The notes under the pieces were generated by a model. The model saw only the letters and a program-made list of their open reading frames with translations. It had not been told where the DNA came from and did not search any database. A stretch of DNA of 61,308 nt from Myxococcales bacterium (GTDB taxonomy: Bacteria; Myxococcota_A; Polyangia; Polyangiales; Houyiibacteriaceae), in contig JAOTXX010000015.1 in NCBI GenBank assembly GCA_029862185.1, positions 1-61,308 on the forward strand, read 5' to 3'. Shown here piece after piece: positions 1-61,308 of this stretch; the stretch's first letter is position 1, and each line of letters opens with the position of its first letter. The position numbers were made by a program, and so were the translations under genes.

Positions 1-1
1 C

Positions 2-3000
2 GCAAAGGTGTACGAGGAGCAGCTCCACGACATGGAGCGGGCCGAAGAGACGTATCGATTCGTGCTCGGAGTGGACGATCACGACGCGAACGCGCTAGGC
101 GCGCTCGATCGCATCTACACCGAGCATGGGGCGTATCGAGCGCTCGCGCAGGTGCTTCGCAAGCGAATCGAAGGCTCAAACAACAGCTCGGAGCTGATCG
201 ACCTACACTTCCGGCTGGGCACCGTGCTCGACCACCGACTCGGCCGGACCGACGAGGCGATCGAGGTATTCAACAAGCTGCTCGACGATCACGACTCGGA
301 GCATGCGGACACAATTCAGGCTCTCGAAGCGATTTATGCCAACCTCGAGCGTTGGCCGGAGCTCTTCGCGACCTTCGAGAAGGAGCTGAGCATCGCGCTT
401 GGCGATTCCCAGCGGAGCGACGTCTTTGCACGGATGGCCAAGCTGTCGTCCAACCGGCTCTGCGACTCCGAAAAGGCGATCGGCCTGTGGCAGCGGGTTC
501 TCGACCTTCGCGGTGAGGATCCCGAAGCCCTCAATGCGCTCGGCGACATTTACGCTTCGCAGGGCAACTGGCGCGATCTCGTCGACGTCCTCGAACGCGA
601 GGCCGCGGTCGCCGAAGAAGATGCGTTCCGCGTGCAGGTGTACTCCGACCTCGCGAGGGTCTGGTACGAGAAGCTCGAGCGTGAGCGCAACGCAATCGAG
701 AACTGGGAGCGGGTCCTCGACATCGATCGGGGCAACACCTACGCGCTGTTCAGCATCGCCGAGATTCATCGGGAAGGCGGGCAGTCTCGGGAGCGCGCGG
801 ACACGCTGCAGAGGATCATCGACGTCGGCGCGGCGACGCTCGAGGATGCCGACCTCGTCACCGTCTACATGCAGCTCGGTCACATCTACGGCAGCGAGCT
901 CCGTCAACCGGGCGATGCCGTAGACGCGTATCAGAACGTCCTGACGATCGATCCGGCCTTCTTCGAGGCGCTCGACTCGCTCGAGCTCATTCATCGCGAA
1001 GAGGGCAGTTGGGAAGACGTCATCGAAGTCATGGAGCAACGGGCGCAGGCGCTCGTCGACCCGCACGAGAAGGTTCGTCAGCTCATCGCCGTCACCGAGG
1101 TCTGGGAGGCCGAGGTTGGGAACAAAGACGGTGCAGCGGGGGCCTTCGGGCGGATTCTCGAAATCGACCCGATGCACGAGTACGCGTTCTCCGAGCTGCA
1201 GTCGCTCCACAGGGAAGCGGAGCGCTGGGACGATCTGATTGACCTGTATGTGGCCCGCATCGAAGCGACCGAGGACCGCGACGAGCGGATTGAGCTCTTG
1301 CGTGCGGCGGCGCGCGTCTACGAGGACCAGCTCGGCAATCCGGAGCAGGCCTACCACACACTCTACATTGCCTGGACTGAGGATTTCGCGAACACGAACA
1401 CGGCCGTCGATCTCGAGCGGGTGACCGCGGCGAGTGACCGCTGGAACGAGCTGCTGACCTCGGCGAATGCGGCGCTGCAGGAGGGGCAAGAGCCCGCCAC
1501 GCAGATCGCCATCTGTCTTTGCTGCGCGAAGTGGTACGGGCAGGATCTCGGACACCCCGAGTACGCCATTCCGTACTACGAGCAGATTCGTGCCCTCGAC
1601 CCGAGCAATGCCAAGGCTTGGTGGCAGCTCGGTGATCTCTACGAAACCACCCATCAATGGGACAAGCTCGCGCAGGCACTCGCCAAGCTCGTCGAGCTGA
1701 CCGACGACGACGCTGTCAAGGCCGACACCTACGTTCGAATGGGCGACCTGGCCGACGACCGCTTCGCTATGCGGCAAGAGGCGGAGGACTACTACCGGCG
1801 AGCGCTACAACTCCAAGAGCGGCACGTCGGAGCGCTCGAGGCGCTGGAGCGCATCTACCGCGAGGGAGGACGCTCGAACAAGCTGCTGAACATCCTCGAG
1901 CGCAAGGCCGAGGCTGTCGAGGACGTCGACAGCGTCGTCTCGGCGCTTCTGCAGGTCGCCGAAGCCTACGAGGAGCGCTTCAACGACCCGAAGGCGGCCA
2001 TCGAGAACTTCGAGAAGGCGGCCGAGCTCTCACCTTCAGACCTCAGTGCCCTTCGAGGTTTGAAGCGCTTGTATGCGCAAGAGGGCCGCTACCAGGAGTT
2101 GATCGGGATTCTGGAGCGCGAGTACGAAGTCGTCGCGACGGAGCGCGAGCGCATCGAGATTCTCGTGCGGCTGGCCGAAATGTGGCAGCAGGAGTTCCGC
2201 AAGCCCGAAAACGCGGCGGAGCGACTCGAGCAGGTCTTGGACATCGACCCGCTCCACGACGAGGCGCTCTGCCGGCTCGAGGAGCTCTACCGGGCGACGC
2301 AGCGCTGGGACGACCTGGTGCGCACCTTCGACCGTCACGCCAGCGCGACGACGGATACCGAGCAGCGCATTCGCATCTTCCGCGACCTCGGGCAGGTGTA
2401 TGCCGCGCACAAGGACGACGTGGAGATGGCGATCGACAGCTATCTCAACGCGCTCAACCTCGACGAGCAGGACCTCATCAGCCTGCAGGCGCTGACGAAG
2501 CTCTTCGAGCGCAAGGGAGATTACGCTGCTGCGCTCGACATGATGGGCCAGCTTGCGGCGGTCGTGAGCGAGCCGGACGACCAGGTGGCGCTCAAGCACC
2601 GGATGGGTCGGATTCTCGACCAAGAGCTCGGCGATAGAGTCTCGGCGCTGGAGCAGTTCCAGGCGGCGATCGACTTGGACCCAGGGCACCTCAAGTCGCT
2701 CGAAGCGATGCGAGGCATTCACGTCGACTCCGGCGACTGGCTCGCGGCAGCCAAGACTCTGGGCTTGGAGGTCGAGCACACCGAGCAGGACCGGATCCGG
2801 GCCACGCGACTCGTCGAGCTGGGCCGGATTCGTGCAGAGAGGCTCGACGACGAGACGGGGGCGGTGCAGGCCTTCGAGGCTGCGTTTGCCGCTGACCCGG
2901 ACAAAGAGGATGCGATGTTGCCGCTCGTCGACGCCTACGTCGCCCAGGAGCGACACGAGGATGCGTTCCCGCTGCTTCAGACACTCGTGCGGCGTTGCGA

Positions 3001-5074
3001 CAAGTGCGACGACGACGAGAAGCACCGGCTCGCATCGATGCTCGGCGAAACGGCGACCGAGCTCGGCAACGCCGAGGAGGCGGTTCGAGCGTACGAGCGG
3101 GCCTACCAGCTCCAGAACGACGACCCAGCGACGCTCAAGGGCCTGGCGGGAGCGTACTTCCGGGCGGAGCGCTGGGACGATGCGTTCAAGTACCACCAGT
3201 TGATTCTGGTTCAGGAGCGCGATTCGCTCGGCCGGGACGAGATCACCGAGGTCTTCTACCGGCTCGGTGTCGTCAAACGTGAACAGGGCGAGGACAAGAA
3301 GGCGCGCAACATGTTCGACAAGGCGCTCGAGGAGGACACGCACTACGTGCCTGCGCTCGAAGCGATGGTCGACCTGCAAGCGGCCGAGGGCGACTGGGAC
3401 TCGGTGGTTGAGTACAAGAAGCGCATCCTCGATGTGGCGGATGAGCCTTCGGTTCGGGCCGCGCTTCTGATCGAACTGGGCGACCTCTGGCAGGAGAAGC
3501 TCGGGAACCCCGACGCAGCCGCGGAGGCGTACACGGAGTCACTGGACCTCGAGCCCCAGAACCACGTGGTGCTCCACAAGCTCCTCGTTGCCTATCAGGC
3601 GGCCGAGCGCTGGTCCGAGGCCATCGACGTGATCGAGCGCGTCTCAGAGCTCGAGGAGCGCGACGAGGCCAAGGCCAAGTACATGTACACGACCGGGGTC
3701 ATCCTGCGCGACAAGCTGGAGGATGAAGACGCGGCTCTAGAGCGGTTCAACGATGCGCTCGACCTCGACAGCACCCAACTCAAGCCCTTCGAGGCCGTCA
3801 ACAAGCTGCTCAACCAGAGGAAAGACTGGAAGGCGCTCGAGCGGGCGTACCGCAAGATGCTTCACCGCATCATCAACGAGGGCAACACCGACCTCGAGCA
3901 CAATCTCTGGCACACGCTCGGCATCATCTACCGTGACCGTCAGCGCAACTTCGACGCGGCTGCGGAGTCGTTCCAGATGGCTGCGGGGCTCAAGCCGGAC
4001 GACGCAGTCGAGCACCAGATCCTCGCCGAGCTCTACGCCACGATGCCGGAGAAGACCGCTGAGGCGATCGCCGAGCACCAGTGGCTTCTGACGTCCGACC
4101 CGAACCGGCTCGACTCCTACAGGGCCCTTTACAAGCTTTACTTCGATGCGCGCGCCTACGACAAGGCATGGTGCATTGCTCGAACGCTGACGCACTTCAA
4201 GAAGGCCGACGAGGAGCAGCAGAAATTCTACCAGCAGTACAAGCAGGATCGCGAGATTCGGCCGACGGCGCGGCTCAGCAACGAGAACTGGGTCAAGGAC
4301 CTGATGCATGTCGACCAGGACATCTACATCTCCAAAATCATGGAGGTGATTGCCCCGGTGGTTCGCGCATCGATTGCGGTGCCCGACAAGAAGCTGAACC
4401 TACACAAGCGCAAGCCCGAAGACCTCGCCAACCCGAGCCTCGCCCTCGCGCGGCAGTTCAAGTTGGCGCAGGATCTGCTCAACGTGACCATTCCCGTGCG
4501 TCTCTTCATTCAGAAGGAGCTTTCGGGCGCCCTTCGAGACGAGGCGCGGAGCAACCCGCCTGCGATCATTACGGGGTACACGCTCCTCTCGGGCTACCGT
4601 CCGATCGACCTCGCATTCGTTTGCGGGCGTCACCTGACGTACTACCGCGGCGAGCACTTCATCCGCACGATGTATCAGTCGCATACCGAGCTCAAGACGC
4701 TCCTGCTGGCTGCCATGCGCGTGGTCGGCATGGGGGGCGGCGATGCGGCGGTCGAATCGACGGCGAAGCAACTCGCCAAGCACATTGATCAACCCCACCG
4801 CGACGTGCTCAAGCAGGTGGTTCGGAAGTTCGTCGATGCAGGAGGCCACGCGGACATCAAGCGCTGGATGCAGGCTGCCGAAATCACGGCGCTTCGCGCT
4901 GGCTTGCTCCTGTGCGACGACGTCGACACGGCGGTTCACATGACGCAGCAGATCGCATCGGATTCAACGGCCGACCTCGCGCCGCGGGACAAGGTCAAAG
5001 AGATTGTGCTCTTCAGCATCTCGGAGAGCTACTTCCGGCTTCGCGAGCAGCTGGGCATTCAAATCAAGGTCTGA
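2..5074 (+). CDS. giant tetratricopeptide-repeat protein, 5' end outside window
   Basis: The frame is open from the first full codon, so the gene almost certainly begins upstream. The visible 1690 residues are a near-continuous array of TPR-like helical pairs spaced about 35-37 residues, with recurring blocks such as RWDDL, VLDIDP and ALEALE. TPR arrays are protein-protein scaffolds. The array ends near residue 1440; the last 250 residues are a different helical domain without TPR periodicity (it contains a GYRPIDLAF stretch). I see no catalytic motif or membrane segment in the visible part. It ends 56 bases before tsaE on the same strand. Very long TPR proteins are common in Myxococcota, but the role here is unknown. 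Confidence 0.9.
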   Translation, partial: AKVYEEQLHDMERAEETYRFVLGVDDHDANALGALDRIYTEHGAYRALAQVLRKRIEGSNNSSELIDLHFRLGTVLDHRLGRTDEAIEVFNKLLDDHDSEHADTIQALEAIYANLERWPELFATFEKELSIALGDSQRSDVFARMAKLSSNRLCDSEKAIGLWQRVLDLRGEDPEALNALGDIYASQGNWRDLVDVLEREAAVAEEDAFRVQVYSDLARVWYEKLERERNAIENWERVLDIDRGNTYALFSIAEIHREGGQSRERADTLQRIIDVGAATLEDADLVTVYMQLGHIYGSELRQPGDAVDAYQNVLTIDPAFFEALDSLELIHREEGSWEDVIEVMEQRAQALVDPHEKVRQLIAVTEVWEAEVGNKDGAAGAFGRILEIDPMHEYAFSELQSLHREAERWDDLIDLYVARIEATEDRDERIELLRAAARVYEDQLGNPEQAYHTLYIAWTEDFANTNTAVDLERVTAASDRWNELLTSANAALQEGQEPATQIAICLCCAKWYGQDLGHPEYAIPYYEQIRALDPSNAKAWWQLGDLYETTHQWDKLAQALAKLVELTDDDAVKADTYVRMGDLADDRFAMRQEAEDYYRRALQLQERHVGALEALERIYREGGRSNKLLNILERKAEAVEDVDSVVSALLQVAEAYEERFNDPKAAIENFEKAAELSPSDLSALRGLKRLYAQEGRYQELIGILEREYEVVATERERIEILVRLAEMWQQEFRKPENAAERLEQVLDIDPLHDEALCRLEELYRATQRWDDLVRTFDRHASATTDTEQRIRIFRDLGQVYAAHKDDVEMAIDSYLNALNLDEQDLISLQALTKLFERKGDYAAALDMMGQLAAVVSEPDDQVALKHRMGRILDQELGDRVSALEQFQAAIDLDPGHLKSLEAMRGIHVDSGDWLAAAKTLGLEVEHTEQDRIRATRLVELGRIRAERLDDETGAVQAFEAAFAADPDKEDAMLPLVDAYVAQERHEDAFPLLQTLVRRCDKCDDDEKHRLASMLGETATELGNAEEAVRAYERAYQLQNDDPATLKGLAGAYFRAERWDDAFKYHQLILVQERDSLGRDEITEVFYRLGVVKREQGEDKKARNMFDKALEEDTHYVPALEAMVDLQAAEGDWDSVVEYKKRILDVADEPSVRAALLIELGDLWQEKLGNPDAAAEAYTESLDLEPQNHVVLHKLLVAYQAAERWSEAIDVIERVSELEERDEAKAKYMYTTGVILRDKLEDEDAALERFNDALDLDSTQLKPFEAVNKLLNQRKDWKALERAYRKMLHRIINEGNTDLEHNLWHTLGIIYRDRQRNFDAAAESFQMAAGLKPDDAVEHQILAELYATMPEKTAEAIAEHQWLLTSDPNRLDSYRALYKLYFDARAYDKAWCIARTLTHFKKADEEQQKFYQQYKQDREIRPTARLSNENWVKDLMHVDQDIYISKIMEVIAPVVRASIAVPDKKLNLHKRKPEDLANPSLALARQFKLAQDLLNVTIPVRLFIQKELSGALRDEARSNPPAIITGYTLLSGYRPIDLAFVCGRHLTYYRGEHFIRTMYQSHTELKTLLLAAMRVVGMGGGDAAVESTAKQLAKHIDQPHRDVLKQVVRKFVDAGGHADIKRWMQAAEITALRAGLLLCDDVDTAVHMTQQIASDSTADLAPRDKVKEIVLFSISESYFRLREQLGIQIKV

Positions 5075-5130
5075 GCCAGGCCGAGCTGGGCGAGCGTGCG
5101 TCAGGCCCCGTCTTGTGACAGTGCTTGCGC

Positions 5131-5604
5131 ATGCTGGAGCTCGAGCTCGAGAGTGAAGACGATACCCTGGCCCTTGCGCGCTCGCTTGCGGCTGCGCTCG
5201 AGGGCGGTGACGTGATCGGGCTCGAGGGTGGGCTCGGCGCGGGGAAGACCACCTTCACGCGCGGCGCCGTTCATGGGCTCGGAGTCCCCGAAGAGATAGC
5301 CGTGACCAGCCCGACCTTCGCTCTGCTGCATCAGTATCAGGGACGCCTGCCTATCGCCCACGCGGACTTCTACCGGCTCGCCGGCGAGGTCGAGTTGGAG
5401 GAGCTGGGCGTCGATGAGTTGCTCGAGGAGGGGGCTGTTCTTTTTGTCGAGTGGGGCAGGAAATTCCCCCGGATGGCCCGGCGCATGGTGCTTTGGGTCG
5501 AGCTGGAGATCGTTTCCGACGTCGCGCGCCGCGCCCGATTGCACCCGCGGGGCGCACGCGGTGATGCCATCATCGGTGCCGTTCGCACGCGCCTCCGGAG
5601 CTGA
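5131..5604 (+). CDS. tsaE: tRNA threonylcarbamoyladenosine biosynthesis ATPase TsaE
   Basis: A 157-residue YjeE/TsaE-family P-loop ATPase, which works with TsaB, TsaC and TsaD to make t6A37 on ANN-decoding tRNAs. Visible signatures are the Walker A loop GLGAGKTTFTRG near residue 35, the SPTFALLHQY switch block, HADFYRL, and VEWGRKF near the end. The length matches the family. An upstream in-frame TTG (5125) gives two extra residues; I prefer the ATG at 5131. It lies between the TPR gene and carB on the same strand with short gaps, so co-transcription is possible. No other tsa gene is in the window. Confidence 0.93.
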   Translation: MLELELESEDDTLALARSLAAALEGGDVIGLEGGLGAGKTTFTRGAVHGLGVPEEIAVTSPTFALLHQYQGRLPIAHADFYRLAGEVELEELGVDELLEEGAVLFVEWGRKFPRMARRMVLWVELEIVSDVARRARLHPRGARGDAIIGAVRTRLRS

Positions 5605-5673
5605 GGAATTCCCGGTTGCGGGGCGCAAAGGCCTCTGGTAAGCCCGCGCGAACGTCCAGGTTGAACTGAGTCC

Positions 5674-9033
<3,360 letters not shown>

Positions 9034-9075
9034 CTTTTGGTTGCCTTATTTCTGGGCACACATTACGACCGTCAG

Positions 9076-9546
9076 ATGGAACGGGTTCCGATGACCCCCG
9101 AAGGGCACGCCGCCCTCACCGCTGAGCTCAATGCGCTCAAAGCGGAGCGGCCGAAGATCTCCCAAGAAATCGGGATCGCCCGCGATCACGGGGACCTCAA
9201 AGAGAACGCCGAGTACCATGCCGCCAAAGACAAGCAGGGGATGTGCGAGGCGCGCATCAACGAAATCGAAGACAAGCTTTCGCGCGCTGAGGTCATCGAC
9301 CCATCGACCCTCGGTGGCGAGAAAGTGAAGTTTGGCGCCTTCGTCGAGCTCGAGGACATGGACAACGGCAAGGTCGTCACCTATCGGCTAGTCGGTCCCG
9401 ACGAGTCAGACCTCAAGCAGGGCAAGATTTCAATCACGTCGCCGGTGGCGCGCGCGATCGTGGGCAAGGAAGTCGGCGACGAGGTGGCGGTCCACACGCC
9501 GGGTGGCGTCCGTAACTACGAGGTCAGCGACGTTCGCTGGGAGTGA
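9076..9546 (+). CDS. greA: transcription elongation factor GreA
   Basis: A 156-residue GreA, which rescues backtracked RNA polymerase by stimulating transcript cleavage. It begins with the family-typical VPMTPEGHAAL and contains the coiled-coil tip acidic pair region (ARDHGDLKENAEYHAAK) followed by the FKBP-like C-terminal domain (SPVARAIVGKEVGDEV). The reading frame is open 13 codons further upstream to a TTG, but the ATG at 9076 fits the family N-terminus. It sits between carB and recG in one co-directional run; recG starts about 30 bases after its stop. Confidence 0.95.
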   Translation: MERVPMTPEGHAALTAELNALKAERPKISQEIGIARDHGDLKENAEYHAAKDKQGMCEARINEIEDKLSRAEVIDPSTLGGEKVKFGAFVELEDMDNGKVVTYRLVGPDESDLKQGKISITSPVARAIVGKEVGDEVAVHTPGGVRNYEVSDVRWE

Positions 9547-9577
9547 GGGGGGCCTCGGTTCGAGGCCACGCGCGCGG

Positions 9578-11668
9578 GTGCTTACACTGCTCGACCATCC
9601 TGTCGAAACCCTGCCCGGCATCGGGCCGACGACGGGCGCGCGTCTGCGTGAACGTGGATACGCTTCGATCGGCGACCTCTTGTGGCTTCTTCCACGAGCG
9701 TATGATGACCAGCGAACGCCGATGCCGATTCACCGGCTCCAGGACGGCGAGTACGCTGTGGTCGAGGGCGTCGTGCGAAGGGCGCGCTCGTATCCTCGGG
9801 GCGGCCGCATGGGGTTCGAGGCGCGGATCGAGCCGGAGGACGGTCCGCCCGAGAAGGACGGTTACAGCGAGCTGAAGCTGGTTTGGTTTCGGGCGATCCC
9901 CGGGCTTGGAAAGCGCTTTGCAGAAGGCGAGACGGTTCGCGTCGCTGGAAAGGTTCACGACTACCGGGGCACAGCGACCATCGCGCATCCCGAGTCGCTA
10001 CGAGCCGATGCAGCGGGCGCCATCGAGCCGCGCTATCCCGAGATTCCAGGTGTGCGTCGAAAGATGCTTCGTCGGGCGATCCGTGCGGCGGTCGACCGTG
10101 CCGTGGCCGAGGTTCCCGATTTGATTCCGGCGCCGCTCCGTGCCGAGCTCGGCATTTCGACCGTCGGTGATGCGCTTCGGGCGATTCACGTTCCCGATCC
10201 GGTGACCTTCGACGCGGAGCTCGATACGCCGAGCCCCGCCCAGCGCAGGCTTGCGCTGGAAGAGCTGGTGCTATGGGAGCTAGCGCTTCGGCTGCGGCGG
10301 GCGTCCGAGCGGGGTGGTGTTGCGCAAGGGTTCGCGATCGAGCCGGCTGTGACGACCGCCTCGGCAGCGTTTCCGTTCGAGCTAACGGCTGCGCAGAAGT
10401 CGGCCGTCGGGGAGGTCAGCCAGGCGCTGCAGAGCGAAGCCCCGATGCGCCGCTTGCTTCAAGGTGATGTCGGCTGCGGCAAAACCGCGGTGGCGATGGT
10501 CGCCTGTGCGCAGGTCCACGCGGGAGGCGCGCAGTCCGTGTTCTTGGCGCCGACCGAGCTTCTGGCCGACCAGCACGCGGAAACCCTGAAGCCGACTGCC
10601 GAGCAATTGGGGCTCCGCCTGGGCGTGCTGACTGGCGCGCTCAGCAAGGACCAGCGGCGCTCGATGCTGGACCGCTTGGCCACGGGCGCCGTGGATCTGG
10701 TCGTCGGAACGCATGCGCTCCTCAGTGGAGAGGTGCGGTTTGCAAACCTCGGCCTCGTCATCGTCGATGAGCAGCACCGTTTCGGCGTCGCGCAGCGGCT
10801 TCGCCTCGGCAATCGGGGCTCGACGGGGCGGCCGCATCTGCTGGTGATGACGGCGACGCCAATCCCTCGAAGCCTTGCCTTGGTTCTCTACGCGGGGCTC
10901 GAGCTGACCAGCATCGAGGCCAAGCCACCTGGGCGGATCCCGGTGACCACCAAGATGCTTTCGCGCTCGAAACGCGACACGGTCTTTCGGCAGGTTGCAC
11001 GTGCGTTCGAGGCGGGGGGGCGAGTGTTCGTGGTGTGTCCTGCGATCTCGGCGTCGGACGAGCTCGTGGGAGTCGACCGAACCGCGGTCGAGCTGAAGGC
11101 ACAGTTTGGGGATGAACGCGTCGGACAAATCCATGGACGTCTGTCGGGCGAGGAGCGGCGCGATGTGATGCGCGCGTTTTCCGAAGGCGAGCTTCAGCTG
11201 TTGGTTGGAACCACCGTGCTCGAAGTCGGTGTCGACGTGCCGGCCGCCAACCTCATGGTGATCGAGCAGGCGGAGCGTTTTGGGATCGCGCAGCTGCATC
11301 AGCTTCGAGGGCGCGTGGGCAGGGCGGGTCAGCGAAGCGCTTGCCTCCTCACTTTCGCCGAGCCCATGTCCGAGGAGGCCGAGGCGAGGCTCCAGGCGCT
11401 GTGCGAGACCGACGACGGCTTCGTCTTGGCCGAACGCGACCTGGAGCTGAGGGGGCCCGGTCACCTTTTCGGGTACCGCCAATCGGGGGCGAGCGGCCTG
11501 CAGTTTGCGAGCTTGGCCCAGGACCGGACCCTGCTCGAGCGCGCCGGAGATCTGGCCGATCGCATCATTGGGAGCGATCCGGACTTGTCGGCGCCCGAGC
11601 ACGCCAGCGCACGCGCGGCGGTCGAGCGCTGGGAACGCAACGCGGCGGTTCGAGAAGACGCCGGCTGA
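9578..11668 (+). CDS. recG: ATP-dependent DNA helicase RecG
   Basis: RecG remodels stalled replication forks and branches recombination intermediates. The N-terminus has the wedge/OB region ([28 protein letters not shown]). The helicase core has Walker A GDVGCGKT near residue 296, the DEQH box (VDEQHRFG) near 395, [11 protein letters not shown], and late motifs [12 protein letters not shown] and [11 protein letters not shown]. The frame is open into the end of greA, but starting at GTG 9578 avoids the overlap and gives 696 residues, normal for RecG. It is downstream of greA in the same direction. Confidence 0.95.
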
Positions 11669-11740
11669 GGACGGATCATGATTGCTTCTCCGCTGTGCCG
11701 GCTTCTTGACGCCTGCCAGGGACCCAGGTAGTTCCGAGCT

Positions 11741-12469
11741 ATGCCGCTGGTCCACCACGCGCAGCGCGAAGTCACGCTCAAGGTCGTTTACTACGGGGTG
11801 GGGCTCGGGGGGAAAACCACCAACCTCGAAACGATTCACGCACAGACTCGTCCGGACCGCCGCGGCAAGCTCGTGACGGTGAACACCGAAGCGGAGCGAA
11901 CGCTCTTTCTCGACTTTCTGCCGCTGCAGCTCGGGAAGTTCCGCGGGTACGACGTACGGCTTCATTTGATCTCGGTCCCGGGGCAGATCGCCCAGGACTC
12001 GACGCGCCGGATGGTGCTTCGCAACGCCGACGGCGTGGTGCTCGTCATCGACAGCCAAGCGGAGGCGATCGAGGGCAACAACTACGGAATCCGCAACCTC
12101 GACTACAACCTCCGGCAGCAAGGCATCGACCCGGATCGAATCCCGATGGTCGTGCAATACAACAAGCGCGATCTCCACGGCGTCCTCGACGTCGATGAGC
12201 TCGGCGAGCGGCTCGGCGTGCCGGAGGGCATCCCGGAGCTCGTCGCGAGCGCTAAGGAGGGCTGGGGCGTTTTCGAAACCGTGAAGTCGATCGTTCGCGT
12301 CTGCATGCATCAGCTCGGCGACCCGAGCCTACGCGACGACGGCCGGGTCGAGTGCTTGCTCGACGAGCCGCGCGATCGCTTCTACCCGAGCGGCCCGGTC
12401 TCGATGATTCACGCCTTGGCGCCCGAGCACGAGCTCGACCTCGAAGACCTCGAGCTCGTAAGCGGCTAG
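11741..12469 (+). CDS. MglA-family small Ras-like GTPase
   Basis: A 242-residue P-loop GTPase of the bacterial MglA type, whose best-known member sets cell polarity for gliding and type IV pilus motility in Myxococcus. Visible G motifs are YYGVGLGGKTTN (G1), VPGQIAQDSTRR (G3-like, with the PGQ seen in MglA rather than the DxxG of Ras) and QYNKRDL (G4). The FLDFLPLQLG block is also typical. The C-terminus is about 45 residues longer than MglA and rich in acidic residues. No adjacent mglB-type roadblock gene is seen. An MBL hydrolase starts three bases after its stop, suggesting one transcript. Confidence 0.9.
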   Translation: MPLVHHAQREVTLKVVYYGVGLGGKTTNLETIHAQTRPDRRGKLVTVNTEAERTLFLDFLPLQLGKFRGYDVRLHLISVPGQIAQDSTRRMVLRNADGVVLVIDSQAEAIEGNNYGIRNLDYNLRQQGIDPDRIPMVVQYNKRDLHGVLDVDELGERLGVPEGIPELVASAKEGWGVFETVKSIVRVCMHQLGDPSLRDDGRVECLLDEPRDRFYPSGPVSMIHALAPEHELDLEDLELVSG

Positions 12470-12472
12470 GTC

Positions 12473-13354
12473 ATGAAAACAACCGGCCCAGCCTCCGTCG
12501 CCGATCGCGTTCGGACGGTCGTGCCGACGATCGAAATGCTTCCGGTGCGCACGCCAACGCTGCCGCCGGCGACGCACACCAACACCTTCCTCATCGGCAC
12601 CGGGGAGGCCGTCCTCATCGAGCCAGCGACGCCGTATCGCGAGGAGCAGGACCTGATGGTCCAATGGGTTCAATCTGCGCGGCTTCGCGGCGTCGAGCCC
12701 GTGGCGATCCTCGCCACCCATCATCATCCGGACCACGTCGGCGGGGCGATGGCGCTGCGAGAACGCCTCCAACTCCCTCTCTGGGGCCATGCGATGACGG
12801 CGCAGCGCCTCGACGGCATCGTCGAAATCGACCGATTGATTCAAGACGGCGAGCGGATTGAGCTCGACGGCCCCACGCCCACCGCGTTGACTGCGCTTCA
12901 TACACCGGGGCATGCGCCGGGTCATCTGTGTTTCATCGAAGAGGAGAGCAACATCATGGTTGCCGGCGACATGGTTGCTTCAGTTGGCACCATCATCGTC
13001 GAGCCCACCGACGGCGACATGCTCTTGTATCTGGAGTCGCTTCGAAAGATGTCGCAGCTCGAGCCGGCCGGACTGCTTCCCGCCCACGGAACGCTCATCG
13101 AGCAGCCGCAGGCGATTTTGAATTTCTACATCGAGCACCGCTTGATGCGCGAGCGCAAGGTCGTAGACGCACTGGAAGCGCGCGGCAAGGCATCGAGGCC
13201 GAGGCACCTGGTGGCGAGCGCATATGCCGACACGCCGAAGGCCCTTTGGCCACTGGCCCTGCAGTCGATCGAAGCGCATTTGATCAAGCTCGAGCGGGAA
13301 GGGCGCGTCTGGAAGGAAGGGGACCGCTGGGCGCCCGTTCCGGCGGGAAACTGA
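12473..13354 (+). CDS. metallo-beta-lactamase-fold hydrolase
   Basis: A 293-residue MBL-fold protein resembling the LACTB2/endoribonuclease-like group. The zinc-binding signature THHHPDHVGG lies near residue 82, with downstream ligands in HTPGHAPGHLCF and VAGDMVAS, and a later PAHGTLI. The last 70 residues look like a small winged-helix substrate domain (YADTPKALWPLALQSIEAHL), as in LACTB2. Substrate is unknown. It starts three bases after the GTPase stop and is followed by a convergent gene. Confidence 0.85.
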   Translation: MKTTGPASVADRVRTVVPTIEMLPVRTPTLPPATHTNTFLIGTGEAVLIEPATPYREEQDLMVQWVQSARLRGVEPVAILATHHHPDHVGGAMALRERLQLPLWGHAMTAQRLDGIVEIDRLIQDGERIELDGPTPTALTALHTPGHAPGHLCFIEEESNIMVAGDMVASVGTIIVEPTDGDMLLYLESLRKMSQLEPAGLLPAHGTLIEQPQAILNFYIEHRLMRERKVVDALEARGKASRPRHLVASAYADTPKALWPLALQSIEAHLIKLEREGRVWKEGDRWAPVPAGN

Positions 13355-13387
13355 CCGGGCAGTGACGCTAACACTGGCGCTGGCACT

Positions 13388-13411
13388 GACGCTGGATCAA
13401 GTCTCAGCGTC
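13388..13411. terminator. possible bidirectional terminator hairpin
   Basis: A 7-bp inverted repeat (GACGCTG and CAGCGTC, 10-base loop) lies between two convergent genes. There is no clear T tract on either side, so Rho-independent function is doubtful. Confidence 0.3.
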
Positions 13412-13433
13412 CTCGCCAACTACAGTCGAATTC

Positions 13434-14345
13434 TCAAGCCATCGAATTCAACGACCAATCATACCGATGGTAATCCACCGGGTAGCCAGCCTCGAACGCG
13501 GCTTCCAAGGCCGTCCGCTGCTCACCCTGCGCGTACTTCAGCAGGAAAATCCGCACGCCTTGGATGCGTCCGAAGTCGCTCTGGTAGTACCGGAACGTGA
13601 TGGGCAGTCGAACCACGCGCAGGGCATCGTCGACCTCGACGTCCGCGGCGACGTAGTTGAGGGAGGCGAGGTCGAGCTGTTCGTCTAGATTTGATGCTTC
13701 ATAGAAGGCGACGGGCGGGCAGCTGGTCGATGCGCAGACGAGGGCGGCGTGAATTCGCGGGTCGACGTGGGAAGGGCAGAGCCCTAGCCTGGGGTCGTCG
13801 TCGCCGAACAGCCGGGCGCCGGTCGCCGGGTGCGGCGCGTTGCGGCGCAGGACGCCGTTTTCGATTTCATCGAGGGTCAGAACGAAATCGCCAACCCGGT
13901 ACGCGACGACGCCGAAGAACGACGGGATCTCCATCACGGACTCGCGGATGCCCAGCTCGAGGACGCCGTGGATGGCGAGCACGTTGTAGAGGTTGATCCA
14001 AAAGGTGATCCGAGAATCGTCATCGCTCATGTCCCCGGGATCGATGGCTTGCAGCAGCCCGCTGGTGGCCTTCATCGCGGCGAAGGTCGGCGAGGCGCGA
14101 AGCTTCGTGTAGTCGACCTGGCCGTTTGCATCGAGCGCCTCGGCCTTCAGTTGATTCCGAAGCTTGCGGAGGGCTTCGGCGATTTCGCTTGGAGACGCCG
14201 CCGAGGACGCGGCCGGGTCGTCGTTGAGGACTTTACGTGTGAGCCATTGATTGGGCAGCAACGCCTTGGCGAGCTCGGCCGGGTTGCGGGCGCGCTTCAG
14301 GATGTCGCCGGCATCGCGAATGTTTCGGATCCAAGACTCGCCCAT
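13434..14345 (-). CDS. DUF547 domain protein
   Basis: A 303-residue protein. Its centre carries the DUF547 signature (FWINLYNVLAIHGVL) and later conserved blocks (DPRIHAALVCASTSCPP; LNYVAADVEVD). DUF547 proteins are widespread but of uncertain function. The N-terminus is not an obvious signal peptide. It converges with the MBL hydrolase and lies 33 bases downstream of the carboxypeptidase-regulatory-repeat gene on the same strand, so they could be co-transcribed. Confidence 0.85.
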   Translation of the reverse strand: MGESWIRNIRDAGDILKRARNPAELAKALLPNQWLTRKVLNDDPAASSAASPSEIAEALRKLRNQLKAEALDANGQVDYTKLRASPTFAAMKATSGLLQAIDPGDMSDDDSRITFWINLYNVLAIHGVLELGIRESVMEIPSFFGVVAYRVGDFVLTLDEIENGVLRRNAPHPATGARLFGDDDPRLGLCPSHVDPRIHAALVCASTSCPPVAFYEASNLDEQLDLASLNYVAADVEVDDALRVVRLPITFRYYQSDFGRIQGVRIFLLKYAQGEQRTALEAAFEAGYPVDYHRYDWSLNSMA

Positions 14346-14378
14346 CGCATCGTAGAATACGGGCGAAGCTGGCTTTCG

Positions 14379-16415
14379 TCACTCGGCAACGGACCCCGGC
14401 AGGCGGACGAAGTTCCCCGTCGAGGTTTCGACCGGCCGCACCGCGATGGGCGAATCGCTCGAGTCCTCGCCGGCGACCGGATGCCGCGCCCAGATCCAGA
14501 CCGAGCCCGCCGGCACTCCGCGCAGGACGAACCGGCCGTCGGTATCAGACCGGCTTGCGCGCCGCCAGAGGGGCGGGTCGCCCCAGGCCACCTCTGCGCT
14601 CGGGACGGGCTCGCTGTAGGCATCCAGCACCTGCCCCTCGATCGACCCGCCGGGCTGCAATCGAACCCGGTCGAGCTCCTGGGGCTGGCCGACGTAGCGC
14701 GGCGGCTCGAGCACCACGCGCTGCGTCTGCGTTTCGTAGTCCGGATGTGAAAAGGAAACCTCATAGGTCCCGGTGGCCGCGCGCCGAATGACGAACGTGC
14801 CGTCGCTTCGGGTCTTGCTCTCGAGCTGGGCAGGTCCCTCGAGCTGGACGCGGACGCCCGGAAGCCCCTCGTTGCTCCAGTCGTCCAGAACTTCGCCGAG
14901 GAGGGTAACGCCTGCGGACAGGACCACTTGGACATCCTCGATCCTGTCGATGGAGCCGATTTTTGTGGAGCTAAACGCAGGGTGCGCGGCGTCGAGCGCG
15001 AAGGGCGGCTCGGGGAGGGCGGGCACCGCAAAGGTCCCATCGGGATCGGACTTCGCGCTCCGCCGAACCGGAGTCTTCGCGTTCTTGGACGAGACGGAGA
15101 CCAGCGCGCCGCCGACGCCGAAGCCTCGCTCGTCGACCACCCGTCCGCGCAGCGTGTAGAGCCTACTCGACAGTGCGAGCTCAACGGCGACGAGCGCGTC
15201 CTCGCCCATCGCCACATCTTCGCGCACCGGCGGGAGGTCGTATGGCAGGGCGGTCACGCTGACTTCGCCACGCACGCCGCGAAACGAAAATGAGCCATCC
15301 CTCGCGGTCACCGACATGCGCGGGAGGCCCTCTGCGGCGCTACGAAGCTCGACCGGGATCCCCTCGAGGCCGTCGCCGCGCTCATCGACGATGCGCCCTG
15401 CGAGCTCAGCGCCCGGTCGCATGACGAGCTCGATGTCGCCGCGCGCGGCCCCGGCCCGGAGCTGAAGGCTTTCGGATTCGGCGGGGGCAAAGTCGTCGTG
15501 GCTCGCCACGATTCGGTAGGGCCCCGGCCGTAACTTGGTCAGTCGAAAGCGTCCGTCCCGGCCTGTCTTTACCTGGCTGACGTAGGCCAGGGCTCCGCTC
15601 GCGGCGGCCGAGATCGGTGGCACCGGACCCGAGGTCACCCCGAGTGACTCGGTCGTACCGAGGATTGCATCGCGGAGCTGCCCCTCGCCAAACGCACGGA
15701 CGAGCGCCGCCTCCACAGGCATGCCCCGCTCATCGACGACCCGCCCTTCCATCGTCGAGGCGCGCCCGAGCCGGATGGTCATCGAAGGATCCGAGGAGCC
15801 CTGCCGGAGCGGCCCCCCGGTCACATACCCTTCCGCTTCGACGTAAAGGCTCTGCTCGTCGCCAACCACGCCCGCGAGCTCGAACCGCCCGCGTCCGTCG
15901 CTTCGCGCGCGCCGCGCGTGCAGACCAAGCGCGCCCGAGGCCACCGTGATTTCAGCGTCCACAATCGCGCGGCCGGTCTGCGCGTCGATGACCTGACCTG
16001 CGACCGTCCAGCCGCGCACGAGTTGCACTCCGAAGGCGCGCTTGGCCCCAGGGTCCAGGATCAGCCCTTCGACGGCCGGTGCAACGAGCGCCCCCTTCGA
16101 GACCCGAAGCTCGTAGATGCCAGCTGGGATTTCGGCCCAATGAAACCGCCCGTCCGACCCGCTCCGAACCGAGCGAGCCGGCCAAAAGCCGCTGCCCGCG
16201 AGCGAGACGATCGCCCCATCGAGCGGAGCGCCGCGCTCATCGTAGATTCGCCCCGACAACGTGGCCGATCCCAGGTCGAGCTCTTCGGGAGAGACCATCC
16301 CTGGTCCCGTCGCCTCTCGACCCGCTGAGTCGGTCTCTCTTTTTGGCCCGTAGGTGCTTGGAATCACAAAGGTCCCGAGCACCAAAAGCCCCGTGATTGC
16401 GCCCGCCACTCGCAT
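14379..16415 (-). CDS. secreted/membrane-anchored carboxypeptidase-regulatory-like repeat protein
   Basis: A 678-residue protein with an N-terminal hydrophobic segment (residues 3-20) that could be a signal anchor. The rest is about seven beta-sandwich repeats of the carboxypeptidase-regulatory/CNA-B-like type, each beginning with variants of GRVVDERG and followed by DGRFRL or DGSFSF and a Gly-Pro-Tyr turn. Such domains are structural, usually extracellular. No enzymatic domain is seen. It is divergent from rpmB across about 105 bases. Confidence 0.85.
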   Translation of the reverse strand: MRVAGAITGLLVLGTFVIPSTYGPKRETDSAGREATGPGMVSPEELDLGSATLSGRIYDERGAPLDGAIVSLAGSGFWPARSVRSGSDGRFHWAEIPAGIYELRVSKGALVAPAVEGLILDPGAKRAFGVQLVRGWTVAGQVIDAQTGRAIVDAEITVASGALGLHARRARSDGRGRFELAGVVGDEQSLYVEAEGYVTGGPLRQGSSDPSMTIRLGRASTMEGRVVDERGMPVEAALVRAFGEGQLRDAILGTTESLGVTSGPVPPISAAASGALAYVSQVKTGRDGRFRLTKLRPGPYRIVASHDDFAPAESESLQLRAGAARGDIELVMRPGAELAGRIVDERGDGLEGIPVELRSAAEGLPRMSVTARDGSFSFRGVRGEVSVTALPYDLPPVREDVAMGEDALVAVELALSSRLYTLRGRVVDERGFGVGGALVSVSSKNAKTPVRRSAKSDPDGTFAVPALPEPPFALDAAHPAFSSTKIGSIDRIEDVQVVLSAGVTLLGEVLDDWSNEGLPGVRVQLEGPAQLESKTRSDGTFVIRRAATGTYEVSFSHPDYETQTQRVVLEPPRYVGQPQELDRVRLQPGGSIEGQVLDAYSEPVPSAEVAWGDPPLWRRASRSDTDGRFVLRGVPAGSVWIWARHPVAGEDSSDSPIAVRPVETSTGNFVRLPGSVAE

Positions 16416-16478
16416 TCTGCTTGGTTTTATCGTTGATTGGCGTTCGGCGCGAGGCCGCGTTGTTGCGACCCCCTAGCA

Positions 16479-16493
16479 GCGATGCTACATCGC
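16479..16493 (+). promoter_or_regulatory. rpmB: small hairpin in the rpmB leader
   Basis: A perfect GCGATG/CATCGC inverted repeat with a 3-base loop sits 27 bases before the rpmB start, in the only intergenic space between rpmB and its divergent neighbour. It could be a leader structure; no known riboswitch or L28 leader is recognised. Confidence 0.25.
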
Positions 16494-16520
16494 GGCTCCC
16501 TAAGGACTCTGAGACCGACC

Positions 16521-16712
16521 ATGGCACAGACATGTGATTTCTGCGGTAAGAACCGCCACAAAGCTCACAAGGTGAGCCACTCGAACATCAAGACCCGCAA
16601 GTGGCAGCAGCCCAATCTGCAGTCGATTCGAGCGCTCATCGATGGCGAAATCCGCCGAGTCTCGGCCTGCACGCGCTGCATTCGCTCGGGTAAGGTTGTC
16701 AAGGCCGCCTAG
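16521..16712 (+). CDS. rpmB: 50S ribosomal protein L28, zinc-binding form
   Basis: A 63-residue L28 of the large ribosomal subunit. The first CxxC (CDFCGK) and second CxxC (CTRC) are both present, so this is the zinc-binding C+ paralogue type. Other visible features are the basic HKVSHSNIKTRKW segment and a lysine-containing C-terminus. Start at ATG 16521 fits the family; the frame is open upstream. A pseudouridine synthase gene follows on the same strand. Confidence 0.95.
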   Translation: MAQTCDFCGKNRHKAHKVSHSNIKTRKWQQPNLQSIRALIDGEIRRVSACTRCIRSGKVVKAA

Positions 16713-16773
16713 ACGTCCACGGGCCCCGCTCCCGCCGGGCTGCGATCCGGCCTCCATCATCCTGACGTTTCCC

Positions 16774-17721
16774 GTGGCGCCGGAACACGCGGGCCAGCGG
16801 CTCGACCGGTTCATCCAGCATCGAATCCCGCGGCTCTCTCGCACGCGTGCACAAGAGGTCGTCCGGGCGTGCGCCTATCGGGCAGACGGAACCCGCCGCC
16901 GCGCAAGCGAGCGTGTACGCACCGGCGAGCTCGTGGTCCTCGTGCGGCCTCCTTTCGCGGAGCCCGACGTCCCGCTCTACTTCGATGTGCTCTACGAGGA
17001 CGACGCCGTGCTCGCGGTCAACAAGCCTGCCGGGCTCCCCGTGCATCCGTCGGCGTCGTACCACAAGCACACGCTGACGCATCTGCTCAAGCAGCGCTTT
17101 GGAGAGAACGCTCCGCAAATCGCGCACCGGCTCGACCGCGAAACGAGCGGCTTGCTGGTGTGCGGCCGCACCCGGGCCTCGGAGCGTACCCTGAAAATCG
17201 CCTTCGAGAATCGCCGCGTCCGCAAGCGCTACCTCGCCATTGTGCGCGGGGTGATGCCCGAAGATGAAGGGCGCATCGCGCTTCCGATGGATCGGGCCAA
17301 GGAGGGGTTGCATATCTTGATGGAAGTGACCCCCGAAGGAGAGGGCTATCCCTCGGTGACGCGCTATCGCGTCGTTGCACGTCGAGATGGCGCCACGCTG
17401 GTTTCGCTTGCGCCCGAGAGCGGGAGGCAGCACCAGCTCCGGGTTCACCTGAGCGCGATTGGTTTTCCAATCATCGGCGACAAGCTCTACGGGCCCGAAG
17501 GCTCGCAGCCGTTTCTCGACTACATCGAAACCGGCATGACCGACGAGCTCTTGCAGCGGCTCGGTCACGACCGACAGGCCCTTCATGCCCACGAGCTCGA
17601 GCTCACCCATCCCAGCACCGGCGAAGCCACTACGCTGACCGCCCCGTTCCCCGAAGACCTGGTCAGGCTGTGGGGGACGCCGCTTGGCGAGTCGGCGTTC
17701 GCTTCAGCCCGGGCGTGCTAA
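16774..17721 (+). CDS. RluA-family 23S rRNA/tRNA pseudouridine synthase
   Basis: This enzyme isomerises specific uridines to pseudouridine in structured RNA. An N-terminal S4-like domain (GQRLDRFIQHRIPRLSR) precedes the catalytic domain, whose motif HRLDRETSGLLV carries the catalytic Asp, with later blocks LAIVRG and ESGRQHQLRVHLSAIG. The frame is open back into rpmB; GTG 16774 gives 315 residues and starts just before the S4 domain, but a CTG or an overlapping start cannot be excluded. Which RluA/C/D subtype it is cannot be told by eye. Confidence 0.9.
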   Translation: MAPEHAGQRLDRFIQHRIPRLSRTRAQEVVRACAYRADGTRRRASERVRTGELVVLVRPPFAEPDVPLYFDVLYEDDAVLAVNKPAGLPVHPSASYHKHTLTHLLKQRFGENAPQIAHRLDRETSGLLVCGRTRASERTLKIAFENRRVRKRYLAIVRGVMPEDEGRIALPMDRAKEGLHILMEVTPEGEGYPSVTRYRVVARRDGATLVSLAPESGRQHQLRVHLSAIGFPIIGDKLYGPEGSQPFLDYIETGMTDELLQRLGHDRQALHAHELELTHPSTGEATTLTAPFPEDLVRLWGTPLGESAFASARAC

Positions 17722-17731
17722 GCTTGGTCCC

Positions 17732-18277
17732 GTGCGTGTGCTGATTGCAGCCATCGCTTGTTGGGGGGTTGGATGTGCCGCGGCTTCGTCCAACATGCCC
17801 GCGCCTGACTTCCGCCCGTCGGACGCGCCGCTCTTCGATAACGCGGTCGACCTGGTCGACGCCCCCGTCATCGTCAAAGGCGAGTGGACCGGCGCGTTCG
17901 AACGCCGCGTGGGCCGTGCGGATCTGATTGCGGTCGTGCGCGTGGACTCGCTTTCCTCCGATTTCGTCACCCGGCGGTCGTCCTACCGGCTCACCGTCAA
18001 AGTGAGAAATCGCCTCAAGGGCAGCTCGTCGAAAGAGCTCGTGCTCCGCGTGGGCGACGACGAGCCCGGCTATGAGACCGTACGCGTCAACGAGGACCGG
18101 CTGCTCGAAGGCGCGTTTGTGGTCTTCCTCAAATGGGCTGCCGATCTAGAGTCATCCGAGCCGATCGCCCGTTGGCACCTCTCGCCGGATTCAGACGCGG
18201 TCCGCGAGAAAATCGATTACTTCCTTCGTCACCCGATGAAAGATGAGCGTACCGAGGTCGAGGTCGTCGAACCATAG
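17732..18277 (+). CDS. putative lipoprotein of unknown function
   Basis: A 181-residue protein starting at GTG 17732, chosen because it begins a clean lipoprotein signal (VLIAAIACWGVGC, Cys at residue 15). The mature part has a beta-rich region (YRLTVKVRNRLKG, ELVLRVGDD) and no recognised family motif. It starts ten bases after the pseudouridine synthase stop, so it may be co-transcribed. Confidence 0.75.
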   Translation: MRVLIAAIACWGVGCAAASSNMPAPDFRPSDAPLFDNAVDLVDAPVIVKGEWTGAFERRVGRADLIAVVRVDSLSSDFVTRRSSYRLTVKVRNRLKGSSSKELVLRVGDDEPGYETVRVNEDRLLEGAFVVFLKWAADLESSEPIARWHLSPDSDAVREKIDYFLRHPMKDERTEVEVVEP

Positions 18278-18333
18278 CTTGGAGTTCGACGTAACCTCGA
18301 CCTACGTCGTAGACTAAGCACGGAGTGATGAAT

Positions 18334-18861
18334 ATGCGTATGGGGTACCTAGTTTCAATTCTTGCCTTGCTCGTAGGCCTTGCCGGTTGCGAACGAGGGG
18401 CGCCGTCTCCGAAGGCGGGGGCGCACGACCACTCGAAGCACCAGCACGAGCAAGCCGCCGGGGAAGCGGTCGTCCGAGAGAGGGCCGAAGGGCCCGCGGG
18501 CCCACGCATCGAGACTGGTTCGTTCTTGCTCGCGGTCGCTCCGTCGGAGGGCGGGTACCGCATTGGCAAGACTGGCGAGGTCGAGATCGCGCTCGAAGGC
18601 CGTGGTGATTGGCATGTGAACCAAGAGTACCCCATCCGGGTCGACCTGAAGGCCGCGCCTGGCGTTGCGCTCAAGAAGAGCGAGCTGGTGAAAGATGACG
18701 CGAAGGAGTTCGGCGAGGAGAAGGTCCGGTTCCTCGCGGGGGTCGAGCCCTCCGCAGCAGGGGAACACGAAGTGACCTGTGACGTTTCCTTTGCCATGTG
18801 CACCGAAGAAAACTGTATCCTCGAGAAGCGAACGGTGGCGATGCAACTCAAGGTGGAGTGA
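18334..18861 (+). CDS. lipoprotein with DsbD-N-terminal-like domain
   Basis: A 175-residue protein with a lipobox (LALLVGLAGC). It continues with a His/Lys-rich linker (HDHSKHQHE) and a beta-sandwich ending in CDVSFAMCTEENC. That Cys-containing block resembles the alpha domain of thiol:disulfide interchange protein DsbD, which passes electrons in the periplasm; no membrane DsbD domain follows. GGAG at 18322 is 8 bases before ATG 18334, favouring it over GTG 18325 or ATG 18328. Its stop lies one base before the PrkA start. Confidence 0.75.
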   Translation: MRMGYLVSILALLVGLAGCERGAPSPKAGAHDHSKHQHEQAAGEAVVRERAEGPAGPRIETGSFLLAVAPSEGGYRIGKTGEVEIALEGRGDWHVNQEYPIRVDLKAAPGVALKKSELVKDDAKEFGEEKVRFLAGVEPSAAGEHEVTCDVSFAMCTEENCILEKRTVAMQLKVE

Positions 18862-18862
18862 G

Positions 18863-21118
18863 ATGGGCGAGGGGGGACTCAAGGCGGCACTCGAAACAAT
18901 CCGCGCGGAGGTGAAGACGCGGTTTGAAGCGCAGAAGCGGGTGCTGTCGTTTCGGGAGTACCTAGAGCTCGTTGAGGACAACCCCCGTCGCTACACACGC
19001 GACTCCAGCCGCTACCTCAAAGACTGTTTGGACTTCTTCGGCTCTCACGAAGTGAAGCTACCCAGCGGGAACCCGAGGCGCTGGAAGCTTTTCGACCTCG
19101 ACTTTGGGCAAGCCAGCAGCGGACACCAAGCCGAGCTGATGCTGCGAGATCGGCTCGCCGGCCATGAAGTCGCGCAAGAGTCGTTCTACCGAATCCTCGA
19201 CGGCTTTGAGAGGGAAGGCCGTGCGAACCGGCTGGTCTTGCTCCATGGGCCCAACGGCAGCGCCAAGTCGACCTTCGCCGCTTGCCTGATGCGCGGGCTC
19301 GAAGCCTATTCCGACACGGATGATGGCGCCCTTTATCGCTTCTCGTGGATCTTCCCTCGGGCGCGTGAGGGAGGGGGGATCGGCTTCACGACGGCTTCGG
19401 ACGAGCTCAGCCCGGGCGAATCCTTCGCGCACCTGCCTGAAGATCGCATCATCGCCAAGCTCCAGAGCTCGGTCCGGGAACACCCGCTGCTCTTGCTGCC
19501 GCGCGACGTGCGACAGCAGCTGATTGCGAGGGTCTATGAGTCGGGCGGGCTTTCGGAGGCGGCGCCCGATTGGGTGTGGACCGGCCAGCTCGCGCGAAAG
19601 AACCAGCAGATTTTTCAGGCGCTGCTGACTGCGTACCGCGGCGACCTCGACCGCGTGCTCGCGCACATCCAAGTCGAGCGGTTCTACATCTCGCGACGCT
19701 ACCGGGTCGGCGCCGTCACGATCGGCCCGCAAATGTCGGTCGATGCCTCGGAGCGCCAGATCACCGCGGACCACTCCATTGAATCGCTCCCCGCTTCCTT
19801 GAGCGCGCTGACGCTGTTCGAGCCCTACGGCGAGCTGGTCGACGCCTCCGGCGGCATCGTCGAGTTCAGCGACTTGCTCAAGCGTCCGCTCGAAGCCTGG
19901 AAGTACCTGCTGTTGGCGATTGAGAACGGCGAGGTGTCACTGCAGATGTCGAACCTGCCGATCAACGCCGTGATGATTGCAAGCTCGAACGAGCTTCACC
20001 TGAGCGCGTTTCGCCAACATCCGGAGTTCAACTCCTTCCGCGGCCGTATCGTTCGTATTCGCATGTCGTATCTGCTCGACGTGCACCGCGAGCGCGAAAT
20101 CTACGACGGCCAAATCGTCCCGCAGATCCCCAAACACGTCGCTCCCCACACGACCTATGTGGCGGCGCTCTGGTCAGTGCTGACTCGCCTTCGCAGGCCG
20201 GATGCGTCGCGGTTTTCGGACAGCGAGCTCGGGACCATCGCCGCCTCGCTCACCCCGTTAGAGAAGGCCGACCTCTTGTCCGACGGCCTGGTGCCTGCGC
20301 GCTTGGAAGCCGATCAATCGAAGATCCTCGCAGGCGGCATTGCCGAAGTGGAGGCCCAGGGCGGCGCATCGTCGGACTACGAGGGCATCAACGGGGCCTC
20401 GCCGCGCGAGATTCGGATGCTCCTGCTCGACGCCGCCGCGGGCTTCGAAGAGCCCTGCGTGTCGCCGGTCAGCTTCCTGAATCGTCTGACCGAGTTCTGT
20501 GAGCGCGACGACTACGAGTTCCTAAAGGAGCAGACCGACGGCCCCTATCGAGACCACAGCGCGTTCGTCGATGTGGTCAGAGAGCGATGGCTCGACATCG
20601 TGGAGGGCGAGCTTCGCGCGGCCAGCGGCCTCATCGACGAGCACAGTCATCTCCAGCTCTTCGACCGCTACGTGGCGCAGGTTGCGCAATGGGTGAAGAA
20701 GGAGCGTGTCTTCAACCCCGTGACCGGCAAGGACGAGGAGGCGGACCTCGATTTGATGGCCAGCGTCGAAAAGAAGCTCGGCTCCGACGGTGCGGAGGCG
20801 TTTCGCAACGAGCTCTTGAGCGGCGTCGCCTCCTGGGCCATCGACCACCCCGACCAAGACGTCGACTATGAGTCACTGTTCCCGCGCTACATCGAGCAGC
20901 TGCGGCAAGCGTACTTCGACGAGCGCCGTGGGCAGGTGGGCGAGATCGGGCAAGCCATCGTCGCCCTCATGGAAGACGACGACACGCTCGAGGACGATCA
21001 GCGGGAAGCCGCCCAGCAGGCGCTTCAAGTTCTGGTCGGCGTCTACGGCTACGAGCGTTCGAGCGCCAAGGTCGCCGTGGGTGCGTTGGTCGACGCGCGG
21101 TATCGCGATCGCGACTGA
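18863..21118 (+). CDS. prkA: PrkA-family serine protein kinase with AAA+ domain
   Basis: A 751-residue PrkA/YeaG homologue, longer than the roughly 640 of E. coli YeaG. The N-terminal AAA-like domain has Walker A GPNGSAKST near residue 129; the C-terminal PrkA domain follows from about residue 430 (MLLLDAAAGFEEPCVSP, LNRLTEFCERDDYEFL). PrkA proteins have been linked to stress and starvation responses. The usual partner genes for YeaH (DUF444) and SpoVR are not in the window. ATG 18863 starts one base after the DsbD-like lipoprotein stop, implying translational coupling. Confidence 0.92.
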   Translation: MGEGGLKAALETIRAEVKTRFEAQKRVLSFREYLELVEDNPRRYTRDSSRYLKDCLDFFGSHEVKLPSGNPRRWKLFDLDFGQASSGHQAELMLRDRLAGHEVAQESFYRILDGFEREGRANRLVLLHGPNGSAKSTFAACLMRGLEAYSDTDDGALYRFSWIFPRAREGGGIGFTTASDELSPGESFAHLPEDRIIAKLQSSVREHPLLLLPRDVRQQLIARVYESGGLSEAAPDWVWTGQLARKNQQIFQALLTAYRGDLDRVLAHIQVERFYISRRYRVGAVTIGPQMSVDASERQITADHSIESLPASLSALTLFEPYGELVDASGGIVEFSDLLKRPLEAWKYLLLAIENGEVSLQMSNLPINAVMIASSNELHLSAFRQHPEFNSFRGRIVRIRMSYLLDVHREREIYDGQIVPQIPKHVAPHTTYVAALWSVLTRLRRPDASRFSDSELGTIAASLTPLEKADLLSDGLVPARLEADQSKILAGGIAEVEAQGGASSDYEGINGASPREIRMLLLDAAAGFEEPCVSPVSFLNRLTEFCERDDYEFLKEQTDGPYRDHSAFVDVVRERWLDIVEGELRAASGLIDEHSHLQLFDRYVAQVAQWVKKERVFNPVTGKDEEADLDLMASVEKKLGSDGAEAFRNELLSGVASWAIDHPDQDVDYESLFPRYIEQLRQAYFDERRGQVGEIGQAIVALMEDDDTLEDDQREAAQQALQVLVGVYGYERSSAKVAVGALVDARYRDRD

Positions 21119-21136
21119 AGCGCCGACCGCCCGCTG

Positions 21137-22999
21137 TTAGACCAGGAATTTACCGGCGCGGAGGCGCTGCGCTTCCATCTTCTCGAGCTCTCTGGAGCCG
21201 GAGATCACGATATCGGAGTCGGGGACGAAATCGAGGCTCTCGTCCATGCGTTCGTAGGGTACGGAGTTCAAGATGACCTTGATGGCGTTCAGCCGCGCCT
21301 TGTGCTTGTCGTTCGAGCGGATGATTTTCCAGGGCGCATGCGTGGTGTGCGTGCGTTTGAGCATTTCGTATTTCACGTTGGTAAACTCGTCCCAGCGCTC
21401 TTGGGCCTGCACATCGACCTCGCTCAGCTTCCACTGACGAAGCGGGTCCGCCTTGCGGCGCTCGAAACGCCGGTTTTGCTCGTCCTTGGTCACGCTGAAG
21501 TAAAGCTTGATGAGGACGGTACCCTGGCGCACGAGATCCTTCTCGAACCCAGTGACGCCGCGCATGAAGTTCTTGTAGTCCTTCTCGGAGCAGAACCCGA
21601 ACACCGGCTCCACCATCGCCCGGTTGTACCAGCTCCGGTCAAAGAGAACGACTTCGCCAGCGCGCGGAAAATGCTGAATGTACCTCTGGAAGAACCACTG
21701 GGTGCGCTCGTGCTCGGTGGGTTTGCCGAGCGCGACGACACGATAGTGCTTCTCGTTCATGTAGCGTGTGACGCGGCGAATGGTGCCGCCCTTGCCGGCC
21801 GCGTCTCGCCCTTCGAATAGAATGACCATTCGAGTGCCGCTCTCTTCGAGATACTGCTGCATCTTGATCAGCTCGGCTTGATAGGGCTTGAGGGTCTGCT
21901 CACGAAGGTAGCGGCGAAGCGCCTTCTTCTTCATGGTCGAGGCGGCAAGCGGGTCTTCCGGAGCTGTCGACGTCTGCTCGAGCGACTCGACTTCGTGCTG
22001 AAGCTCGACCGTGGCCTCTTGGCGCTTGGCGTTGACCTCGGGGGCGGTCGGCAGTGCCTCGGCGCCGTTGTGGGCCTGCGCTACGGCCTCCGGGTTCGTC
22101 TGTTCCTCGTCCATGATTCTCCTCGCGGTCGCTTGGGTAGATCCGTTGGTCCGCCGGGCAGCTGCCCGCGGCTGTTCGTCCCGATTCTCCGATGAAAAGG
22201 GCCGAGCCTTCGACGGGAGGCCCTGAAAATAGCAGCCCCGTCCTCCGAACGGATAATCGTAAGTTCCGTAGGTCCATTCGTAGCTCTGGCCAAAGGGCGA
22301 GACCAGCTCGAGGAGGTCTCGCTGGGAGTAGATGCGCAAAGTGCTGATGAGCGCGTCCCAGGTTCCGGCGGCCAGCGCGATTGGGGTCAGCCAGGTCCAT
22401 GCGGCTTTGGCGAGCCGGTCTCGCGGTGAGAGCAGCGGGGTTGCGAGGAGCGAGGGGATTCCGATGGGAATCAGGGGTAAGGCGCCTCTTGGGTCTCGCT
22501 CGAACGACTCGGAGATGAAGATCGGCGCTTGGCTCTCGACCGCGTCGCGAAGGATGGCGCCGGCGAGCTGCGGTGGGAAATGATGAAAGGCGTTGACGAT
22601 GACACGCGCGCGACCGTCGGAGAGAGCGGCGGGAATCCGCGTGGCGTCGACGGGTTCTGCGATGAAATCGATGCTCTCGGGATGTCGGGCCCGGGCGTGG
22701 GTCCAAATCGGCACGCGCGGGAACAGATCGGTAATCAAAAAGCGCGGCACGCGGATCCCAATGCGCTCCGCCTCCTCGGTAAGGATCTTGGCAGGGCCGG
22801 CCGCGCCGGCGCACAGGTCCAAAACGTCGAGCGTTCCGGCGGCCGAAAGGAAGTCGTCCATCACGGGCACGAGCGGCCGAAGGAAGCCACCCCAGTCGAG
22901 CGAACGGCTCAGCGTTTCGATGATCGTGTCTCGCAGGCTCGCCGGAACCCAGTCGCGATCGTTGAATTCAAAAAGGTGAGCTCTTGGAAGAAGGGGCAT
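21137..22999 (-). CDS. SAM-methyltransferase-like / polyphosphate kinase 2 fusion
   Basis: One uninterrupted 620-codon frame holds two unrelated modules. Residues 1-260 look like a class I methyltransferase (VLDLCAGAAGP as motif I, LITDLFPRVPIW, VNAFHHFPPQLAG). Residues 365-600 are PPK2: Walker A EGRDAAGKGGTIRR, ALGKPTEHERTQW, VLFDRSWYNRAMVEPVFG, then a basic lid. PPK2 phosphorylates nucleotides with polyphosphate or the reverse. The linker (261-365) is charged and low-complexity. ATG 22114 (residue 296) has its own strong ribosome site, so a free PPK2 may also be made. It follows the thioesterase gene by 32 bases. Confidence 0.85.
   Translation of the reverse strand: MPLLPRAHLFEFNDRDWVPASLRDTIIETLSRSLDWGGFLRPLVPVMDDFLSAAGTLDVLDLCAGAAGPAKILTEEAERIGIRVPRFLITDLFPRVPIWTHARARHPESIDFIAEPVDATRIPAALSDGRARVIVNAFHHFPPQLAGAILRDAVESQAPIFISESFERDPRGALPLIPIGIPSLLATPLLSPRDRLAKAAWTWLTPIALAAGTWDALISTLRIYSQRDLLELVSPFGQSYEWTYGTYDYPFGGRGCYFQGLPSKARPFSSENRDEQPRAAARRTNGSTQATARRIMDEEQTNPEAVAQAHNGAEALPTAPEVNAKRQEATVELQHEVESLEQTSTAPEDPLAASTMKKKALRRYLREQTLKPYQAELIKMQQYLEESGTRMVILFEGRDAAGKGGTIRRVTRYMNEKHYRVVALGKPTEHERTQWFFQRYIQHFPRAGEVVLFDRSWYNRAMVEPVFGFCSEKDYKNFMRGVTGFEKDLVRQGTVLIKLYFSVTKDEQNRRFERRKADPLRQWKLSEVDVQAQERWDEFTNVKYEMLKRTHTTHAPWKIIRSNDKHKARLNAIKVILNSVPYERMDESLDFVPDSDIVISGSRELEKMEAQRLRAGKFLV
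22114..22124 (-). promoter_or_regulatory. internal ribosome binding site and start for PPK2
   Basis: GAGGAG at 22124-22119 on the minus strand is followed four bases later by ATG at 22114, in frame inside the fusion gene. A 14-bp palindrome (CGGGCAGCTGCCCG, 22155-22168) lies just upstream. Together they look like a former or active intercistronic boundary. Confidence 0.6.
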
Positions 23000-23031
23000 G
23001 GTTTGTCGCTTGCCAAGGGAAGGTGGCCGGC

Positions 23032-23502
23032 TCAGGCCGAGCGTTCAGCCGCACGGCGTTGCTCGCGGCGCTCGGCCGCTTGGGCAGCGACCCGGTGCTC
23101 GTCTTCGTTTTGGGTGAGCAATGGCGGGACGGGGCAGGGTTTCCCGTCGTCGCCGAGGTTGACGAAGGTCGCCCGTGCATCGGCGCACAGGGAGCGCGCC
23201 CCGGTCACCGCATGCTCGACTTCGACGCGTACGGCGATTTCCATCGAGGTGGTGAACGCGGCATTGAGGCGCGCGGTCAGGCTCACCACATCCCCGACTT
23301 TGATGGGCGCTTTGAACTCCAGAGCATCGACTCGGGCCGTGACGCAGACGCTGCCGCAGTGGCGTTTTGCGGCGATCGAGCTGCAGATGTCGATCCAACT
23401 CATGATGACCCCGCCAAATGCGGTGCCAATGGCGTTGGTGTGCTGGGGCAGCACGAGCTCGGTCATCTCGGTGAACGACTCCGAAGAGGGCTTCGCATCC
23501 AT
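23032..23502 (-). CDS. hotdog-fold acyl-CoA thioesterase
   Basis: A 156-residue thioesterase of the YciA/BFIT-like hotdog group, hydrolysing acyl-CoA to acid and CoA. Visible motifs are LPQHTNAIGTAFGGVIMSWID, which carries the family N-G-x-x-F-G-G catalytic region, and the strand AIKVGD-type block (FKAPIKVGDVVSLTARL). The last 20 residues are Arg/Glu-rich. ATG 23502 is preferred; the frame is open ten codons further to a TTG. It is divergent from the NAD(P)HX repair gene and upstream of the fusion gene on the same strand. Confidence 0.88.
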   Translation of the reverse strand: MDAKPSSESFTEMTELVLPQHTNAIGTAFGGVIMSWIDICSSIAAKRHCGSVCVTARVDALEFKAPIKVGDVVSLTARLNAAFTTSMEIAVRVEVEHAVTGARSLCADARATFVNLGDDGKPCPVPPLLTQNEDEHRVAAQAAERREQRRAAERSA

Positions 23503-23551
23503 GGGCGAAGCATAAGGTGTGCCCCCTGGCAATTAAAGGCATAATCCGAAC

Positions 23552-25060
23552 GTGGAGCGGCTTTTCACACGCAACGAGTCGCGCGATGTCGATCGCGCAG
23601 CCATGGACGAGCTCGGGGTCGCCAGCCTGGTCTTGATGGAGAATGCCGGCCGCGGCGCGTGCGATGTGATTTGCGACCTGTTCGGCGAGCGCCTCGACCG
23701 CGTCACGCTGGTCGGAGGGCCGGGTCAAAACGGCGGCGATGCCTGGGTCATCGCGCGCCGTTTGACGCTCCTGGGCCATCGGCCGCTCGCGGTGCTGGTC
23801 GGCGATGCGTCGCGGCTACGTGGCGACGCGCAAGTCAATTGGACTCTGCTTGGCGTGCTCGGCGTCGAGGCCGTGGAGGTGTCCCCGGACGACGCGCAGT
23901 CGATTGCCACGCGCCTCGAGGACGCGACGCTGATCGTCGACGGTCTCTTTGGCACCGGTCTCGATCGGCCGGTCACCGGCGGCTATGCCGAGGCGATTGC
24001 AGCAATGGATGTAGCCCCGGTGCCGCTGGTGTCGTTGGATCTCCCAAGCGGGCTCGACGCGGATACGGGCGGCATCTTCGGCGTCGCACCACTGGCGTCG
24101 CTGACCGTCACATTTGCAGGTCACAAGCGTGGGCTTCACCAGTACCCCGGTGTCGAGCATGCCGGCGCGGTGCGCGTCGCCGACATCGGGATCCCAATCA
24201 CGGGCTCGACCGCCGCGAGCCTGTGGACGAGTGAAGACCTTGGCACGCTCATCGCACCGCGCGCCGCTGACGCGCACAAAGGCAGCAACGGGCACCTGCT
24301 CGTCATCGGCGGCGCACCGGGAAAGACAGGCGCAGCCGTGCTGGCCGGTCGAGCCGCGTTCCGTGCGGGCGCGGGGCTCGTGACGATCGGCGCACGCCCT
24401 GATTCGCACGCGGCGCTGGAAGAGAAAGTCATCGAGCTGATGACCACGGTGCTTCCCGAGCAAGCCAACCAAGCCGCCGTGGAGGCGCTCTGCGAAGGCA
24501 AGGGCGCCGTCGTCCTGGGGCCGGGGCTCGGGCTCGATGCGCTTGGATGTGCGTGGGTGTTGGCGTTCGCCATGCACGCCCCGGTTCCCGTCGTGGTCGA
24601 TGCAGACGGCCTGACCCTTCTCGCAGACGAGGGGCTCGACTCCCTCAAAGGCGCCGCCGGACCCAGGATCCTCACCCCGCATCCAGGCGAAGCGGCGCGC
24701 CTCCTCGGGCGCTCGACCCCGGACGTTCAAGCCGACCGATACGGCGCTGCCGAGGCGCTGGCAAAGGAATCCGGGCAGGTCGTGATCTTGAAAGGCGCAC
24801 GGAGTATCGTCGCCGGCGCGGGGGAGATTCGCGTCTGCGCGGAAGGAACTCCGGCCCTCGGGGTCGCAGGAACAGGCGATGTACTGAGCGGCGTGGTCGG
24901 GGCACTCACGATGAGCGTTGCCCCGGTGGATGCCGCCATTGCCGGAGCGCTCTTGCACGCCCTTGCCGGTGAGGCCGCCGCGGTCGGTGACCGAGGCCTC
25001 ATCGCGTCCGAAGTCGCCGACGCGGTCCCCGCGGTGTTGGCCGCCCAGCTCCAGGGCTGA
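23552..25060 (+). CDS. nnr: bifunctional NAD(P)H-hydrate epimerase / ADP-dependent dehydratase
   Basis: A 502-residue repair enzyme for hydrated NADH/NADPH. The YjeF_N epimerase domain (about 1-215) shows GGPGQNGGDAWVIARRL and VDGLFGTGLDRPV. The ribokinase-like C-terminal dehydratase (about 230-500) shows KGSNGHLLVIGGAPGKTGA, LTPHPGEAARLLG and the catalytic GTGDVLSG. Length and domain order are those of E. coli Nnr. The start (GTG 23552) is 49 bases from the divergent thioesterase start. Confidence 0.95.
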   Translation: MERLFTRNESRDVDRAAMDELGVASLVLMENAGRGACDVICDLFGERLDRVTLVGGPGQNGGDAWVIARRLTLLGHRPLAVLVGDASRLRGDAQVNWTLLGVLGVEAVEVSPDDAQSIATRLEDATLIVDGLFGTGLDRPVTGGYAEAIAAMDVAPVPLVSLDLPSGLDADTGGIFGVAPLASLTVTFAGHKRGLHQYPGVEHAGAVRVADIGIPITGSTAASLWTSEDLGTLIAPRAADAHKGSNGHLLVIGGAPGKTGAAVLAGRAAFRAGAGLVTIGARPDSHAALEEKVIELMTTVLPEQANQAAVEALCEGKGAVVLGPGLGLDALGCAWVLAFAMHAPVPVVVDADGLTLLADEGLDSLKGAAGPRILTPHPGEAARLLGRSTPDVQADRYGAAEALAKESGQVVILKGARSIVAGAGEIRVCAEGTPALGVAGTGDVLSGVVGALTMSVAPVDAAIAGALLHALAGEAAAVGDRGLIASEVADAVPAVLAAQLQG

Positions 25061-25091
25061 CTCGACCTGTGCGGACGCTTAGGGGACAGCT

Positions 25092-25109
25092 TGACACGAC
25101 ACCGTGTCA
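25092..25109. promoter_or_regulatory. inverted repeat upstream of the ECF sigma gene
   Basis: TGACACGACACCGTGTCA contains a 6-bp inverted repeat (TGACAC/GTGTCA) and a second overlapping one (GACAC-C-GTGTC). It lies 64 bases upstream of the -24 element of the sigma54-type promoter, a possible activator or repressor site. It could also form a weak terminator hairpin for nnr. Confidence 0.35.
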
Positions 25110-25172
25110 GCGAACGGACAAGCTGGCGGTTCGGCCTGCGCGCCTTCCGCGAAATGTTTGGGTTTTTCGGGG

Positions 25173-25188
25173 TGGCATCCGGGTTGCA
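25173..25188 (+). promoter_or_regulatory. sigma54-type (-24/-12) promoter
   Basis: TGGCATccgggTTGCA matches the RpoN consensus TGGCAC-N5-TTGCW at all but one position, with the GG and GC doublets correctly spaced. The predicted transcript start near 25199 leaves a leader of about 17 bases that contains GGAGA ahead of the ATG at 25216. Confidence 0.7.
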
Positions 25189-25215
25189 ATGAAATCGGGG
25201 GTGGAGACCGCCTGA

Positions 25216-25734
25216 ATGAAGACCCAAGCACAATACAACGAAGAAATCCTGCCCTGCGTACCCGAGCTTTCCCGGACCGCCCTCCGACTGACTCGCGGCA
25301 CCGCCTTTGCCGACGACCTCGTGCAAGAGACCCTAGCTCGCGCTTGGCAAGCGCGCGCGAGCTTTCGCCCTGGCACCAACGCACGCGCCTGGACCCGGCG
25401 CATCTTGTTCAACACCTACATCAACCACTATCGAAAGAAAAAGCGCGAGCGCGAAGCCCTCGAAGAGCTTCGCGGCCTGGCATCGGTGAAGGCTCGATCG
25501 GCGCACGATGGATTCAGCGACGAAGTGCTCGCCGCGCTCCGTTCCTTGAAGCCCGAGTTCCGCGAAGCCGTGGAGCTCGTCGACCTGGGTGACCTTTCGT
25601 ACCAGGACGCCGCCGAGCGCTTAGCCTGCCCCGTGGGCACCGTGATGTCCCGCCTTCACCGGGGGCGGAAGCGCCTCAAGAGCACCCTGGCCAACTACGC
25701 GGTGGACCAAGGCATCGTCCGGTCGGCGGCCTAG
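25216..25734 (+). CDS. ECF (sigma-70 family) RNA polymerase sigma factor
   Basis: A 172-residue extracytoplasmic-function sigma factor. Region 2 is visible around DDLVQETLARAWQARASF and ARAWTRRILFNTYINHYRKK; region 4 as a helix-turn-helix in SYQDAAERLACPVGTVMSRLHRGRKRLK. It has sigma2 and sigma4 only. No anti-sigma factor gene is adjacent: upstream is nnr, downstream the MoeB fusion. A sigma54-type promoter precedes it, suggesting a sigma cascade. A short hairpin follows the stop. Confidence 0.92.
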   Translation: MKTQAQYNEEILPCVPELSRTALRLTRGTAFADDLVQETLARAWQARASFRPGTNARAWTRRILFNTYINHYRKKKREREALEELRGLASVKARSAHDGFSDEVLAALRSLKPEFREAVELVDLGDLSYQDAAERLACPVGTVMSRLHRGRKRLKSTLANYAVDQGIVRSAA

Positions 25735-25791
25735 CCCTCGCGCCAAGGAAAGCAATACCCGACAAAACCGATGTGAAAACCACAGTATAGG

Positions 25792-25810
25792 GGCTAAGGC
25801 CCCGTTAGCC
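25792..25810 (+). terminator. candidate terminator hairpin after the ECF sigma gene
   Basis: GGCTAA and TTAGCC pair around a 7-base GC loop, 57 bases after the sigma factor stop. No T tract follows, so the call is weak. Confidence 0.3.
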
Positions 25811-25838
25811 TTGACGAAACCGCCTAAAGTTACATATT
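25811..25838 (+). promoter_or_regulatory. candidate sigma70-type promoter for the MoeB fusion
   Basis: TTGACG (25811-25816) and CATATT (25833-25838) are separated by 16 bases. The predicted start of transcription falls at or next to the ATG at 25846, so the message would be leaderless or nearly so. Confidence 0.4.
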
Positions 25839-25845
25839 GGCGGGC

Positions 25846-27012
25846 ATGGCAAAGACATATGCTGACTTGCTCCAAGAGGTGAAGGCCGCCATCCGGCAGG
25901 TCTCTCTCGAGGACCTGAAGGAACGCCTCGAATCGGGCGAGGGCGTCATCCTCGTCGATGTTCGGGAGAAGGATGAGTGGCGGCAAGGCCATGTTCCCGG
26001 CGCGCTGCACATTCCGCGAGGCTTCCTCGAAATGCAATCGGGCTCGAGGCTGCCCGACAAAGACGCGAAGATTGTCACCATGTGTGCGGCCGGCATCCGA
26101 TCGGCGTTCGCGGCGAAAGTTCTCCAAGACCTCGGCTACAACAACGTCGAGTCGGCAAACCCAGGCTTCAATCAGTGGAAGGACCAAGGCTTCCCCACCA
26201 CCCAGCCGTTTGCGTTCACCGACGCACAGCTCAATCGCTACTCGCGCCATCTGCTCTTGCCGGAGGTGGGCGAGCAGGGTCAAGCGAAGCTGCTGCAAGG
26301 GCGTGTGCTGCTGCTCGGCGCAGGTGGGCTCGGATCTCCGGCGGCGCTGTACCTCGCGGCCGCAGGCGTCGGGACTATCGGCCTGGTCGATGGCGATACG
26401 GTCGACGAGTCGAATCTGCAACGCCAGGTCTTGCACGGCCTCGATCGCGTCGGGGAGTCCAAAGTCGAAAGTGGCAAGCGCACGATTGAAAACCTCAACC
26501 CAGACGTCAACGTCATCGCGTTCAATGAGCGGCTCACGCGGCAAAACGTCGATCGAATCTTCGATCAAGATTGGGACGTCATCGTCGACGGCCTGGACAA
26601 CTTCGCCACCCGCTACCTCGTCAACGACGCCAGCGTGTGGAAAGACATTCCGGTCGTGCACGGCTCGATCTTCCGGTTCGACGGGCAGGTCACCACGTTC
26701 TGGCCAAGGCACGGTCCATGCTACCGCTGCCTCTACCCGGAACCGCCGCCGCCGCACTTGGCGCCATCCTGCGCCGAGGCCGGCGTCCTCGGTGTCCTTC
26801 CCGGAGCAATCGGCACGCTTCAGGCAACCGAGGCCGTCAAAATCGTGCTCGAGCGAGGCGACCCTTTGGTGGGGCGACTCCTCCAGTACGACTCGCTCCA
26901 AATGCAGTTCCGCACCTTCAAGCTCCGGCGCAACAAAGACTGCCCGGTTTGCGGCGACCATCCGACCATCACCGACTACATCGACTACGAGCATTTCTGC
27001 TCGGGCGGGTAA
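25846..27012 (+). CDS. moeB: rhodanese - MoeB/ThiF-family adenylyltransferase fusion
   Basis: A 388-residue E1-like enzyme that activates the C-terminus of a small sulfur carrier (MoaD/ThiS type) for sulfur transfer. An N-terminal rhodanese domain (about 15-120) has VDVREKDEWRQGHVPGA and an active-site Cys in MCAAGIRSAFA. The ThiF/MoeB domain follows with GAGGLGSPAALYLAAAGVG, NLQRQVLH, the zinc pairs CYRC and CPVC, and a candidate thioester Cys in APSCAEAGVLG. Known MoeZ/MOCS3 proteins carry the rhodanese at the C-terminus, so the order here is reversed. ATG 25846 is preferred over TTG 25837. Confidence 0.92.
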   Translation: MAKTYADLLQEVKAAIRQVSLEDLKERLESGEGVILVDVREKDEWRQGHVPGALHIPRGFLEMQSGSRLPDKDAKIVTMCAAGIRSAFAAKVLQDLGYNNVESANPGFNQWKDQGFPTTQPFAFTDAQLNRYSRHLLLPEVGEQGQAKLLQGRVLLLGAGGLGSPAALYLAAAGVGTIGLVDGDTVDESNLQRQVLHGLDRVGESKVESGKRTIENLNPDVNVIAFNERLTRQNVDRIFDQDWDVIVDGLDNFATRYLVNDASVWKDIPVVHGSIFRFDGQVTTFWPRHGPCYRCLYPEPPPPHLAPSCAEAGVLGVLPGAIGTLQATEAVKIVLERGDPLVGRLLQYDSLQMQFRTFKLRRNKDCPVCGDHPTITDYIDYEHFCSGG

Positions 27013-27017
27013 GAACC

Positions 27018-27057
27018 GGGGCGCGGAAGAACGCGCAACACGGGGTTCGGTCGAAGG
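27018..27057 (+). repeat. GC-rich 40-bp repeat element, copy 1
   Basis: It begins GGGGCGCGGAAGAACGCGC and continues with ACACGGGG and TCGAAGGG. Closely related copies lie at 27366-27404 (same strand) and 27516-27555 (opposite strand). It starts six bases after the MoeB fusion stop. Confidence 0.65.
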
Positions 27058-27060
27058 GCT

Positions 27061-27176
27061 TGCGCTGCCGCGGGTGTCTTGGGGGGCGGGGCGTTGGGTG
27101 GGTGGGGCGGTACGGCTTGTGCTGCCGCGGGTGTTGGGAGGTCGGGGCGTTGGGTGGGCTGCGTGGTGCGGCTTGT
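27061..27176 (+). repeat. two imperfect tandem units of about 58 bp
   Basis: Each unit starts GCTGCCGCGGGTGT and continues through GGGGCGTTGGGTGGG to a final GCGGCTTGT-type end (units 27061-27118 and 27119-27176). The second unit is also the beginning of the dispersed repeat. Confidence 0.65.
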
Positions 27177-27293
27177 TGGCACCGCCCCGCCCACCCCCAC
27201 CCGTAATCCTCCCTGGCGCGGCGGTCGCTGCGCTCCGCCTTGCCGGCGCGTTCGCGCCGGGCTTCGCCCTTCGGGCTCGCGCTGCCGCGCATG
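27119..27293 (+). repeat. dispersed intergenic repeat, copy R1
   Basis: This 175-bp stretch aligns with the reverse complement of 60031-60197. A 30-bp block is identical in both (27186-27215 and 60101-60130, containing CCCGTAATCCTCCCTG), and homology continues through CCGGGCTTCGCCCTTCGGGC-type sequence and the GCGTGGT region. Both copies lie just after a gene stop. Confidence 0.8.
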
Positions 27294-27323
27294 GCTTGGG
27301 GGGTTGGGGAACTGGTCTTGATG

Positions 27324-27337
27324 GCTCCGTACGGAGC
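27324..27337. repeat. perfect 14-bp palindrome
   Basis: GCTCCGTACGGAGC is self-complementary and lies between the dispersed repeat and the nested inverted repeats. It is a candidate dimer-binding or processing site; no gene depends on it clearly. Confidence 0.5.
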
Positions 27338-27365
27338 GACGCGGTTCGACATGTCTCCGTAGGGA

Positions 27366-27555
27366 GGGGCGCGGAAAAAGGCGCGATATGGGGCGGAGTC
27401 GACGTGTGAGTGACAATCGGCAAGACAGCAACCAACCCCGATTGGCGCGAGCTCCGAGGGGCGCCTTGCGTGGCCCCAGGCCCCAAGCCCCTCCGGCCAC
27501 CTTTGCAAGGCGCCCCGTTCGACGCAGCCCCGTGTCGCGCCTTTTTCCGCGCCCC
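27366..27555. repeat. nested inverted repeats (large stem-loop)
   Basis: Outer arms 27366-27394 and 27527-27555 are near-perfect complements sharing GGGGCGCGGAAAAAGGCGCG. Inside, GGGGCGCCTTGC (27458-27469) pairs perfectly with GCAAGGCGCCCC (27505-27516) and adjacent GTGGCC pairs with GGCCAC. The whole 190 bp could fold as one long hairpin. The rest of the gene-free stretch 27013-27623 holds only the repeats listed; I see no gene in it. Confidence 0.7.
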
Positions 27556-27623
27556 GGTAGCTGCAGCGCCAGCGCCAGTGTCGATCCGGCGACGTACACC
27601 GAACCGCGCTTGTGTTGTCCCCT

Positions 27624-28415
27624 TTACAGTTCCGGATCTGGGCAGTCGACGGTGACGACTCGGTTCACGTCGCAGTCGAGGTCTCCGTCTGAGGTGACTG
27701 CGGTGCATGTGATGGTCGCACCCGGCATGCCACCGGACGCCGGGGGGACGCACTCGACGAAGAAGTCTGCGACGATCGTGTCGGTGACCTCGATGCGCGC
27801 GCCCGGCGTGTCGCCACGGATGGTGCACGAGGCATCGGGGGTGCCATCGCCGGTGCAGTCGAGGAAGCTCACCAAGCAGGACGTCGACGCTTGCAGCGGG
27901 TCCAGCTCGTCGCACCTCAGCGCGAGCAGGTTGGGGCAAACGTTGAAGCTGGTTTCTGGAAAGAGCGGAAGACCGGCTGACGGGCATGAGAGCGGCACGA
28001 CGACTCTGGTGGCCGTGCCCGCAACGACCGAGAAGGGTACCTGTGCCGTGCAGATGACCTCGCCGTCGTCGTCATGGCCGCGTACCTGCATCCAGCACGA
28101 ACCGGGAGGGAGGTCGATGAAGCTCGTCCATGTGTCGCTTCGCGGCACGTCCAACATGCCGGTCTTGATGTCTCGGTTTTTTGCGGGTGCGAGCTCTCCA
28201 TCGAGCTTGACCTCACCGGGCGCGGTCGAGTCTTCGTCACCCAGGCAGCGGACCGAGTACTCGACGCTCTCGGGCAACGGCCCAAGGCTCTGGATGATCG
28301 CGCTCAGCTCGATGCTTTCCAACGCATCCGCCTGCCGACGGTCGTCGCTCCCGCAGGCGACCAGGATTCCTAGGCACAGCAGCGCGAGGGATCTTCTGGA
28401 CGGGGGAGAGGGCAT
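27624..28415 (-). CDS. putative secreted lipoprotein, Cys-rich
   Basis: A 263-residue protein starting at ATG 28415, chosen because it gives a compact lipoprotein signal (LALLCLGILVAC, Cys near 20). The mature protein has about 13 cysteines, often in CxxxxxxxxC patterns (VICTAQV, CTGDGTPDASC, VDCPDPEL). I do not recognise a family. The repeat tract lies downstream of its stop. Confidence 0.75.
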   Translation of the reverse strand: MPSPPSRRSLALLCLGILVACGSDDRRQADALESIELSAIIQSLGPLPESVEYSVRCLGDEDSTAPGEVKLDGELAPAKNRDIKTGMLDVPRSDTWTSFIDLPPGSCWMQVRGHDDDGEVICTAQVPFSVVAGTATRVVVPLSCPSAGLPLFPETSFNVCPNLLALRCDELDPLQASTSCLVSFLDCTGDGTPDASCTIRGDTPGARIEVTDTIVADFFVECVPPASGGMPGATITCTAVTSDGDLDCDVNRVVTVDCPDPEL

Positions 28416-28542
28416 GGATCGGCTCCGAAAGGGACCGGGAAGCGGAGACGGAGGTTCAGGAAAGCACGGGTCCAGCAAAAAGCCAAGGCGATGTCCCTCG
28501 GTTGGGGTTCTCGGACACCAGAGCTCACGCTGACAGTAGCCT

Positions 28543-29115
28543 TCAGCGCTTGACGAATGGAGCGACTGGGCCCTCCAGCGTGAACGGGTGCAGCTCGGCT
28601 CGCGCCTTTTCGGTGAAGCCGGTGCGGCCGATGCCGAGGTAGAGGCGGGGGCCCACTTTGCGCACCTCGTCGAACATGGTGTGAAGAAGCGCTCCGCCAG
28701 GGCCGCCTCGTTGGAAGCTGTTGAAGTCGGCGTACTCGAGGTGGAAGGCGTCTTTGGTGTCGCCAGGAATCTTGGAGGGGCCGAGGCGAGTCCGCATGCG
28801 TGCGGACCGTTTCACGCCCCGGGGCGTCATGAAACTGTTGTAGCCGTGTCCTTCGGTGGGTCCCGTGGGCTCGAACGCTTTGCACAGCCATCGGCCCTTC
28901 ACGTTCAACGCAAACGCGCTGAGCAAGTAGTCCCGCGCAGTTCCCTGGTCGAGCAGCCTCGCGGCGAACTCCCCGTGCATTTCTTCAAAGGGCGGCGCTT
29001 CGAGCTCGTGGTAGAGCGCAAGGAGCTCGTCACGCGGCATCATGTGCAGATCGAGGGCGCTGATCTTCTCGGACGGGGAGGGCTCGGAGCGGAGGGCGGG
29101 GGTTGGCTCTGACAT
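28543..29115 (-). CDS. conserved-looking protein of unknown function
   Basis: A 190-residue soluble protein with no signal peptide. Recognisable conserved-looking blocks are PPFEEMHGEFAARLLDQG, WLCKAFEPTGPTEGHGYNSF, LEYADFNS, LYLGIGRTGF and LEGPVAPF. The fold and role are unknown to me. It is divergent from the Cache-like lipoprotein gene across 49 bases that contain a perfect 10-bp inverted repeat. Confidence 0.7.
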   Translation of the reverse strand: MSEPTPALRSEPSPSEKISALDLHMMPRDELLALYHELEAPPFEEMHGEFAARLLDQGTARDYLLSAFALNVKGRWLCKAFEPTGPTEGHGYNSFMTPRGVKRSARMRTRLGPSKIPGDTKDAFHLEYADFNSFQRGGPGGALLHTMFDEVRKVGPRLYLGIGRTGFTEKARAELHPFTLEGPVAPFVKR

Positions 29116-29123
29116 GGGGGGAG

Positions 29124-29156
29124 TGTAGCAGGGGCACTGGCACTGACCCTGCTACA
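29124..29156. promoter_or_regulatory. 10-bp inverted repeat between divergent genes
   Basis: TGTAGCAGGG and CCCTGCTACA are perfect complements separated by 13 bases (GCACTGGCACTGA). The element fills the 49-base gap between the divergent starts at 29115 and 29165, so it is well placed as an operator for both. Confidence 0.5.
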
Positions 29157-29164
29157 CTTGCCGC

Positions 29165-29998
29165 ATGCCTCGCCCGATCCTTCTCTTCCTGGGCCTTGCG
29201 CTTCTCGCGGGCTGCGAAAACAGCGCGGCGGTCGAGCGAACGCGGACCCAGCTTCGCGACGTCGACTACCCACGCGTGCAGGCGCTGGTCGAGCAGGACC
29301 TGGCCAACCATCAGGCCGGGGTCGTGAAAGCGGCCGACAAGCTCGCTCCGGGCTTCTCGGTGAGCGATCCCGAGAAGCGCGAAGCGCAAGTGCGAGCCGC
29401 ATTGAGAATTCTCCAGCAACCCAAGAGAGGTATTGATGAATTCGTCGCGTCGCCGATGTCGTTTCTGGCGGCCGTCGGCCTCGATGGTGTCGTGATTGCA
29501 CGCGACCGCGACCCGGACCGCATGAAGGGTCAGGACTTCAAGTCACGCTTCGAGCCCGTGTCGCAGGCACTCGGCGGAACCGCCTCGACCGGTCTCGGCG
29601 AGTTCTACGCTGAGGATCCAAACGCGCCTTCGTCCTGGTCGATTCTCTTCGCGGCGCCGTCCGTGAGGGATGGCAGGGTCGTCGGTGCCGTCCTTGCGGG
29701 CATTCCCCTGTCGCGCCTCGCTCAGCGGCTCAGCCGTCAGTTCCGCGTCGAACAAAAGGCAGGGGCGCCGGTCTGGGTCTACCTATACAAGGGCAACCGT
29801 CTCTTTCATTGGGACACGCCCCCCGAGGTCGATGCCCTCGTTCGTGACCCCGTCTCTCGCGTCAAGGCGCTCACCGCTTCGCCAGCGGGCTACACCGAGA
29901 AGGCGCGCCTCCAAGGCGAGCTCCAGGTCTACGGGGTCTTCCCGCTCGCGGTCCTAGGGCCGGACCTGGGGACGATTGTCTTCCGCACACCGGAGTGA
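29165..29998 (+). CDS. lipoprotein with Cache-like sensor domain
   Basis: A 277-residue protein with a lipobox (LGLALLAGC). The mature part resembles an extracellular Cache/PAS-like fold: a long N-terminal helix, then FLAAVGLDGVVIARDRDPDRMKGQDF, SILFAAPSVRDGRVVGAVLAGIPL and VWVYLYKGNRLFHWDTPPE, as in chemoreceptor and kinase sensor domains. There is no cytoplasmic signalling domain, so it would be a stand-alone surface or periplasmic binding protein. It converges with aat. Confidence 0.7.
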   Translation: MPRPILLFLGLALLAGCENSAAVERTRTQLRDVDYPRVQALVEQDLANHQAGVVKAADKLAPGFSVSDPEKREAQVRAALRILQQPKRGIDEFVASPMSFLAAVGLDGVVIARDRDPDRMKGQDFKSRFEPVSQALGGTASTGLGEFYAEDPNAPSSWSILFAAPSVRDGRVVGAVLAGIPLSRLAQRLSRQFRVEQKAGAPVWVYLYKGNRLFHWDTPPEVDALVRDPVSRVKALTASPAGYTEKARLQGELQVYGVFPLAVLGPDLGTIVFRTPE

Positions 29999-30034
29999 GG
30001 CCTCCCCGCAGTTGCGATTGACACGCGGACGGTA

Positions 30035-30760
30035 TCATCCGTCAGGCTTCAGCCGTTCGAGCGCCTCTTGCGGAGAAAGGGTGAGCTTCCATGGCGCGAG
30101 CACGCTGGGTTCATCGACCGACGCGCGCCATTCGCGGAGAAACCGTTCGCGAGGCCACATCGTCGCACCAAAACGCGCCAGGTGCTCGGTATGCACCTGG
30201 CAATCGACGATTCGAAAGCCCCACATGGCAAGGTGGCCGAGCAGTGTAGCGAAGGCGACCTTCGAGGCATCGGGCTCCGTGGCGAACATCGACTCGCCGG
30301 CAAACGTTCGCCCGACCGCCACCCCGTACAGCCCACCGACCAGCTCGCCATCGCGCCAGGCTTCGATGCTGTGCGCGTACCCGAGCTCGTGAAGCCCGAG
30401 ATAGCCGTCGCGAAGGTCTGGGGTGATCCACGTGCCTTGCTGGTGGGGACGCGGCATGGCCGCACAAGCGTCGATGACCTCGGCAAAGACACTGTCCGCA
30501 GTCACGCGGAGCTGTTCCTTTCGGATCACTTTTCGCAAGGACCGGGAGACATGAGCCCCATGGGGCGACAACGCGAAGCGGGGATCGGGCGAGAACCAGA
30601 GCAACGGGTAGCCCCGCGCGGGCCAGGGGAAGATGCCCTGGCGGTAGGCGACGAGCAGCCGGTCCGGAGATACATCCCCACCCACCGCGACGATGCCTTC
30701 CTCGTTGGCGTCCTCGGGTGGGGGAAAGGCGAGCTCCTTGTCGAGAAGATACACGGGCAT
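30035..30760 (-). CDS. aat: leucyl/phenylalanyl-tRNA--protein transferase
   Basis: A 241-residue Aat that adds Leu or Phe from aminoacyl-tRNA to N-terminal Arg/Lys of proteins, making them N-degron substrates for ClpS-ClpAP. Typical motifs are FPPPEDANEEGIVAVGG, YRQGIFPW, WFSPDPRFAL, WITPDLRDGYLGLHELGYAHS-type block and GESMF. It is the third gene of a minus-strand run after clpS and clpA, 53 bases from clpA, so the enzyme, adaptor and unfoldase are encoded together. Confidence 0.96.
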   Translation of the reverse strand: MPVYLLDKELAFPPPEDANEEGIVAVGGDVSPDRLLVAYRQGIFPWPARGYPLLWFSPDPRFALSPHGAHVSRSLRKVIRKEQLRVTADSVFAEVIDACAAMPRPHQQGTWITPDLRDGYLGLHELGYAHSIEAWRDGELVGGLYGVAVGRTFAGESMFATEPDASKVAFATLLGHLAMWGFRIVDCQVHTEHLARFGATMWPRERFLREWRASVDEPSVLAPWKLTLSPQEALERLKPDG

Positions 30761-30813
30761 CAGCGGACACCGAAGGCTAGCGCAAGCTCGGCACGCATGG
30801 GGGCGCCTGACCG

Positions 30814-33111
30814 CTAGGCTTCGCCCGCGGGCGCGTTGGTGTCGTGAAAGCTGAGCACGATGTCGCCATCCTTGGCCTCGGCCATCGCCCTGCCGCCTTC
30901 CTTCAGGCTGCCGAAAACCATCGCTTCGGCCAGCGGCTTCTTGAGCTTCTGCTCGACGAGGCGGGCCATGGGCCTGGCGCCCATCTGCGGGTCGTAGCCG
31001 TGCTCCGCCAGCCAGTCTCGCGCCGATTCGCTGAGCTCGAGCCGCACCTGCTTCTCGGCGAGCATTTCGCCGAGCAGCGCGACCTCCTTGTCGACGACCT
31101 TTCGGATGACCTCTTTGTGAAGCCCGCTGAAGTACACCACCGCGTCGAGGCGGTTGCGGAACTCGGGGGTGAAGATGCGTTCCATCGCTTGCTTGGCGCG
31201 CCCCGTCGCGAAGTCCTTGGGTTCGTCGCCGCTCGCAAAGCCCACCACCTTCTCGGTCGCTTCAAATGCGCCAGCGTTCGTGGTCATGACCAGCACGATG
31301 TTGCGGAAGTCTGCCTCGCGCCCGTTGTTGTCGGTGAGCTTGGCGTGGTCCATCACCTGCAAGAGGATGTTGAAGAGCTCTCCGTGCGCTTTCTCGATTT
31401 CGTCGAGGATCAGCACGGCATGCGGGTGCTTGCGAACCGCATCTGTGAGCAAGCCGCCCTGGTCGAAACCAACGTACCCCGGAGGCGCACCGATCAACCG
31501 CGAGACGGAGTGCCGCTCACTGTACTCGCTCATGTCGAAGCGAAGGAGCTCGACGCCCATGACGCGCGCGAGCTGCCGGGCAAGCTCGGTCTTCCCGACG
31601 CCCGTGGGGCCCGCGAACAGAAAGGAGCCAATCGGCTTGTTGTCCGCGCGCAGCCCGGCGCGCGCCAAGGTAATCGCGCTCACGACTTTGTCGATCGCCT
31701 CGTCCTGGCCGAAGATCACCTTGCGAAGCTCGGGGCCGAGCTCCCGGAGCTGGTCACGTTCTTTCGCGCTCACCGACTCGACCGGAACGCGGGCCATCTT
31801 GCTGACGACCCGCTCGATCTCGGTGACGGTAATCCGATGGGTGCGCTCGTTTTCGGGCCGCATGCGCTCGAGCGAGCCCGCCTCGTCGATCACGTCGATG
31901 GCCTTGTCCGGCAAGAAGCGCTCGACGATGTGCTTCTGGGCGAGCTGCGCGGCCGCTTCGATCGCCTCGTCGTCGTACTTTACGTCGTGGTGCTCTTCGT
32001 AGTACGAGCGCAAGCCTTTGAGAATCTCGATTGTGTCTTCGACGCTGGGCTCGTGCACCTCGATCTTTTGGAAGCGCCGGGCGAGGGCGCGGTCACGTTC
32101 TAGGTGCTTGAAGTCGGTATAGGTCGTCGAGCCGAGGCAACGGAGCTTCCCGGACGCCAGCGCCGGCTTGAGGATGTTGGACGCATCCATTGAGCTGCCT
32201 GTCGTTGCGCCCGCTCCCACGATGGTGTGAATTTCGTCGATGAACAGAATGGCGTTGTCCATTTCCTGAAGGCGCTTCATGACCGCCTTGAGACGCTCCT
32301 CGAACTGCCCGCGGAACTTCGTGCCGGCGAGCAGCGCGCCCATGTCGAGCGAAAAGATCTGCGCCTCGCCGAGAATATCGGGCACGCTCCCCTCGTGAAT
32401 CCGCCGCGCAAGCCCCTCTGCGATGGCCGTCTTGCCGACACCCGGCTCTCCGACGAACACCGGGTTGTTCTTGCGGCGCCGACACAGGACCTGAACGGTT
32501 CGGTCGAGCTCCGCGTCGCGCCCGATGAGAGGGTCGATGCGCCCTTCGGCGGCTTCGGCGATCAGATCGGTGGCAAAGGCTTCGAGCGGGTCGCGGCCTG
32601 GGGCGGCGCCCTCCTCGTCGTCATCGAAGTCGGCGTCGGTGTAGCCTTCGCTTTCGCCCGGGACGATGTCCGTCCCGACGCCGTGAGAAATGTAGCGCTT
32701 GAGGTCGAGCGGGGTGACCCCGGCCTCTTGGAGCACGAAGGCCGCGAACGACTCGTCCTCTTTGAGCACTTGGACGAGGACATTGCTCCCGTCGATGGTC
32801 TTCATCTCGGAGGAGATCGCGTGGATCGCGGCGCGCTGCAGGACGCGTTCGACCGCCAGGGTTTGTCGAGGCTCTACGGTGACGTTCTCTGGGACGCGCG
32901 ACAAGCGATCCTGCATGAACTCCTCGAGCTTGCTTCGCAGCCGTCGAAGATCGGCGCCGCAGGCGCGCAGCGCCTTGGAGGCATTCGGATCTTCGGTCAG
33001 GGCGAGGAGCAGGTGCTCGAGCGTCACGTATTCGTGGCGCATCAAGCCCGCACGGTCGAATGCCTTCCGCAGCGTCTCCTGAAGCTCTTTGTCGATGACG
33101 GGGCCAGCCAT
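30814..33111 (-). CDS. clpA: ATP-dependent Clp protease ATP-binding subunit ClpA
   Basis: A 765-residue class I Clp unfoldase that feeds substrates into ClpP. The N-domain (1-145) is followed by D1 with Walker A GEPGVGKT near residue 220 and D2 with Walker A GPTGVGKT near residue 501. There is no long ClpB-type middle coiled coil. A VGF tripeptide near 620 is in place of the IGL ClpP-docking loop. The start is two bases after the clpS stop, so translation is probably coupled. clpP is not in the window. Confidence 0.96.
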
Positions 33112-33113
33112 GG

Positions 33114-33446
33114 TTACGTGTCTTCCTCTTCTTCGGGCTCCATCGTCAGGCGGAGCGGGAACTCGTGCTCCTGCGCCAATCGCTCGACCCGCTGGATCTT
33201 GGACTCTGCGACCTCGCGGGTAAACACCCCTGCCACGCCGACGCCGTTGTGGTGGACATGAAGCATGATGCGGATCGCGGCTTGCTCCCCGAGGTGAAAC
33301 ACGCTGTGCAGAACGTGAACGACAAACTCCCTGGTGGTGTAATCATCATTGTGTAGAAGAACTCGAAAGAGCCGCGGGCGTTTGAGCTTTTTTTGCGGCT
33401 TGACCTCGGTGATGGTCCCAGCATCGTTGTCGAACCTGTCGGCCAT
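33114..33446 (-). CDS. clpS: ClpS adaptor protein
   Basis: A 110-residue ClpS, which binds N-degrons (Leu, Phe, Tyr, Trp) and delivers them to ClpA. The core shows RVLLHNDDYTTREFVVHVL, an AIRIMLHVHHNGVGVAGVFTRE-type stretch that supplies the binding pocket, and a final acidic tail. It precedes clpA by two bases. An SD-like AAGGA directly abuts the ATG, so the exact start is slightly uncertain. Confidence 0.96.
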   Translation of the reverse strand: MADRFDNDAGTITEVKPQKKLKRPRLFRVLLHNDDYTTREFVVHVLHSVFHLGEQAAIRIMLHVHHNGVGVAGVFTREVAESKIQRVERLAQEHEFPLRLTMEPEEEEDT

Positions 33447-33540
33447 TCCTTATTTTAGCGCTTTCTCCGACAGAGCCCAGTCCGACATCCCTGGCGGATT
33501 GTCCCAACCTAAGGCCGGCCCGGCGGATGCGCTAGGGGGG

Positions 33541-33942
33541 TCAGTCGAGCGTGAGCCTCAGGTAGAAAAGCTGATTCTGTCCATTACGAATCGTCACCGA
33601 CGAGTCACTCACGTCCTGAACGACGAAGCTGTTGCCCGAGGCCGGGGTCGAGAAGCTGCCGTTCTGGTCGAAGGAGGTGTACCCCAGGACCTGGATTGGA
33701 GCTCGGCCGAGCGGGTGTTCGACTTGATACTCGCTGCACCCCCTGAACTCGAGCCAGTAGCATTGTGCATCGGAAATCGGGGGGAAGGGGTGCGACTCCC
33801 AGACGCCTTCCGCGCTGGTCATGTTGCAGGGAAGCTCGGTGAGCGGCACCAGCCGATCCTCGGCGGCGCCACACGGGTCACCACACGCCGAGACGATGAG
33901 GCCGAGCAGCCCAAGGCCCGCCCCGCACGCGATCTTAGTCAT
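33541..33942 (-). CDS. small putative lipoprotein
   Basis: A 133-residue protein with a lipobox (GLGLLGLIVSAC) and five cysteines in the mature part. No family is recognised. ATG 33942 overlaps the CobA-HemD stop in the arrangement ATGACTAA, consistent with translational coupling; ATG 33948 is an alternative. Confidence 0.75.
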   Translation of the reverse strand: MTKIACGAGLGLLGLIVSACGDPCGAAEDRLVPLTELPCNMTSAEGVWESHPFPPISDAQCYWLEFRGCSEYQVEHPLGRAPIQVLGYTSFDQNGSFSTPASGNSFVVQDVSDSSVTIRNGQNQLFYLRLTLD

Positions 33943-35476
33943 CCGCATCTCCGGTCGGGGCATAGTACGCGCGGGCCGTCTCGACCAGCGATTCGATCGT
34001 CTGTGCCGCCGACGTGGCCGCGATCGCGAGGCCTAGGCGCTCGGCGGTCTGAGTGGTGATCGGGCCGATCGAAAAGAGGTCGAGCGCCCCGAGGCGATCG
34101 GCGCCGTCCGGCCCCAGTAGCTCGAACAGGTTCTCCACGGTTGACGAGGAGGTGAACAAGACCGCGTCGCTTTCGCTTGGGTCGATGAGGCTTCGAATGC
34201 GTTCGACGTCCTTGGGCCAGGGCGAAAGATTTCGGTATACGGCGACCACATCGACCTCGGCGCCGGCCTCTCGAAGCGAATCGGGCAAGACTTCGCGGGC
34301 GATCTCTGCGCGGGGAAGCAGGATGCGCGACCCCTCGGCGAGTAGCGGACGGAGCTCGGCGATCACACCCTCGGCGCGCGCGTCCTTGGGAACCAGGTCC
34401 GCGACGATTCCGCGCGAGCCCAGCGCCAGCCGCGTCTTGTCGCCGATGGCGCACACCTTGACGCCCGCTAAAGCCCTGAGGTCGAGGCCGGCCTCTTCGA
34501 TGGCCGAGAGCACGATTTCGACGCTGTTGCTGCTCGTGAAGAGAATCCAATCGTAGCGGTGCAGGCCGGCGATGGCATCACGGAGCGGCGCGCGGTCGGT
34601 GACGGGCGCGATCCGAATGGTCGGGGCCAAGATCGGCTGTGCGCCTTCGTCACGAAGAATCGCCGCAAGCGACCCGGCCTGGTGCACGGCACGGGTGACC
34701 AAGATGCGTTTCCCAAACAGCGGCTTCGTATCGAACCAACGAAGCCTGCTCCGCAGGCGCACGACCTCGCCCACGATGGTGAGCGCCGGCAAGCCGAGCC
34801 CGGCCTTCGATGCACGCTGGTGAATGTCGGCGAGCGTCCCGACGACGGTGCGCTGCGTGGGAAGCGAAGCCCATTGGACGACGGCGGCCGGCGTATCGGG
34901 GGGGCGCCCATTCTCAATCAGGAGCGTCGCAAGCGAGTCGAGCTTGCGCATCCCCATGAAGATGACGAGCGTCTGCGTGGCCGTTGCGAGCTTTGACCAG
35001 TCGTGGCTGGCGCGGTCCTTTGCGACGGATTCGGTAGCCGTCACATAGGCCACGCTCGAGGCGAGCGCCCGGTGGGTCAACGAAAGGCCAGCGTACGCGG
35101 TTGCGGCGAGCGGCGAGGGCACTCCCGGAACCACTTCGAAGGGAATCCCCTCGGACGCCAGCAACTCGGCTTCCTCCGAGCCGCGCCCAAAGAGATAAGG
35201 ATCCCCACCCTTGAGCCGCACGACCGTCTTGCCGTCGCGCGCAGCCTCGACGAGCTGCCGGTTGATCTCGGCCTGCCGTTGGCTGACGCGGCCGGCGCGT
35301 TTCCCAACGAAAACCAATTTTGCGTCCGGCTTTGCCTCGCTGAGTTGGTCGGGGTGGACCAGGGCGTCGTAGAGGACCAGGTCCGCTTCTCGAAGCCGTC
35401 GGAGCCCACGCCTGGTGATCAGCTCTGGGTCGCCGGGGCCGGCACCCACCAAGTACACTGTCCCGGGCGCGGTCAT
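33935..35476 (-). CDS. cobA-hemD: uroporphyrinogen-III C-methyltransferase / uroporphyrinogen-III synthase fusion
   Basis: A 513-residue bifunctional tetrapyrrole enzyme. Residues 1-245 are SUMT (CobA): VYLVGAGPGDPELIT, VRLKGGDPYLFGRG, VVPGVPSPLAATAYAGLSLTHR; it methylates uroporphyrinogen III at C2 and C7 to precorrin-2. Residues 255-505 are a HemD-like uroporphyrinogen-III synthase (ILVTRAVHQAG, ILFTSSNSVEI, ILLPRAEIAREVLPDSL, VLFTSSSTVENLFELLG). Such fusions occur in several bacteria. It starts five bases from the neighbouring hypothetical gene's stop and overlaps the small lipoprotein start. Confidence 0.95.
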   Translation of the reverse strand: MTAPGTVYLVGAGPGDPELITRRGLRRLREADLVLYDALVHPDQLSEAKPDAKLVFVGKRAGRVSQRQAEINRQLVEAARDGKTVVRLKGGDPYLFGRGSEEAELLASEGIPFEVVPGVPSPLAATAYAGLSLTHRALASSVAYVTATESVAKDRASHDWSKLATATQTLVIFMGMRKLDSLATLLIENGRPPDTPAAVVQWASLPTQRTVVGTLADIHQRASKAGLGLPALTIVGEVVRLRSRLRWFDTKPLFGKRILVTRAVHQAGSLAAILRDEGAQPILAPTIRIAPVTDRAPLRDAIAGLHRYDWILFTSSNSVEIVLSAIEEAGLDLRALAGVKVCAIGDKTRLALGSRGIVADLVPKDARAEGVIAELRPLLAEGSRILLPRAEIAREVLPDSLREAGAEVDVVAVYRNLSPWPKDVERIRSLIDPSESDAVLFTSSSTVENLFELLGPDGADRLGALDLFSIGPITTQTAERLGLAIAATSAAQTIESLVETARAYYAPTGDADD

Positions 35477-35481
35477 GCTGC

Positions 35482-35967
35482 TCAGGTTCCAGCGGAATCG
35501 TCGGGCGGGATGATCGGCTCGGTTTCGACGACGGCCCCTCGCCGCTTGCGCTTTTGCACCGCGCGAGCCTTGACCTGGGGCCGCACACCGCCTGCGTCAT
35601 TGGGAATGAAGCGAATCTCGGTCTTGACCTCGAACGACAGGGACGTGAGTGCTCGATAGAACTCGCCAGCAATATCGGTGGCTTCGAGAAAATCTCGAAC
35701 CTCTTTGGCGACGGTGCGAACCAACGCGTTCTTGGTCTCGTCAACCGACGCGAAGACGTAGCCGATGAGCTCTTTTGGGAGCTTGCCGTCCTGGGTGACC
35801 CCGCGAAGGGCGCTATCGGCGCTCCGAAGCGTCCCAACGCCCGCTTCGATGCCTTTCTCGACGGCTTTTCGGAGCGTGTCGCGAAGGACACCTTCGGACC
35901 AGCGACGTTCTCGTTCGCTCGAATCGGCGGACTCGGAAGCGTTTTCGTCGGTTTCATCGGGCATCAT
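35482..35967 (-). CDS. conserved-looking hypothetical protein
   Basis: A 161-residue protein, ATG 35967 preferred over an upstream in-frame start at 36009. It opens with an acidic disordered stretch, then an alpha-helical core (VLRDTLRKAVEKGIEAGVG, ELIGYVFASVDETKNALVR), a short beta part and a basic tail (KRKRRG). No membrane segment. Function unknown. Its stop is five bases before the CobA-HemD start. Confidence 0.7.
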   Translation of the reverse strand: MMPDETDENASESADSSERERRWSEGVLRDTLRKAVEKGIEAGVGTLRSADSALRGVTQDGKLPKELIGYVFASVDETKNALVRTVAKEVRDFLEATDIAGEFYRALTSLSFEVKTEIRFIPNDAGGVRPQVKARAVQKRKRRGAVVETEPIIPPDDSAGT

Positions 35968-36148
35968 GGTTTCGCTATCCCTCGACGTGTGAGCGGTCGA
36001 GCCCCCCAAGCATACCTCAAGCCCGCATGATGCGCAGTTTCAATGCGCCGAGCCCGAACGTCACTCGCGGGTGGTTAACACACGCGTGATACCCGTGCCG
36101 TGAACCGCAAACGACGCGTTCCAAGAGCGTGCGCACAGCTGACGAGTC

Positions 36149-36177
36149 TTGCGTTCGAAAAATTGACCAGCTATACG
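36149..36177 (+). promoter_or_regulatory. candidate sigma70-type promoter
   Basis: TTGCGT and TATACG are separated by exactly 17 bases. Transcription would start around 36184, immediately before the ATG at 36185, giving a leaderless or near-leaderless message. The remaining 36010-36148 region is the divergent control region; nothing else stands out. Confidence 0.4.
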
Positions 36178-36184
36178 AGTGCAG

Positions 36185-37120
36185 ATGGGACGTGGGGCAA
36201 GCACGATCGAAGAACTCTGGGAGCAGGCGGAAGAAGCTCTCGAGGCGTCGTCGAAGCGCGCTGCAGGTCTGCTGACCCAATTGCTGTCCGTCGCGGACGA
36301 GGGGAGCGAGGCTTCGCTCTTCGCCCATCGGCACCTGGCGGAGCTTCACCTCGAAGACAACCCTTGGAAGGCCGCGCTGCATCTGCGGCGCGTGCTTCGC
36401 CACTGCGCCGAGGACGACATCCTTCACGCGCTCATGGGCCTTTGCCATGCGCTGCTCGGCAACTATCGGGTTGCCGTCCGGTCGTATCGCGAAGCGTCGA
36501 GCATCGCTCCGCAGACGCCCTGGTACCACCACAACCTCGGCCACTTGATGGATGTCGCGCTCGACGATCCGAGTGGCGCATATCCGCATCTTCGCCGCGC
36601 GTACGAGCTCGAGCCCGAGCATGACGAAATCATCGGCTCCTTGGCTCACTGCGTGGCACGTCTCGGTGATCTCGACGAAGCCCTCAAGCTCGCGGAGCTT
36701 GCCCAGGAGCAGGGCCCCTGCAATCCCGATCACCAAGGGCTTGTCGATTGGATCGAAGCCGGTGCCGTCGACACCGCTGGGGCCAAGGCGACCGTCCGCC
36801 GCCCCCCAACCGATCGAGTTGCCGAAACCGTCCAGCTCAAGATGGGCGAAGCTGGCTACTCGCGCGACGAAATCGAACGCGCAACGCAGCTGTGGTCCGA
36901 CATGCAGGCGCACTGCGAGCTTCGCGTCACCAAGCCCGAGGTTTTGGCTGCGGCGCTCGAGTATGCGATTGCGGTCGTCGAGCAGCGTCCAGGGTGCACA
37001 CAAGCCGAGGTAGCGCGTCGATACGGGGTTGCGCCGACGTCGGTGTCCGCGAGGTTCGCGCAAATCCGAAACGCCCTCGCGCTACGCCCTGGCGACCCCC
37101 GCTACGCGGCGTCACGCTGA
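36185..37120 (+). CDS. TPR protein with DUF6398-like/helix-turn-helix C-terminus
   Basis: A 311-residue protein. The N-terminal two-thirds are TPR-like helices (EDDILHALMGLCHALLGNY, PWYHHNLGHLMDVALDDPSGA). The last 110 residues resemble DUF6398/TFIIB-type cyclin-like helices ending in a helix-turn-helix (QAEVARRYGVAPTSVSARF), suggesting nucleic-acid binding regulated by a TPR partner. The real start is ATG 36185; a GTG at 36179 is in frame. It is followed 39 bases later by the DUF4388/J-domain gene. Confidence 0.75.
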   Translation: MGRGASTIEELWEQAEEALEASSKRAAGLLTQLLSVADEGSEASLFAHRHLAELHLEDNPWKAALHLRRVLRHCAEDDILHALMGLCHALLGNYRVAVRSYREASSIAPQTPWYHHNLGHLMDVALDDPSGAYPHLRRAYELEPEHDEIIGSLAHCVARLGDLDEALKLAELAQEQGPCNPDHQGLVDWIEAGAVDTAGAKATVRRPPTDRVAETVQLKMGEAGYSRDEIERATQLWSDMQAHCELRVTKPEVLAAALEYAIAVVEQRPGCTQAEVARRYGVAPTSVSARFAQIRNALALRPGDPRYAASR

Positions 37121-37159
37121 AAACTGGCCAGCGCTCGGCGGATCGCATATTCGAAGTGC

Positions 37160-37969
37160 GTGCGAACGCTTCCCAGCGCGACGACCGTTTGCCGGGTCTT
37201 GATCGGTCTCGACCGAGCGAACGCCAGCGGCACCCTGCACGTCGAGGCTGAGGGGCGGCGCGCCGCGTTTTTTTTCGATTCGGGAAAGCTCATCGGCGCG
37301 ACAGTCGATCGGCGGGTCGCCGTCACCCATCGGCAGGTGCTCGAGCGGCTGCTCGGGATGTGTGAGTGGGACGGGCTGGTGCTGCGCCTCATGCAGTCCG
37401 CTGCCGCGCCAGACGGATGGAGGCTCCGCGAACCGGCGCAGGCCAGATTCCTCGCCCTGCAGGCGATGCGCGCTGCCGTGACCCGCGTCGATGCGGCGGG
37501 GCTACGCGCGCAGCTGGGAAACGAGGCCTATCATCTCACGTCGGTTGGCGACGCGCTCGTACGCGGGGCCGATCTACGGGCCGAGGAAGCCTCGGTCTTG
37601 TTCTGGCTTCGCAAGGGCTTGCCCGCCGAGGAGCTTGCCGCGCAACCCGGATGCGGCCTTGCCGGATATCGGTTTCTCTGGATGCTCAAGTTGCTGGGTG
37701 CGGCGTCGCCCAAGGCCACCGGCTCGTATCCCTTATTGCTCCGGAAGCGTCGAGAGCTCCGCAGCCAGGCCTCGGCCCATGCGCTTCTCGACCTTCCCGA
37801 AGGCGCCGGAGGCCGCGATGCCCGTGTCGCGCTCCGTAGGCTGGTTCGTGACCTGCACCCCGATCGCTTCGGCGACGGCACGCCGCCGGCGCTTCGCCGA
37901 GCGTCAGGCGAGATCACGACCGCCCTGGTCAATGCCGAGGCTCAGATCGCGGCTGGACGCTCCAAGTAG
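37160..37969 (+). CDS. DUF4388-like plus J-domain protein
   Basis: A 269-residue protein. The N-terminus (ASGTLHVEAEGRRAAFFFDSGKLIGA) resembles DUF4388/PATAN-type domains found in delta-proteobacterial regulators. The C-terminus has a J-domain core with the HPD motif (LVRDLHPDRFGDG), so it may recruit a DnaK-type Hsp70. There is no Gly/Phe or zinc-finger region of classic DnaJ. Start GTG 37160 is the upstream-most; the exact start is uncertain. Confidence 0.72.
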   Translation: MRTLPSATTVCRVLIGLDRANASGTLHVEAEGRRAAFFFDSGKLIGATVDRRVAVTHRQVLERLLGMCEWDGLVLRLMQSAAAPDGWRLREPAQARFLALQAMRAAVTRVDAAGLRAQLGNEAYHLTSVGDALVRGADLRAEEASVLFWLRKGLPAEELAAQPGCGLAGYRFLWMLKLLGAASPKATGSYPLLLRKRRELRSQASAHALLDLPEGAGGRDARVALRRLVRDLHPDRFGDGTPPALRRASGEITTALVNAEAQIAAGRSK

Positions 37970-37984
37970 CCTGCGACCGACCCC

Positions 37985-38518
37985 TCACTCGACGCGCCGG
38001 TGAACGTGCAGCGTCTCCGCCGGCTTCAAGCCAGTGCCGTCGATTGTCGCGCGCCGTTCGAAAACCGAGCGCACCCCATCGCCGTCGAGATCCCCTTCGG
38101 CTCGAAACGAGACCGATCGCAGATCTCCGTCGCCGACGAGATCGCAGCCGTGGTGGCTCGGAACGAAGCTGTAGCTGTAGCGCACGGGGCGATCCGGTTG
38201 AAAGCCAAGCGACTCCCAAGTGTCGTGGCCGGTGTGCTCCTCGGCCGCGAAGTCGATCTCTGCCGAGTCGACCGTCGGCACCGTGGGTGTCGGTCCCGCG
38301 CTTTGCGGAAGACAGAATCGCTTTCCATCGGCCCACGAAGTTGCGTAATAGGCAGATGCGCGGTCGCTCATCTCTTGAAGCAGCTCCGAAGCTTCGCTGA
38401 TCTTGTTGATGCGCACCCGGCGAACGAACGTCGGTACGAACACGGCCAGCACGATGCCGACGATGCAGAGCACGAGCCCCACTTCGATGAGGCTCAATCT
38501 CGGACGGCCACGACTCAA
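37985..38518 (-). CDS. pilin-like protein with non-canonical prepilin site
   Basis: A 177-residue protein with the pilin N-terminal helix (LSLIEVGLVLCIVGIVLAVFVP) including the conserved Glu5. However, the residues before it are RPR rather than the usual Gly at -1. Three cysteines are visible in the mature part and the C-terminal region has GDLDGDGVRS, shared with the neighbouring pilins. It lies downstream of the pilin cluster on the same strand, separated by the TPR gene. Confidence 0.7.
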   Translation of the reverse strand: MSRGRPRLSLIEVGLVLCIVGIVLAVFVPTFVRRVRINKISEASELLQEMSDRASAYYATSWADGKRFCLPQSAGPTPTVPTVDSAEIDFAAEEHTGHDTWESLGFQPDRPVRYSYSFVPSHHGCDLVGDGDLRSVSFRAEGDLDGDGVRSVFERRATIDGTGLKPAETLHVHRRVE

Positions 38519-38560
38519 AGCCGCGAGACTGTGCGAGCCACCCGCAGGTTTGGCAAGAGC

Positions 38561-39409
38561 CTAGCTCGGGTCTTCGAGGCCGATGGTGATGTCGATGGGG
38601 TCCGCGACGAAGAAATAGAGCGTCGACGGCATATACGGGAATTCCTCTTCACGCCGCCTTTCGAACTCCTCGTTCGTGCTTCGGAAGGCCTCGGCATAAG
38701 CCTCGTTTCGCAGCTGGGAGAGGCGAATCTCGATTTGAGCCTTCACCTTTGGGTCGCGAATGATGGCGTACATCTCTTCGAGGTGCCGGAGCTCCCGATC
38801 GGTCTGCCCGAGCTTTCGAAGCGAGGTCGCGTTGGTCATGACCAGCCACGCAGGTCCGGCACCAAGGCGCGCGGCTGCCATCGTGTAGTCGTTCGCCTCT
38901 TCTTTGAGCCGCTCGCGGTTGGGATCGTCCTTCGGAAGCTGGGGGAGGAGCTCGTAATTGATCGTCGCTCCAGCTTCCCAGGCGAGCTCCCCATCGTTCG
39001 GGAATCGCTCGGCGCCGCGGCGCAGCACGTCGACTGCGCGTTCCATGAATTCGGGCGAGCTGCCGGTCGGCGTGTAGACGCCAGCCATTCCAACCCAGTA
39101 GTAGACTCGCTTGAAGTCGGGGTCGAGCGCGAGCATCGAGTCGCCGTAGTTGAACACGTGCTTCACCGCGCCCTTGTTCGCAAACTCGTCGCCGAAGTAG
39201 ATGAGTGCGCGAAGCCAGATCAAATCCGCGAGCGCTCGTCGATGGCCCAGGCTCATCACCTCCAACCACTCCGGCGGTGGCAGGTAGTAGATATCCTCGT
39301 AGGTCTGCGTTTCGAGGTATTGGTCCATCGCCCGACCGCGAAGGGACCAAACCCCTGCGAGCACGCCCAAAATCGCGGCGGCGGCGATCAATCGACCCAT
39401 GAGCTTCAC
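38561..39409 (-). CDS. TPR-like protein associated with the pilin cluster
   Basis: A 282-residue protein with an N-terminal hydrophobic segment (RLIAAAAILGVLAGVWSL) that may be a signal anchor. The rest is alpha-helical with TPR-like motifs (YYLPPPEWLEVMSLGHRRAL, DLIWLRALIYFGDEFANKG, RGAERFPNDGELAWEAG). Its position between PilA and the atypical pilin suggests a role in pilus biogenesis, but this is inference from context. Confidence 0.7.
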   Translation of the reverse strand: MKLMGRLIAAAAILGVLAGVWSLRGRAMDQYLETQTYEDIYYLPPPEWLEVMSLGHRRALADLIWLRALIYFGDEFANKGAVKHVFNYGDSMLALDPDFKRVYYWVGMAGVYTPTGSSPEFMERAVDVLRRGAERFPNDGELAWEAGATINYELLPQLPKDDPNRERLKEEANDYTMAAARLGAGPAWLVMTNATSLRKLGQTDRELRHLEEMYAIIRDPKVKAQIEIRLSQLRNEAYAEAFRSTNEEFERRREEEFPYMPSTLYFFVADPIDITIGLEDPS

Positions 39410-39452
39410 CGGTCCAGTATATCGAAAATGCCGACGTGTCCCCCTTAAACGG

Positions 39453-39478
39453 AAAAGGCCGCGGCGAGTGCCGCGGCC
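39453..39478 (-). terminator. pilA: Rho-independent terminator of pilA
   Basis: A perfect 9-bp GC stem (GGCCGCGGC/GCCGCGGCC) with a 4-base loop is followed on the minus strand by TTTT, 25 bases after the pilA stop. It separates pilA from the downstream TPR gene. Confidence 0.85.
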
Positions 39479-39502
39479 CTTCCAGTCGTCATCCGAAGGA
39501 TG

Positions 39503-40072
39503 TTACTCGAGCGGGCTGATCTGCTGGATGCCCGGTGCGCGGTAGAGGACGTTGTCGTCGTTCGAGCCGGCTTCGAGTTGGAACGTGGACTCGACATTGT
39601 CATCGTCCAGGTCGCCATTGGCGTAGAAGGTGTAAAGCGTCGTGTCGTTCGCTGCGTTCCCGCAGGCGCTCGCGGCGGCGGCGGTCAGGCCGTACTGGAA
39701 GTAGAGTCCATCGGCCGGGGCGAAGTTCATCGCCTGGAACTGAGCATTGTCGGTCTCGCCACTCCAGAGCGGGACGTTCTTGCTGGACGAAGGCTCGACA
39801 TCCATTTCGGCGCTGTCGATGGTGCAGTGCGACACGCCTGTGACGGTCGCGCCCGGGGCAGGAACGCCACCGGTCCAGTTCTCGGCGTCGTAGTACGCCG
39901 CTGCGCCTTCGAACATCGACTTCAGGTTGTTGGCAGCTTCCGAGGTCTTCGAGCGCTTGACGTAGTTGATGAATGCCGGAATCGCGATTGCGGCAAGAAT
40001 GCCGATGATGGCAACGACGATCATCAGCTCGATGAGGGTGAAGCCCTCTTTCTTCGACAGTAGCTTGTTCAT
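39503..40072 (-). CDS. pilA: type IV pilin PilA
   Basis: A 189-residue major-type pilin. The leader [10 protein letters not shown] ends with the prepilin peptidase site G before [22 protein letters not shown], with Glu5 and the hydrophobic helix. The globular part has two cysteines that could form the disulfide loop and an acidic GDLDDDNV motif. ATG 40072 is preceded by AAGGAA at good spacing, so it is preferred to the in-frame start at 40126. Its own sigma54 promoter and terminator make it separately controlled. Confidence 0.95.
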
Positions 40073-40131
40073 ATTCAGTTCCTTTTCCCCCGGGCTCCAT
40101 GCCCGCATCATTTTGAGTTGCCCCAAGACAC

Positions 40132-40147
40132 TGCAACTGCCGTGCCG
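40132..40147 (-). promoter_or_regulatory. pilA: sigma54-type promoter of pilA
   Basis: On the minus strand CGGCACggcagTTGCA matches TGGCAC-N5-TTGCA with correct -24/-12 spacing. The start would be near 40121, leaving a leader of about 50 bases to the ATG at 40072. PilR activates pilA through sigma54 in other bacteria, and a PilR-like gene lies 1.2 kb upstream. Confidence 0.8.
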
Positions 40148-40230
40148 ATTCTCCTAGCCCCCTACTCAAGCCGAAATTACTGGCAAAACTCGATTTTGCG
40201 GGGATAGCAACGGGGCCGAGGGACAGATCT

Positions 40231-40248
40231 CGTCACCCGGAGGTGACG
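40231..40248 (-). terminator. hairpin after the second prepilin gene
   Basis: CGTCACC and GGTGACG form a perfect 7-bp stem with a CGGA loop (plus-strand reading), 8 bases after the prepilin stop. There is no T tract on the minus strand. It may instead be an upstream activator site for the pilA promoter. Confidence 0.4.
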
Positions 40249-40255
40249 GGAATTG

Positions 40256-40765
40256 TCACTTCCAGCCGCCAGTTCCGCTGGCACTGTTGAACACGTGATT
40301 CGCCTGAGAATAGATCTCCAGGTAGAAAGCAGTGCCGTCGCCGTTCAGATCGCCCTGGGCCCGGGCGGCGAACCAGTGGTCATCCTCGTCCAGGTCGGTC
40401 CCAGCGGGCGCTGCGTCCCCCGGGACGCCGGCCACGGTCGCGTACTGGAACCGGATGGGCGCGTTTGGAGACGCGCCGAGCTGCCGCCACAGATCGGTGC
40501 TCACCCAGACCACGGGGTCTTCACCCGGAATCGCGGCAGGGTTCCAGGTGCCCCAGTCATCGCCGTCGACGGCGCAGTATTGTCCAAATTCATTTCGGTA
40601 GGACTCCTGACGCTGCTTGATCTTCCCAAGGAAGTTCGTGGCTTCGGTCACGCGAGCCTTGTAGATGTACGAGGTAAAGGTGGGAATCGCCAGGGTGGCC
40701 AAGACACCGATAATCACCACGGTGATCATCAGCTCGGTGATGGTGTAGCCTTCGTTCCCCTTCAT
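40256..40765 (-). CDS. type IV prepilin-like protein
   Basis: A 169-residue prepilin. A short leader (MKGNEG) is followed by YTITELMITVVIIGVLATLAIP with Glu5; the site is Gly/Tyr rather than Gly/Phe. The C-terminus contains GDLNGDGT and ends in SGTGGWK, close to the neighbour's AGTGGWE. Its ATG overlaps the previous gene's stop as ATGA (40762-40765), indicating coupled translation. It may be a minor pilin. Confidence 0.88.
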   Translation of the reverse strand: MKGNEGYTITELMITVVIIGVLATLAIPTFTSYIYKARVTEATNFLGKIKQRQESYRNEFGQYCAVDGDDWGTWNPAAIPGEDPVVWVSTDLWRQLGASPNAPIRFQYATVAGVPGDAAPAGTDLDEDDHWFAARAQGDLNGDGTAFYLEIYSQANHVFNSASGTGGWK

Positions 40766-41283
40766 TCCCATCCCCCTGTGCCCGCGGCGCTGTTGAACAT
40801 CGTGCGCGACTGCGAATAGACTTCGAGAATGAACGTGTTTCCATCGTCATCGAGGTCGCCTTCCGCCTGTGCGGCATACCAAAAATTGGTCGCTGTATCG
40901 AGATTGGTGCTGGCGGGCGCCGCCTCTCCCGGAAAGCCAGCGATCGTCGCGTAGCGAAAGCGCACATACCCCGGCGGCCGAAGCCCAAGCATTTCCCAGG
41001 CCGGAGAGCTTGGCCAAATCACGGGCTGAGACCCCGGCACCGTAGCGGGCGTGTAGGTGCCCCAGTTGTTTCCACTCACCGCGGCATAGTTGCCGAAGCG
41101 GCTGCGGTAGGCTTCCTGCCGGGTCTTGATCTCGTTGAGGACCGTCACGGCTTCGGTCACGCGGCCGCGGTACACGTAGCCCTTGAACGACGGAATCGCG
41201 ACGGCGGCGAGAATGCCGACGATCGCAACGCCGACCAGAAGCTCGATCGTGGTGAAGCCAGCGCTTCGAAGGTGACGCGACAA
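40762..41283 (-). CDS. type IV prepilin-like protein
   Basis: A 173-residue prepilin with leader SRHLRSAG and site before FTTIELLVGVAIVGILAAVAIP. The C-terminal region shares GDLDDDGN and EVYSQSR with the next prepilin, so the two are paralogues. TTG 41283 is chosen because GGAGGA lies six bases before it; the frame stays open to 41325, which would overlap the activator gene. Confidence 0.85.
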   Translation of the reverse strand: MSRHLRSAGFTTIELLVGVAIVGILAAVAIPSFKGYVYRGRVTEAVTVLNEIKTRQEAYRSRFGNYAAVSGNNWGTYTPATVPGSQPVIWPSSPAWEMLGLRPPGYVRFRYATIAGFPGEAAPASTNLDTATNFWYAAQAEGDLDDDGNTFILEVYSQSRTMFNSAAGTGGWE

Positions 41284-41308
41284 GGAAGATCCTCCAGCGG
41301 ACAGTATA

Positions 41309-42694
41309 TCAATCGCCGGCCGCATCGCCCACTTCGGGCGATATGTGTTTTGCCAAACGATATCGAAACTGCCGGAAGCTCATGCCAAGCAACTCCGCCG
41401 CCTTCGTCCGGACCCCTCCGGCCTGGTCGAGCGCGCGAAGCAAAAGCTCCTTTTCGACTTGGCCGAGGTACTCGTCGAGGTCGAAGCGGCCCTCGGGGAT
41501 TCGCGGGGCATTTCCGGCCTTTTTCGAGGGATGGGTGTCTCCGAGGTCCGCTCGTTCGACGGTGGGGCCGACCGCCAGCGTCACGCCTCGCTCGACCATG
41601 TTCTCGAGCTCGCGCACGTTGCCGGCAAACGACTGCTGCGCCAACCAGCGCATCGCTTCAGGCGAAAACTCCAAGCGGCGTCCCTGTAAGGCCGCGTGCT
41701 TCTGGAGGAAGTAACCAGCGAGCACCGGGATGTCCTCGGCCCGATCGCGAAGTGGCGGTACCTCGATGCGAATGACGTTCAGGCGGTAGAAGAGATCTTC
41801 GCGGAAGGTGCCTGCGTCCACCTCCACCTCGACGTCTCGGTTGGTCGCCGCGACGACTCGAACGTCCACTTCGACCTCGCTGCTCCCGCCCACGGGGCGC
41901 ACATTTCGATCCTGCAAGACGCGAAGCAGCTTCACCTGAAGCGCGGGCGGCAGCTCACCGACCTCGTCGAGAAACAGCGTACCGCCATCGGCTGCTCGAA
42001 ACAGGCCTTCCTTTGCAGACGTCGCGCCGGTGAACGCGCCCTTGATGTGACCAAAGAGCTCGCTCTCGATGAGGTTCTCCGGGATGGCCCCGCAGTTCAA
42101 AACGACGAACGGCTGTTCGGCGCGTGGGCTCTGAAAATGGAGCGCACGCGCGACCATTTCTTTTCCAGTGCCGCTTTCGCCGGTGATCAAGACACTCGTG
42201 GTGGAGCCGGCGAGCCGCTTGATCAGATCCCGAAGCCGGTCCATGGCCTCGCTCTTGCCGATCAGCTGACCTTCGGTCCAGCGGGACTTGACCTGCTCGC
42301 GTAGGGATTGGTTTTCGGCGACGATGGCCCGCTTTTCGAGGGCCTTCTCGAGCGTTGCCAGGAGCTCGTGGTTCCTGAACGGCTTCTGCACATAGTCGTA
42401 AGCGCCTTTGCGCATCGCCTCGACGGCCTGTTCGGTCGTCGCGTAGGCCGTGATCATCAGGGTCTGAGTGTTGGCCGATCGCGCGCGAACCGCATCGAGC
42501 ACGTCCATGCCGGTGCCGTCGGGCATCACCAGGTCGGTGATGACGACATCGTAGGGGTCGGCGCTTCCGAGCTTGTCGCGCGCCGCATGCACGCCGTCTA
42601 CCACGTCGACGCGAAAGCCTTCGCGCCGCAGCAAGATCTGCAGCATCTCGCGTAAGCTGGCTTCGTCGTCACAGACAAGAATGCGTGCGGACAC
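41309..42694 (-). CDS. pilR: PilR/NtrC-type sigma54-dependent response regulator
   Basis: A 461-residue activator. The receiver domain ([11 protein letters not shown], phosphoacceptor Asp in [12 protein letters not shown]) is followed by an AAA+ domain with Walker A GESGTGKE, the sigma54-contact loop GAFTGAT and Walker [12 protein letters not shown] Fis-type HTH ends the protein ([17 protein letters not shown]). It sits upstream of three pilin genes on the same strand, one with a sigma54 promoter. No sensor kinase gene (PilS) is adjacent. GTG 42694 is preferred; a TTG at 42703 is possible. Confidence 0.92.
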
Positions 42695-42771
42695 GATCCC
42701 CAAACCCCCGCCTACACCTTACGTCAAATCCCGCGTGCGGCCACGAGACTTGCATGCGTGGTTGCGGCCGC

Positions 42772-43056
42772 CTAGCTAAACCCGGCGCGCCGGCCCCCGG
42801 CGCCGCTTGGCGGCCGAACGCAAAGCCCGTGTAGGCTGCTGTACTCCACGAAGTAGGCCGTGTGATGCTCGCGCGAGGTGACCTCGCAGAATGCGGTCTG
42901 GAGGCGGAGCGAGGCCACTTCAGACACCTCCATCGCTTGGCCCGGGTCGCCGACGTACACCGACACGCCATAGCCGTCTGCAAAGGTGTATGCGTCGCCG
43001 TCGCGCTCCACTCCGGGTGCCGCTTCGAGCATCGCTTCGAGCGTTGGTCGTTCCAT
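42772..43056 (-). CDS. small hypothetical protein
   Basis: A 94-residue protein starting at ATG 43056, inside a longer open frame. It is acidic with the pattern MERPTLEAMLEAAPGVERDG and a strand-rich middle (GVSVYVGDPG). No family recognised. It is divergent from the MarR/GbsR-type regulator across 64 bases. Confidence 0.55.
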   Translation of the reverse strand: MERPTLEAMLEAAPGVERDGDAYTFADGYGVSVYVGDPGQAMEVSEVASLRLQTAFCEVTSREHHTAYFVEYSSLHGLCVRPPSGAGGRRAGFS

Positions 43057-43120
43057 GCGGCGCAGCTTTGATGCGAGCGGCCGGCTGGTCAAGCCTTGGG
43101 GTTCGGGGTAGGGCGCTAGC

Positions 43121-43672
43121 GTGGCGAAGGACGAGGAGGAGCTCTGGCAAAGTGAGGTCCTAGTCAGCGATTCGATTGGCCGCCTAATCGAGTTCTGGGG
43201 GTTCAAGCGAAACATGGGGCGCCTTTGGGCGGTTCTGTACTTGTCCGACCGTCCGCTCAGCGCCCCCGAAATGCAAGATCGGCTTCAGCTCAGTAGCGGC
43301 GCGGTTTCGATGACCCTCAACGAGCTCACTCGCTGGGGAGTGGTCAAGAAGGTCTGGCTCCAAGGCGAGCGGCGCGATCACTACGCGGCCGAAGGCAACT
43401 TCTGGAAGATGATCTCTCGCGTCTTCAACGAACGCGAACGCGTCGAGGTCCTCGACGCCATCGACCTCATGGAAGACGCGATCGAGTTCTTGAAAGACAA
43501 AGCCAAGGAGCCCGAAGACCGGAGCAGGGCGCAATTCCAAGAAGAACGCATTCGCGAGCTCCTCGACCTCGCGCGTCTTGGCAAGCAGCTGCTCGACGCG
43601 TTGGTCAAGGACGCCAAAGTCGATGGAAGCCCCTTGATGAACGTGCTACTTGGCGGAACCGACAAGCGCTGA
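43121..43672 (+). CDS. GbsR/MarR-family winged-helix regulator
   Basis: A 183-residue protein. The N-terminal half has a winged helix (PLSAPEMQDRLQLSSGAVSMTLNEL and GVVKKVWLQGERRDHYAAEG) of the GbsR/MarR type; the rest is a long helix for dimerisation. Start is GTG 43121, with a weak ribosome site. It converges with the esterase gene. Confidence 0.85.
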   Translation: MAKDEEELWQSEVLVSDSIGRLIEFWGFKRNMGRLWAVLYLSDRPLSAPEMQDRLQLSSGAVSMTLNELTRWGVVKKVWLQGERRDHYAAEGNFWKMISRVFNERERVEVLDAIDLMEDAIEFLKDKAKEPEDRSRAQFQEERIRELLDLARLGKQLLDALVKDAKVDGSPLMNVLLGGTDKR

Positions 43673-43695
43673 GTGCGGCGCCGACCCGGTCGCAT

Positions 43696-44736
43696 CTAAG
43701 CTTGCGCGACGAATTCGTGCCTGGGCTCGCGCGGATGTTGGAGCGCGCGGGCCAAGAACGAGAGCTGTTCGCGCCAGCATCGGCGCGCTTGGCGTCGCCA
43801 GACCAGCGCATGAAACGCGTGGAGCTCGCCTTCGTAATAACGCGCTTCGCATTCGACACCCATCGCCTTGAGCGCGCGGTCGAGGCGGCGCGTGTCGTCG
43901 AGCAAGGGATCGCGGGTGCCGATGGGCACGAAGAAGGCGGGAAGGGCGCGGTCCGGTCGCTCGCGTCGCTCGAAGACGTGCAGCGGGTCGGCGAGGTCCA
44001 GCCCACCGGGCGCGTGATCGTGAAGCACTCCGACGTACAATTCGTTCATGCCTTCGAGGATGTCGTTCACCCAGCGCGGCAGCTTGCGTTTTCGGTTCAA
44101 ACGCCCGGGGTTGGTGATTTGAAGCGGCGCGCATGCAGGGGCAACCGCGGTTGGCACCAAGCCCGTGGCAAACGCACGCTGGGCAAAGGGCTCGGGACGC
44201 CGGTAACAGCAACAGATGGCGAGTGCGGTGGCTAGATTCCCACCCGCCGACTCGCCTGCGAACACCAAGCGGCTCAGGTCACCGCCGTAGGCTTCGGCGT
44301 GTTCGGACGCCCATTCGAGCGCCGCGCAAACATCGGACACGGCCGCTGGATAAGGGTGCTCGGGCGCGAGCCGGTAATCGATGTTGAACACCAAGTAGCC
44401 CGCTCGCGCGAAGGCGAGCCCCATCAGCCAGTGCGTGTTCTTCGACAAGAGGTTGAAGCCGCCACCGTGCATGTAGAGAACGATCGGCAGGCTGCCGGAC
44501 CGCTTCGCGGGGCGGTAGATATCGAGCCTGTGACGCGGATTGCCACCGTGCAGGTACGCAACGTCTCGGATCACCTCTACCCCATGCTTGGCAGGGTTCG
44601 AAAGCGGATGAAGTCGCCCGAGCCGCGCTAGGCTTCCAAAAAAACCCTCGCCGATGATGGCATTGGCCTGGCGTCGCAGCCGCTTGCGCATGCGCTGCAG
44701 ACAGGACATAGCCGAGGGCTTGGGGGGCATGAGCAA
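43696..44736 (-). CDS. alpha/beta-hydrolase esterase (HSL-like)
   Basis: A 346-residue esterase with the oxyanion motif LYMHGGGFN, the nucleophile elbow FAGESAGGNLA, the acid in GTRDPLLDD and the base in ELHAFHAL. This combination is the hormone-sensitive-lipase (family IV) type that cleaves short acyl esters. Start at 44736 or an internal ATG two codons later. No signal peptide is obvious. Confidence 0.88.
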   Translation of the reverse strand: MLMPPKPSAMSCLQRMRKRLRRQANAIIGEGFFGSLARLGRLHPLSNPAKHGVEVIRDVAYLHGGNPRHRLDIYRPAKRSGSLPIVLYMHGGGFNLLSKNTHWLMGLAFARAGYLVFNIDYRLAPEHPYPAAVSDVCAALEWASEHAEAYGGDLSRLVFAGESAGGNLATALAICCCYRRPEPFAQRAFATGLVPTAVAPACAPLQITNPGRLNRKRKLPRWVNDILEGMNELYVGVLHDHAPGGLDLADPLHVFERRERPDRALPAFFVPIGTRDPLLDDTRRLDRALKAMGVECEARYYEGELHAFHALVWRRQARRCWREQLSFLARALQHPREPRHEFVAQA

Positions 44737-44836
44737 CTTGTATCACGGTCTTGAAAAAGGCCGCTGGAATCGGCGCACTCTTGCGCGATTTCGCGGATTT
44801 TTTGTGGTTTATTGGCGCGCGGCGTACTTCTCGAGG

Positions 44837-45241
44837 ATGTCTGCAGCGAGCTCGAATTCGGTCGTTCTAGCACTGCTCGCAGCGCTGCTCGTTGCTGGCG
44901 TTCCCAGCCCGGGGCACGCGGGGTCCTCGAGCCACATCGACGCGTTCCTCGTGCGGCAGAAGATCCACAACGACCTCCCGAAGATCAACCGCTGCTACGA
45001 GTCTGCGCTCCGCTTTGAGCCCGAGCTCGCGGGCAAAGTTTCGGTTCGCTTCGCGGTGGTGCGCAAGGGCTACGTCCGGGGCCTCCGGATCGTCGAGAAC
45101 ACGACCGGCAACGACCGGGTCGAGCGCTGCGTTGCTCGCGTGGTCAGCGCGATCCGATTCCCACGACGCCGAACGGGCAAGAGCCTCAGCTTCACCTTCC
45201 CATTCGTGTTTGCTCCGCAAGAAGGCCGCTGGGCGCCCTAG
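44837..45241 (+). CDS. secreted AgmX/PglI C-terminal domain protein
   Basis: A 134-residue protein with a signal peptide (VVLALLAALLVAGVPSPGHAG). The mature part matches the AgmX/PglI-type domain seen in Myxococcus motility proteins, a TonB-like fold: INRCYESALRFEPELAGKVS, FAVVRKGYVRGLRIVENTTG, VERCVARVV and a final FPFVF. ATG 44837 has only a weak ribosome site; the frame is open further upstream. Confidence 0.75.
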   Translation: MSAASSNSVVLALLAALLVAGVPSPGHAGSSSHIDAFLVRQKIHNDLPKINRCYESALRFEPELAGKVSVRFAVVRKGYVRGLRIVENTTGNDRVERCVARVVSAIRFPRRRTGKSLSFTFPFVFAPQEGRWAP

Positions 45242-45311
45242 GCCAGGTTCCTTCCCACAGATCTCGTTAAAGGCAGCGGAATCTTCACAGCCCATCGAGA
45301 CTACCTGGGCG

Positions 45312-45731
45312 TCATTCAGGCAGGTGCGCGCTCGCGTGCAGCATGCGGAGCGACGCCTCTTTCCAGCCATATGTCACCGCTGAGCATACCTCGAAGCGGG
45401 CTCTGGTAATCCACCATCGGCCGTCGATGCGGCGGTACTCGTCCTCGTAGTAGCCCCCGCACACGCTGACGGTTTTTGTGTGGGTGTTCATGAGGTGATA
45501 CACGAGGCCCCAGCGCGCGTGTGCTTCATCGGGACCGGTGACCTCGATGTGCGGCGGGCCCCCATGATGCATCTCGATGATGTGTGTCTGGCACGCGACG
45601 TTCTTGAAGACCTCGTAGAGCCCGTCCCGATGGTGCACGAGCCCAACCGGGCCATCGTAGTGAATCTCGACCGGGCCCTCGAGGAAGCAATCGCGAACGC
45701 CCTCGACGTCCTTATTGTTTCTACAACACAT
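45312..45731 (-). pseudogene. 5'-truncated SnoaL-like gene
   Basis: The 139 codons encode the second part of a SnoaL/NTF2-like domain (VRDCFLEGPVEIHYDGPVG, YYEDEYRRIDGRWWITRARFE). The normal first helix of the family is absent: homology begins right at the IS junction, and the sequence beyond the IS is the dif site and an unrelated gene. The ATG (45731-45729) uses one base supplied by the IS, so any product would have lost about 20-30 residues. Confidence 0.65.
45726..45730. repeat. target-site duplication, left copy
   Basis: ACACA immediately before the IS left end, identical to 47326-47330 immediately after its right end. Confidence 0.85.
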
Positions 45732-47325
45732 GTCAAAACCAGGCGTTGGTGTCCGGTGGTTGTGCCAGTTAGAAATGTCCGGTACCGAATGGTGACTGCG
45801 GGGTGGTGGGCCCGCAGGGGGCAGGGCGGTTGGCGACCTGAACCCCTTGGTGAATCAGGGGGAACGTGAGCACCGGGCAGGAGGCGGACGACTTGAGATG
45901 GGGCCGGCGCCACGTCGGACAGCGGGCTCGGTTCAGGGACCGGGAGGCGGCAACCGGTCAGCGAAGCGGTCGCGGACGATGCGCTTTTCACGCTTGCTCT
46001 TGGCGGACTTGACGAGCTCCTGCTCCTTTTGTTGTTGGCGCTTGCGGATTTCGGTGAGCGCGCCGCTCAGGAGCTTGTTGTCGACGATGGAGCCTTGGGT
46101 GACGCAGCCGTCTTTGTGAAACGGGCGAGCGGCAAGGGCGACGCCCTCAAAGCGAATCGACACACGGCCGTCTTCGTACTCGACGACGGTGACACGCTTC
46201 TTCGCCGCAGCTTTGGCTTCCTCGGTGGGCTCGAGCAGGTACATCGTTCGTTTGTGGTGCACGGTGAGCTGCGCGGTGACGCGCCGCTCTTCTTGCCAGG
46301 TGAAGATGTCGTCGAGGCAGTCACGCTCGAGCAAGGGCCGATGCGCATCGTGGTCGTTTCGCGCTGAGCGTCCGAAGCGTCGATTGTAGTCGTCCATGAA
46401 CTCGGGCAAGTACCGATTGGCGTCGTCCATCGTAGAGATCCCGCGCAGCCGGAGCTCCTTGACGAGTCGGTCTTGAAGCGTCTGGTGCGCCCGCTCGACG
46501 CGGCCTTTGGCCGCCGGGGTATTGGCGCAAATCACGTCGATATTGAGGTCGCTCATCGCGCGACCAAACTGCGTGAAGCCGTCACCGGCTTTCGGACGCT
46601 TGGCATTGACGCGGAATACGCCGGCTTTGTCGCTGTACAACGCCACCGGCTTGCCGTGACGCTCTAGATACGAACGGGTCGCATGGAAGTAACTGAACGC
46701 GGACTCGGATTCGCACATGCGAAGCGCCATGAGCTTCCCGGTCGCATCATCGACGTAGACCAGGAGCACGGACCGAGGTCCGCGGTCCTCGAACCAGTGA
46801 TGGTCCGAGCCATCGATCTGCACGAGCTCGCCGTAGCAATCGCGACGGTGACGCGGCTGCTGGACGCGTTTGTTGCGCTGACGGCGCGTCAGCCAGATGC
46901 CGTCGTCGATCATCCACTGTCGGAGTGTCTCGGTGGCCACACGGATGTCGTGCTGTTCGAGAAGCTTTTCCTGCGCGAGCGTCGGTCCAAAGTCAGCATA
47001 GCGCGCCCGGACGAGCGCCAGCGCTTCTTTTCGAAGCTCCACGGGCAAACGTCGATTGCTTCGGCCGCGCCGTTTCGACCCGAGGCCCGCTACACCTTCT
47101 TGAGCGAAACGCCGGCAGATGCGTCGCATCTGCCGGTCACTGATGCCAACGATCTTGGCGCCAGCCGTCTGTGTAAGCCGTCCATCGGCTATTCGAAGCA
47201 CTACCTGCAGTCGGTCCATTTCTCGCGTGCTCAAGCTCGTCAAATCGTCCGTCATCGATGCCGAGTGCACGAAAACCGGACATTTGAAAATGGGAGAAAT
47301 AGGACATTACTAAATGGGGCTTACA
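45731..47325 (-). mobile_element. IS1202/ISNCY-type insertion sequence
   Basis: 1595 bp bounded by TGT...ACA ends and flanked by the direct repeat ACACA (45726-45730 and 47326-47330). The imperfect terminal repeats TGTCAAAACCAGGCGTTGG (left) and TGTAAGCCCCATTTAGTAA (right, reverse complement) each continue to TGTCC at base 24 and then a second TGTCCGGT about 24-26 bases further in. One intact transposase gene fills most of it. The right end lies 5 bp from dif. Confidence 0.9.
45933..47270 (-). CDS. ISNCY/IS1202-family transposase
   Basis: A 445-residue DDE transposase. The N-terminus has a helix-turn-helix (GRLTQTAGAKIVGISDRQMR) and ISNCY-type blocks (YADFGPTLAQEKLLEQHDI, TLRQWMIDDGIWL). Candidate catalytic residues are in QIDGSDHHW, LYSDKAGVF and AKGRVERAHQ. 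The gene looks intact. GTG 47270 or ATG 47255 are possible starts. The 200 bp between its stop and the left IS end hold no gene. Confidence 0.93.
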   Translation of the reverse strand: MHSASMTDDLTSLSTREMDRLQVVLRIADGRLTQTAGAKIVGISDRQMRRICRRFAQEGVAGLGSKRRGRSNRRLPVELRKEALALVRARYADFGPTLAQEKLLEQHDIRVATETLRQWMIDDGIWLTRRQRNKRVQQPRHRRDCYGELVQIDGSDHHWFEDRGPRSVLLVYVDDATGKLMALRMCESESAFSYFHATRSYLERHGKPVALYSDKAGVFRVNAKRPKAGDGFTQFGRAMSDLNIDVICANTPAAKGRVERAHQTLQDRLVKELRLRGISTMDDANRYLPEFMDDYNRRFGRSARNDHDAHRPLLERDCLDDIFTWQEERRVTAQLTVHHKRTMYLLEPTEEAKAAAKKRVTVVEYEDGRVSIRFEGVALAARPFHKDGCVTQGSIVDNKLLSGALTEIRKRQQQKEQELVKSAKSKREKRIVRDRFADRLPPPGP

Positions 47326-47330
47326 ACACA
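47326..47330. repeat. target-site duplication, right copy
   Basis: ACACA between the IS right end and the first base of the dif XerC arm. Confidence 0.85.
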
Positions 47331-47358
47331 ATTTCGCAGAACGTATATTATGTAAACT
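47331..47358 (+). other. dif: dif site (XerC/XerD recombination site)
   Basis: The 28 bp read as an 11-base XerC arm ATTTCGCAGAA, a 6-base centre CGTATA and an 11-base XerD arm TTATGTAAACT. The XerD arm is identical to that of Bacillus subtilis dif as I remember it and close to TTATGTTAAAT of E. coli; the XerC arm shares the TCGCA..AA core. dif is where XerCD resolves chromosome dimers, normally one per chromosome near the terminus. No second copy is seen in the window. Confidence 0.9.
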
Positions 47359-47377
47359 TTTCTCCGAGGGCTGGTTT

Positions 47378-48946
47378 TTAGGGCCTGCAGGAGAGCGCGG
47401 CGAGTCGTTCTTCGACGTATCGGGCGGTTTCGGGATCCCCAGCCTTCTCGGCCCAAGTCCCGAGCCGCGCTCGGACGCTTGCGCAGCGCGGTCCTTCGCG
47501 GACGGTCGCGACGAGCGCGTCGACCGCCTCGCGAGTCTTCGCCGCGTCGTTTGCCCTGGTGGCCAAGTCGTATGTGGGAACGATGATCGGTCTCGGCCAC
47601 GGCGGTGACGGCATCGACGCGACCGCTTCGCGCAGCTTGTCGTGGTCGCCGTGCCGAGCGGCGATGCGGGCGAAGTAGAAATGGATGCTCGGGTCGTCCG
47701 AGTGGTCCCGAAAGAGCGCGCGGTCGTAAGCTTCTTGGCTTGCATACGCTTGGCTGGCCGCGTGTGTCTGCAGCGCTGAATAACCGAGCAGCCCGAGTCC
47801 GAGCACGCCGATTGCAATCCTCCAGCCTCGGCTCCGCGACACGGCGCGCACGACGTATGGCGACATGGCCAGAATCGCGAGAATCGCAGACATGTACAGA
47901 TACCGGTCGAAGCCCATCCAGAACGCGCCCGATACGATGGCCACCGGCGCCAAGGTCAGAATCGCGCCGACCGCATATGCAAGGCCCGACAAATCGCGCC
48001 GGGAAATCAGAAAACCCAGACCGAGCAGCGCGACCGCGAGCCCGACCCAGTCCGACGACGACCAGGGCCCAAACAAAACCCAGGAGAGCGACTGCATGGC
48101 CTCGGCGCGGAAGCTCAGCAGCGCGGCTGCGCCCTTCCCCACGAGCTTTGGAACCGACGACCAGATGTCGGGATCGGCGAACACGTTTTCCGACGCACCG
48201 AGTTGACCTTGAAATGGCGCAAATGCAGCCCGAAGAACGAGATGAACCGCAATTCCCGCGGCAATCGCGCTCCCCGCCCTCCGTGATTGCGCCGCTTGTG
48301 TGCGGTTGGCCCAGGCCAGCCAGCCGGCCAGCGCGGCGATCGCAAATGGCAGCTTGGAGCTCGCGCCGAGAAACGCCACGAGGCCCAGCACGAACAGCTG
48401 AGCCCATTGCGGGCGCGGCGTGGCGCTCATCCGGCTCAACCAGAACACGAGCGCCACGAGCCAAAATCCCGCGAGCAGGTCGGAGCGCCCATTGATCCAC
48501 ACATACGATTCGACGTGCACCGGGTGAAGAAAGAACAGCGCGGCGAGCCCCGCGGCCACAAAGTCGTTCGTCTCGCTGTCGGCACCTGACGCCGTGGGAC
48601 TCTGGCTCCGAAGCACGACGAACAGGAGCAGGCTCGTTGCTGCGTGCAAGAGCGAACTCACCGCGTGATGGAGCCAGGGTTCCGGTGCCAAGAGATGCGT
48701 CGCGATCAGCGTCAGCATCGTCGCCGGCCGATACGGGCCGACCTTGTCTTCGACGAACAAGTAGCTCGCTGCGTTGCGTTTGAAAACTGCCCCGAGCTCG
48801 GCCCAATCCGCGTAAAAATAGTTGCGGACCATGTGCCAGTCATCACCGACCCAGGTGCCAGACAGCCCGACCCAGGTCACCGCCCATGACACCGTGACCA
48901 CCACGATCGCGAACGCCCCAAGGCGAAGCCCATGCCGTCGTTCCAT
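47378..48946 (-). CDS. GT-C-type membrane protein with C-terminal TPR-like part (TMTC/DUF1736-like)
   Basis: A 522-residue polytopic membrane protein with about ten hydrophobic segments. The block FFLHPVHVESYVWINGRSDLLAG resembles TMTC-type O-glycosyltransferases of the GT-C fold, and the N-terminal WVGDDWHMVRNYF supplies an acidic pair typical of that active site. The last 130 residues are soluble and helical. ATG 48946 is preferred (AGGA nine bases upstream) over 48967. Its stop is 20 bases from the dif site. Confidence 0.8.
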   Translation of the reverse strand: MERRHGLRLGAFAIVVVTVSWAVTWVGLSGTWVGDDWHMVRNYFYADWAELGAVFKRNAASYLFVEDKVGPYRPATMLTLIATHLLAPEPWLHHAVSSLLHAATSLLLFVVLRSQSPTASGADSETNDFVAAGLAALFFLHPVHVESYVWINGRSDLLAGFWLVALVFWLSRMSATPRPQWAQLFVLGLVAFLGASSKLPFAIAALAGWLAWANRTQAAQSRRAGSAIAAGIAVHLVLRAAFAPFQGQLGASENVFADPDIWSSVPKLVGKGAAALLSFRAEAMQSLSWVLFGPWSSSDWVGLAVALLGLGFLISRRDLSGLAYAVGAILTLAPVAIVSGAFWMGFDRYLYMSAILAILAMSPYVVRAVSRSRGWRIAIGVLGLGLLGYSALQTHAASQAYASQEAYDRALFRDHSDDPSIHFYFARIAARHGDHDKLREAVASMPSPPWPRPIIVPTYDLATRANDAAKTREAVDALVATVREGPRCASVRARLGTWAEKAGDPETARYVEERLAALSCRP

Positions 48947-49011
48947 CCCAAAAGATCCTACTGACATCAGCCGAAACGAAGCGAGCTTTCGGTAGCAGCC
49001 ACTACCTCCCC

Positions 49012-49057
49012 AAACGAGGCTGGCATACTGGTTTCAAGAGTATAAGAATACATTTAT
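49012..49057 (+). promoter_or_regulatory. conserved upstream block of surface lipoprotein gene, copy 1
   Basis: The 46 bases before the ATG (GAGGCTGGCAT, CTGGTTTCAAGAG, TATAAGAATACATTTAT) match 49859-49904 closely. TATAAG at 49041 is a candidate -10 box. TGGCATactggTTTCA also resembles a sigma54 site but the second copy does not keep it. Confidence 0.55.
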
Positions 49058-49777
49058 ATGGAAGTTCGGGCCATCGCTCTGCCGGTGCTGGTGCTGGCGC
49101 TGAGCTTGGGCTGCGCGTTCGAGACGCATTCCCTGAGTCCGGGCGGTCGCGGGTCAGACGGCGGCGGCCTAGAGCCCGGCACCGGTGATGCGGGTGTCGA
49201 CGATGGTGGCCTCAACACGACGCCCGACGCTGGCATCGAAGAGCCCGAATGCACCGCGGGGACCGAAAGGACCGCCTGTCCGGGTACCAGCTGTCACCCT
49301 GTGTGGCTGGTTTGCACCTCGATGGAGGTCGCCAGCCGCGGCATCTGCGAATCGTGCTTCGCTGACAGCAACTGCGCGGAGCCGAACCATCGCTGCGTGA
49401 TGATGACGCACGCCGGGAAACCCTACCCCGACGACACGACGGGGTTCTGCCTGCAGGTGACAACCGAGGAAGGCGCGGATTGCGTGCAACCGTTCATCGT
49501 GACCCTCGACGGCCGAAAGAGCATGTCGGGAGGCCAGGAGCAGAGCTACTGCGGTATCTACGAGGAGCTCGCGACTTGCGAAGCGGTACACGCGTTTCAC
49601 AGTGCGGACGCTTGTCCAAGCGGACGCGACGATGAGTGTCCCCGCGGCGGCTTGTGCCGGGGCATCGCGGCTCAAGGCAACAGAACGGAGTACCGTTGCA
49701 CCTACGCCTGCATCGATGCCTCGGAGTGCTCGAGTCAGTGGATCCATGTCGCCTGTGCGGGCTACTGCGGCGGTTGA
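49058..49777 (+). CDS. Cys-rich surface lipoprotein, family member 1
   Basis: A 239-residue protein with lipobox LVLALSLGC followed by AFETHS, an acidic/Gly linker, and a Cys-rich domain of about 16 cysteines (CTAGTERTACPGTSC, ESCFADSNCAEPNHRC, DECPRGGLC) ending CAGYCGG. It is a full-length paralogue of the protein at 51443-52303. No known domain is recognised; the pattern suggests an extracellular disulfide-bonded protein. Confidence 0.8.
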   Translation: MEVRAIALPVLVLALSLGCAFETHSLSPGGRGSDGGGLEPGTGDAGVDDGGLNTTPDAGIEEPECTAGTERTACPGTSCHPVWLVCTSMEVASRGICESCFADSNCAEPNHRCVMMTHAGKPYPDDTTGFCLQVTTEEGADCVQPFIVTLDGRKSMSGGQEQSYCGIYEELATCEAVHAFHSADACPSGRDDECPRGGLCRGIAAQGNRTEYRCTYACIDASECSSQWIHVACAGYCGG

Positions 49778-49858
49778 TCCCGCCCCGTATTGCCGGCAGC
49801 CCGTGATCGGTCGATGGCGTCGAGGCGAAGTCCCCCAGGTGAGGCAGTTCACATCCCT

Positions 49859-49904
49859 GAATTAGGCTGGCATTCTGATCAAACAAGTGTAAAAATATGT
49901 CTAT
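49859..49904 (+). promoter_or_regulatory. conserved upstream block, copy 2
   Basis: TTAGGCTGGCATTCTGATC and AAGTGTAAAAATATGTCTAT immediately precede the ATG at 49905. It shares the GGCTGGCAT start and the AT-rich end with copy 1. There is no purine-rich ribosome site within it. Confidence 0.55.
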
Positions 49905-51446
49905 ATGGGAAAAACATCTCCAACACGAGCATTACGCTACGCAGTCGGCGTGGCCATCGTCCTCGCAACCGCGCTTGGCTGCGACATCTCCGGCTCCGGT
50001 TCCGGCAGCGGCGGGCTCGGGAGCGATGGCAGCGGAGGAACACCCGGCGTAGGGGGGACGGCCGAGCCAGGCGCAGGAGGCGCCGGTGGCGTGGGCGCGA
50101 TGGCCGGCGCGGGTGGCGCGGCTGGGGACCCAATGCTCGAAGTCGTCGAATTGGACCCGACCTTTGGTGACGATGGCATTCGCATCTTCAGTATCCTCAA
50201 CAGCAGTTGGACGTCGGAGGGCGCAAGAGCCGTGGCTGTCATGCCCGACGACCGAATCGTCGTTGCCGGCACCAAGCATCTGTCGAGCTTTGGTCCGTCG
50301 TACGGGTTTGCCGCCCTTTTCGGCGATGACGGCGTCTTGGACACGTCGTTCGGCGTCGACGGCGATGGTGTCGTCCACGCGATCTTCGACGTCAATACTG
50401 AGATCAGCGCCGTTGCAGTCGACAGCGAGGGTCGAATTCTTCTCGGCGGCTGGTCGAAGTCATCGAGCTCGTCTGACCCAGGCGCGTTGACCTTGGCTCG
50501 ATATTTCGCCGATGGGACCTTGGATGACTCGTTCGGAAACGACCTCAACCCTACCGGGGTCACTCGACTTCCCGAGCCCTGCGCCGTCCAGACCAGCGAC
50601 ATCGCGGTTCAAGCAGACGGCCGGATCGTCGCCACCGGAAACGCGTGCGAATCCGCGGAGCGTTTGTCCGCTGTGAGGCTTGGGTCGGACGGCGCACCCG
50701 ACGAATCGTTCGGGGATGGCGGCGTGCTTCTGATGGAACCGGGCTACAGCGATGAGGTTCTGATCTCGACCGATGGTCTTGGAGCCGCACGCATCCTGGT
50801 CGGAGGGAGCGTTGGTGAGACCGGCTTTGACGGCAACCTGGATTTCGCGATCGCCGGCGTCACGGACGACGGCTCACTCGACGCGACCTTTGGCAACGAC
50901 GGCATGGTCGTCACCGATTTTGGGGATGGCTCGCCGGGCCGTTCGGAAGGTCTGAGTGCACTTGCGCGCACGCCCGACGGCCGAGTTCTCGCAGCGGGTT
51001 GGGCTCAACTGCTGCCGAACTCTGCGGAACCTTGGGTGTTTGCGTACGACTTCTTGGTCACCGCGTATGACGAAGCTGGCGCGTTGGACGGTTCATTCGG
51101 GGACGGTGGCTCGACCCTCGTCGACTTTGGCAGCGAATCGGAGGAAGCCGTCGAAGTCCTCCATCGGCCCAACGGGAATTTCGCCGTCGTCGGACAGTCT
51201 CTACCCAGAGCCTCGCAACGAAAGGTCGCCATCGCGCACTTGAGCCCTGACGGCACGCCCGTCGAAGGGGAGCACAAAGTACTCACCGAGCTCGAAGGCG
51301 CGGGACTCACCGCTCAGGGAGCGATCCTCGACAATCACGGGCGCCTCTTGGTGGTCGGCTACGTTGTGTATGAGAGCGGAGGGGTCGACGTGTTCGTGGC
51401 CCGGTACGTGTTCCGGGAGCTGGAACAGGGGGGTATGGTCCCATGA
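49905..51446 (+). CDS. delta-60 repeat lipoprotein
   Basis: A 513-residue lipoprotein (VLATALGC) with a Gly-rich linker (GGTAEPGAGGAGG) and at least six delta-60 type repeats, each with the pattern LD.SFG.DG (DGVLDTSFGVDG, DGSLDATFGNDG, AGALDGSFGDGG), likely a beta-propeller. Delta-60 proteins are extracellular and of unknown function. Its TGA overlaps the next gene's ATG (51443-51446), so they are translationally coupled. Confidence 0.88.
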   Translation: MGKTSPTRALRYAVGVAIVLATALGCDISGSGSGSGGLGSDGSGGTPGVGGTAEPGAGGAGGVGAMAGAGGAAGDPMLEVVELDPTFGDDGIRIFSILNSSWTSEGARAVAVMPDDRIVVAGTKHLSSFGPSYGFAALFGDDGVLDTSFGVDGDGVVHAIFDVNTEISAVAVDSEGRILLGGWSKSSSSSDPGALTLARYFADGTLDDSFGNDLNPTGVTRLPEPCAVQTSDIAVQADGRIVATGNACESAERLSAVRLGSDGAPDESFGDGGVLLMEPGYSDEVLISTDGLGAARILVGGSVGETGFDGNLDFAIAGVTDDGSLDATFGNDGMVVTDFGDGSPGRSEGLSALARTPDGRVLAAGWAQLLPNSAEPWVFAYDFLVTAYDEAGALDGSFGDGGSTLVDFGSESEEAVEVLHRPNGNFAVVGQSLPRASQRKVAIAHLSPDGTPVEGEHKVLTELEGAGLTAQGAILDNHGRLLVVGYVVYESGGVDVFVARYVFRELEQGGMVP

Positions 51447-52303
51447 GGGAGCTAGCTACCACTCTATTGTTTTTGACGTTGAGCGCGGGATGTGCGTTTG
51501 AAACGCATTCGGTGGGTTTGGGCAATGGCGGGCTGGATGCGGATGGCCTAGCGCCCAGCGTGGGTGACGCCGGCGTCGGCACCGGCGGATTCGACACGAC
51601 CACGCCCGACACGACCACGCCCGACACGACTACGCCCGACACGACCACGCCCGACACGACTACGCCCGACACGACCACGCCCGACACGACTACGTCCGAC
51701 ACGACCACGCCGGACAAGTTGGATCCTAGCATCTCGACCGATGTCGTCGTCGTGGAGCCAAGGTGCACACCGGGGACCGAAAGGTCCAGCTGTCCGGGCA
51801 CCAGCTGTGACCCCGTGACGCTGACCTGCACCACGCTGATGTTGGCCAGCCGTAGCACCTGCGAGACCTGCTTTACCGACAGCAACTGCGCTGGCGTGGA
51901 TCACCGCTGTGTGTGGATGACTTACCAGGGTGAGCCCATTCCGGACAAGCGGATGGGGTTCTGCCTTCAAATCGCCGAGCCAGTCACCGTCGACGGCGGC
52001 TACGCCTGCTTGCCGCCGTTCACTGTGCCTCTCGTCAACCGAGAGAGCCCGTCGGGAGGCAAGAATCAAAGCTACTGCGGCATCCACGAGAAGCTCACGA
52101 CTTGCTTCGCATTGCGCGCTTTTCACAACGGGGAGGCCTGCCCAACGGGCCGCGATGACGAGTGCCCTACAGGTGGGTTGTGCCGAGCGATCGCGAGCAC
52201 TGGACGCAAAACGGAATACACCTGCACCTACGCCTGCACCGATGTCTCCGAATGTTCGAGCCCGGGGGCCAAGGTCAATTGCGCGGGCTTCTGCGGCGGC
52301 TGA
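51443..52303 (+). CDS. Cys-rich surface lipoprotein, family member 2
   Basis: A 286-residue paralogue of the 49058 protein. The lipobox is followed by CAFETHS, then an eight-unit Thr-Pro-Asp repeat (TTTPD, one unit TTTSD), then the same Cys-rich domain (CTPGTERSSCPGTSC, ETCFTDSNCAGVDHRC) ending CAGFCGG. The repeat is a flexible Thr-rich, possibly glycosylated, stalk. Start ATG overlaps the preceding stop. Confidence 0.8.
   Translation: MRELATTLLFLTLSAGCAFETHSVGLGNGGLDADGLAPSVGDAGVGTGGFDTTTPDTTTPDTTTPDTTTPDTTTPDTTTPDTTTSDTTTPDKLDPSISTDVVVVEPRCTPGTERSSCPGTSCDPVTLTCTTLMLASRSTCETCFTDSNCAGVDHRCVWMTYQGEPIPDKRMGFCLQIAEPVTVDGGYACLPPFTVPLVNRESPSGGKNQSYCGIHEKLTTCFALRAFHNGEACPTGRDDECPTGGLCRAIASTGRKTEYTCTYACTDVSECSSPGAKVNCAGFCGG
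51596..51715 (+). repeat. eight tandem 15-bp units
   Basis: Units ACGACCACGCCCGAC and ACGACTACGCCCGAC alternate from unit 2 onward, so the true period is partly 30 bp. They encode TTTPD; one unit has TCC (Ser) for CCC. Slippage is likely to vary the count between strains. Confidence 0.9.
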
Positions 52304-52304
52304 T

Positions 52305-53048
52305 CTAGAAAGACCCTGATACCAGAACACCCGTCGGTGTGAGCATCCAGGTTGTGGTCCGTTTGTCTTTGGGACGATTCCTGCTGACCAAAATCCAGCT
52401 GACACTGCCCGCCAACGCCGCCACACCGACACCGCCGTAGACCCAAGTCCACGGGCTCGTGGTTCTTTTGCTCAAGCACATGCCGGCCACTTCCTCCACG
52501 CAGGTGCCGCTGTTCGCGAGGCCGACGCCCATCGCCACGACGCCAGCGACGCCGACTGCACCGAGGACGGATGAGCCGACGATTGCAGACCTAGGGATTT
52601 TTCGGCCGGATGATGCTCGAACGGAGTCATCAGAGCTGGCCGCGACTTCGGAGAGCTGTCGCTCGGCCTCTTTGTTCGCTTCGTTGGCCTGCTCCAGCGC
52701 GGCGATCCGCTGGCGAACTTCCTGTTCACGCGGCGGATGCTCGACTTCTTCGAGATAGCTCTGAAACGCCACCAGGGCTTCCTCATCGCGCTGTAGGCGG
52801 GTGGCGGTGATACCGATGTTGTACTGAAGCTGTCCCCGCTGGCTGAGGCTATGCGCGTTCCGAAAGTGCATGAGCGCTTGCTCGTAGTTGCTCTGCTCGA
52901 AGGCAGAGCGCCCCTGCTCGAACTGCTTGCGCGCGGCCGCATCGTCCGCCGTGTTTTGTGCGCTAACCGGCGCGGACGCGATCAGCACGCCGCAAAGCAC
53001 CAGCGCCGAACAGAGCCAGCAGGGCGCTATCTCCCGAGTCCCTCCCAT
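52305..53048 (-). CDS. TPR-containing membrane protein
   Basis: A 247-residue protein with a signal peptide (LVLCGVLIASAPVSAQ), two TPR-like helices (FEQGRSAFEQSNYEQALMHF, LQYNIGITATRLQRDEEAL), a coiled Glu-rich stretch, then two membrane-like segments (AIVGSSVLGAVGVAGVVAMG and VYGGVGVAALAGSVSWIL). It converges with lipoprotein member 2, with one base between stops. This architecture recurs in myxobacteria; function unknown. Confidence 0.75.
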   Translation of the reverse strand: MGGTREIAPCWLCSALVLCGVLIASAPVSAQNTADDAAARKQFEQGRSAFEQSNYEQALMHFRNAHSLSQRGQLQYNIGITATRLQRDEEALVAFQSYLEEVEHPPREQEVRQRIAALEQANEANKEAERQLSEVAASSDDSVRASSGRKIPRSAIVGSSVLGAVGVAGVVAMGVGLANSGTCVEEVAGMCLSKRTTSPWTWVYGGVGVAALAGSVSWILVSRNRPKDKRTTTWMLTPTGVLVSGSF

Positions 53049-53108
53049 ACCCCTTCAAACTAGAGCATCGAGCGCGGCAGCCGCAACTTCGGCGCCCCGC
53101 ACCCCGCG

Positions 53109-53768
53109 TCAGCGAGCCAAAATGACCTGCGTCAGACCGTCGAGGCGTCCGAGGAGAAAGCGCTCGGATGGGCTGTACTCGCTGCGTGCGCGTTTCTGGA
53201 TGACCTGTAGGTAGGCGCGCAGGTACTTTCCGCTATGGTATTCGTTGCGACGCACCGCTTCGTGGAGCGCTTCGATCGTTTCTGCGGTCATCACGCGCGC
53301 TGTCGCCGTGTGCATGCGGAACACCCAGTCGATCCACCTTTTGTCTTTGAGCCCCTGCGCAAGCTGCAGTGCATAGTCCGTGGCCGTGGCAAACATCGCG
53401 TCCGGGTCGTCGTTACTGGAATCACTGAGAGGCCGGTGTCGCATGGCCCGCTCCAAGAGCGCGTCCAGGTGCGGGATCAGGATCCGCTCGGCCTCGTCGA
53501 ATCGGCCCGACGTGATCGCTTTGGACGCGATGGTTCCGAGCACGTCTAACGCCCGAGCGGTATGGGTGCTTTCCGAAGCGCCCCATTCACTCTGCGACTC
53601 GTCGACCCGCATGCTTGGTATCGCAGACCGGTCCTGCTCCCTCCAAGTCGAGCTCGATTCGGATTGGAGACGCGCACCGCAGTCACCGCAGTATGGTGCG
53701 ATCTGGCGTTCTTCTCTCCCAATTCCCACTCGCCAGCGCCCGACAAAAATGTAGAAATACATTTTCAT
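53109..53768 (-). pseudogene. 5'-truncated copy of the FHA/zinc-ribbon gene
   Basis: The C-terminal part (YCGDCGAR, then a helical domain ending YSPSERFLLGRLDGL) is nearly identical to the gene at 53996-54940, but the FHA domain and half of the zinc ribbon are missing. An ATG at 53768 would make a 219-residue protein with an unrelated 27-residue start. Homology at DNA level ends near 53693. It may be expressed as a truncated protein or be dead. Confidence 0.7.
53746..53766 (+). promoter_or_regulatory. upstream element with perfect inverted repeat
   Basis: AAAATGTA and TACATTTT are perfect 8-bp complements around GAAA, directly before the ATG at 53767. The GTAGAAATACATTT part resembles the end of the blocks before 49058 and 49905. 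Confidence 0.45.
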
Positions 53769-53964
53769 GGCAAAAACTGCCTTACTCGTCGTGCTTCTGG
53801 CGTTGGCATCCGCCTGCGTGCTTGAATCGCACCCCGTAGGTCCAGGCAATCGCTGCCTGGATGGCGGAGTCGGCGGCATGGGCGGAAGCGCTGGCAACGG
53901 TGGAATGGTTGGCACGGGCGGTGCCGGCGGCGAAGCTTGCTCGCAGGGTTACTGCGGCCGGTGA
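53767..53964 (+). CDS. miniature surface lipoprotein
   Basis: A 65-residue protein: lipobox (LVVLLALASAC) followed by VLESHP, a Gly-rich linker (GGVGGMGGSAGNGG) and a short end CSQGYCGR. It keeps the two ends of the lipoprotein family (C-x-x-E-[ST]-H and the YCGG-type C-terminus) but lacks the Cys-rich domain. Probably a degenerate or minimal family member. Confidence 0.6.
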   Translation: MAKTALLVVLLALASACVLESHPVGPGNRCLDGGVGGMGGSAGNGGMVGTGGAGGEACSQGYCGR

Positions 53965-53995
53965 GCATCGTGGACGCCGGTCCGACAAAGCTGCG

Positions 53996-54580
53996 CTATT
54001 GCGCGAGAACGACTTGGGCGAGACCGTCGAGGCGTCCGAGAAGAAAGCGCTCAGATGGGCTGTAGTCGTTCGTCGGGCGCTTCTGGATGACCTGTAAATA
54101 GGCGCGCACGTACTTCCCGCTATGGTATTCGTTGCGACGCACCGCTTCGTGGAGCGCTTCGATCGTTTCTGCGGTCATCACGCGCGCGGTCGCGGTGTGC
54201 ATGCGGAACACCCAGTCGATCCACCTTTTGTCCTTGAGCCCCTGCGCAAGCTGCAGTGCATAGCTGGTCGCCGTGGCGAACATGGCATCGGGGTCGTCCC
54301 TGGTGGAATCACTGAGAGGCCGGTGGCGCAGAGCTCGTTCCAAGAGCGCGTCCAGGTGCGGGATCAGGATACGTTCGGCCTCGTCGAATCGGCCCATCGT
54401 GATCGCTTTGGATGCGATGGTCCCGAGCACGTCGAGCGCCCGAGCAGTATGGGTGCTCTCCGAGCCGCCCCATTCACGCTGCGACGGGTCGACCTGCAGG
54501 CTCGGTATCGCAGGTCGGTCCTGCTCTCTCCAAGTGGCGCTCGACTCGGATTCGAGGCGCGCGCCACAGTCGCCGCAGTA
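53996..54580. repeat. duplicated segment (partner at 53109-53693)
   Basis: About 585 bp here and at 53109-53693 are highly similar in the same orientation with a constant offset of 887 bp, with long identical runs. The break at both copies follows GCCGCAGTA or its variant. A recent partial tandem duplication. Confidence 0.85.
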
Positions 54581-54940
54581 CCGCTTCGCGCTTCCGTTGA
54601 TCGCGCCGCAGACGTCGCACGCGACGTGCCGATCGGTCGTTACGCGATCGTTCATCTTGTCGGCGTCGATGAGCACGAGCTCCTGCGAGCCGATGTAGAC
54701 GCGGTCCATGTGCTGTAGGGGGCATTCGCCCTCGATTCGGACGCCATTGACGGCAACTCCGTTTCGGCTGCCCAAGTCTTGAAGCACGACGACATCGGGT
54801 TCGACCCGAAGCACTGCGTGCTTTCGCGAGACCAGCCCGTCGGCCACCGCCAGGTTGCACGCCGAGCTCCGACCAATGGCAAACTCTCCGAGCCGGAGCT
54901 CGAGGTTGGTCGACTGATATCGCAATCGGAAGCGTGCCAC
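53996..54940 (-). CDS. FHA domain - zinc ribbon protein
   Basis: A 314-residue protein. The FHA domain (residues 5-90) has FAIGRSSACNLAVADGLVSRKH and LQDLGSRNGVAVNG, a phosphothreonine-binding fold. Next is a zinc ribbon (CDVCGAIN...YCGDCGAR), then a helical C-terminal domain with no known family (ARALDVLGTIASKAI, GRFDEAERILIPHLDALLERA). GTG 54940 is chosen because the FHA starts there; the frame is open to 55426 but upstream residues look non-coding. Confidence 0.8.
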   Translation of the reverse strand: MARFRLRYQSTNLELRLGEFAIGRSSACNLAVADGLVSRKHAVLRVEPDVVVLQDLGSRNGVAVNGVRIEGECPLQHMDRVYIGSQELVLIDADKMNDRVTTDRHVACDVCGAINGSAKRYCGDCGARLESESSATWREQDRPAIPSLQVDPSQREWGGSESTHTARALDVLGTIASKAITMGRFDEAERILIPHLDALLERALRHRPLSDSTRDDPDAMFATATSYALQLAQGLKDKRWIDWVFRMHTATARVMTAETIEALHEAVRRNEYHSGKYVRAYLQVIQKRPTNDYSPSERFLLGRLDGLAQVVLAQ

Positions 54941-55077
54941 CCCACATACAAAGTAGCAGTTCAGGAGTCGGACTGACCAACAGGATCGGCTACGGAACAC
55001 CGGACCAGTGTGAGTGGCTTGCTGTCTCCGTCCCATTGCCAGTCGGACGATGGTGCGCGGCCCGCTGGAATCGGTCG

Positions 55078-56274
55078 CTAGTTCACTCGCAGGAACAGAA
55101 ATCGGCCGCCGTTGGAGAGGGCGCCGCCAAAGTCGCCGAGGGCCGCAGGGGTCGCCGAAAAGCCTGAACCACCTTCGGCCCGCGAGATTTCGCGTCCGTC
55201 GGCGAGCGAGAGCGCCAGCAGTGAGCCCCGGGTCTCGCCGTAGATGACGGTGCCCGTCTCGGTGACGATCGGCGCCGTCGGTGCGCCGCGCTCCGGGGCC
55301 TTCTCCCACTGCACCTCGCGCGTCCGAAGGTCGACGAGCGACAACCCCCGCCGGGCCGACGAGATGACGAGCATGCGCCCGGCCGTCGCGAGCCCCGTGA
55401 CGCCGGTAAAGGCGGAATCCCGCCATTGCACGGTGCCGCTGGTGGCATCCAATGCATAGAGGCCGGCGGTGAACGAGGCGACGTAGAGGGTCCCCTGGCG
55501 CAACACCGGCGTCGTGTCGACATCGAGGAATTGCGGGACGTTGCCGGGCCGAAGCTCGACGTCGATTGCGGTTTCAATCTCCCAGAACAGCCGCCCATCG
55601 GCGGGGTTGATCGCCGCGACGGCGCCATCGGTAAACGCCGCGAACAGCCGCCCGCCTTCGAGCAGCATGCCGGCGTGCCCCGCAATGGTGATCTCCTCGA
55701 CCGGTTCTTTGGCGTAGGTCCAAAGAATCCGGCCGTCGTCGCGCGCCATCGCTGTGATCGTGTCGTTTTCGGCGACGACGTACAGCGCGTCGGCGGTGAT
55801 CACCGGCTGGGTCCGAACCGCACCGATGAGCTTGGTGCGCCACTTGGGAGCGCCGTCCACGTTGAGCGCGTGTACGGTGCCGTCGACCGTCGGGAAGTAA
55901 ACTTCGCCGGTGGCCGAATCGACCGCAGGCTTCGACTCGATTTGTGCGCCCGCGTCGTAGAAGAACACCCTGCGGCCGCTCAGCTCGAACGCGAACATGT
56001 TCCCCTCGCTCGTCCCGATGAAGACGCGCTTTCGCTCGACATCGAACTCCGCTGAGCTCAGCTCGACGGGCAAGTAGCGGGCTTCCCAGCGGTCGGTCAG
56101 TTGCTTCGACCAGCGGACGTTGAAGCCGCCCTCGCCCGGACGCGCGTATGTGTCGCCCTGATCAACCCAGCCGAAGTTGTCGGCATTGGATGCGGGCGTT
56201 CCTGCGGCGCCGCAGCCGGGAACCGCGGGCAGCGAGACGGCGACGGCAAGGGCGATGGCGAAGCGTATGCGCAT
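55078..56274 (-). CDS. bamB: BamB-like lipoprotein (PQQ-type beta-propeller)
   Basis: A 398-residue lipoprotein with signal VAVSLPAVPGC and an eight-bladed propeller signature (repeats such as GEVYFPTVDGTVHALNVDG, DGRILWTYAKEP, GTLYVASFTAGLYALDATSG, GTVIYGETRGSLLALSLADG). BamB helps BamA assemble outer-membrane proteins. The upstream yfgM-like gene, 11 bases away, reproduces the yfgM-bamB order of E. coli, which supports the call. Confidence 0.85.
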   Translation of the reverse strand: MRIRFAIALAVAVSLPAVPGCGAAGTPASNADNFGWVDQGDTYARPGEGGFNVRWSKQLTDRWEARYLPVELSSAEFDVERKRVFIGTSEGNMFAFELSGRRVFFYDAGAQIESKPAVDSATGEVYFPTVDGTVHALNVDGAPKWRTKLIGAVRTQPVITADALYVVAENDTITAMARDDGRILWTYAKEPVEEITIAGHAGMLLEGGRLFAAFTDGAVAAINPADGRLFWEIETAIDVELRPGNVPQFLDVDTTPVLRQGTLYVASFTAGLYALDATSGTVQWRDSAFTGVTGLATAGRMLVISSARRGLSLVDLRTREVQWEKAPERGAPTAPIVTETGTVIYGETRGSLLALSLADGREISRAEGGSGFSATPAALGDFGGALSNGGRFLFLRVN

Positions 56275-56285
56275 CGATTGCGGCG

Positions 56286-57143
56286 CTATTCCTGCGGCGG
56301 CTGTCGCTGGAGCATTTCGTTCATTTGACGGATGATCTCCTTTGCTTGGCGCGGGTCACTGCCGGCGGCTGGCGCGAGGTTCGGGTCGATCAACGCCAGT
56401 CGCGCCTCGGCCTGTTCCTGTGTGTACGGCAGAGTTGGCGCGTCGGACTCCTTGAGCTCGTTCAGGACCCAGTCGAACTTGGTCTTGGCTTCATCGAGCT
56501 TGCCCTGGCCGGCGAGGATCCTACCCTGATGGTATCCCGCGATCGGAGCGATGCTCCTGTTGACCGCCCGCAGCGCCTCGAGCTGTTCGAGCGCCTCGTC
56601 ATAGGATTTCTCCGCTTCGAGCGCGTAGCTGATTCCTTCCAGGGCGGCCCAACGAATGGTCTCGTCGTCACTGGCTTCGAGCGCCGCCTGGTAGGCGGCC
56701 CGGGCCGGCTCAAACTGGCCTTGCGCGTAGAGCGCCTTCCCCTCCCCGATGCGCGCCCAGGCCGCCGCAGGGGTTTTGGCGTGCGAATCGGCGACGTTCG
56801 CGTAGGCCGTCGCAAGGGCCGCGGGATCGTCCGCGTCTCCCTCGAGCACGGCCGCGAGCTGTTCGCCCGCCGCGGTGTTCTGACGATGCGTGAAGGTGGC
56901 CCAGCCGATCCCGACGGCGGCCACTAGGAGCACACCCCCGGCCATGAGCCCAAGTGGCTTCAAGTTGTCGGCCAACCAGTCCTTGGCGACCACGGCCTGC
57001 GCGATCGCCTTCTCCTCGACGAGCTCGGCGTCCCGGCCTCGCTGGGCGGCCTTTCGCGCGGCCTTTGCGGCTTGCTGTGCAGCGAGTCGCTCGCCCGCGG
57101 TGAGCGGCGCTTGATTTTCGTTTTCGGCAGGGTCTTGGGCCAA
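56286..57143 (-). CDS. yfgM: YfgM-like TPR membrane protein
   Basis: A 285-residue protein: cytoplasmic charged N-terminus, one membrane segment (LGLMAGGVLLVAAVGIGWATF), then TPR-like helices (AWARIGEGKALYAQGQFEPA, ISYALEAEKSYDEALEQLEAL, YHQGRILAGQGKLDEAK). YfgM is linked to SecYEG and periplasmic chaperones. TTG 57143 has GGAGG five bases upstream and is preferred to the in-frame TTG at 57176. It precedes bamB on the same strand. Confidence 0.78.
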   Translation of the reverse strand: MAQDPAENENQAPLTAGERLAAQQAAKAARKAAQRGRDAELVEEKAIAQAVVAKDWLADNLKPLGLMAGGVLLVAAVGIGWATFTHRQNTAAGEQLAAVLEGDADDPAALATAYANVADSHAKTPAAAWARIGEGKALYAQGQFEPARAAYQAALEASDDETIRWAALEGISYALEAEKSYDEALEQLEALRAVNRSIAPIAGYHQGRILAGQGKLDEAKTKFDWVLNELKESDAPTLPYTQEQAEARLALIDPNLAPAAGSDPRQAKEIIRQMNEMLQRQPPQE

Positions 57144-57259
57144 GGCTTCCTCCAAAAGGCCGGGAAAACCCGGCAAATCGCGTCGGCACTATACACGCGG
57201 CCCTTCCCCAGTCAACGCAGCCTCGCGTCCGGCGCAACCGCCGTGCTAGAGCGCTCGCT

Positions 57260-57790
57260 GTGCGTCGCCTGCTGTGGATCGTTGGAAGCCTTGCCGCGCT
57301 GCTCGCTGTGCTTCCCTCGACCGCCCGTGCGTACGAGGACCAAGCCACACTCGGCCTCGCGATCGGCTACGCCGGGATTCCCGGGAGCGACTCCGTTCCG
57401 CGCAACGGCATCGACGTCGGTCTGAGCGCGGGCGGAGGCTTCGGCGATGCATGGAGCATCCAAGGGCTGCTCAGTTACAGCGTCTTCCCGAACGCTCGCG
57501 CCCTGCACGTCGGCATGGCCGGCATCGAGGCCGTCTACGCGCTCGACATCGTGCGTTTCGTCCCTTTGCTCGGAGCGGGGCTCGACGGCCTGTTGACCGT
57601 GCGCGAGCGTCCGGCCCGCGGAGACTTCGCCCTGCACTTCCTAGTGGGCTTTGACTACCTCATCAATTCGCGCTGGTGCGTCGGCGCCGACGTGCGTGGC
57701 TATTGGGTCGCCACCCACGCGCAGAGCCCGCTCGCCCCGTTCCTCATCACCGCGGCGGCGCGCATCGGCGTCCGCTTCGACCTCCACTGA
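57260..57790 (+). CDS. small outer-membrane beta-barrel protein
   Basis: A 176-residue protein with a signal peptide (LWIVGSLAALLAVLPSTARA) and alternating hydrophobic strands (GLSAGGGFGDAWSIQGLLSY, RFVPLLGAGLDGLLTV, FALHFLVGFDYLINSRWCVG, ITAAARIGVRFDLH) ending in an aromatic/charged C-terminus, as in 8-stranded OmpW/OmpA-like barrels. No specific family. It diverges from yfgM. Confidence 0.75.
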   Translation: MRRLLWIVGSLAALLAVLPSTARAYEDQATLGLAIGYAGIPGSDSVPRNGIDVGLSAGGGFGDAWSIQGLLSYSVFPNARALHVGMAGIEAVYALDIVRFVPLLGAGLDGLLTVRERPARGDFALHFLVGFDYLINSRWCVGADVRGYWVATHAQSPLAPFLITAAARIGVRFDLH

Positions 57791-57965
57791 CTCGACCTGC
57801 GCGGCCGGGTCGTAGGGGCGCTGCCAGATGCGCAGCGGCTCGATCGACGCGATGGCGCTGCATGCGAGCGCCAGGACGACGCAGGCTGCCGTTCGAATCG
57901 ATGAGCTGCGCGAGCCCTTGGTCACAGCCCTGCATCGGCCGCCCGTTCGGTTGGTTGCGCTGTCG

Positions 57966-59189
57966 TCAGCCGGCTGGCCTGTCGAGCTCGAAGCCATCGT
58001 GCAGGACGGCTACGGCGCGGTCGGCATGGTCGGCCTCGATCAGGCAGGAAGTCTTGATTTCGCTGGTGCTGATCGCTTGGATGTTGATGCCGTTGTCGGC
58101 CAGCAAGCGAAACATCCGGGCTGCGATGCCGGCATGATTGCGCATCCCGACGCCGACGATCGACACCTTGGCCACCGCGTCGTCACGAACGACGCCTTCG
58201 GCATCGACGCTTGCGACGAGCTCCTTCGCGATGCTTTCGGCGCGATCGGCATCCTCGCGGCTCACCGTAAAGGTCAGATCGGTGTGACCCGCCTTCGAGA
58301 CGTTCTGGATGATCATGTCGACCGAGATATTCGCCTCGGCCAGTGGCTCGAACACGCTCGCGACGACGCCGGGATGGTCCGGCAGCGCGCTCACGGTCAG
58401 CTTCACGGTCTTCTTGTCCGCCGCAACTCCGGCGACGATGACTTTTTCGAGCAGGTGTTCTTCGTCGGTCACGATCGTTCCCTCCTCTTTCGAGAAACTC
58501 GAGCGCACGTGGAGAGGCATTCGGTGCTTCATGGCAAGCTCCACCGAACGTATCTGTAGGACCTTGGCCCCTTGGGAGGAGAGCTCGAGCATCTCCTCGT
58601 AGCTGATGCATTTGAGTTTGCGCGCGTTCGGGCAGATCCCCGGGTCCGTCGTATAGACGCCGTCGACGTCGGTGCAGATTTCGCACACATCGGCTTTCAC
58701 CGCTGCGGCGATCGCGACCGCCGACGTATCGGAGCCGCCTCGCCCCAGCGTCGTGATGTTGCCGTAGGCGTCGGTGCCCTGAAAGCCCGCGACGACCAGG
58801 ACGTTGCCTGTTTCGAGCGACGAGCGAAGCCCGGTTCCATCGATCGATCGGATGCGAGCCTTGCGATGCACGTTGTCGGTCAAGATGCGCGCCTGATGCC
58901 CGAGCAAGGAGCGCGCCGGAACACCCATCTCGTTGAGCTGAATCGCCAACAAGGCCGCGCTGACCTGCTCGCCGCTCGAAACGAGCACATCCATTTCGCG
59001 CTCGGCCGGCCCGTCGGAGAGCTCCCAGCCCATCGACAGGAGCCGGTCGGTCTCGCCGGCCATCGCGCTCACCACGACGATGACCTGGTGGCCCTCGCGA
59101 TAGGTATCCGTGACGCGCTCCGCGACCCTGCGGATCCGATCGAGCGAACCGACGCTCGTGCCACCATATTTCTGTACGACCAGGCTCAT
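57966..59189 (-). CDS. lysC: aspartate kinase
   Basis: A 407-residue aspartokinase, first step of lysine, threonine and methionine synthesis. It begins VVQKYGGTSVGSLDRI and has GRGGSDTSAVAIAA and CTDVDGVYTTDPGICPNA; two ACT domains (VSALPDHPGVVASVF, VGVGMRNHAGIAARMF) form the allosteric part. ATG 59189 fits the family. The frame is open 15 codons upstream. pcm diverges 81 bases away. Confidence 0.96.
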   Translation of the reverse strand: MSLVVQKYGGTSVGSLDRIRRVAERVTDTYREGHQVIVVVSAMAGETDRLLSMGWELSDGPAEREMDVLVSSGEQVSAALLAIQLNEMGVPARSLLGHQARILTDNVHRKARIRSIDGTGLRSSLETGNVLVVAGFQGTDAYGNITTLGRGGSDTSAVAIAAAVKADVCEICTDVDGVYTTDPGICPNARKLKCISYEEMLELSSQGAKVLQIRSVELAMKHRMPLHVRSSFSKEEGTIVTDEEHLLEKVIVAGVAADKKTVKLTVSALPDHPGVVASVFEPLAEANISVDMIIQNVSKAGHTDLTFTVSREDADRAESIAKELVASVDAEGVVRDDAVAKVSIVGVGMRNHAGIAARMFRLLADNGINIQAISTSEIKTSCLIEADHADRAVAVLHDGFELDRPAG

Positions 59190-59269
59190 TGGGCGCCGAA
59201 GGATAGCCGCGACCTTGGGGCGGGCAAACCGCACCGCGCGTACCGCGTTTCCGTGGTACTTCTAGGTCG

Positions 59270-59995
59270 ATGCAAAGAACTTCATGGGTTGTCTTTCTCG
59301 TAGTCGGCGCCTGGAGCCAGAGCGCGGGCCATCCGCGCGCCGACCAGCCGGACTCCGAGGCACGGGTGCATGAACGGCTCGAGATGGTGCGCAAGCAAAT
59401 CGAAGCGCGCGGTGTCCGTGATCCGGCCGTGCTGGAGGCGATGCGCAAGGTGCCCCGGCATCGCTTCGTGCCGCAGTCCCAACATGCAAACGCTTACCAG
59501 GACCGGCCCCTTCCCATCGGACACGGGCAAACGATCAGCCAGCCGTACATCGTCGCGCTGATGACGGAGTTGGCCGGCGTGAAGCCTGGCGACAAGGTGC
59601 TCGAGGTCGGGACCGGGTCCGGCTATCAAGCCGCGGTTCTAGCGCAGATGGGGGTGAAGCTCTTCTCGATCGAAATCATCGCGGGCCTCGCCAAGCACGC
59701 GAAGGCGACCCTCACCGAGCTCGGCTACGCGAAGAACGTCGAAGTGCGTCACGGTGACGGGTACGCTGGCTGGCCGGAACAAGCGCCGTTCGACGCGATC
59801 CTCGTGACCGCCGCGCCCCCCAAGGTCCCGAAGCCGCTCAAGGAGCAGCTGAAGATCGGCGGACGCCTCATCATCCCGGTGGGCAAGCGGTACCAAAGCT
59901 TGTTGAAGGTGACGCGAACCAAGGATGGATACGGCGGGGAGTCGGTGATTCCGGTGAGGTTCGTGCCGATGACGGGGGAGGCGCAGAGGCACTGA
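59270..59995 (+). CDS. pcm: exported protein-L-isoaspartate O-methyltransferase
   Basis: A 241-residue PCMT that repairs isoaspartyl residues using SAM. Motifs: HRFVPQ, LPIGHGQTISQPYIVALMT, VLEVGTGSGYQAAVLA, GDGYAGWPEQAPFDAI and GGRLIIPVG. Unusually, the first 25 residues look like a signal peptide (WVVFLVVGAWSQSAGHPRA), so it may act in the periplasm. Its stop is followed by the dispersed repeat. Confidence 0.93.
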   Translation: MQRTSWVVFLVVGAWSQSAGHPRADQPDSEARVHERLEMVRKQIEARGVRDPAVLEAMRKVPRHRFVPQSQHANAYQDRPLPIGHGQTISQPYIVALMTELAGVKPGDKVLEVGTGSGYQAAVLAQMGVKLFSIEIIAGLAKHAKATLTELGYAKNVEVRHGDGYAGWPEQAPFDAILVTAAPPKVPKPLKEQLKIGGRLIIPVGKRYQSLLKVTRTKDGYGGESVIPVRFVPMTGEAQRH

Positions 59996-60030
59996 CCCCG
60001 TAAAGCGACTTCGTCGCCACGGGGCTAGGG

Positions 60031-60197
60031 GGCAGCGCGAGCCCGAAGGGCAAAGCCCGGTGCGAAGCGCCGCCAAGGCGAAGCGCAGCGCCCGCCGCGG
60101 CAGGGAGGATTACGGGTGGGGGTGGGCGGGTGGTGTAACCAAACCAAACCAAACCACGCAACCCGCCGACCCTCCGGCTGCCCAACATCCGCGGCAG
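60031..60197 (-). repeat. dispersed intergenic repeat, copy R2
   Basis: Reverse-complement match to 27119-27293. It includes an identical 30-bp block (60101-60130) and a tract of (AACCA)-like sequence absent from R1. The rest of the gene-free stretch 59996-60394 contains a short GTGACC tandem (60223-60246) and no recognisable gene on either strand. Confidence 0.8.
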
Positions 60198-60222
60198 TGA
60201 CCGGGACCGTAGGGCCGTGGCT

Positions 60223-60246
60223 GTGACCGTGACCGTGACCGTGGCC
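60223..60246 (+). repeat. hexamer tandem repeat (GTGACC)
   Basis: Three perfect GTGACC units and a fourth GTGGCC. A micro-repeat of unknown role, inside the gap between pcm and the last gene. Confidence 0.6.
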
Positions 60247-60394
60247 GGGAACGGGAGTCGGAGCGGGAATGAGATCGTGTGGGGGCTCGTGCTCGTCTGT
60301 AATCCCGCTCACAAACCCCCCAGGTCCTGGAAAAAACCTCGATCGGAGTGGAGGGGACCTGTGGTACCGTCGACGCCCCCCCTTAGGAGGCCCG

Positions 60395-61308
60395 ATGCCG
60401 AGATGGATTCGTACGCGCTGGCTCGTTTGCTGGCTATTTGGTGCCCTGGCGTTCGCAGGCTGCGCCACTGACACGAGCAGCACCGGTGGCCTGACGATCG
60501 AGCTCGAGCTCTCGGACGGCACCCAGATCGAGGAAGTGACCTACGCGATTAGCGGCGGGGACATGGAGCCGATGGTCGGGACGATCAACACCAGCGCTCC
60601 AGGGTCGACGGCGTCCGTCGAAATCTACGGCATCCCGGGAGGCGGGCCCTACACCATCATGATGACCGCGACGTCGGCCGACGGCGAAACGTCATGTTCC
60701 GGCTCAACGGATTTCAATGTTGAAATCGGGCGCGTTACCGAGGTGGCCGTCATGCTCAACTGCAAGCCCGGCCAAGAGCTCGGCGGCGTTCGGGTCAACG
60801 GCAAGTTCAACATCTGTGCGGACCTGGTCAAGGTCGTCGTGTCGCCTCTCCAGACTTCGATCGGAAACCAGATCGACGTCTTTGCCATGGCCTTGGACAT
60901 GGAGGGCGACCCGATCGAGTATCGCTGGGAGGGAACTGGCGGCAGCTTCGCGGACGCAAACGCGCAAGAAACGACGTACACCTGCCTGCATCTTGGCGAT
61001 CAAACGATCACCGTCACCGTTTCCGACGACGGCTTTAACTACTGCGACTGCACCCACACGGTGGACATCACCTGTGTCGACGGCGACGGGGGCGGAGGCG
61101 CAGGCGGCTCGGCCGGCGAAGGCGGCATGGGTGGTGAAGGCGGCGCGGGCGGCATGGCTGGCGCGGGCGGCATGGCTGGCATGGGCGGCATGGCTGGCAT
61201 GGGCGGCATGGGCGGCATGGCTGGCATGGGCGGCATGGCTGGCGCAGGCGGCATGGCCGGCGCAGGCGGCATGGGCGGCGGGGGCGGCGCGGGCGGCATG
61301 GCCGGCGC
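60395..61308 (+). CDS. surface lipoprotein with Gly/Met-rich tail, 3' end outside window
   Basis: The frame is open from ATG 60395 (AGGAGG four bases upstream) to the end of the window, about 304 codons. A lipobox (LFGALAFAGC) is followed by a Ser/Gly linker, then Ig- or PKD-like beta-sandwich segments with Cys pairs (GETSCSGSTDFNVEIGRV, DPIEYRWEGTGGSFADAN, YTCLHLGDQTITVTVSDDG). From 61087 the tail is Gly/Met/Ala repeats (GGMAGMGG, GGMAGAGG). The end is not visible. Confidence 0.85.
   Translation, partial: MPRWIRTRWLVCWLFGALAFAGCATDTSSTGGLTIELELSDGTQIEEVTYAISGGDMEPMVGTINTSAPGSTASVEIYGIPGGGPYTIMMTATSADGETSCSGSTDFNVEIGRVTEVAVMLNCKPGQELGGVRVNGKFNICADLVKVVVSPLQTSIGNQIDVFAMALDMEGDPIEYRWEGTGGSFADANAQETTYTCLHLGDQTITVTVSDDGFNYCDCTHTVDITCVDGDGGGGAGGSAGEGGMGGEGGAGGMAGAGGMAGMGGMAGMGGMGGMAGMGGMAGAGGMAGAGGMGGGGGAGGMAG

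Follow-up and report, generated by a model that had tools for sequence, protein, structure and literature searches.

An IS1202-family insertion sequence five base pairs from the XerC arm of a chromosomal dif site in Myxococcota

The window, by which we mean the whole stretch of 61,308 nucleotides that was analysed (a contig from a member of the Myxococcales, class Polyangia), contains a small insertion sequence (IS) docked exactly 5 bp from the XerC arm of the chromosomal dif site, at which the sister chromosomes of the bacterium come apart. We are highly confident that this is best explained by an IS of the ISAjo2/ISAba32 type that inserts target-specifically beside chromosomal dif, likely steered by XerC, at a site that can be reused. 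Read directly on the plus strand around 45.7-47.4 kb, the order is CTACA, ACACA, IS, ACACA, dif, with ACACA flanking both sides of the IS and its right-hand copy directly touching the XerC arm. The features are as follows.

45312-45731, minus strand: SnoaL-like gene, N-terminally short, with its break at the far side of the IS (PF13577 match)
45721-45725: CTACA outside the far duplication, probably the last bases of an older left end
45726-45730, no strand: far copy of the 5-bp target duplication, ACACA, from the sequence
45731-47325, minus strand: IS of the IS1202 family (ISAjo2/ISAba32 subgroup), 1,595 bp, left end towards dif; outermost bases, read directly, TGTCAAAACC (45731 side) and GGGGCTTACA (47325 side)
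45731-45754, plus strand: right terminal repeat TGTCAAAACCAGGCGTTGGTGTCC
45738-45783, plus strand: two inner copies of the right repeat (45738-45757 and 45764-45783), 12/20 alike
45933-47270, minus strand: transposase of 445 aa, catalytic residues D153, D214 and E259, with Q266 at E+7
47275-47318, minus strand: two inner copies of the left repeat (47299-47318 and 47275-47294), 15/20 alike
47302-47325, minus strand: left terminal repeat TGTAAGCCCCATTTAGTAATGTCC, matching the right end at 13/24 bases
47326-47330, no strand: dif-side copy of the 5-bp target duplication, ACACA, from the sequence
47331-47341, plus strand: dif XerC arm ATTTCGCAGAA
47342-47347, plus strand: dif 6-bp spacer CGTATA
47348-47358, plus strand: dif XerD arm TTATGTAAACT

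The transposase gene is on the minus strand, and its upstream (left) end therefore faces dif. In the assembly to which the window belongs (4,285,816 bases in 169 contigs), the transposase is present once and the dif pattern is matched once; with a single occurrence of each, we estimate from the genome size that their exact adjacency would arise by chance about once in a million. The direct repeat is in fact 9 bp long (TACAACACA, at 45722-45730 and 47322-47330), the first four bases of its right-hand copy being the IS's own end. A 9-bp target duplication was considered and ruled out, since every relative ends in TGT...ACA and other copies duplicate 5 bp. The boundary of the IS is fixed by its right end, TGTCAAAACC, which is identical in four relatives (L030, L097, L108 and L109). 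As in the IS1202 family, the ends are 5'-TGT and ACA-3'. The terminal repeats match at 13/24 and 13/26 bases, below the published range (about 22-29 bp with at least 15 matches). Near each end we found a second, inner copy of the terminal repeat, a trait described for the ISAjo2 type; these inner copies are presumed to be binding sites of the transposase.

The transposase scores 472.7 bits against the NCBIfam model NF033594 (the ISNCY model, cut-off 250), and D153, D214, E259 and Q266 (E+7) are invariant across 20 aligned members. A glutamine seven residues past the catalytic glutamate, in place of lysine or arginine, characterises the IS1202 family in the account of Harmer et al. (2023; PMC10132070). 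Identity is 50.5% to the transposase of ISKpn21, 47% to that of ISLad2 and 47-50% to the Acinetobacter copies. In a tree that took in short-duplication members, with no named long-duplication member as outgroup, it falls within a Myxococcota clade (100/98) among short-duplication members that include ISKpn21, ISLad2 and those of Acinetobacter; a copy from G063 (L185, 35% identity) was tried as outgroup and rejected as too distant, with a long branch. Short target duplications, of 3-6 bp in this subgroup, are present in the window (ACACA), at both flanks of the L030 copy (TCGGA) and in G383 (CCGGA). On these sequence traits, the element is assigned to the ISAjo2/ISAba32 (short-duplication) subgroup of the IS1202 family. 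An AlphaFold2 model (mean pLDDT 73.8) has two N-terminal HTH domains, an RNase H fold, a beta-barrel and a C-terminal helix, and its best Foldseek matches are IstA (1.2e-09), a CAST TnsB (1.5e-09) and MuA (5.3e-06), with low TM-scores because the domains are placed differently.

The identity of the target site rests on comparison with relatives. The identical 28-bp dif is found once in each of seven congeners, with close variants in other genomes, and genes for an esterase, a MarR-like regulator and a 529-aa membrane protein adjoin it in several of these congeners. The genome of the window encodes a XerD-like protein (357.7 bits, above the cut-off) and a XerC-like protein. Two closed relatives allow the equivalent site to be placed on the chromosome: in G043 (10.327 Mb) dif is at 4.670 Mb and dnaA at 9.822 Mb, 5.15 Mb apart, and in G383 (10.754 Mb) they are at 2.878 Mb and 8.361 Mb, 5.48 Mb apart, so that dif is within about 1% of diametric opposition to dnaA in both. 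The 169-contig assembly makes the position of dif relative to the origin unreadable in the window genome itself, which is what could be said for a plasmid-type pdif, or a spurious dif, in place of a chromosomal one. We give this reading next to no credence, given the single match in the genome, the same 28 bp beside the same chromosomal genes in congeners and the equivalent site at the terminus in both closed relatives; on these grounds a plasmid pdif origin is ruled out. As an observation apart, most congeners have the block of MarR-like, esterase and 195-aa genes on the XerD side of dif and the window has it on the XerC side (window 43121-45241, 47378-48967), and the 529-aa gene adjoins the XerD arm in the window, G002 and G012; dif seems to have been flipped relative to its neighbours in the window lineage.

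The initial annotation had set the IS end, the ACACA duplication and the XerC arm directly side by side, had called the element IS1202-type and compared its placement with that of ISAba32-like members, and had taken the target for a chromosomal dif, a site that has to stay functional. Direct reading confirms the first to the base; the NF033594 score, the conserved D/D/E plus Q and the tree bear out the second by placing the element in the ISAba32/ISAjo2 subgroup; and the single match, the same 28 bp in congeners and the presence of XerC-like and XerD-like genes uphold the third, a chromosomal dif that is kept intact.

The position beside dif recurs well beyond the window. We collected 73 distinct left ends without reference to dif and built an unfiltered logo of their flanks. 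The information in this logo is confined to positions -33 to -6, which are the 28 dif bases, and the five bases between left end and dif are random. The far arm (XerD, TTATGT) is the best conserved in the targets, at least as well as the near arm. A dif-like site lies 5 or 6 bp away from 57 of the 73 left ends, and from 28 of the 35 outside Acinetobacter, percentages that describe an Acinetobacter-rich sample of what the searches returned and not natural frequencies; in a control with shuffled flanks, such a site was found at 5 or 6 bp in 37 of 14,600. Of all 173 IS-end-like positions, a set that includes right ends and chance matches, 52 have a dif-like site (at most three mismatches, distances of 0 to 32 bp) exactly 5 bp away and four have one 6 bp away, with a single case for all other distances together. 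About ten left ends, mostly from Acinetobacter, have no dif-like neighbour. Left ends keep the 5-bp distance also in hosts whose XerC arm has become NNGTCCGATAA. Judged by these flanks, related copies target dif at a fixed distance and in a fixed orientation, with the exceptions named below. The Xer-site targeting proposed in the initial annotation was thereby checked against related copies, which are not inserted at random, and a comparison of the 5-bp repeat in related genomes without the IS did not refute it either.

The window IS is a single copy in a fragmented assembly, and recurrence is for this reason seen only in its relatives. Intact, truncated or relic elements lie beside dif in at least 10 further genomes of the phylum. 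A congener (G009) has a decayed copy (L097) 5 bp from an identical dif, with TCGGC on one side and TTGGG on the other in place of a matching duplication. Two other genomes (G011 and G015) retain about 60 bp of left end beside dif; that these dif-side ends are right ends in the opposite orientation was ruled out, the motif being found also in the left end of L031. In G012 the contig breaks at CTACA plus 5 bp. The clearest case comes from another family of the order, where G383 has an intact 4,311-bp element (L188, 3664-7974) that, with CCGGA on both sides, lies directly against dif. It encodes a 479-aa transposase and carries as cargo a gene for a CobW/G3E-type GTPase (PF02492). In its congener G043 the flanks are homologous (about 90% identity) and the element is absent, which makes this the empty site. 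An empty site had been asked for as a check on the window element: it was obtained for this relative, occupied in G383 and empty in G043. For the window copy the search went through the SnoaL-like and other flank genes; no congener has a SnoaL-like gene beside dif, and the search met no genome that shares the far flank. In other classes with the NNGTCCGATAA arm, left ends, mostly truncated, lie 5 bp off in G091, G351, G329 and G368, and G340 has a relic.

The exceptions are of a few kinds. In G336 (L186; L196 around 6168) a decayed copy is found 5 bp beyond the XerD arm, contrary to the usual orientation. Other copies lie in a multi-copy dif-like repeat or at degenerate dif-like sites (L175, L177, L030). 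The closest relative of the window IS (82-83% identity; L030, L032) occupies, in G017 and G015, a degenerate dif-like sequence whose spacer is 7 bp long, and G015 also holds an intact dif elsewhere with another left-end stub. Separately, some genomes of other classes contain a repeat of about 60-90 bp (GGGGATAGGACATACAAGCTGGGTTCTGGCACAACGTCCGAGTATGGGCGTTATGTTAA...) in 10-40 copies on both strands, in which a dif-like site stands beside a stretch resembling the IS left end. It is found in G089, on C105 (L197, L198) and C119 (L199), and also in G131, G157, G386, G372, G145 and G283; in L199 a phage-type tyrosine integrase (PF00589) adjoins one copy. It may represent a mobile repeat, a series of dif modules or an array of integrase attachment sites.

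Some left ends that lack an adjacent dif have another kind of neighbour: six of them face, across 5 bp, the right end of another element. A junction search over all loci returned ten distinct junctions in which a right end is followed by 5 or 6 bp and a left end, and six of the ten (L036, L039, L054, L066, L077 and L202, the locus of ISKpn21) have a dif-like site upstream, adjoining the same five bases. The only simple reading of these arrangements is that the same bond was used a second time, the later element entering between dif and the earlier one. The locus L039 is from Acinetobacter indicus and the spacer of its site reads TATACA, or TGTATA on the opposite strand, the spacer of most chromosomal dif sites tabulated in PMC10132070. 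The accessible part of that paper yielded no description of stacking. As the stacks show, a dif that is already occupied has no immunity, and the order of insertion can be read from the distance to dif.

Stacks also bear on whether any targeting is needed at all. The flanks of dif are gene-poor and differ between congeners, so that elements inserted elsewhere might be purged and those at the terminus tolerated, the clustering being passive. We regard this as highly improbable: selection cannot give an exact 5-bp placement in one orientation, cannot put a second copy at the same bond, and would have to account for single-copy elements at a 28-bp site in genomes of 4 to 11 Mb. Target-specific insertion beside dif is the reading that we retain.

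Older insertions appear to leave traces. We compared 44 distinct dif sites from the phylum. Nine have TACA exactly 5 bp outward of the XerC arm, and at any other XerC-side offset up to 24 bp it occurs in at most one; TGTA 5 bp outside the XerD arm was found in none of the 44. In five of the nine, TACA belongs to an IS end or to a contig break at such an end, and the other four (G008, G016, G018 and G046) have no recognisable IS; TACA in these four is best read as the last remnant of an IS. A stub of intermediate size is present in L055 (near 2882-2905), where 18 bp of left end, TGTTAGAACCCATTTAAT, lie between two copies of GTTTT inside a stack, a stage between a complete copy and a relic of four bases. 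In the window, the succession CTACA, ACACA, right end is probably a stack after the near-complete loss of the older copy, and CTACA as an older left-end stub would account for a direct repeat of 9 bp instead of 5. By our estimate, four given bases occur by chance about once in 500 at this G+C content. The SnoaL-like gene at this flank matches PF13577 from profile position 21 at residue 5, so that about 16-20 N-terminal residues of the domain are gone. With only four to six bases remaining, too few to identify an element, TACA in the IS-free congeners and at the window's far flank might instead be host sequence, an extended contact of XerC. We consider this unlikely, since three congeners (G002, G003 and G007) and most of the phylum's other dif sites lack TACA, and since there are intermediates, namely left ends of 60 bp (G011 and G015), an 11-bp end with alterations (G001), a motif of the inner left end (G002) and the 18-bp stub between its GTTTT repeats (L055).

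We propose that a DDE transposase resembling TnsB, IstA and MuA would join the ends of the element to a staggered cut 5 bp outside the XerC arm. The left end would land towards dif, and the 5-bp duplication would form with all 28 bp of dif left intact. The site would be reusable because each insertion recreates the target bond: later copies would enter between dif and the older copy, and old copies would decay, leaving short left-end stubs beside dif. The transposase would most likely be steered by XerC or the XerCD complex on dif and not solely by the bases of the DNA. Family, ends, duplication, distance, orientation, recurrence and the stacking with its reuse of the bond can be read in the sequences compared here, and guidance by dif-bound XerC is the step that we infer and favour. 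An interaction of the transposase with XerC at dif has been suggested (Harmer et al., PMC10132070). Our reason for favouring it is that the target tracks the host's own dif despite a differing XerC arm, with the far XerD arm well conserved.

The transposase might also read dif DNA itself through its own HTH domains, with neither XerC nor XerD. We hold this to be rather unlikely, although the IS contains no accessory gene, the 28-bp logo is equally compatible with direct reading, and degenerate dif-like sites (L030, L175, L177) are used too. Two observations weigh the other way, neither of them decisive: the target follows the host dif across the XerC arms TTTCGCAGAA, TCGTATAA and GTCCGATAA, and the best-conserved arm is the far one, XerD, which is a better fit to a bound recombinase complex. 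Insertion on the XerC side leaves the 28 bp of dif untouched. FtsK acts through XerD, so that the XerC side may be the tolerated one. We lean, by a little, towards a broader proposition in which dif is a reusable, polarised landing pad: ISAjo2-type transposases would read the host's XerC-dif complex, and copies would accrete by age, the newest at dif, with stubs that can be dated. If this is true, the flanks of chromosomal dif sites record past invasions across phyla. The following of the host dif despite a different XerC arm makes guidance by XerC directly testable, and such elements could serve as markers for finding dif.

The initial annotation had presented insertion at a chromosomal dif as an unusual case, and this part does not hold. 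In Acinetobacter, Harmer, Pong and Hall (2023; PMC10132070) had already described ISAba71, ISApi2 and ISAlw22 next to chromosomal dif sites, primary or secondary, and the at least 10 further genomes of the phylum described above add to them. Taken as a whole, the initial interpretation is partly supported. For Acinetobacter, the literature already documents ISAjo2-type elements that insert 5 bp from the XerC arm, at pdif as well as at chromosomal dif, and it adds ISKpn21 and ISSen13 to the list (PMC10132070). A literature search for IS1202 together with Myxococc* found no paper. As far as the literature found shows, the phylum, the closed occupied and empty pair, the stacking rule and the relics are new; Siguier et al. 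(2023; Plasmid 127:102696) may contain part of this. These results extend a targeting strategy of Acinetobacter and of enterobacterial plasmids to another phylum, with chromosomal dif sites as targets, and G383 and G043 provide a clean comparison of an occupied with an empty dif.

Compared with known systems, the window IS is closest to ISAjo2, ISAba71, ISAba32 and relatives of Acinetobacter (PMC10132070). It shares with them a length of about 1.5 kb, a transposase in the range of 441-457 aa, TGT...ACA ends, inner end repeats, a 5-bp duplication and a left end 5 bp from the XerC arm in the same orientation, with chromosomal dif also used. It differs in being from Myxococcota, in its transposase (45-50% identity), in its weaker terminal repeats (13/24), in the dif arm ATTTCGCAGAA and in having no dif modules nearby. 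ISKpn21 and ISSen13, from plasmids of Enterobacteriaceae, belong to the same subgroup and have 3-5 bp duplications beside dif-like sites (PMC10132070), and ISKpn21 is itself stacked against another copy in L202; unlike the window IS, they are at plasmid dif-like sites, and ISKpn21 carries an extra gene. IS1202 proper and the long-duplication members are similar at the family level of the transposase by the account of PMC10132070, but are set apart by their description, with duplications of 16-28 bp and no dif targeting reported there. A broader likeness is to Tn7, guided by TnsD to attTn7, which has a TnsB-like transposase and TGT/ACA ends and inserts in one orientation at a safe site beside an essential conserved sequence, whereas the window IS is without TnsA, TnsC and TnsD and has as its target a recombination site, not glmS.

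Follow-up and report, generated by a model that had tools for sequence, protein, structure and literature searches.

A chromosomal dif site of the Polyangiales with an IS1202-family insertion sequence next to its XerC arm

Is the 28-bp site at positions 47331-47358 of a contig from an uncultured myxobacterium the chromosomal dif of its lineage, and what is the DNA that adjoins it? The contig (C57) was analyzed over its full length of 61,308 bp, hereafter the window, and belongs to a draft genome in 169 contigs. We consider it highly probable (roughly 95%) that the site is the chromosomal dif of the Polyangiales (Myxococcota, SG8-38 group) and that an insertion sequence (IS) of the IS1202 family adjoins it on the XerC side. 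This explanation is built on features observed here, namely the site, its single copy and conservation, the convergence of KOPS motifs, the Xer and FtsK genes, the ends of the IS, the target site duplication and the spacing.

A search of the window with the 28-mer ATTTCGCAGAACGTATATTATGTAAACT gave an exact match on the + strand, with an 11-bp arm, a 6-bp center, and a second 11-bp arm, and thus confirmed the dif-type site of a preliminary description of this DNA. No second match with up to 3 mismatches was detected elsewhere in the window, and 100 dinucleotide shuffles yielded none at the same threshold. As that description had anticipated, the whole genome (4,285,816 bases) also contains a single copy at ≤3 mismatches. 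Its statement that the XerD arm equals that of Bacillus likewise agrees with the published B. subtilis 28-mer, whose XerD arm is TTATGTAAACT, the same as here (PMC3025954). The nearer comparison is the Myxococcus xanthus dif, AGGTCCGATAACATGCGTTATGTAAACT (PMC2731167), in which the XerD arm is also identical, whereas the XerC arm (AGGTCCGATAA) differs from the ATTTCGCAGAA found here. Among 97 sampled relatives, 16 harbor the 28-mer at ≤3 mismatches. Of 184 genomes of the order, 139 match a dif consensus at up to 2 mismatches, in nearly all cases at a single site, and the reversed-pattern control gave no match. In the order, most XerC halves read TTCGCAGAA or TTCGCATAA and most XerD halves TTATGTNAACT; the center is the most variable part among the relatives (CGTATA, GATATA, GCTATA, or GGTATA). 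The site itself is ordinary: it shares its 28-bp 11-6-11 layout and its single copy with the dif-XerCD-FtsK-KOPS systems of E. coli and M. xanthus.

The recombinase genes that the preliminary description expected elsewhere in the genome were recovered by profile searches. XerD (301 aa, contig C121) scores 357.9 bits, above the NCBIfam cut-off of 329.6, and XerC (314 aa, contig C80) scores 320.9 bits, just below the cut-off of 335.15. The xerC gene lies between trmFO-like and hslV-like genes, as named from our reading of their translations. Contig C60 encodes an FtsK that has a gamma domain. XerC, XerD, FtsK gamma, and the convergence of GGGNAGGG motifs described below are all shared with dimer resolution of the E. 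coli type.

The preliminary description did not mention that an IS ends 5 bp from dif (Table 1). One copy of the duplication ACACA exactly fills the 5 bp separating this IS from the XerC arm. The transposase matches the NCBIfam model NF033594 (ISNCY) with 472.7 bits against a cut-off of 250, and carries the catalytic triad D153, D214, and E259 with a glutamine at E+7 (Q266), the signature of the IS1202 family; a phmmer search against the PDB gave no match. The IS ends read TGTCAAAACCAGGCG... and, on the other side, TGTAAGCCCCATTTA..., with repeated TGTCC boxes in each. The source genome contains one copy of the IS. Next to its distal end, the apparent start codon of a SnoaL-like ORF (45312-45731) is composed of bases from the target duplication and from the end of the IS, and the native start of this ORF is probably elsewhere.

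Table 1 Features of the dif site, the adjoining IS, and the nearest KOPS motifs in the window.
Feature	Position	Strand	Remark
XerC-binding arm of dif (ATTTCGCAGAA)	47331..47341	+	Conserved in relatives
Central region of dif (CGTATA)	47342..47347	+	
XerD-binding arm of dif (TTATGTAAACT)	47348..47358	+	Identical in published M. xanthus dif
IS1202-family (ISAjo2-like) IS, 1595 bp, outer ends TGT...ACA	45731..47325	-	Anatomy as in PMC10132070
Target site duplication ACACA (5 bp), dif-side copy	47326..47330	.	Separates the IS from the XerC arm
Target site duplication ACACA (5 bp), distal copy	45726..45730	.	
Transposase gene, 445 aa	45933..47270	-	Start side facing dif
Terminal inverted repeat, dif-side end (TGTAAGCCCCATTTAGTAATGTCCTA)	47300..47325	-	Tip inward
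Terminal inverted repeat, distal end (TGTCAAAACCAGGCGTTGGTGTCCGG)	45731..45756	+	
Internal repeat box, distal end (GAAATGTCCGGT)	45772..45783	+	
Internal repeat box counterpart, dif-side end	47275-47286	-	
Nearest KOPS left of dif (GGGCAGGG), pointing at dif	45819..45826	+	Inside IS
Nearest left-side KOPS outside IS	43939-43946		
Nearest KOPS right of dif (GGGAAGGG on - strand), pointing at dif	48132..48139	-	

This anatomy is the one described for IS1202-family elements of the ISAjo2 type. These encode a DDE transposase of 394-507 aa with a glutamine seven residues past the glutamate and have TGT/ACA ends, imperfect terminal inverted repeats (TIRs) of ~24-26 bp and an internal repeat. They are flanked by 5-bp duplications and are found, always in the same orientation, at a distance of 5 bp from the XerC side of pdif sites (dif-like sites of mobile elements or plasmids) and of chromosomal dif, the latter on Acinetobacter chromosomes (PMC10132070). 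The IS described here shares with them the size of ~1.5-1.6 kb, the single DDE transposase (445 aa) with Q at E+7, the TGT/ACA ends, the internal repeats, the 5-bp duplication, the distance of 5 bp from the XerC arm and the transposase start side turned towards dif. It differs in its TIRs, which agree at ~13 of 26 positions (counted by eye), below the 15-25 matching positions of most members, and in its host, as the Myxococcota are absent from the hosts listed (PMC10132070). Its best plasmid-borne relatives are ~50-59% identical to it. A relative on a plasmid of the alphaproteobacterium Microvirga shows the same layout and orientation, with CTACA, 5 bp and then ACTTCGTCGAA CATTTT TTATGGAACCA. 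The IS beside dif is a new member of an already known family, and it extends the range of this documented dif-hunting family to the Myxococcota.

The same register was observed in other genomes of the order. When 80 distinct dif contexts were compared, TACA was found at offset 5 from dif in 14 of them and 3 times at all 19 other offsets combined; by our own count, 12 genomes of the order have the exact CTACA at offset 5, and none has it at offset 7, the control. Inspection of 14 genomes by eye showed at least one of the two inner TGTC boxes, or a close variant of it, in eight (the window included) and the TGTA tip only in five; one runs off its contig. The five with the tip only are probably decayed IS ends, and several congeners retain nothing but decayed ends at dif. 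The congener G017 and contig C336 of G015 each have the IS 5 bp from a degenerate dif-like site (ATTTCGCGGTA...TTATGTCGAGT), and the G017 copy has the target site duplication (TSD) TCCGA at both ends. No dif-like site is evident by the transposase start of the G041 and G051 copies, and dif targeting is therefore not universal. The distal ends of the copies in G009 and G059 were not recovered with a simple search for a TSD followed by TGT.

One could argue that the 5-bp spacing reflects a native TACA motif upstream of dif rather than the end of an IS, as TACA is present at offset 5 in five genomes (G008, G016, G018, G047, and G063) whose sequence shows no recognizable inner IS boxes. However, in the window and seven other genomes TACA forms the tip of a sequence in which TGTC boxes recur, the copies of the window and G017 come with a transposase and a TSD, and 66 of the 80 dif contexts do not have TACA at this offset. 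TACA as a native accessory motif of dif was thus rejected for most cases, on account of the inner TGTC boxes, the transposase and the TSD, and we regard this explanation of the spacing as quite improbable.

The preliminary description had also proposed that the window probably contains the replication terminus, with GC skew and KOPS orientation both expected to flip at 47.3 kb. For GC skew, a flip was not clearly seen: the values are positive on both sides of dif (+0.018 on the left and +0.010 on the right), without a change of sign. The skew is higher on the left than on the right of dif in 8 of 8 homologous contigs. In this respect the locus differs from chromosomal dif/XerCD/FtsK-KOPS systems, the skew being too weak to mark the terminus. 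Because noise prevented GC skew, sampled in 20-kb pieces of two complete relatives from the order, from locating the terminus, KOPS polarity was used as the test. The E. coli KOPS, GGGNAGGG, occurs in the window 10 times forward and once in reverse to the left of dif, and 0 times forward and 5 times in reverse to the right (chance of ~0.0014, hypergeometric), and the switch in polarity falls between 45819 and 48132. When eight dif contigs were oriented by dif and pooled (the window, six others of its genus, and one of a sister genus), the forward/reverse counts were 52/4 on the left and 2/39 on the right; the Fisher value of 4e-20 overstates independence, as the eight contigs are homologous. 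In a blind ranking of all 8-mers with at most one N by their polarity towards dif, GGGNAGGG came first (91 vs 6). The complete 10.75-Mb chromosome of the relative G059, sampled within 2.7 Mb of dif, gave 21/3 on the left and 1/11 on the right, and the complete G044 a weaker polarity (4/1 and 6/18). The placement of the terminus in this window of a draft genome is thus supported by KOPS and not by GC skew. In the limited set of literature searched, we found no report of KOPS or of a dif-targeting IS in the Polyangiales.

The convergence of KOPS also bears on whether the site could be a pdif rather than the chromosomal dif. Two observations would fit a pdif: elements related to the adjoining IS at the family level seek out pdif sites too, and several dif-like sites are present in some genomes of the order (four in G063 and sixty-two in G086). 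Against this, the site is the sole copy in its genome, the flanking genes are conserved in congeners beside their only dif, and the KOPS motifs converge on it, so that a pdif is very unlikely here.

The 62 dif-like sites of G086 (on contigs including C49, C141, C51, and C164), as compared with about one in other genomes, are mostly ATTGCGCATAA GAGACA TTATGTTAACT. Those sampled each form the core of a ~93-bp repeat that is dispersed between unrelated genes, at spacings of ~0.6-10 kb. This repeat could be a cassette-like array, a MITE-like repeat or a promoter repeat, and a separate site with a GATATA center on C265 may be the true dif of this genome. The four sites of G063 are on C52, C60, C68, and C83, and TACA at the IS register was found only on C83. 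The second contig of G059 (210 kb) is probably a plasmid; it, too, contains a dif-like site (TTCGCAGAATGAAAATTATGTCAACT, C2:3192-3217), along with transposase fragments of the same family as the IS in the window.

With the site read as the chromosomal dif, a sequence of events can be proposed by analogy with other species, in which chromosome dimers would be resolved here, the transposase would contact XerC, and dif would still be working. XerC and XerD would bind the two dif arms, and the GGGNAGGG motifs, converging from both replichores, would guide FtsK to dif; FtsK would then activate XerD, and the XerC/XerD pair would resolve chromosome dimers at division. The IS transposase, probably recognizing XerC on dif, placed the element 5 bp outside the XerC arm; such targeting via XerC bound to dif was proposed, and not demonstrated, in PMC10132070. 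The insertion duplicated ACACA and left the 28-bp dif intact, so that both the site and the IS can survive. That the insertion instead damaged or replaced the function of dif and left a relic is just as unlikely as a pdif: an insertion 5 bp away could disturb the access of XerC or FtsK, and only decayed IS ends were kept in several congeners, but all 28 of 28 bases are intact and identical to those of IS-free congeners, Acinetobacter chromosomes have ISAjo2-type ISs at the same spacing from the chromosomal dif (PMC10132070), and the genome has no second dif.

Within 44867-56274 of the window, dif and the IS are inverted relative to the conserved flanking genes when compared with most congeners and with the sister genus. 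In G015, G016, G018, G007, G011, and the sister-genus genome G021, homologs of the window genes at 55078-59995 are on the XerC side of dif, and those of 25621-45222, where seen, are on the XerD side. In the source genome (G000), G002, and G012, genes of the 55078-59995 group or their neighbors are on the XerD side; the 25621-45222 group of G000 follows past the IS, towards the XerC arm. The simplest placement of the flip is in the lineage of these three genomes. A tree of one flanking protein clusters G000 with G012 (support 100/98); it should be noted that the G021 branch of this tree is long, which leaves the root unsure. Dimer resolution is independent of the orientation of dif relative to the flanking genes, and the flip was therefore probably neutral. 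A tentative reading, to which we give slightly less than even odds, is that the dif flank in the order has long been a docking niche for the IS1202 family, with complete, truncated, and decayed ends sharing the 5-bp register across several families of the order, and that dif was turned around in one sub-lineage, perhaps by the gain of a second, inverted site and the loss of the first.

For an uncultured myxobacterial lineage in which GC skew is too weak to reveal the replication terminus, dif marks its place, and KOPS polarity of the E. coli type is indicated to operate in the Myxococcota. The range of dif-hunting ISs, documented mainly in Acinetobacter and other Pseudomonadota, is extended to a further phylum. 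This adds weight to the view that what the transposase recognizes is a conserved feature, the Xer-bound dif, and not the local sequence.
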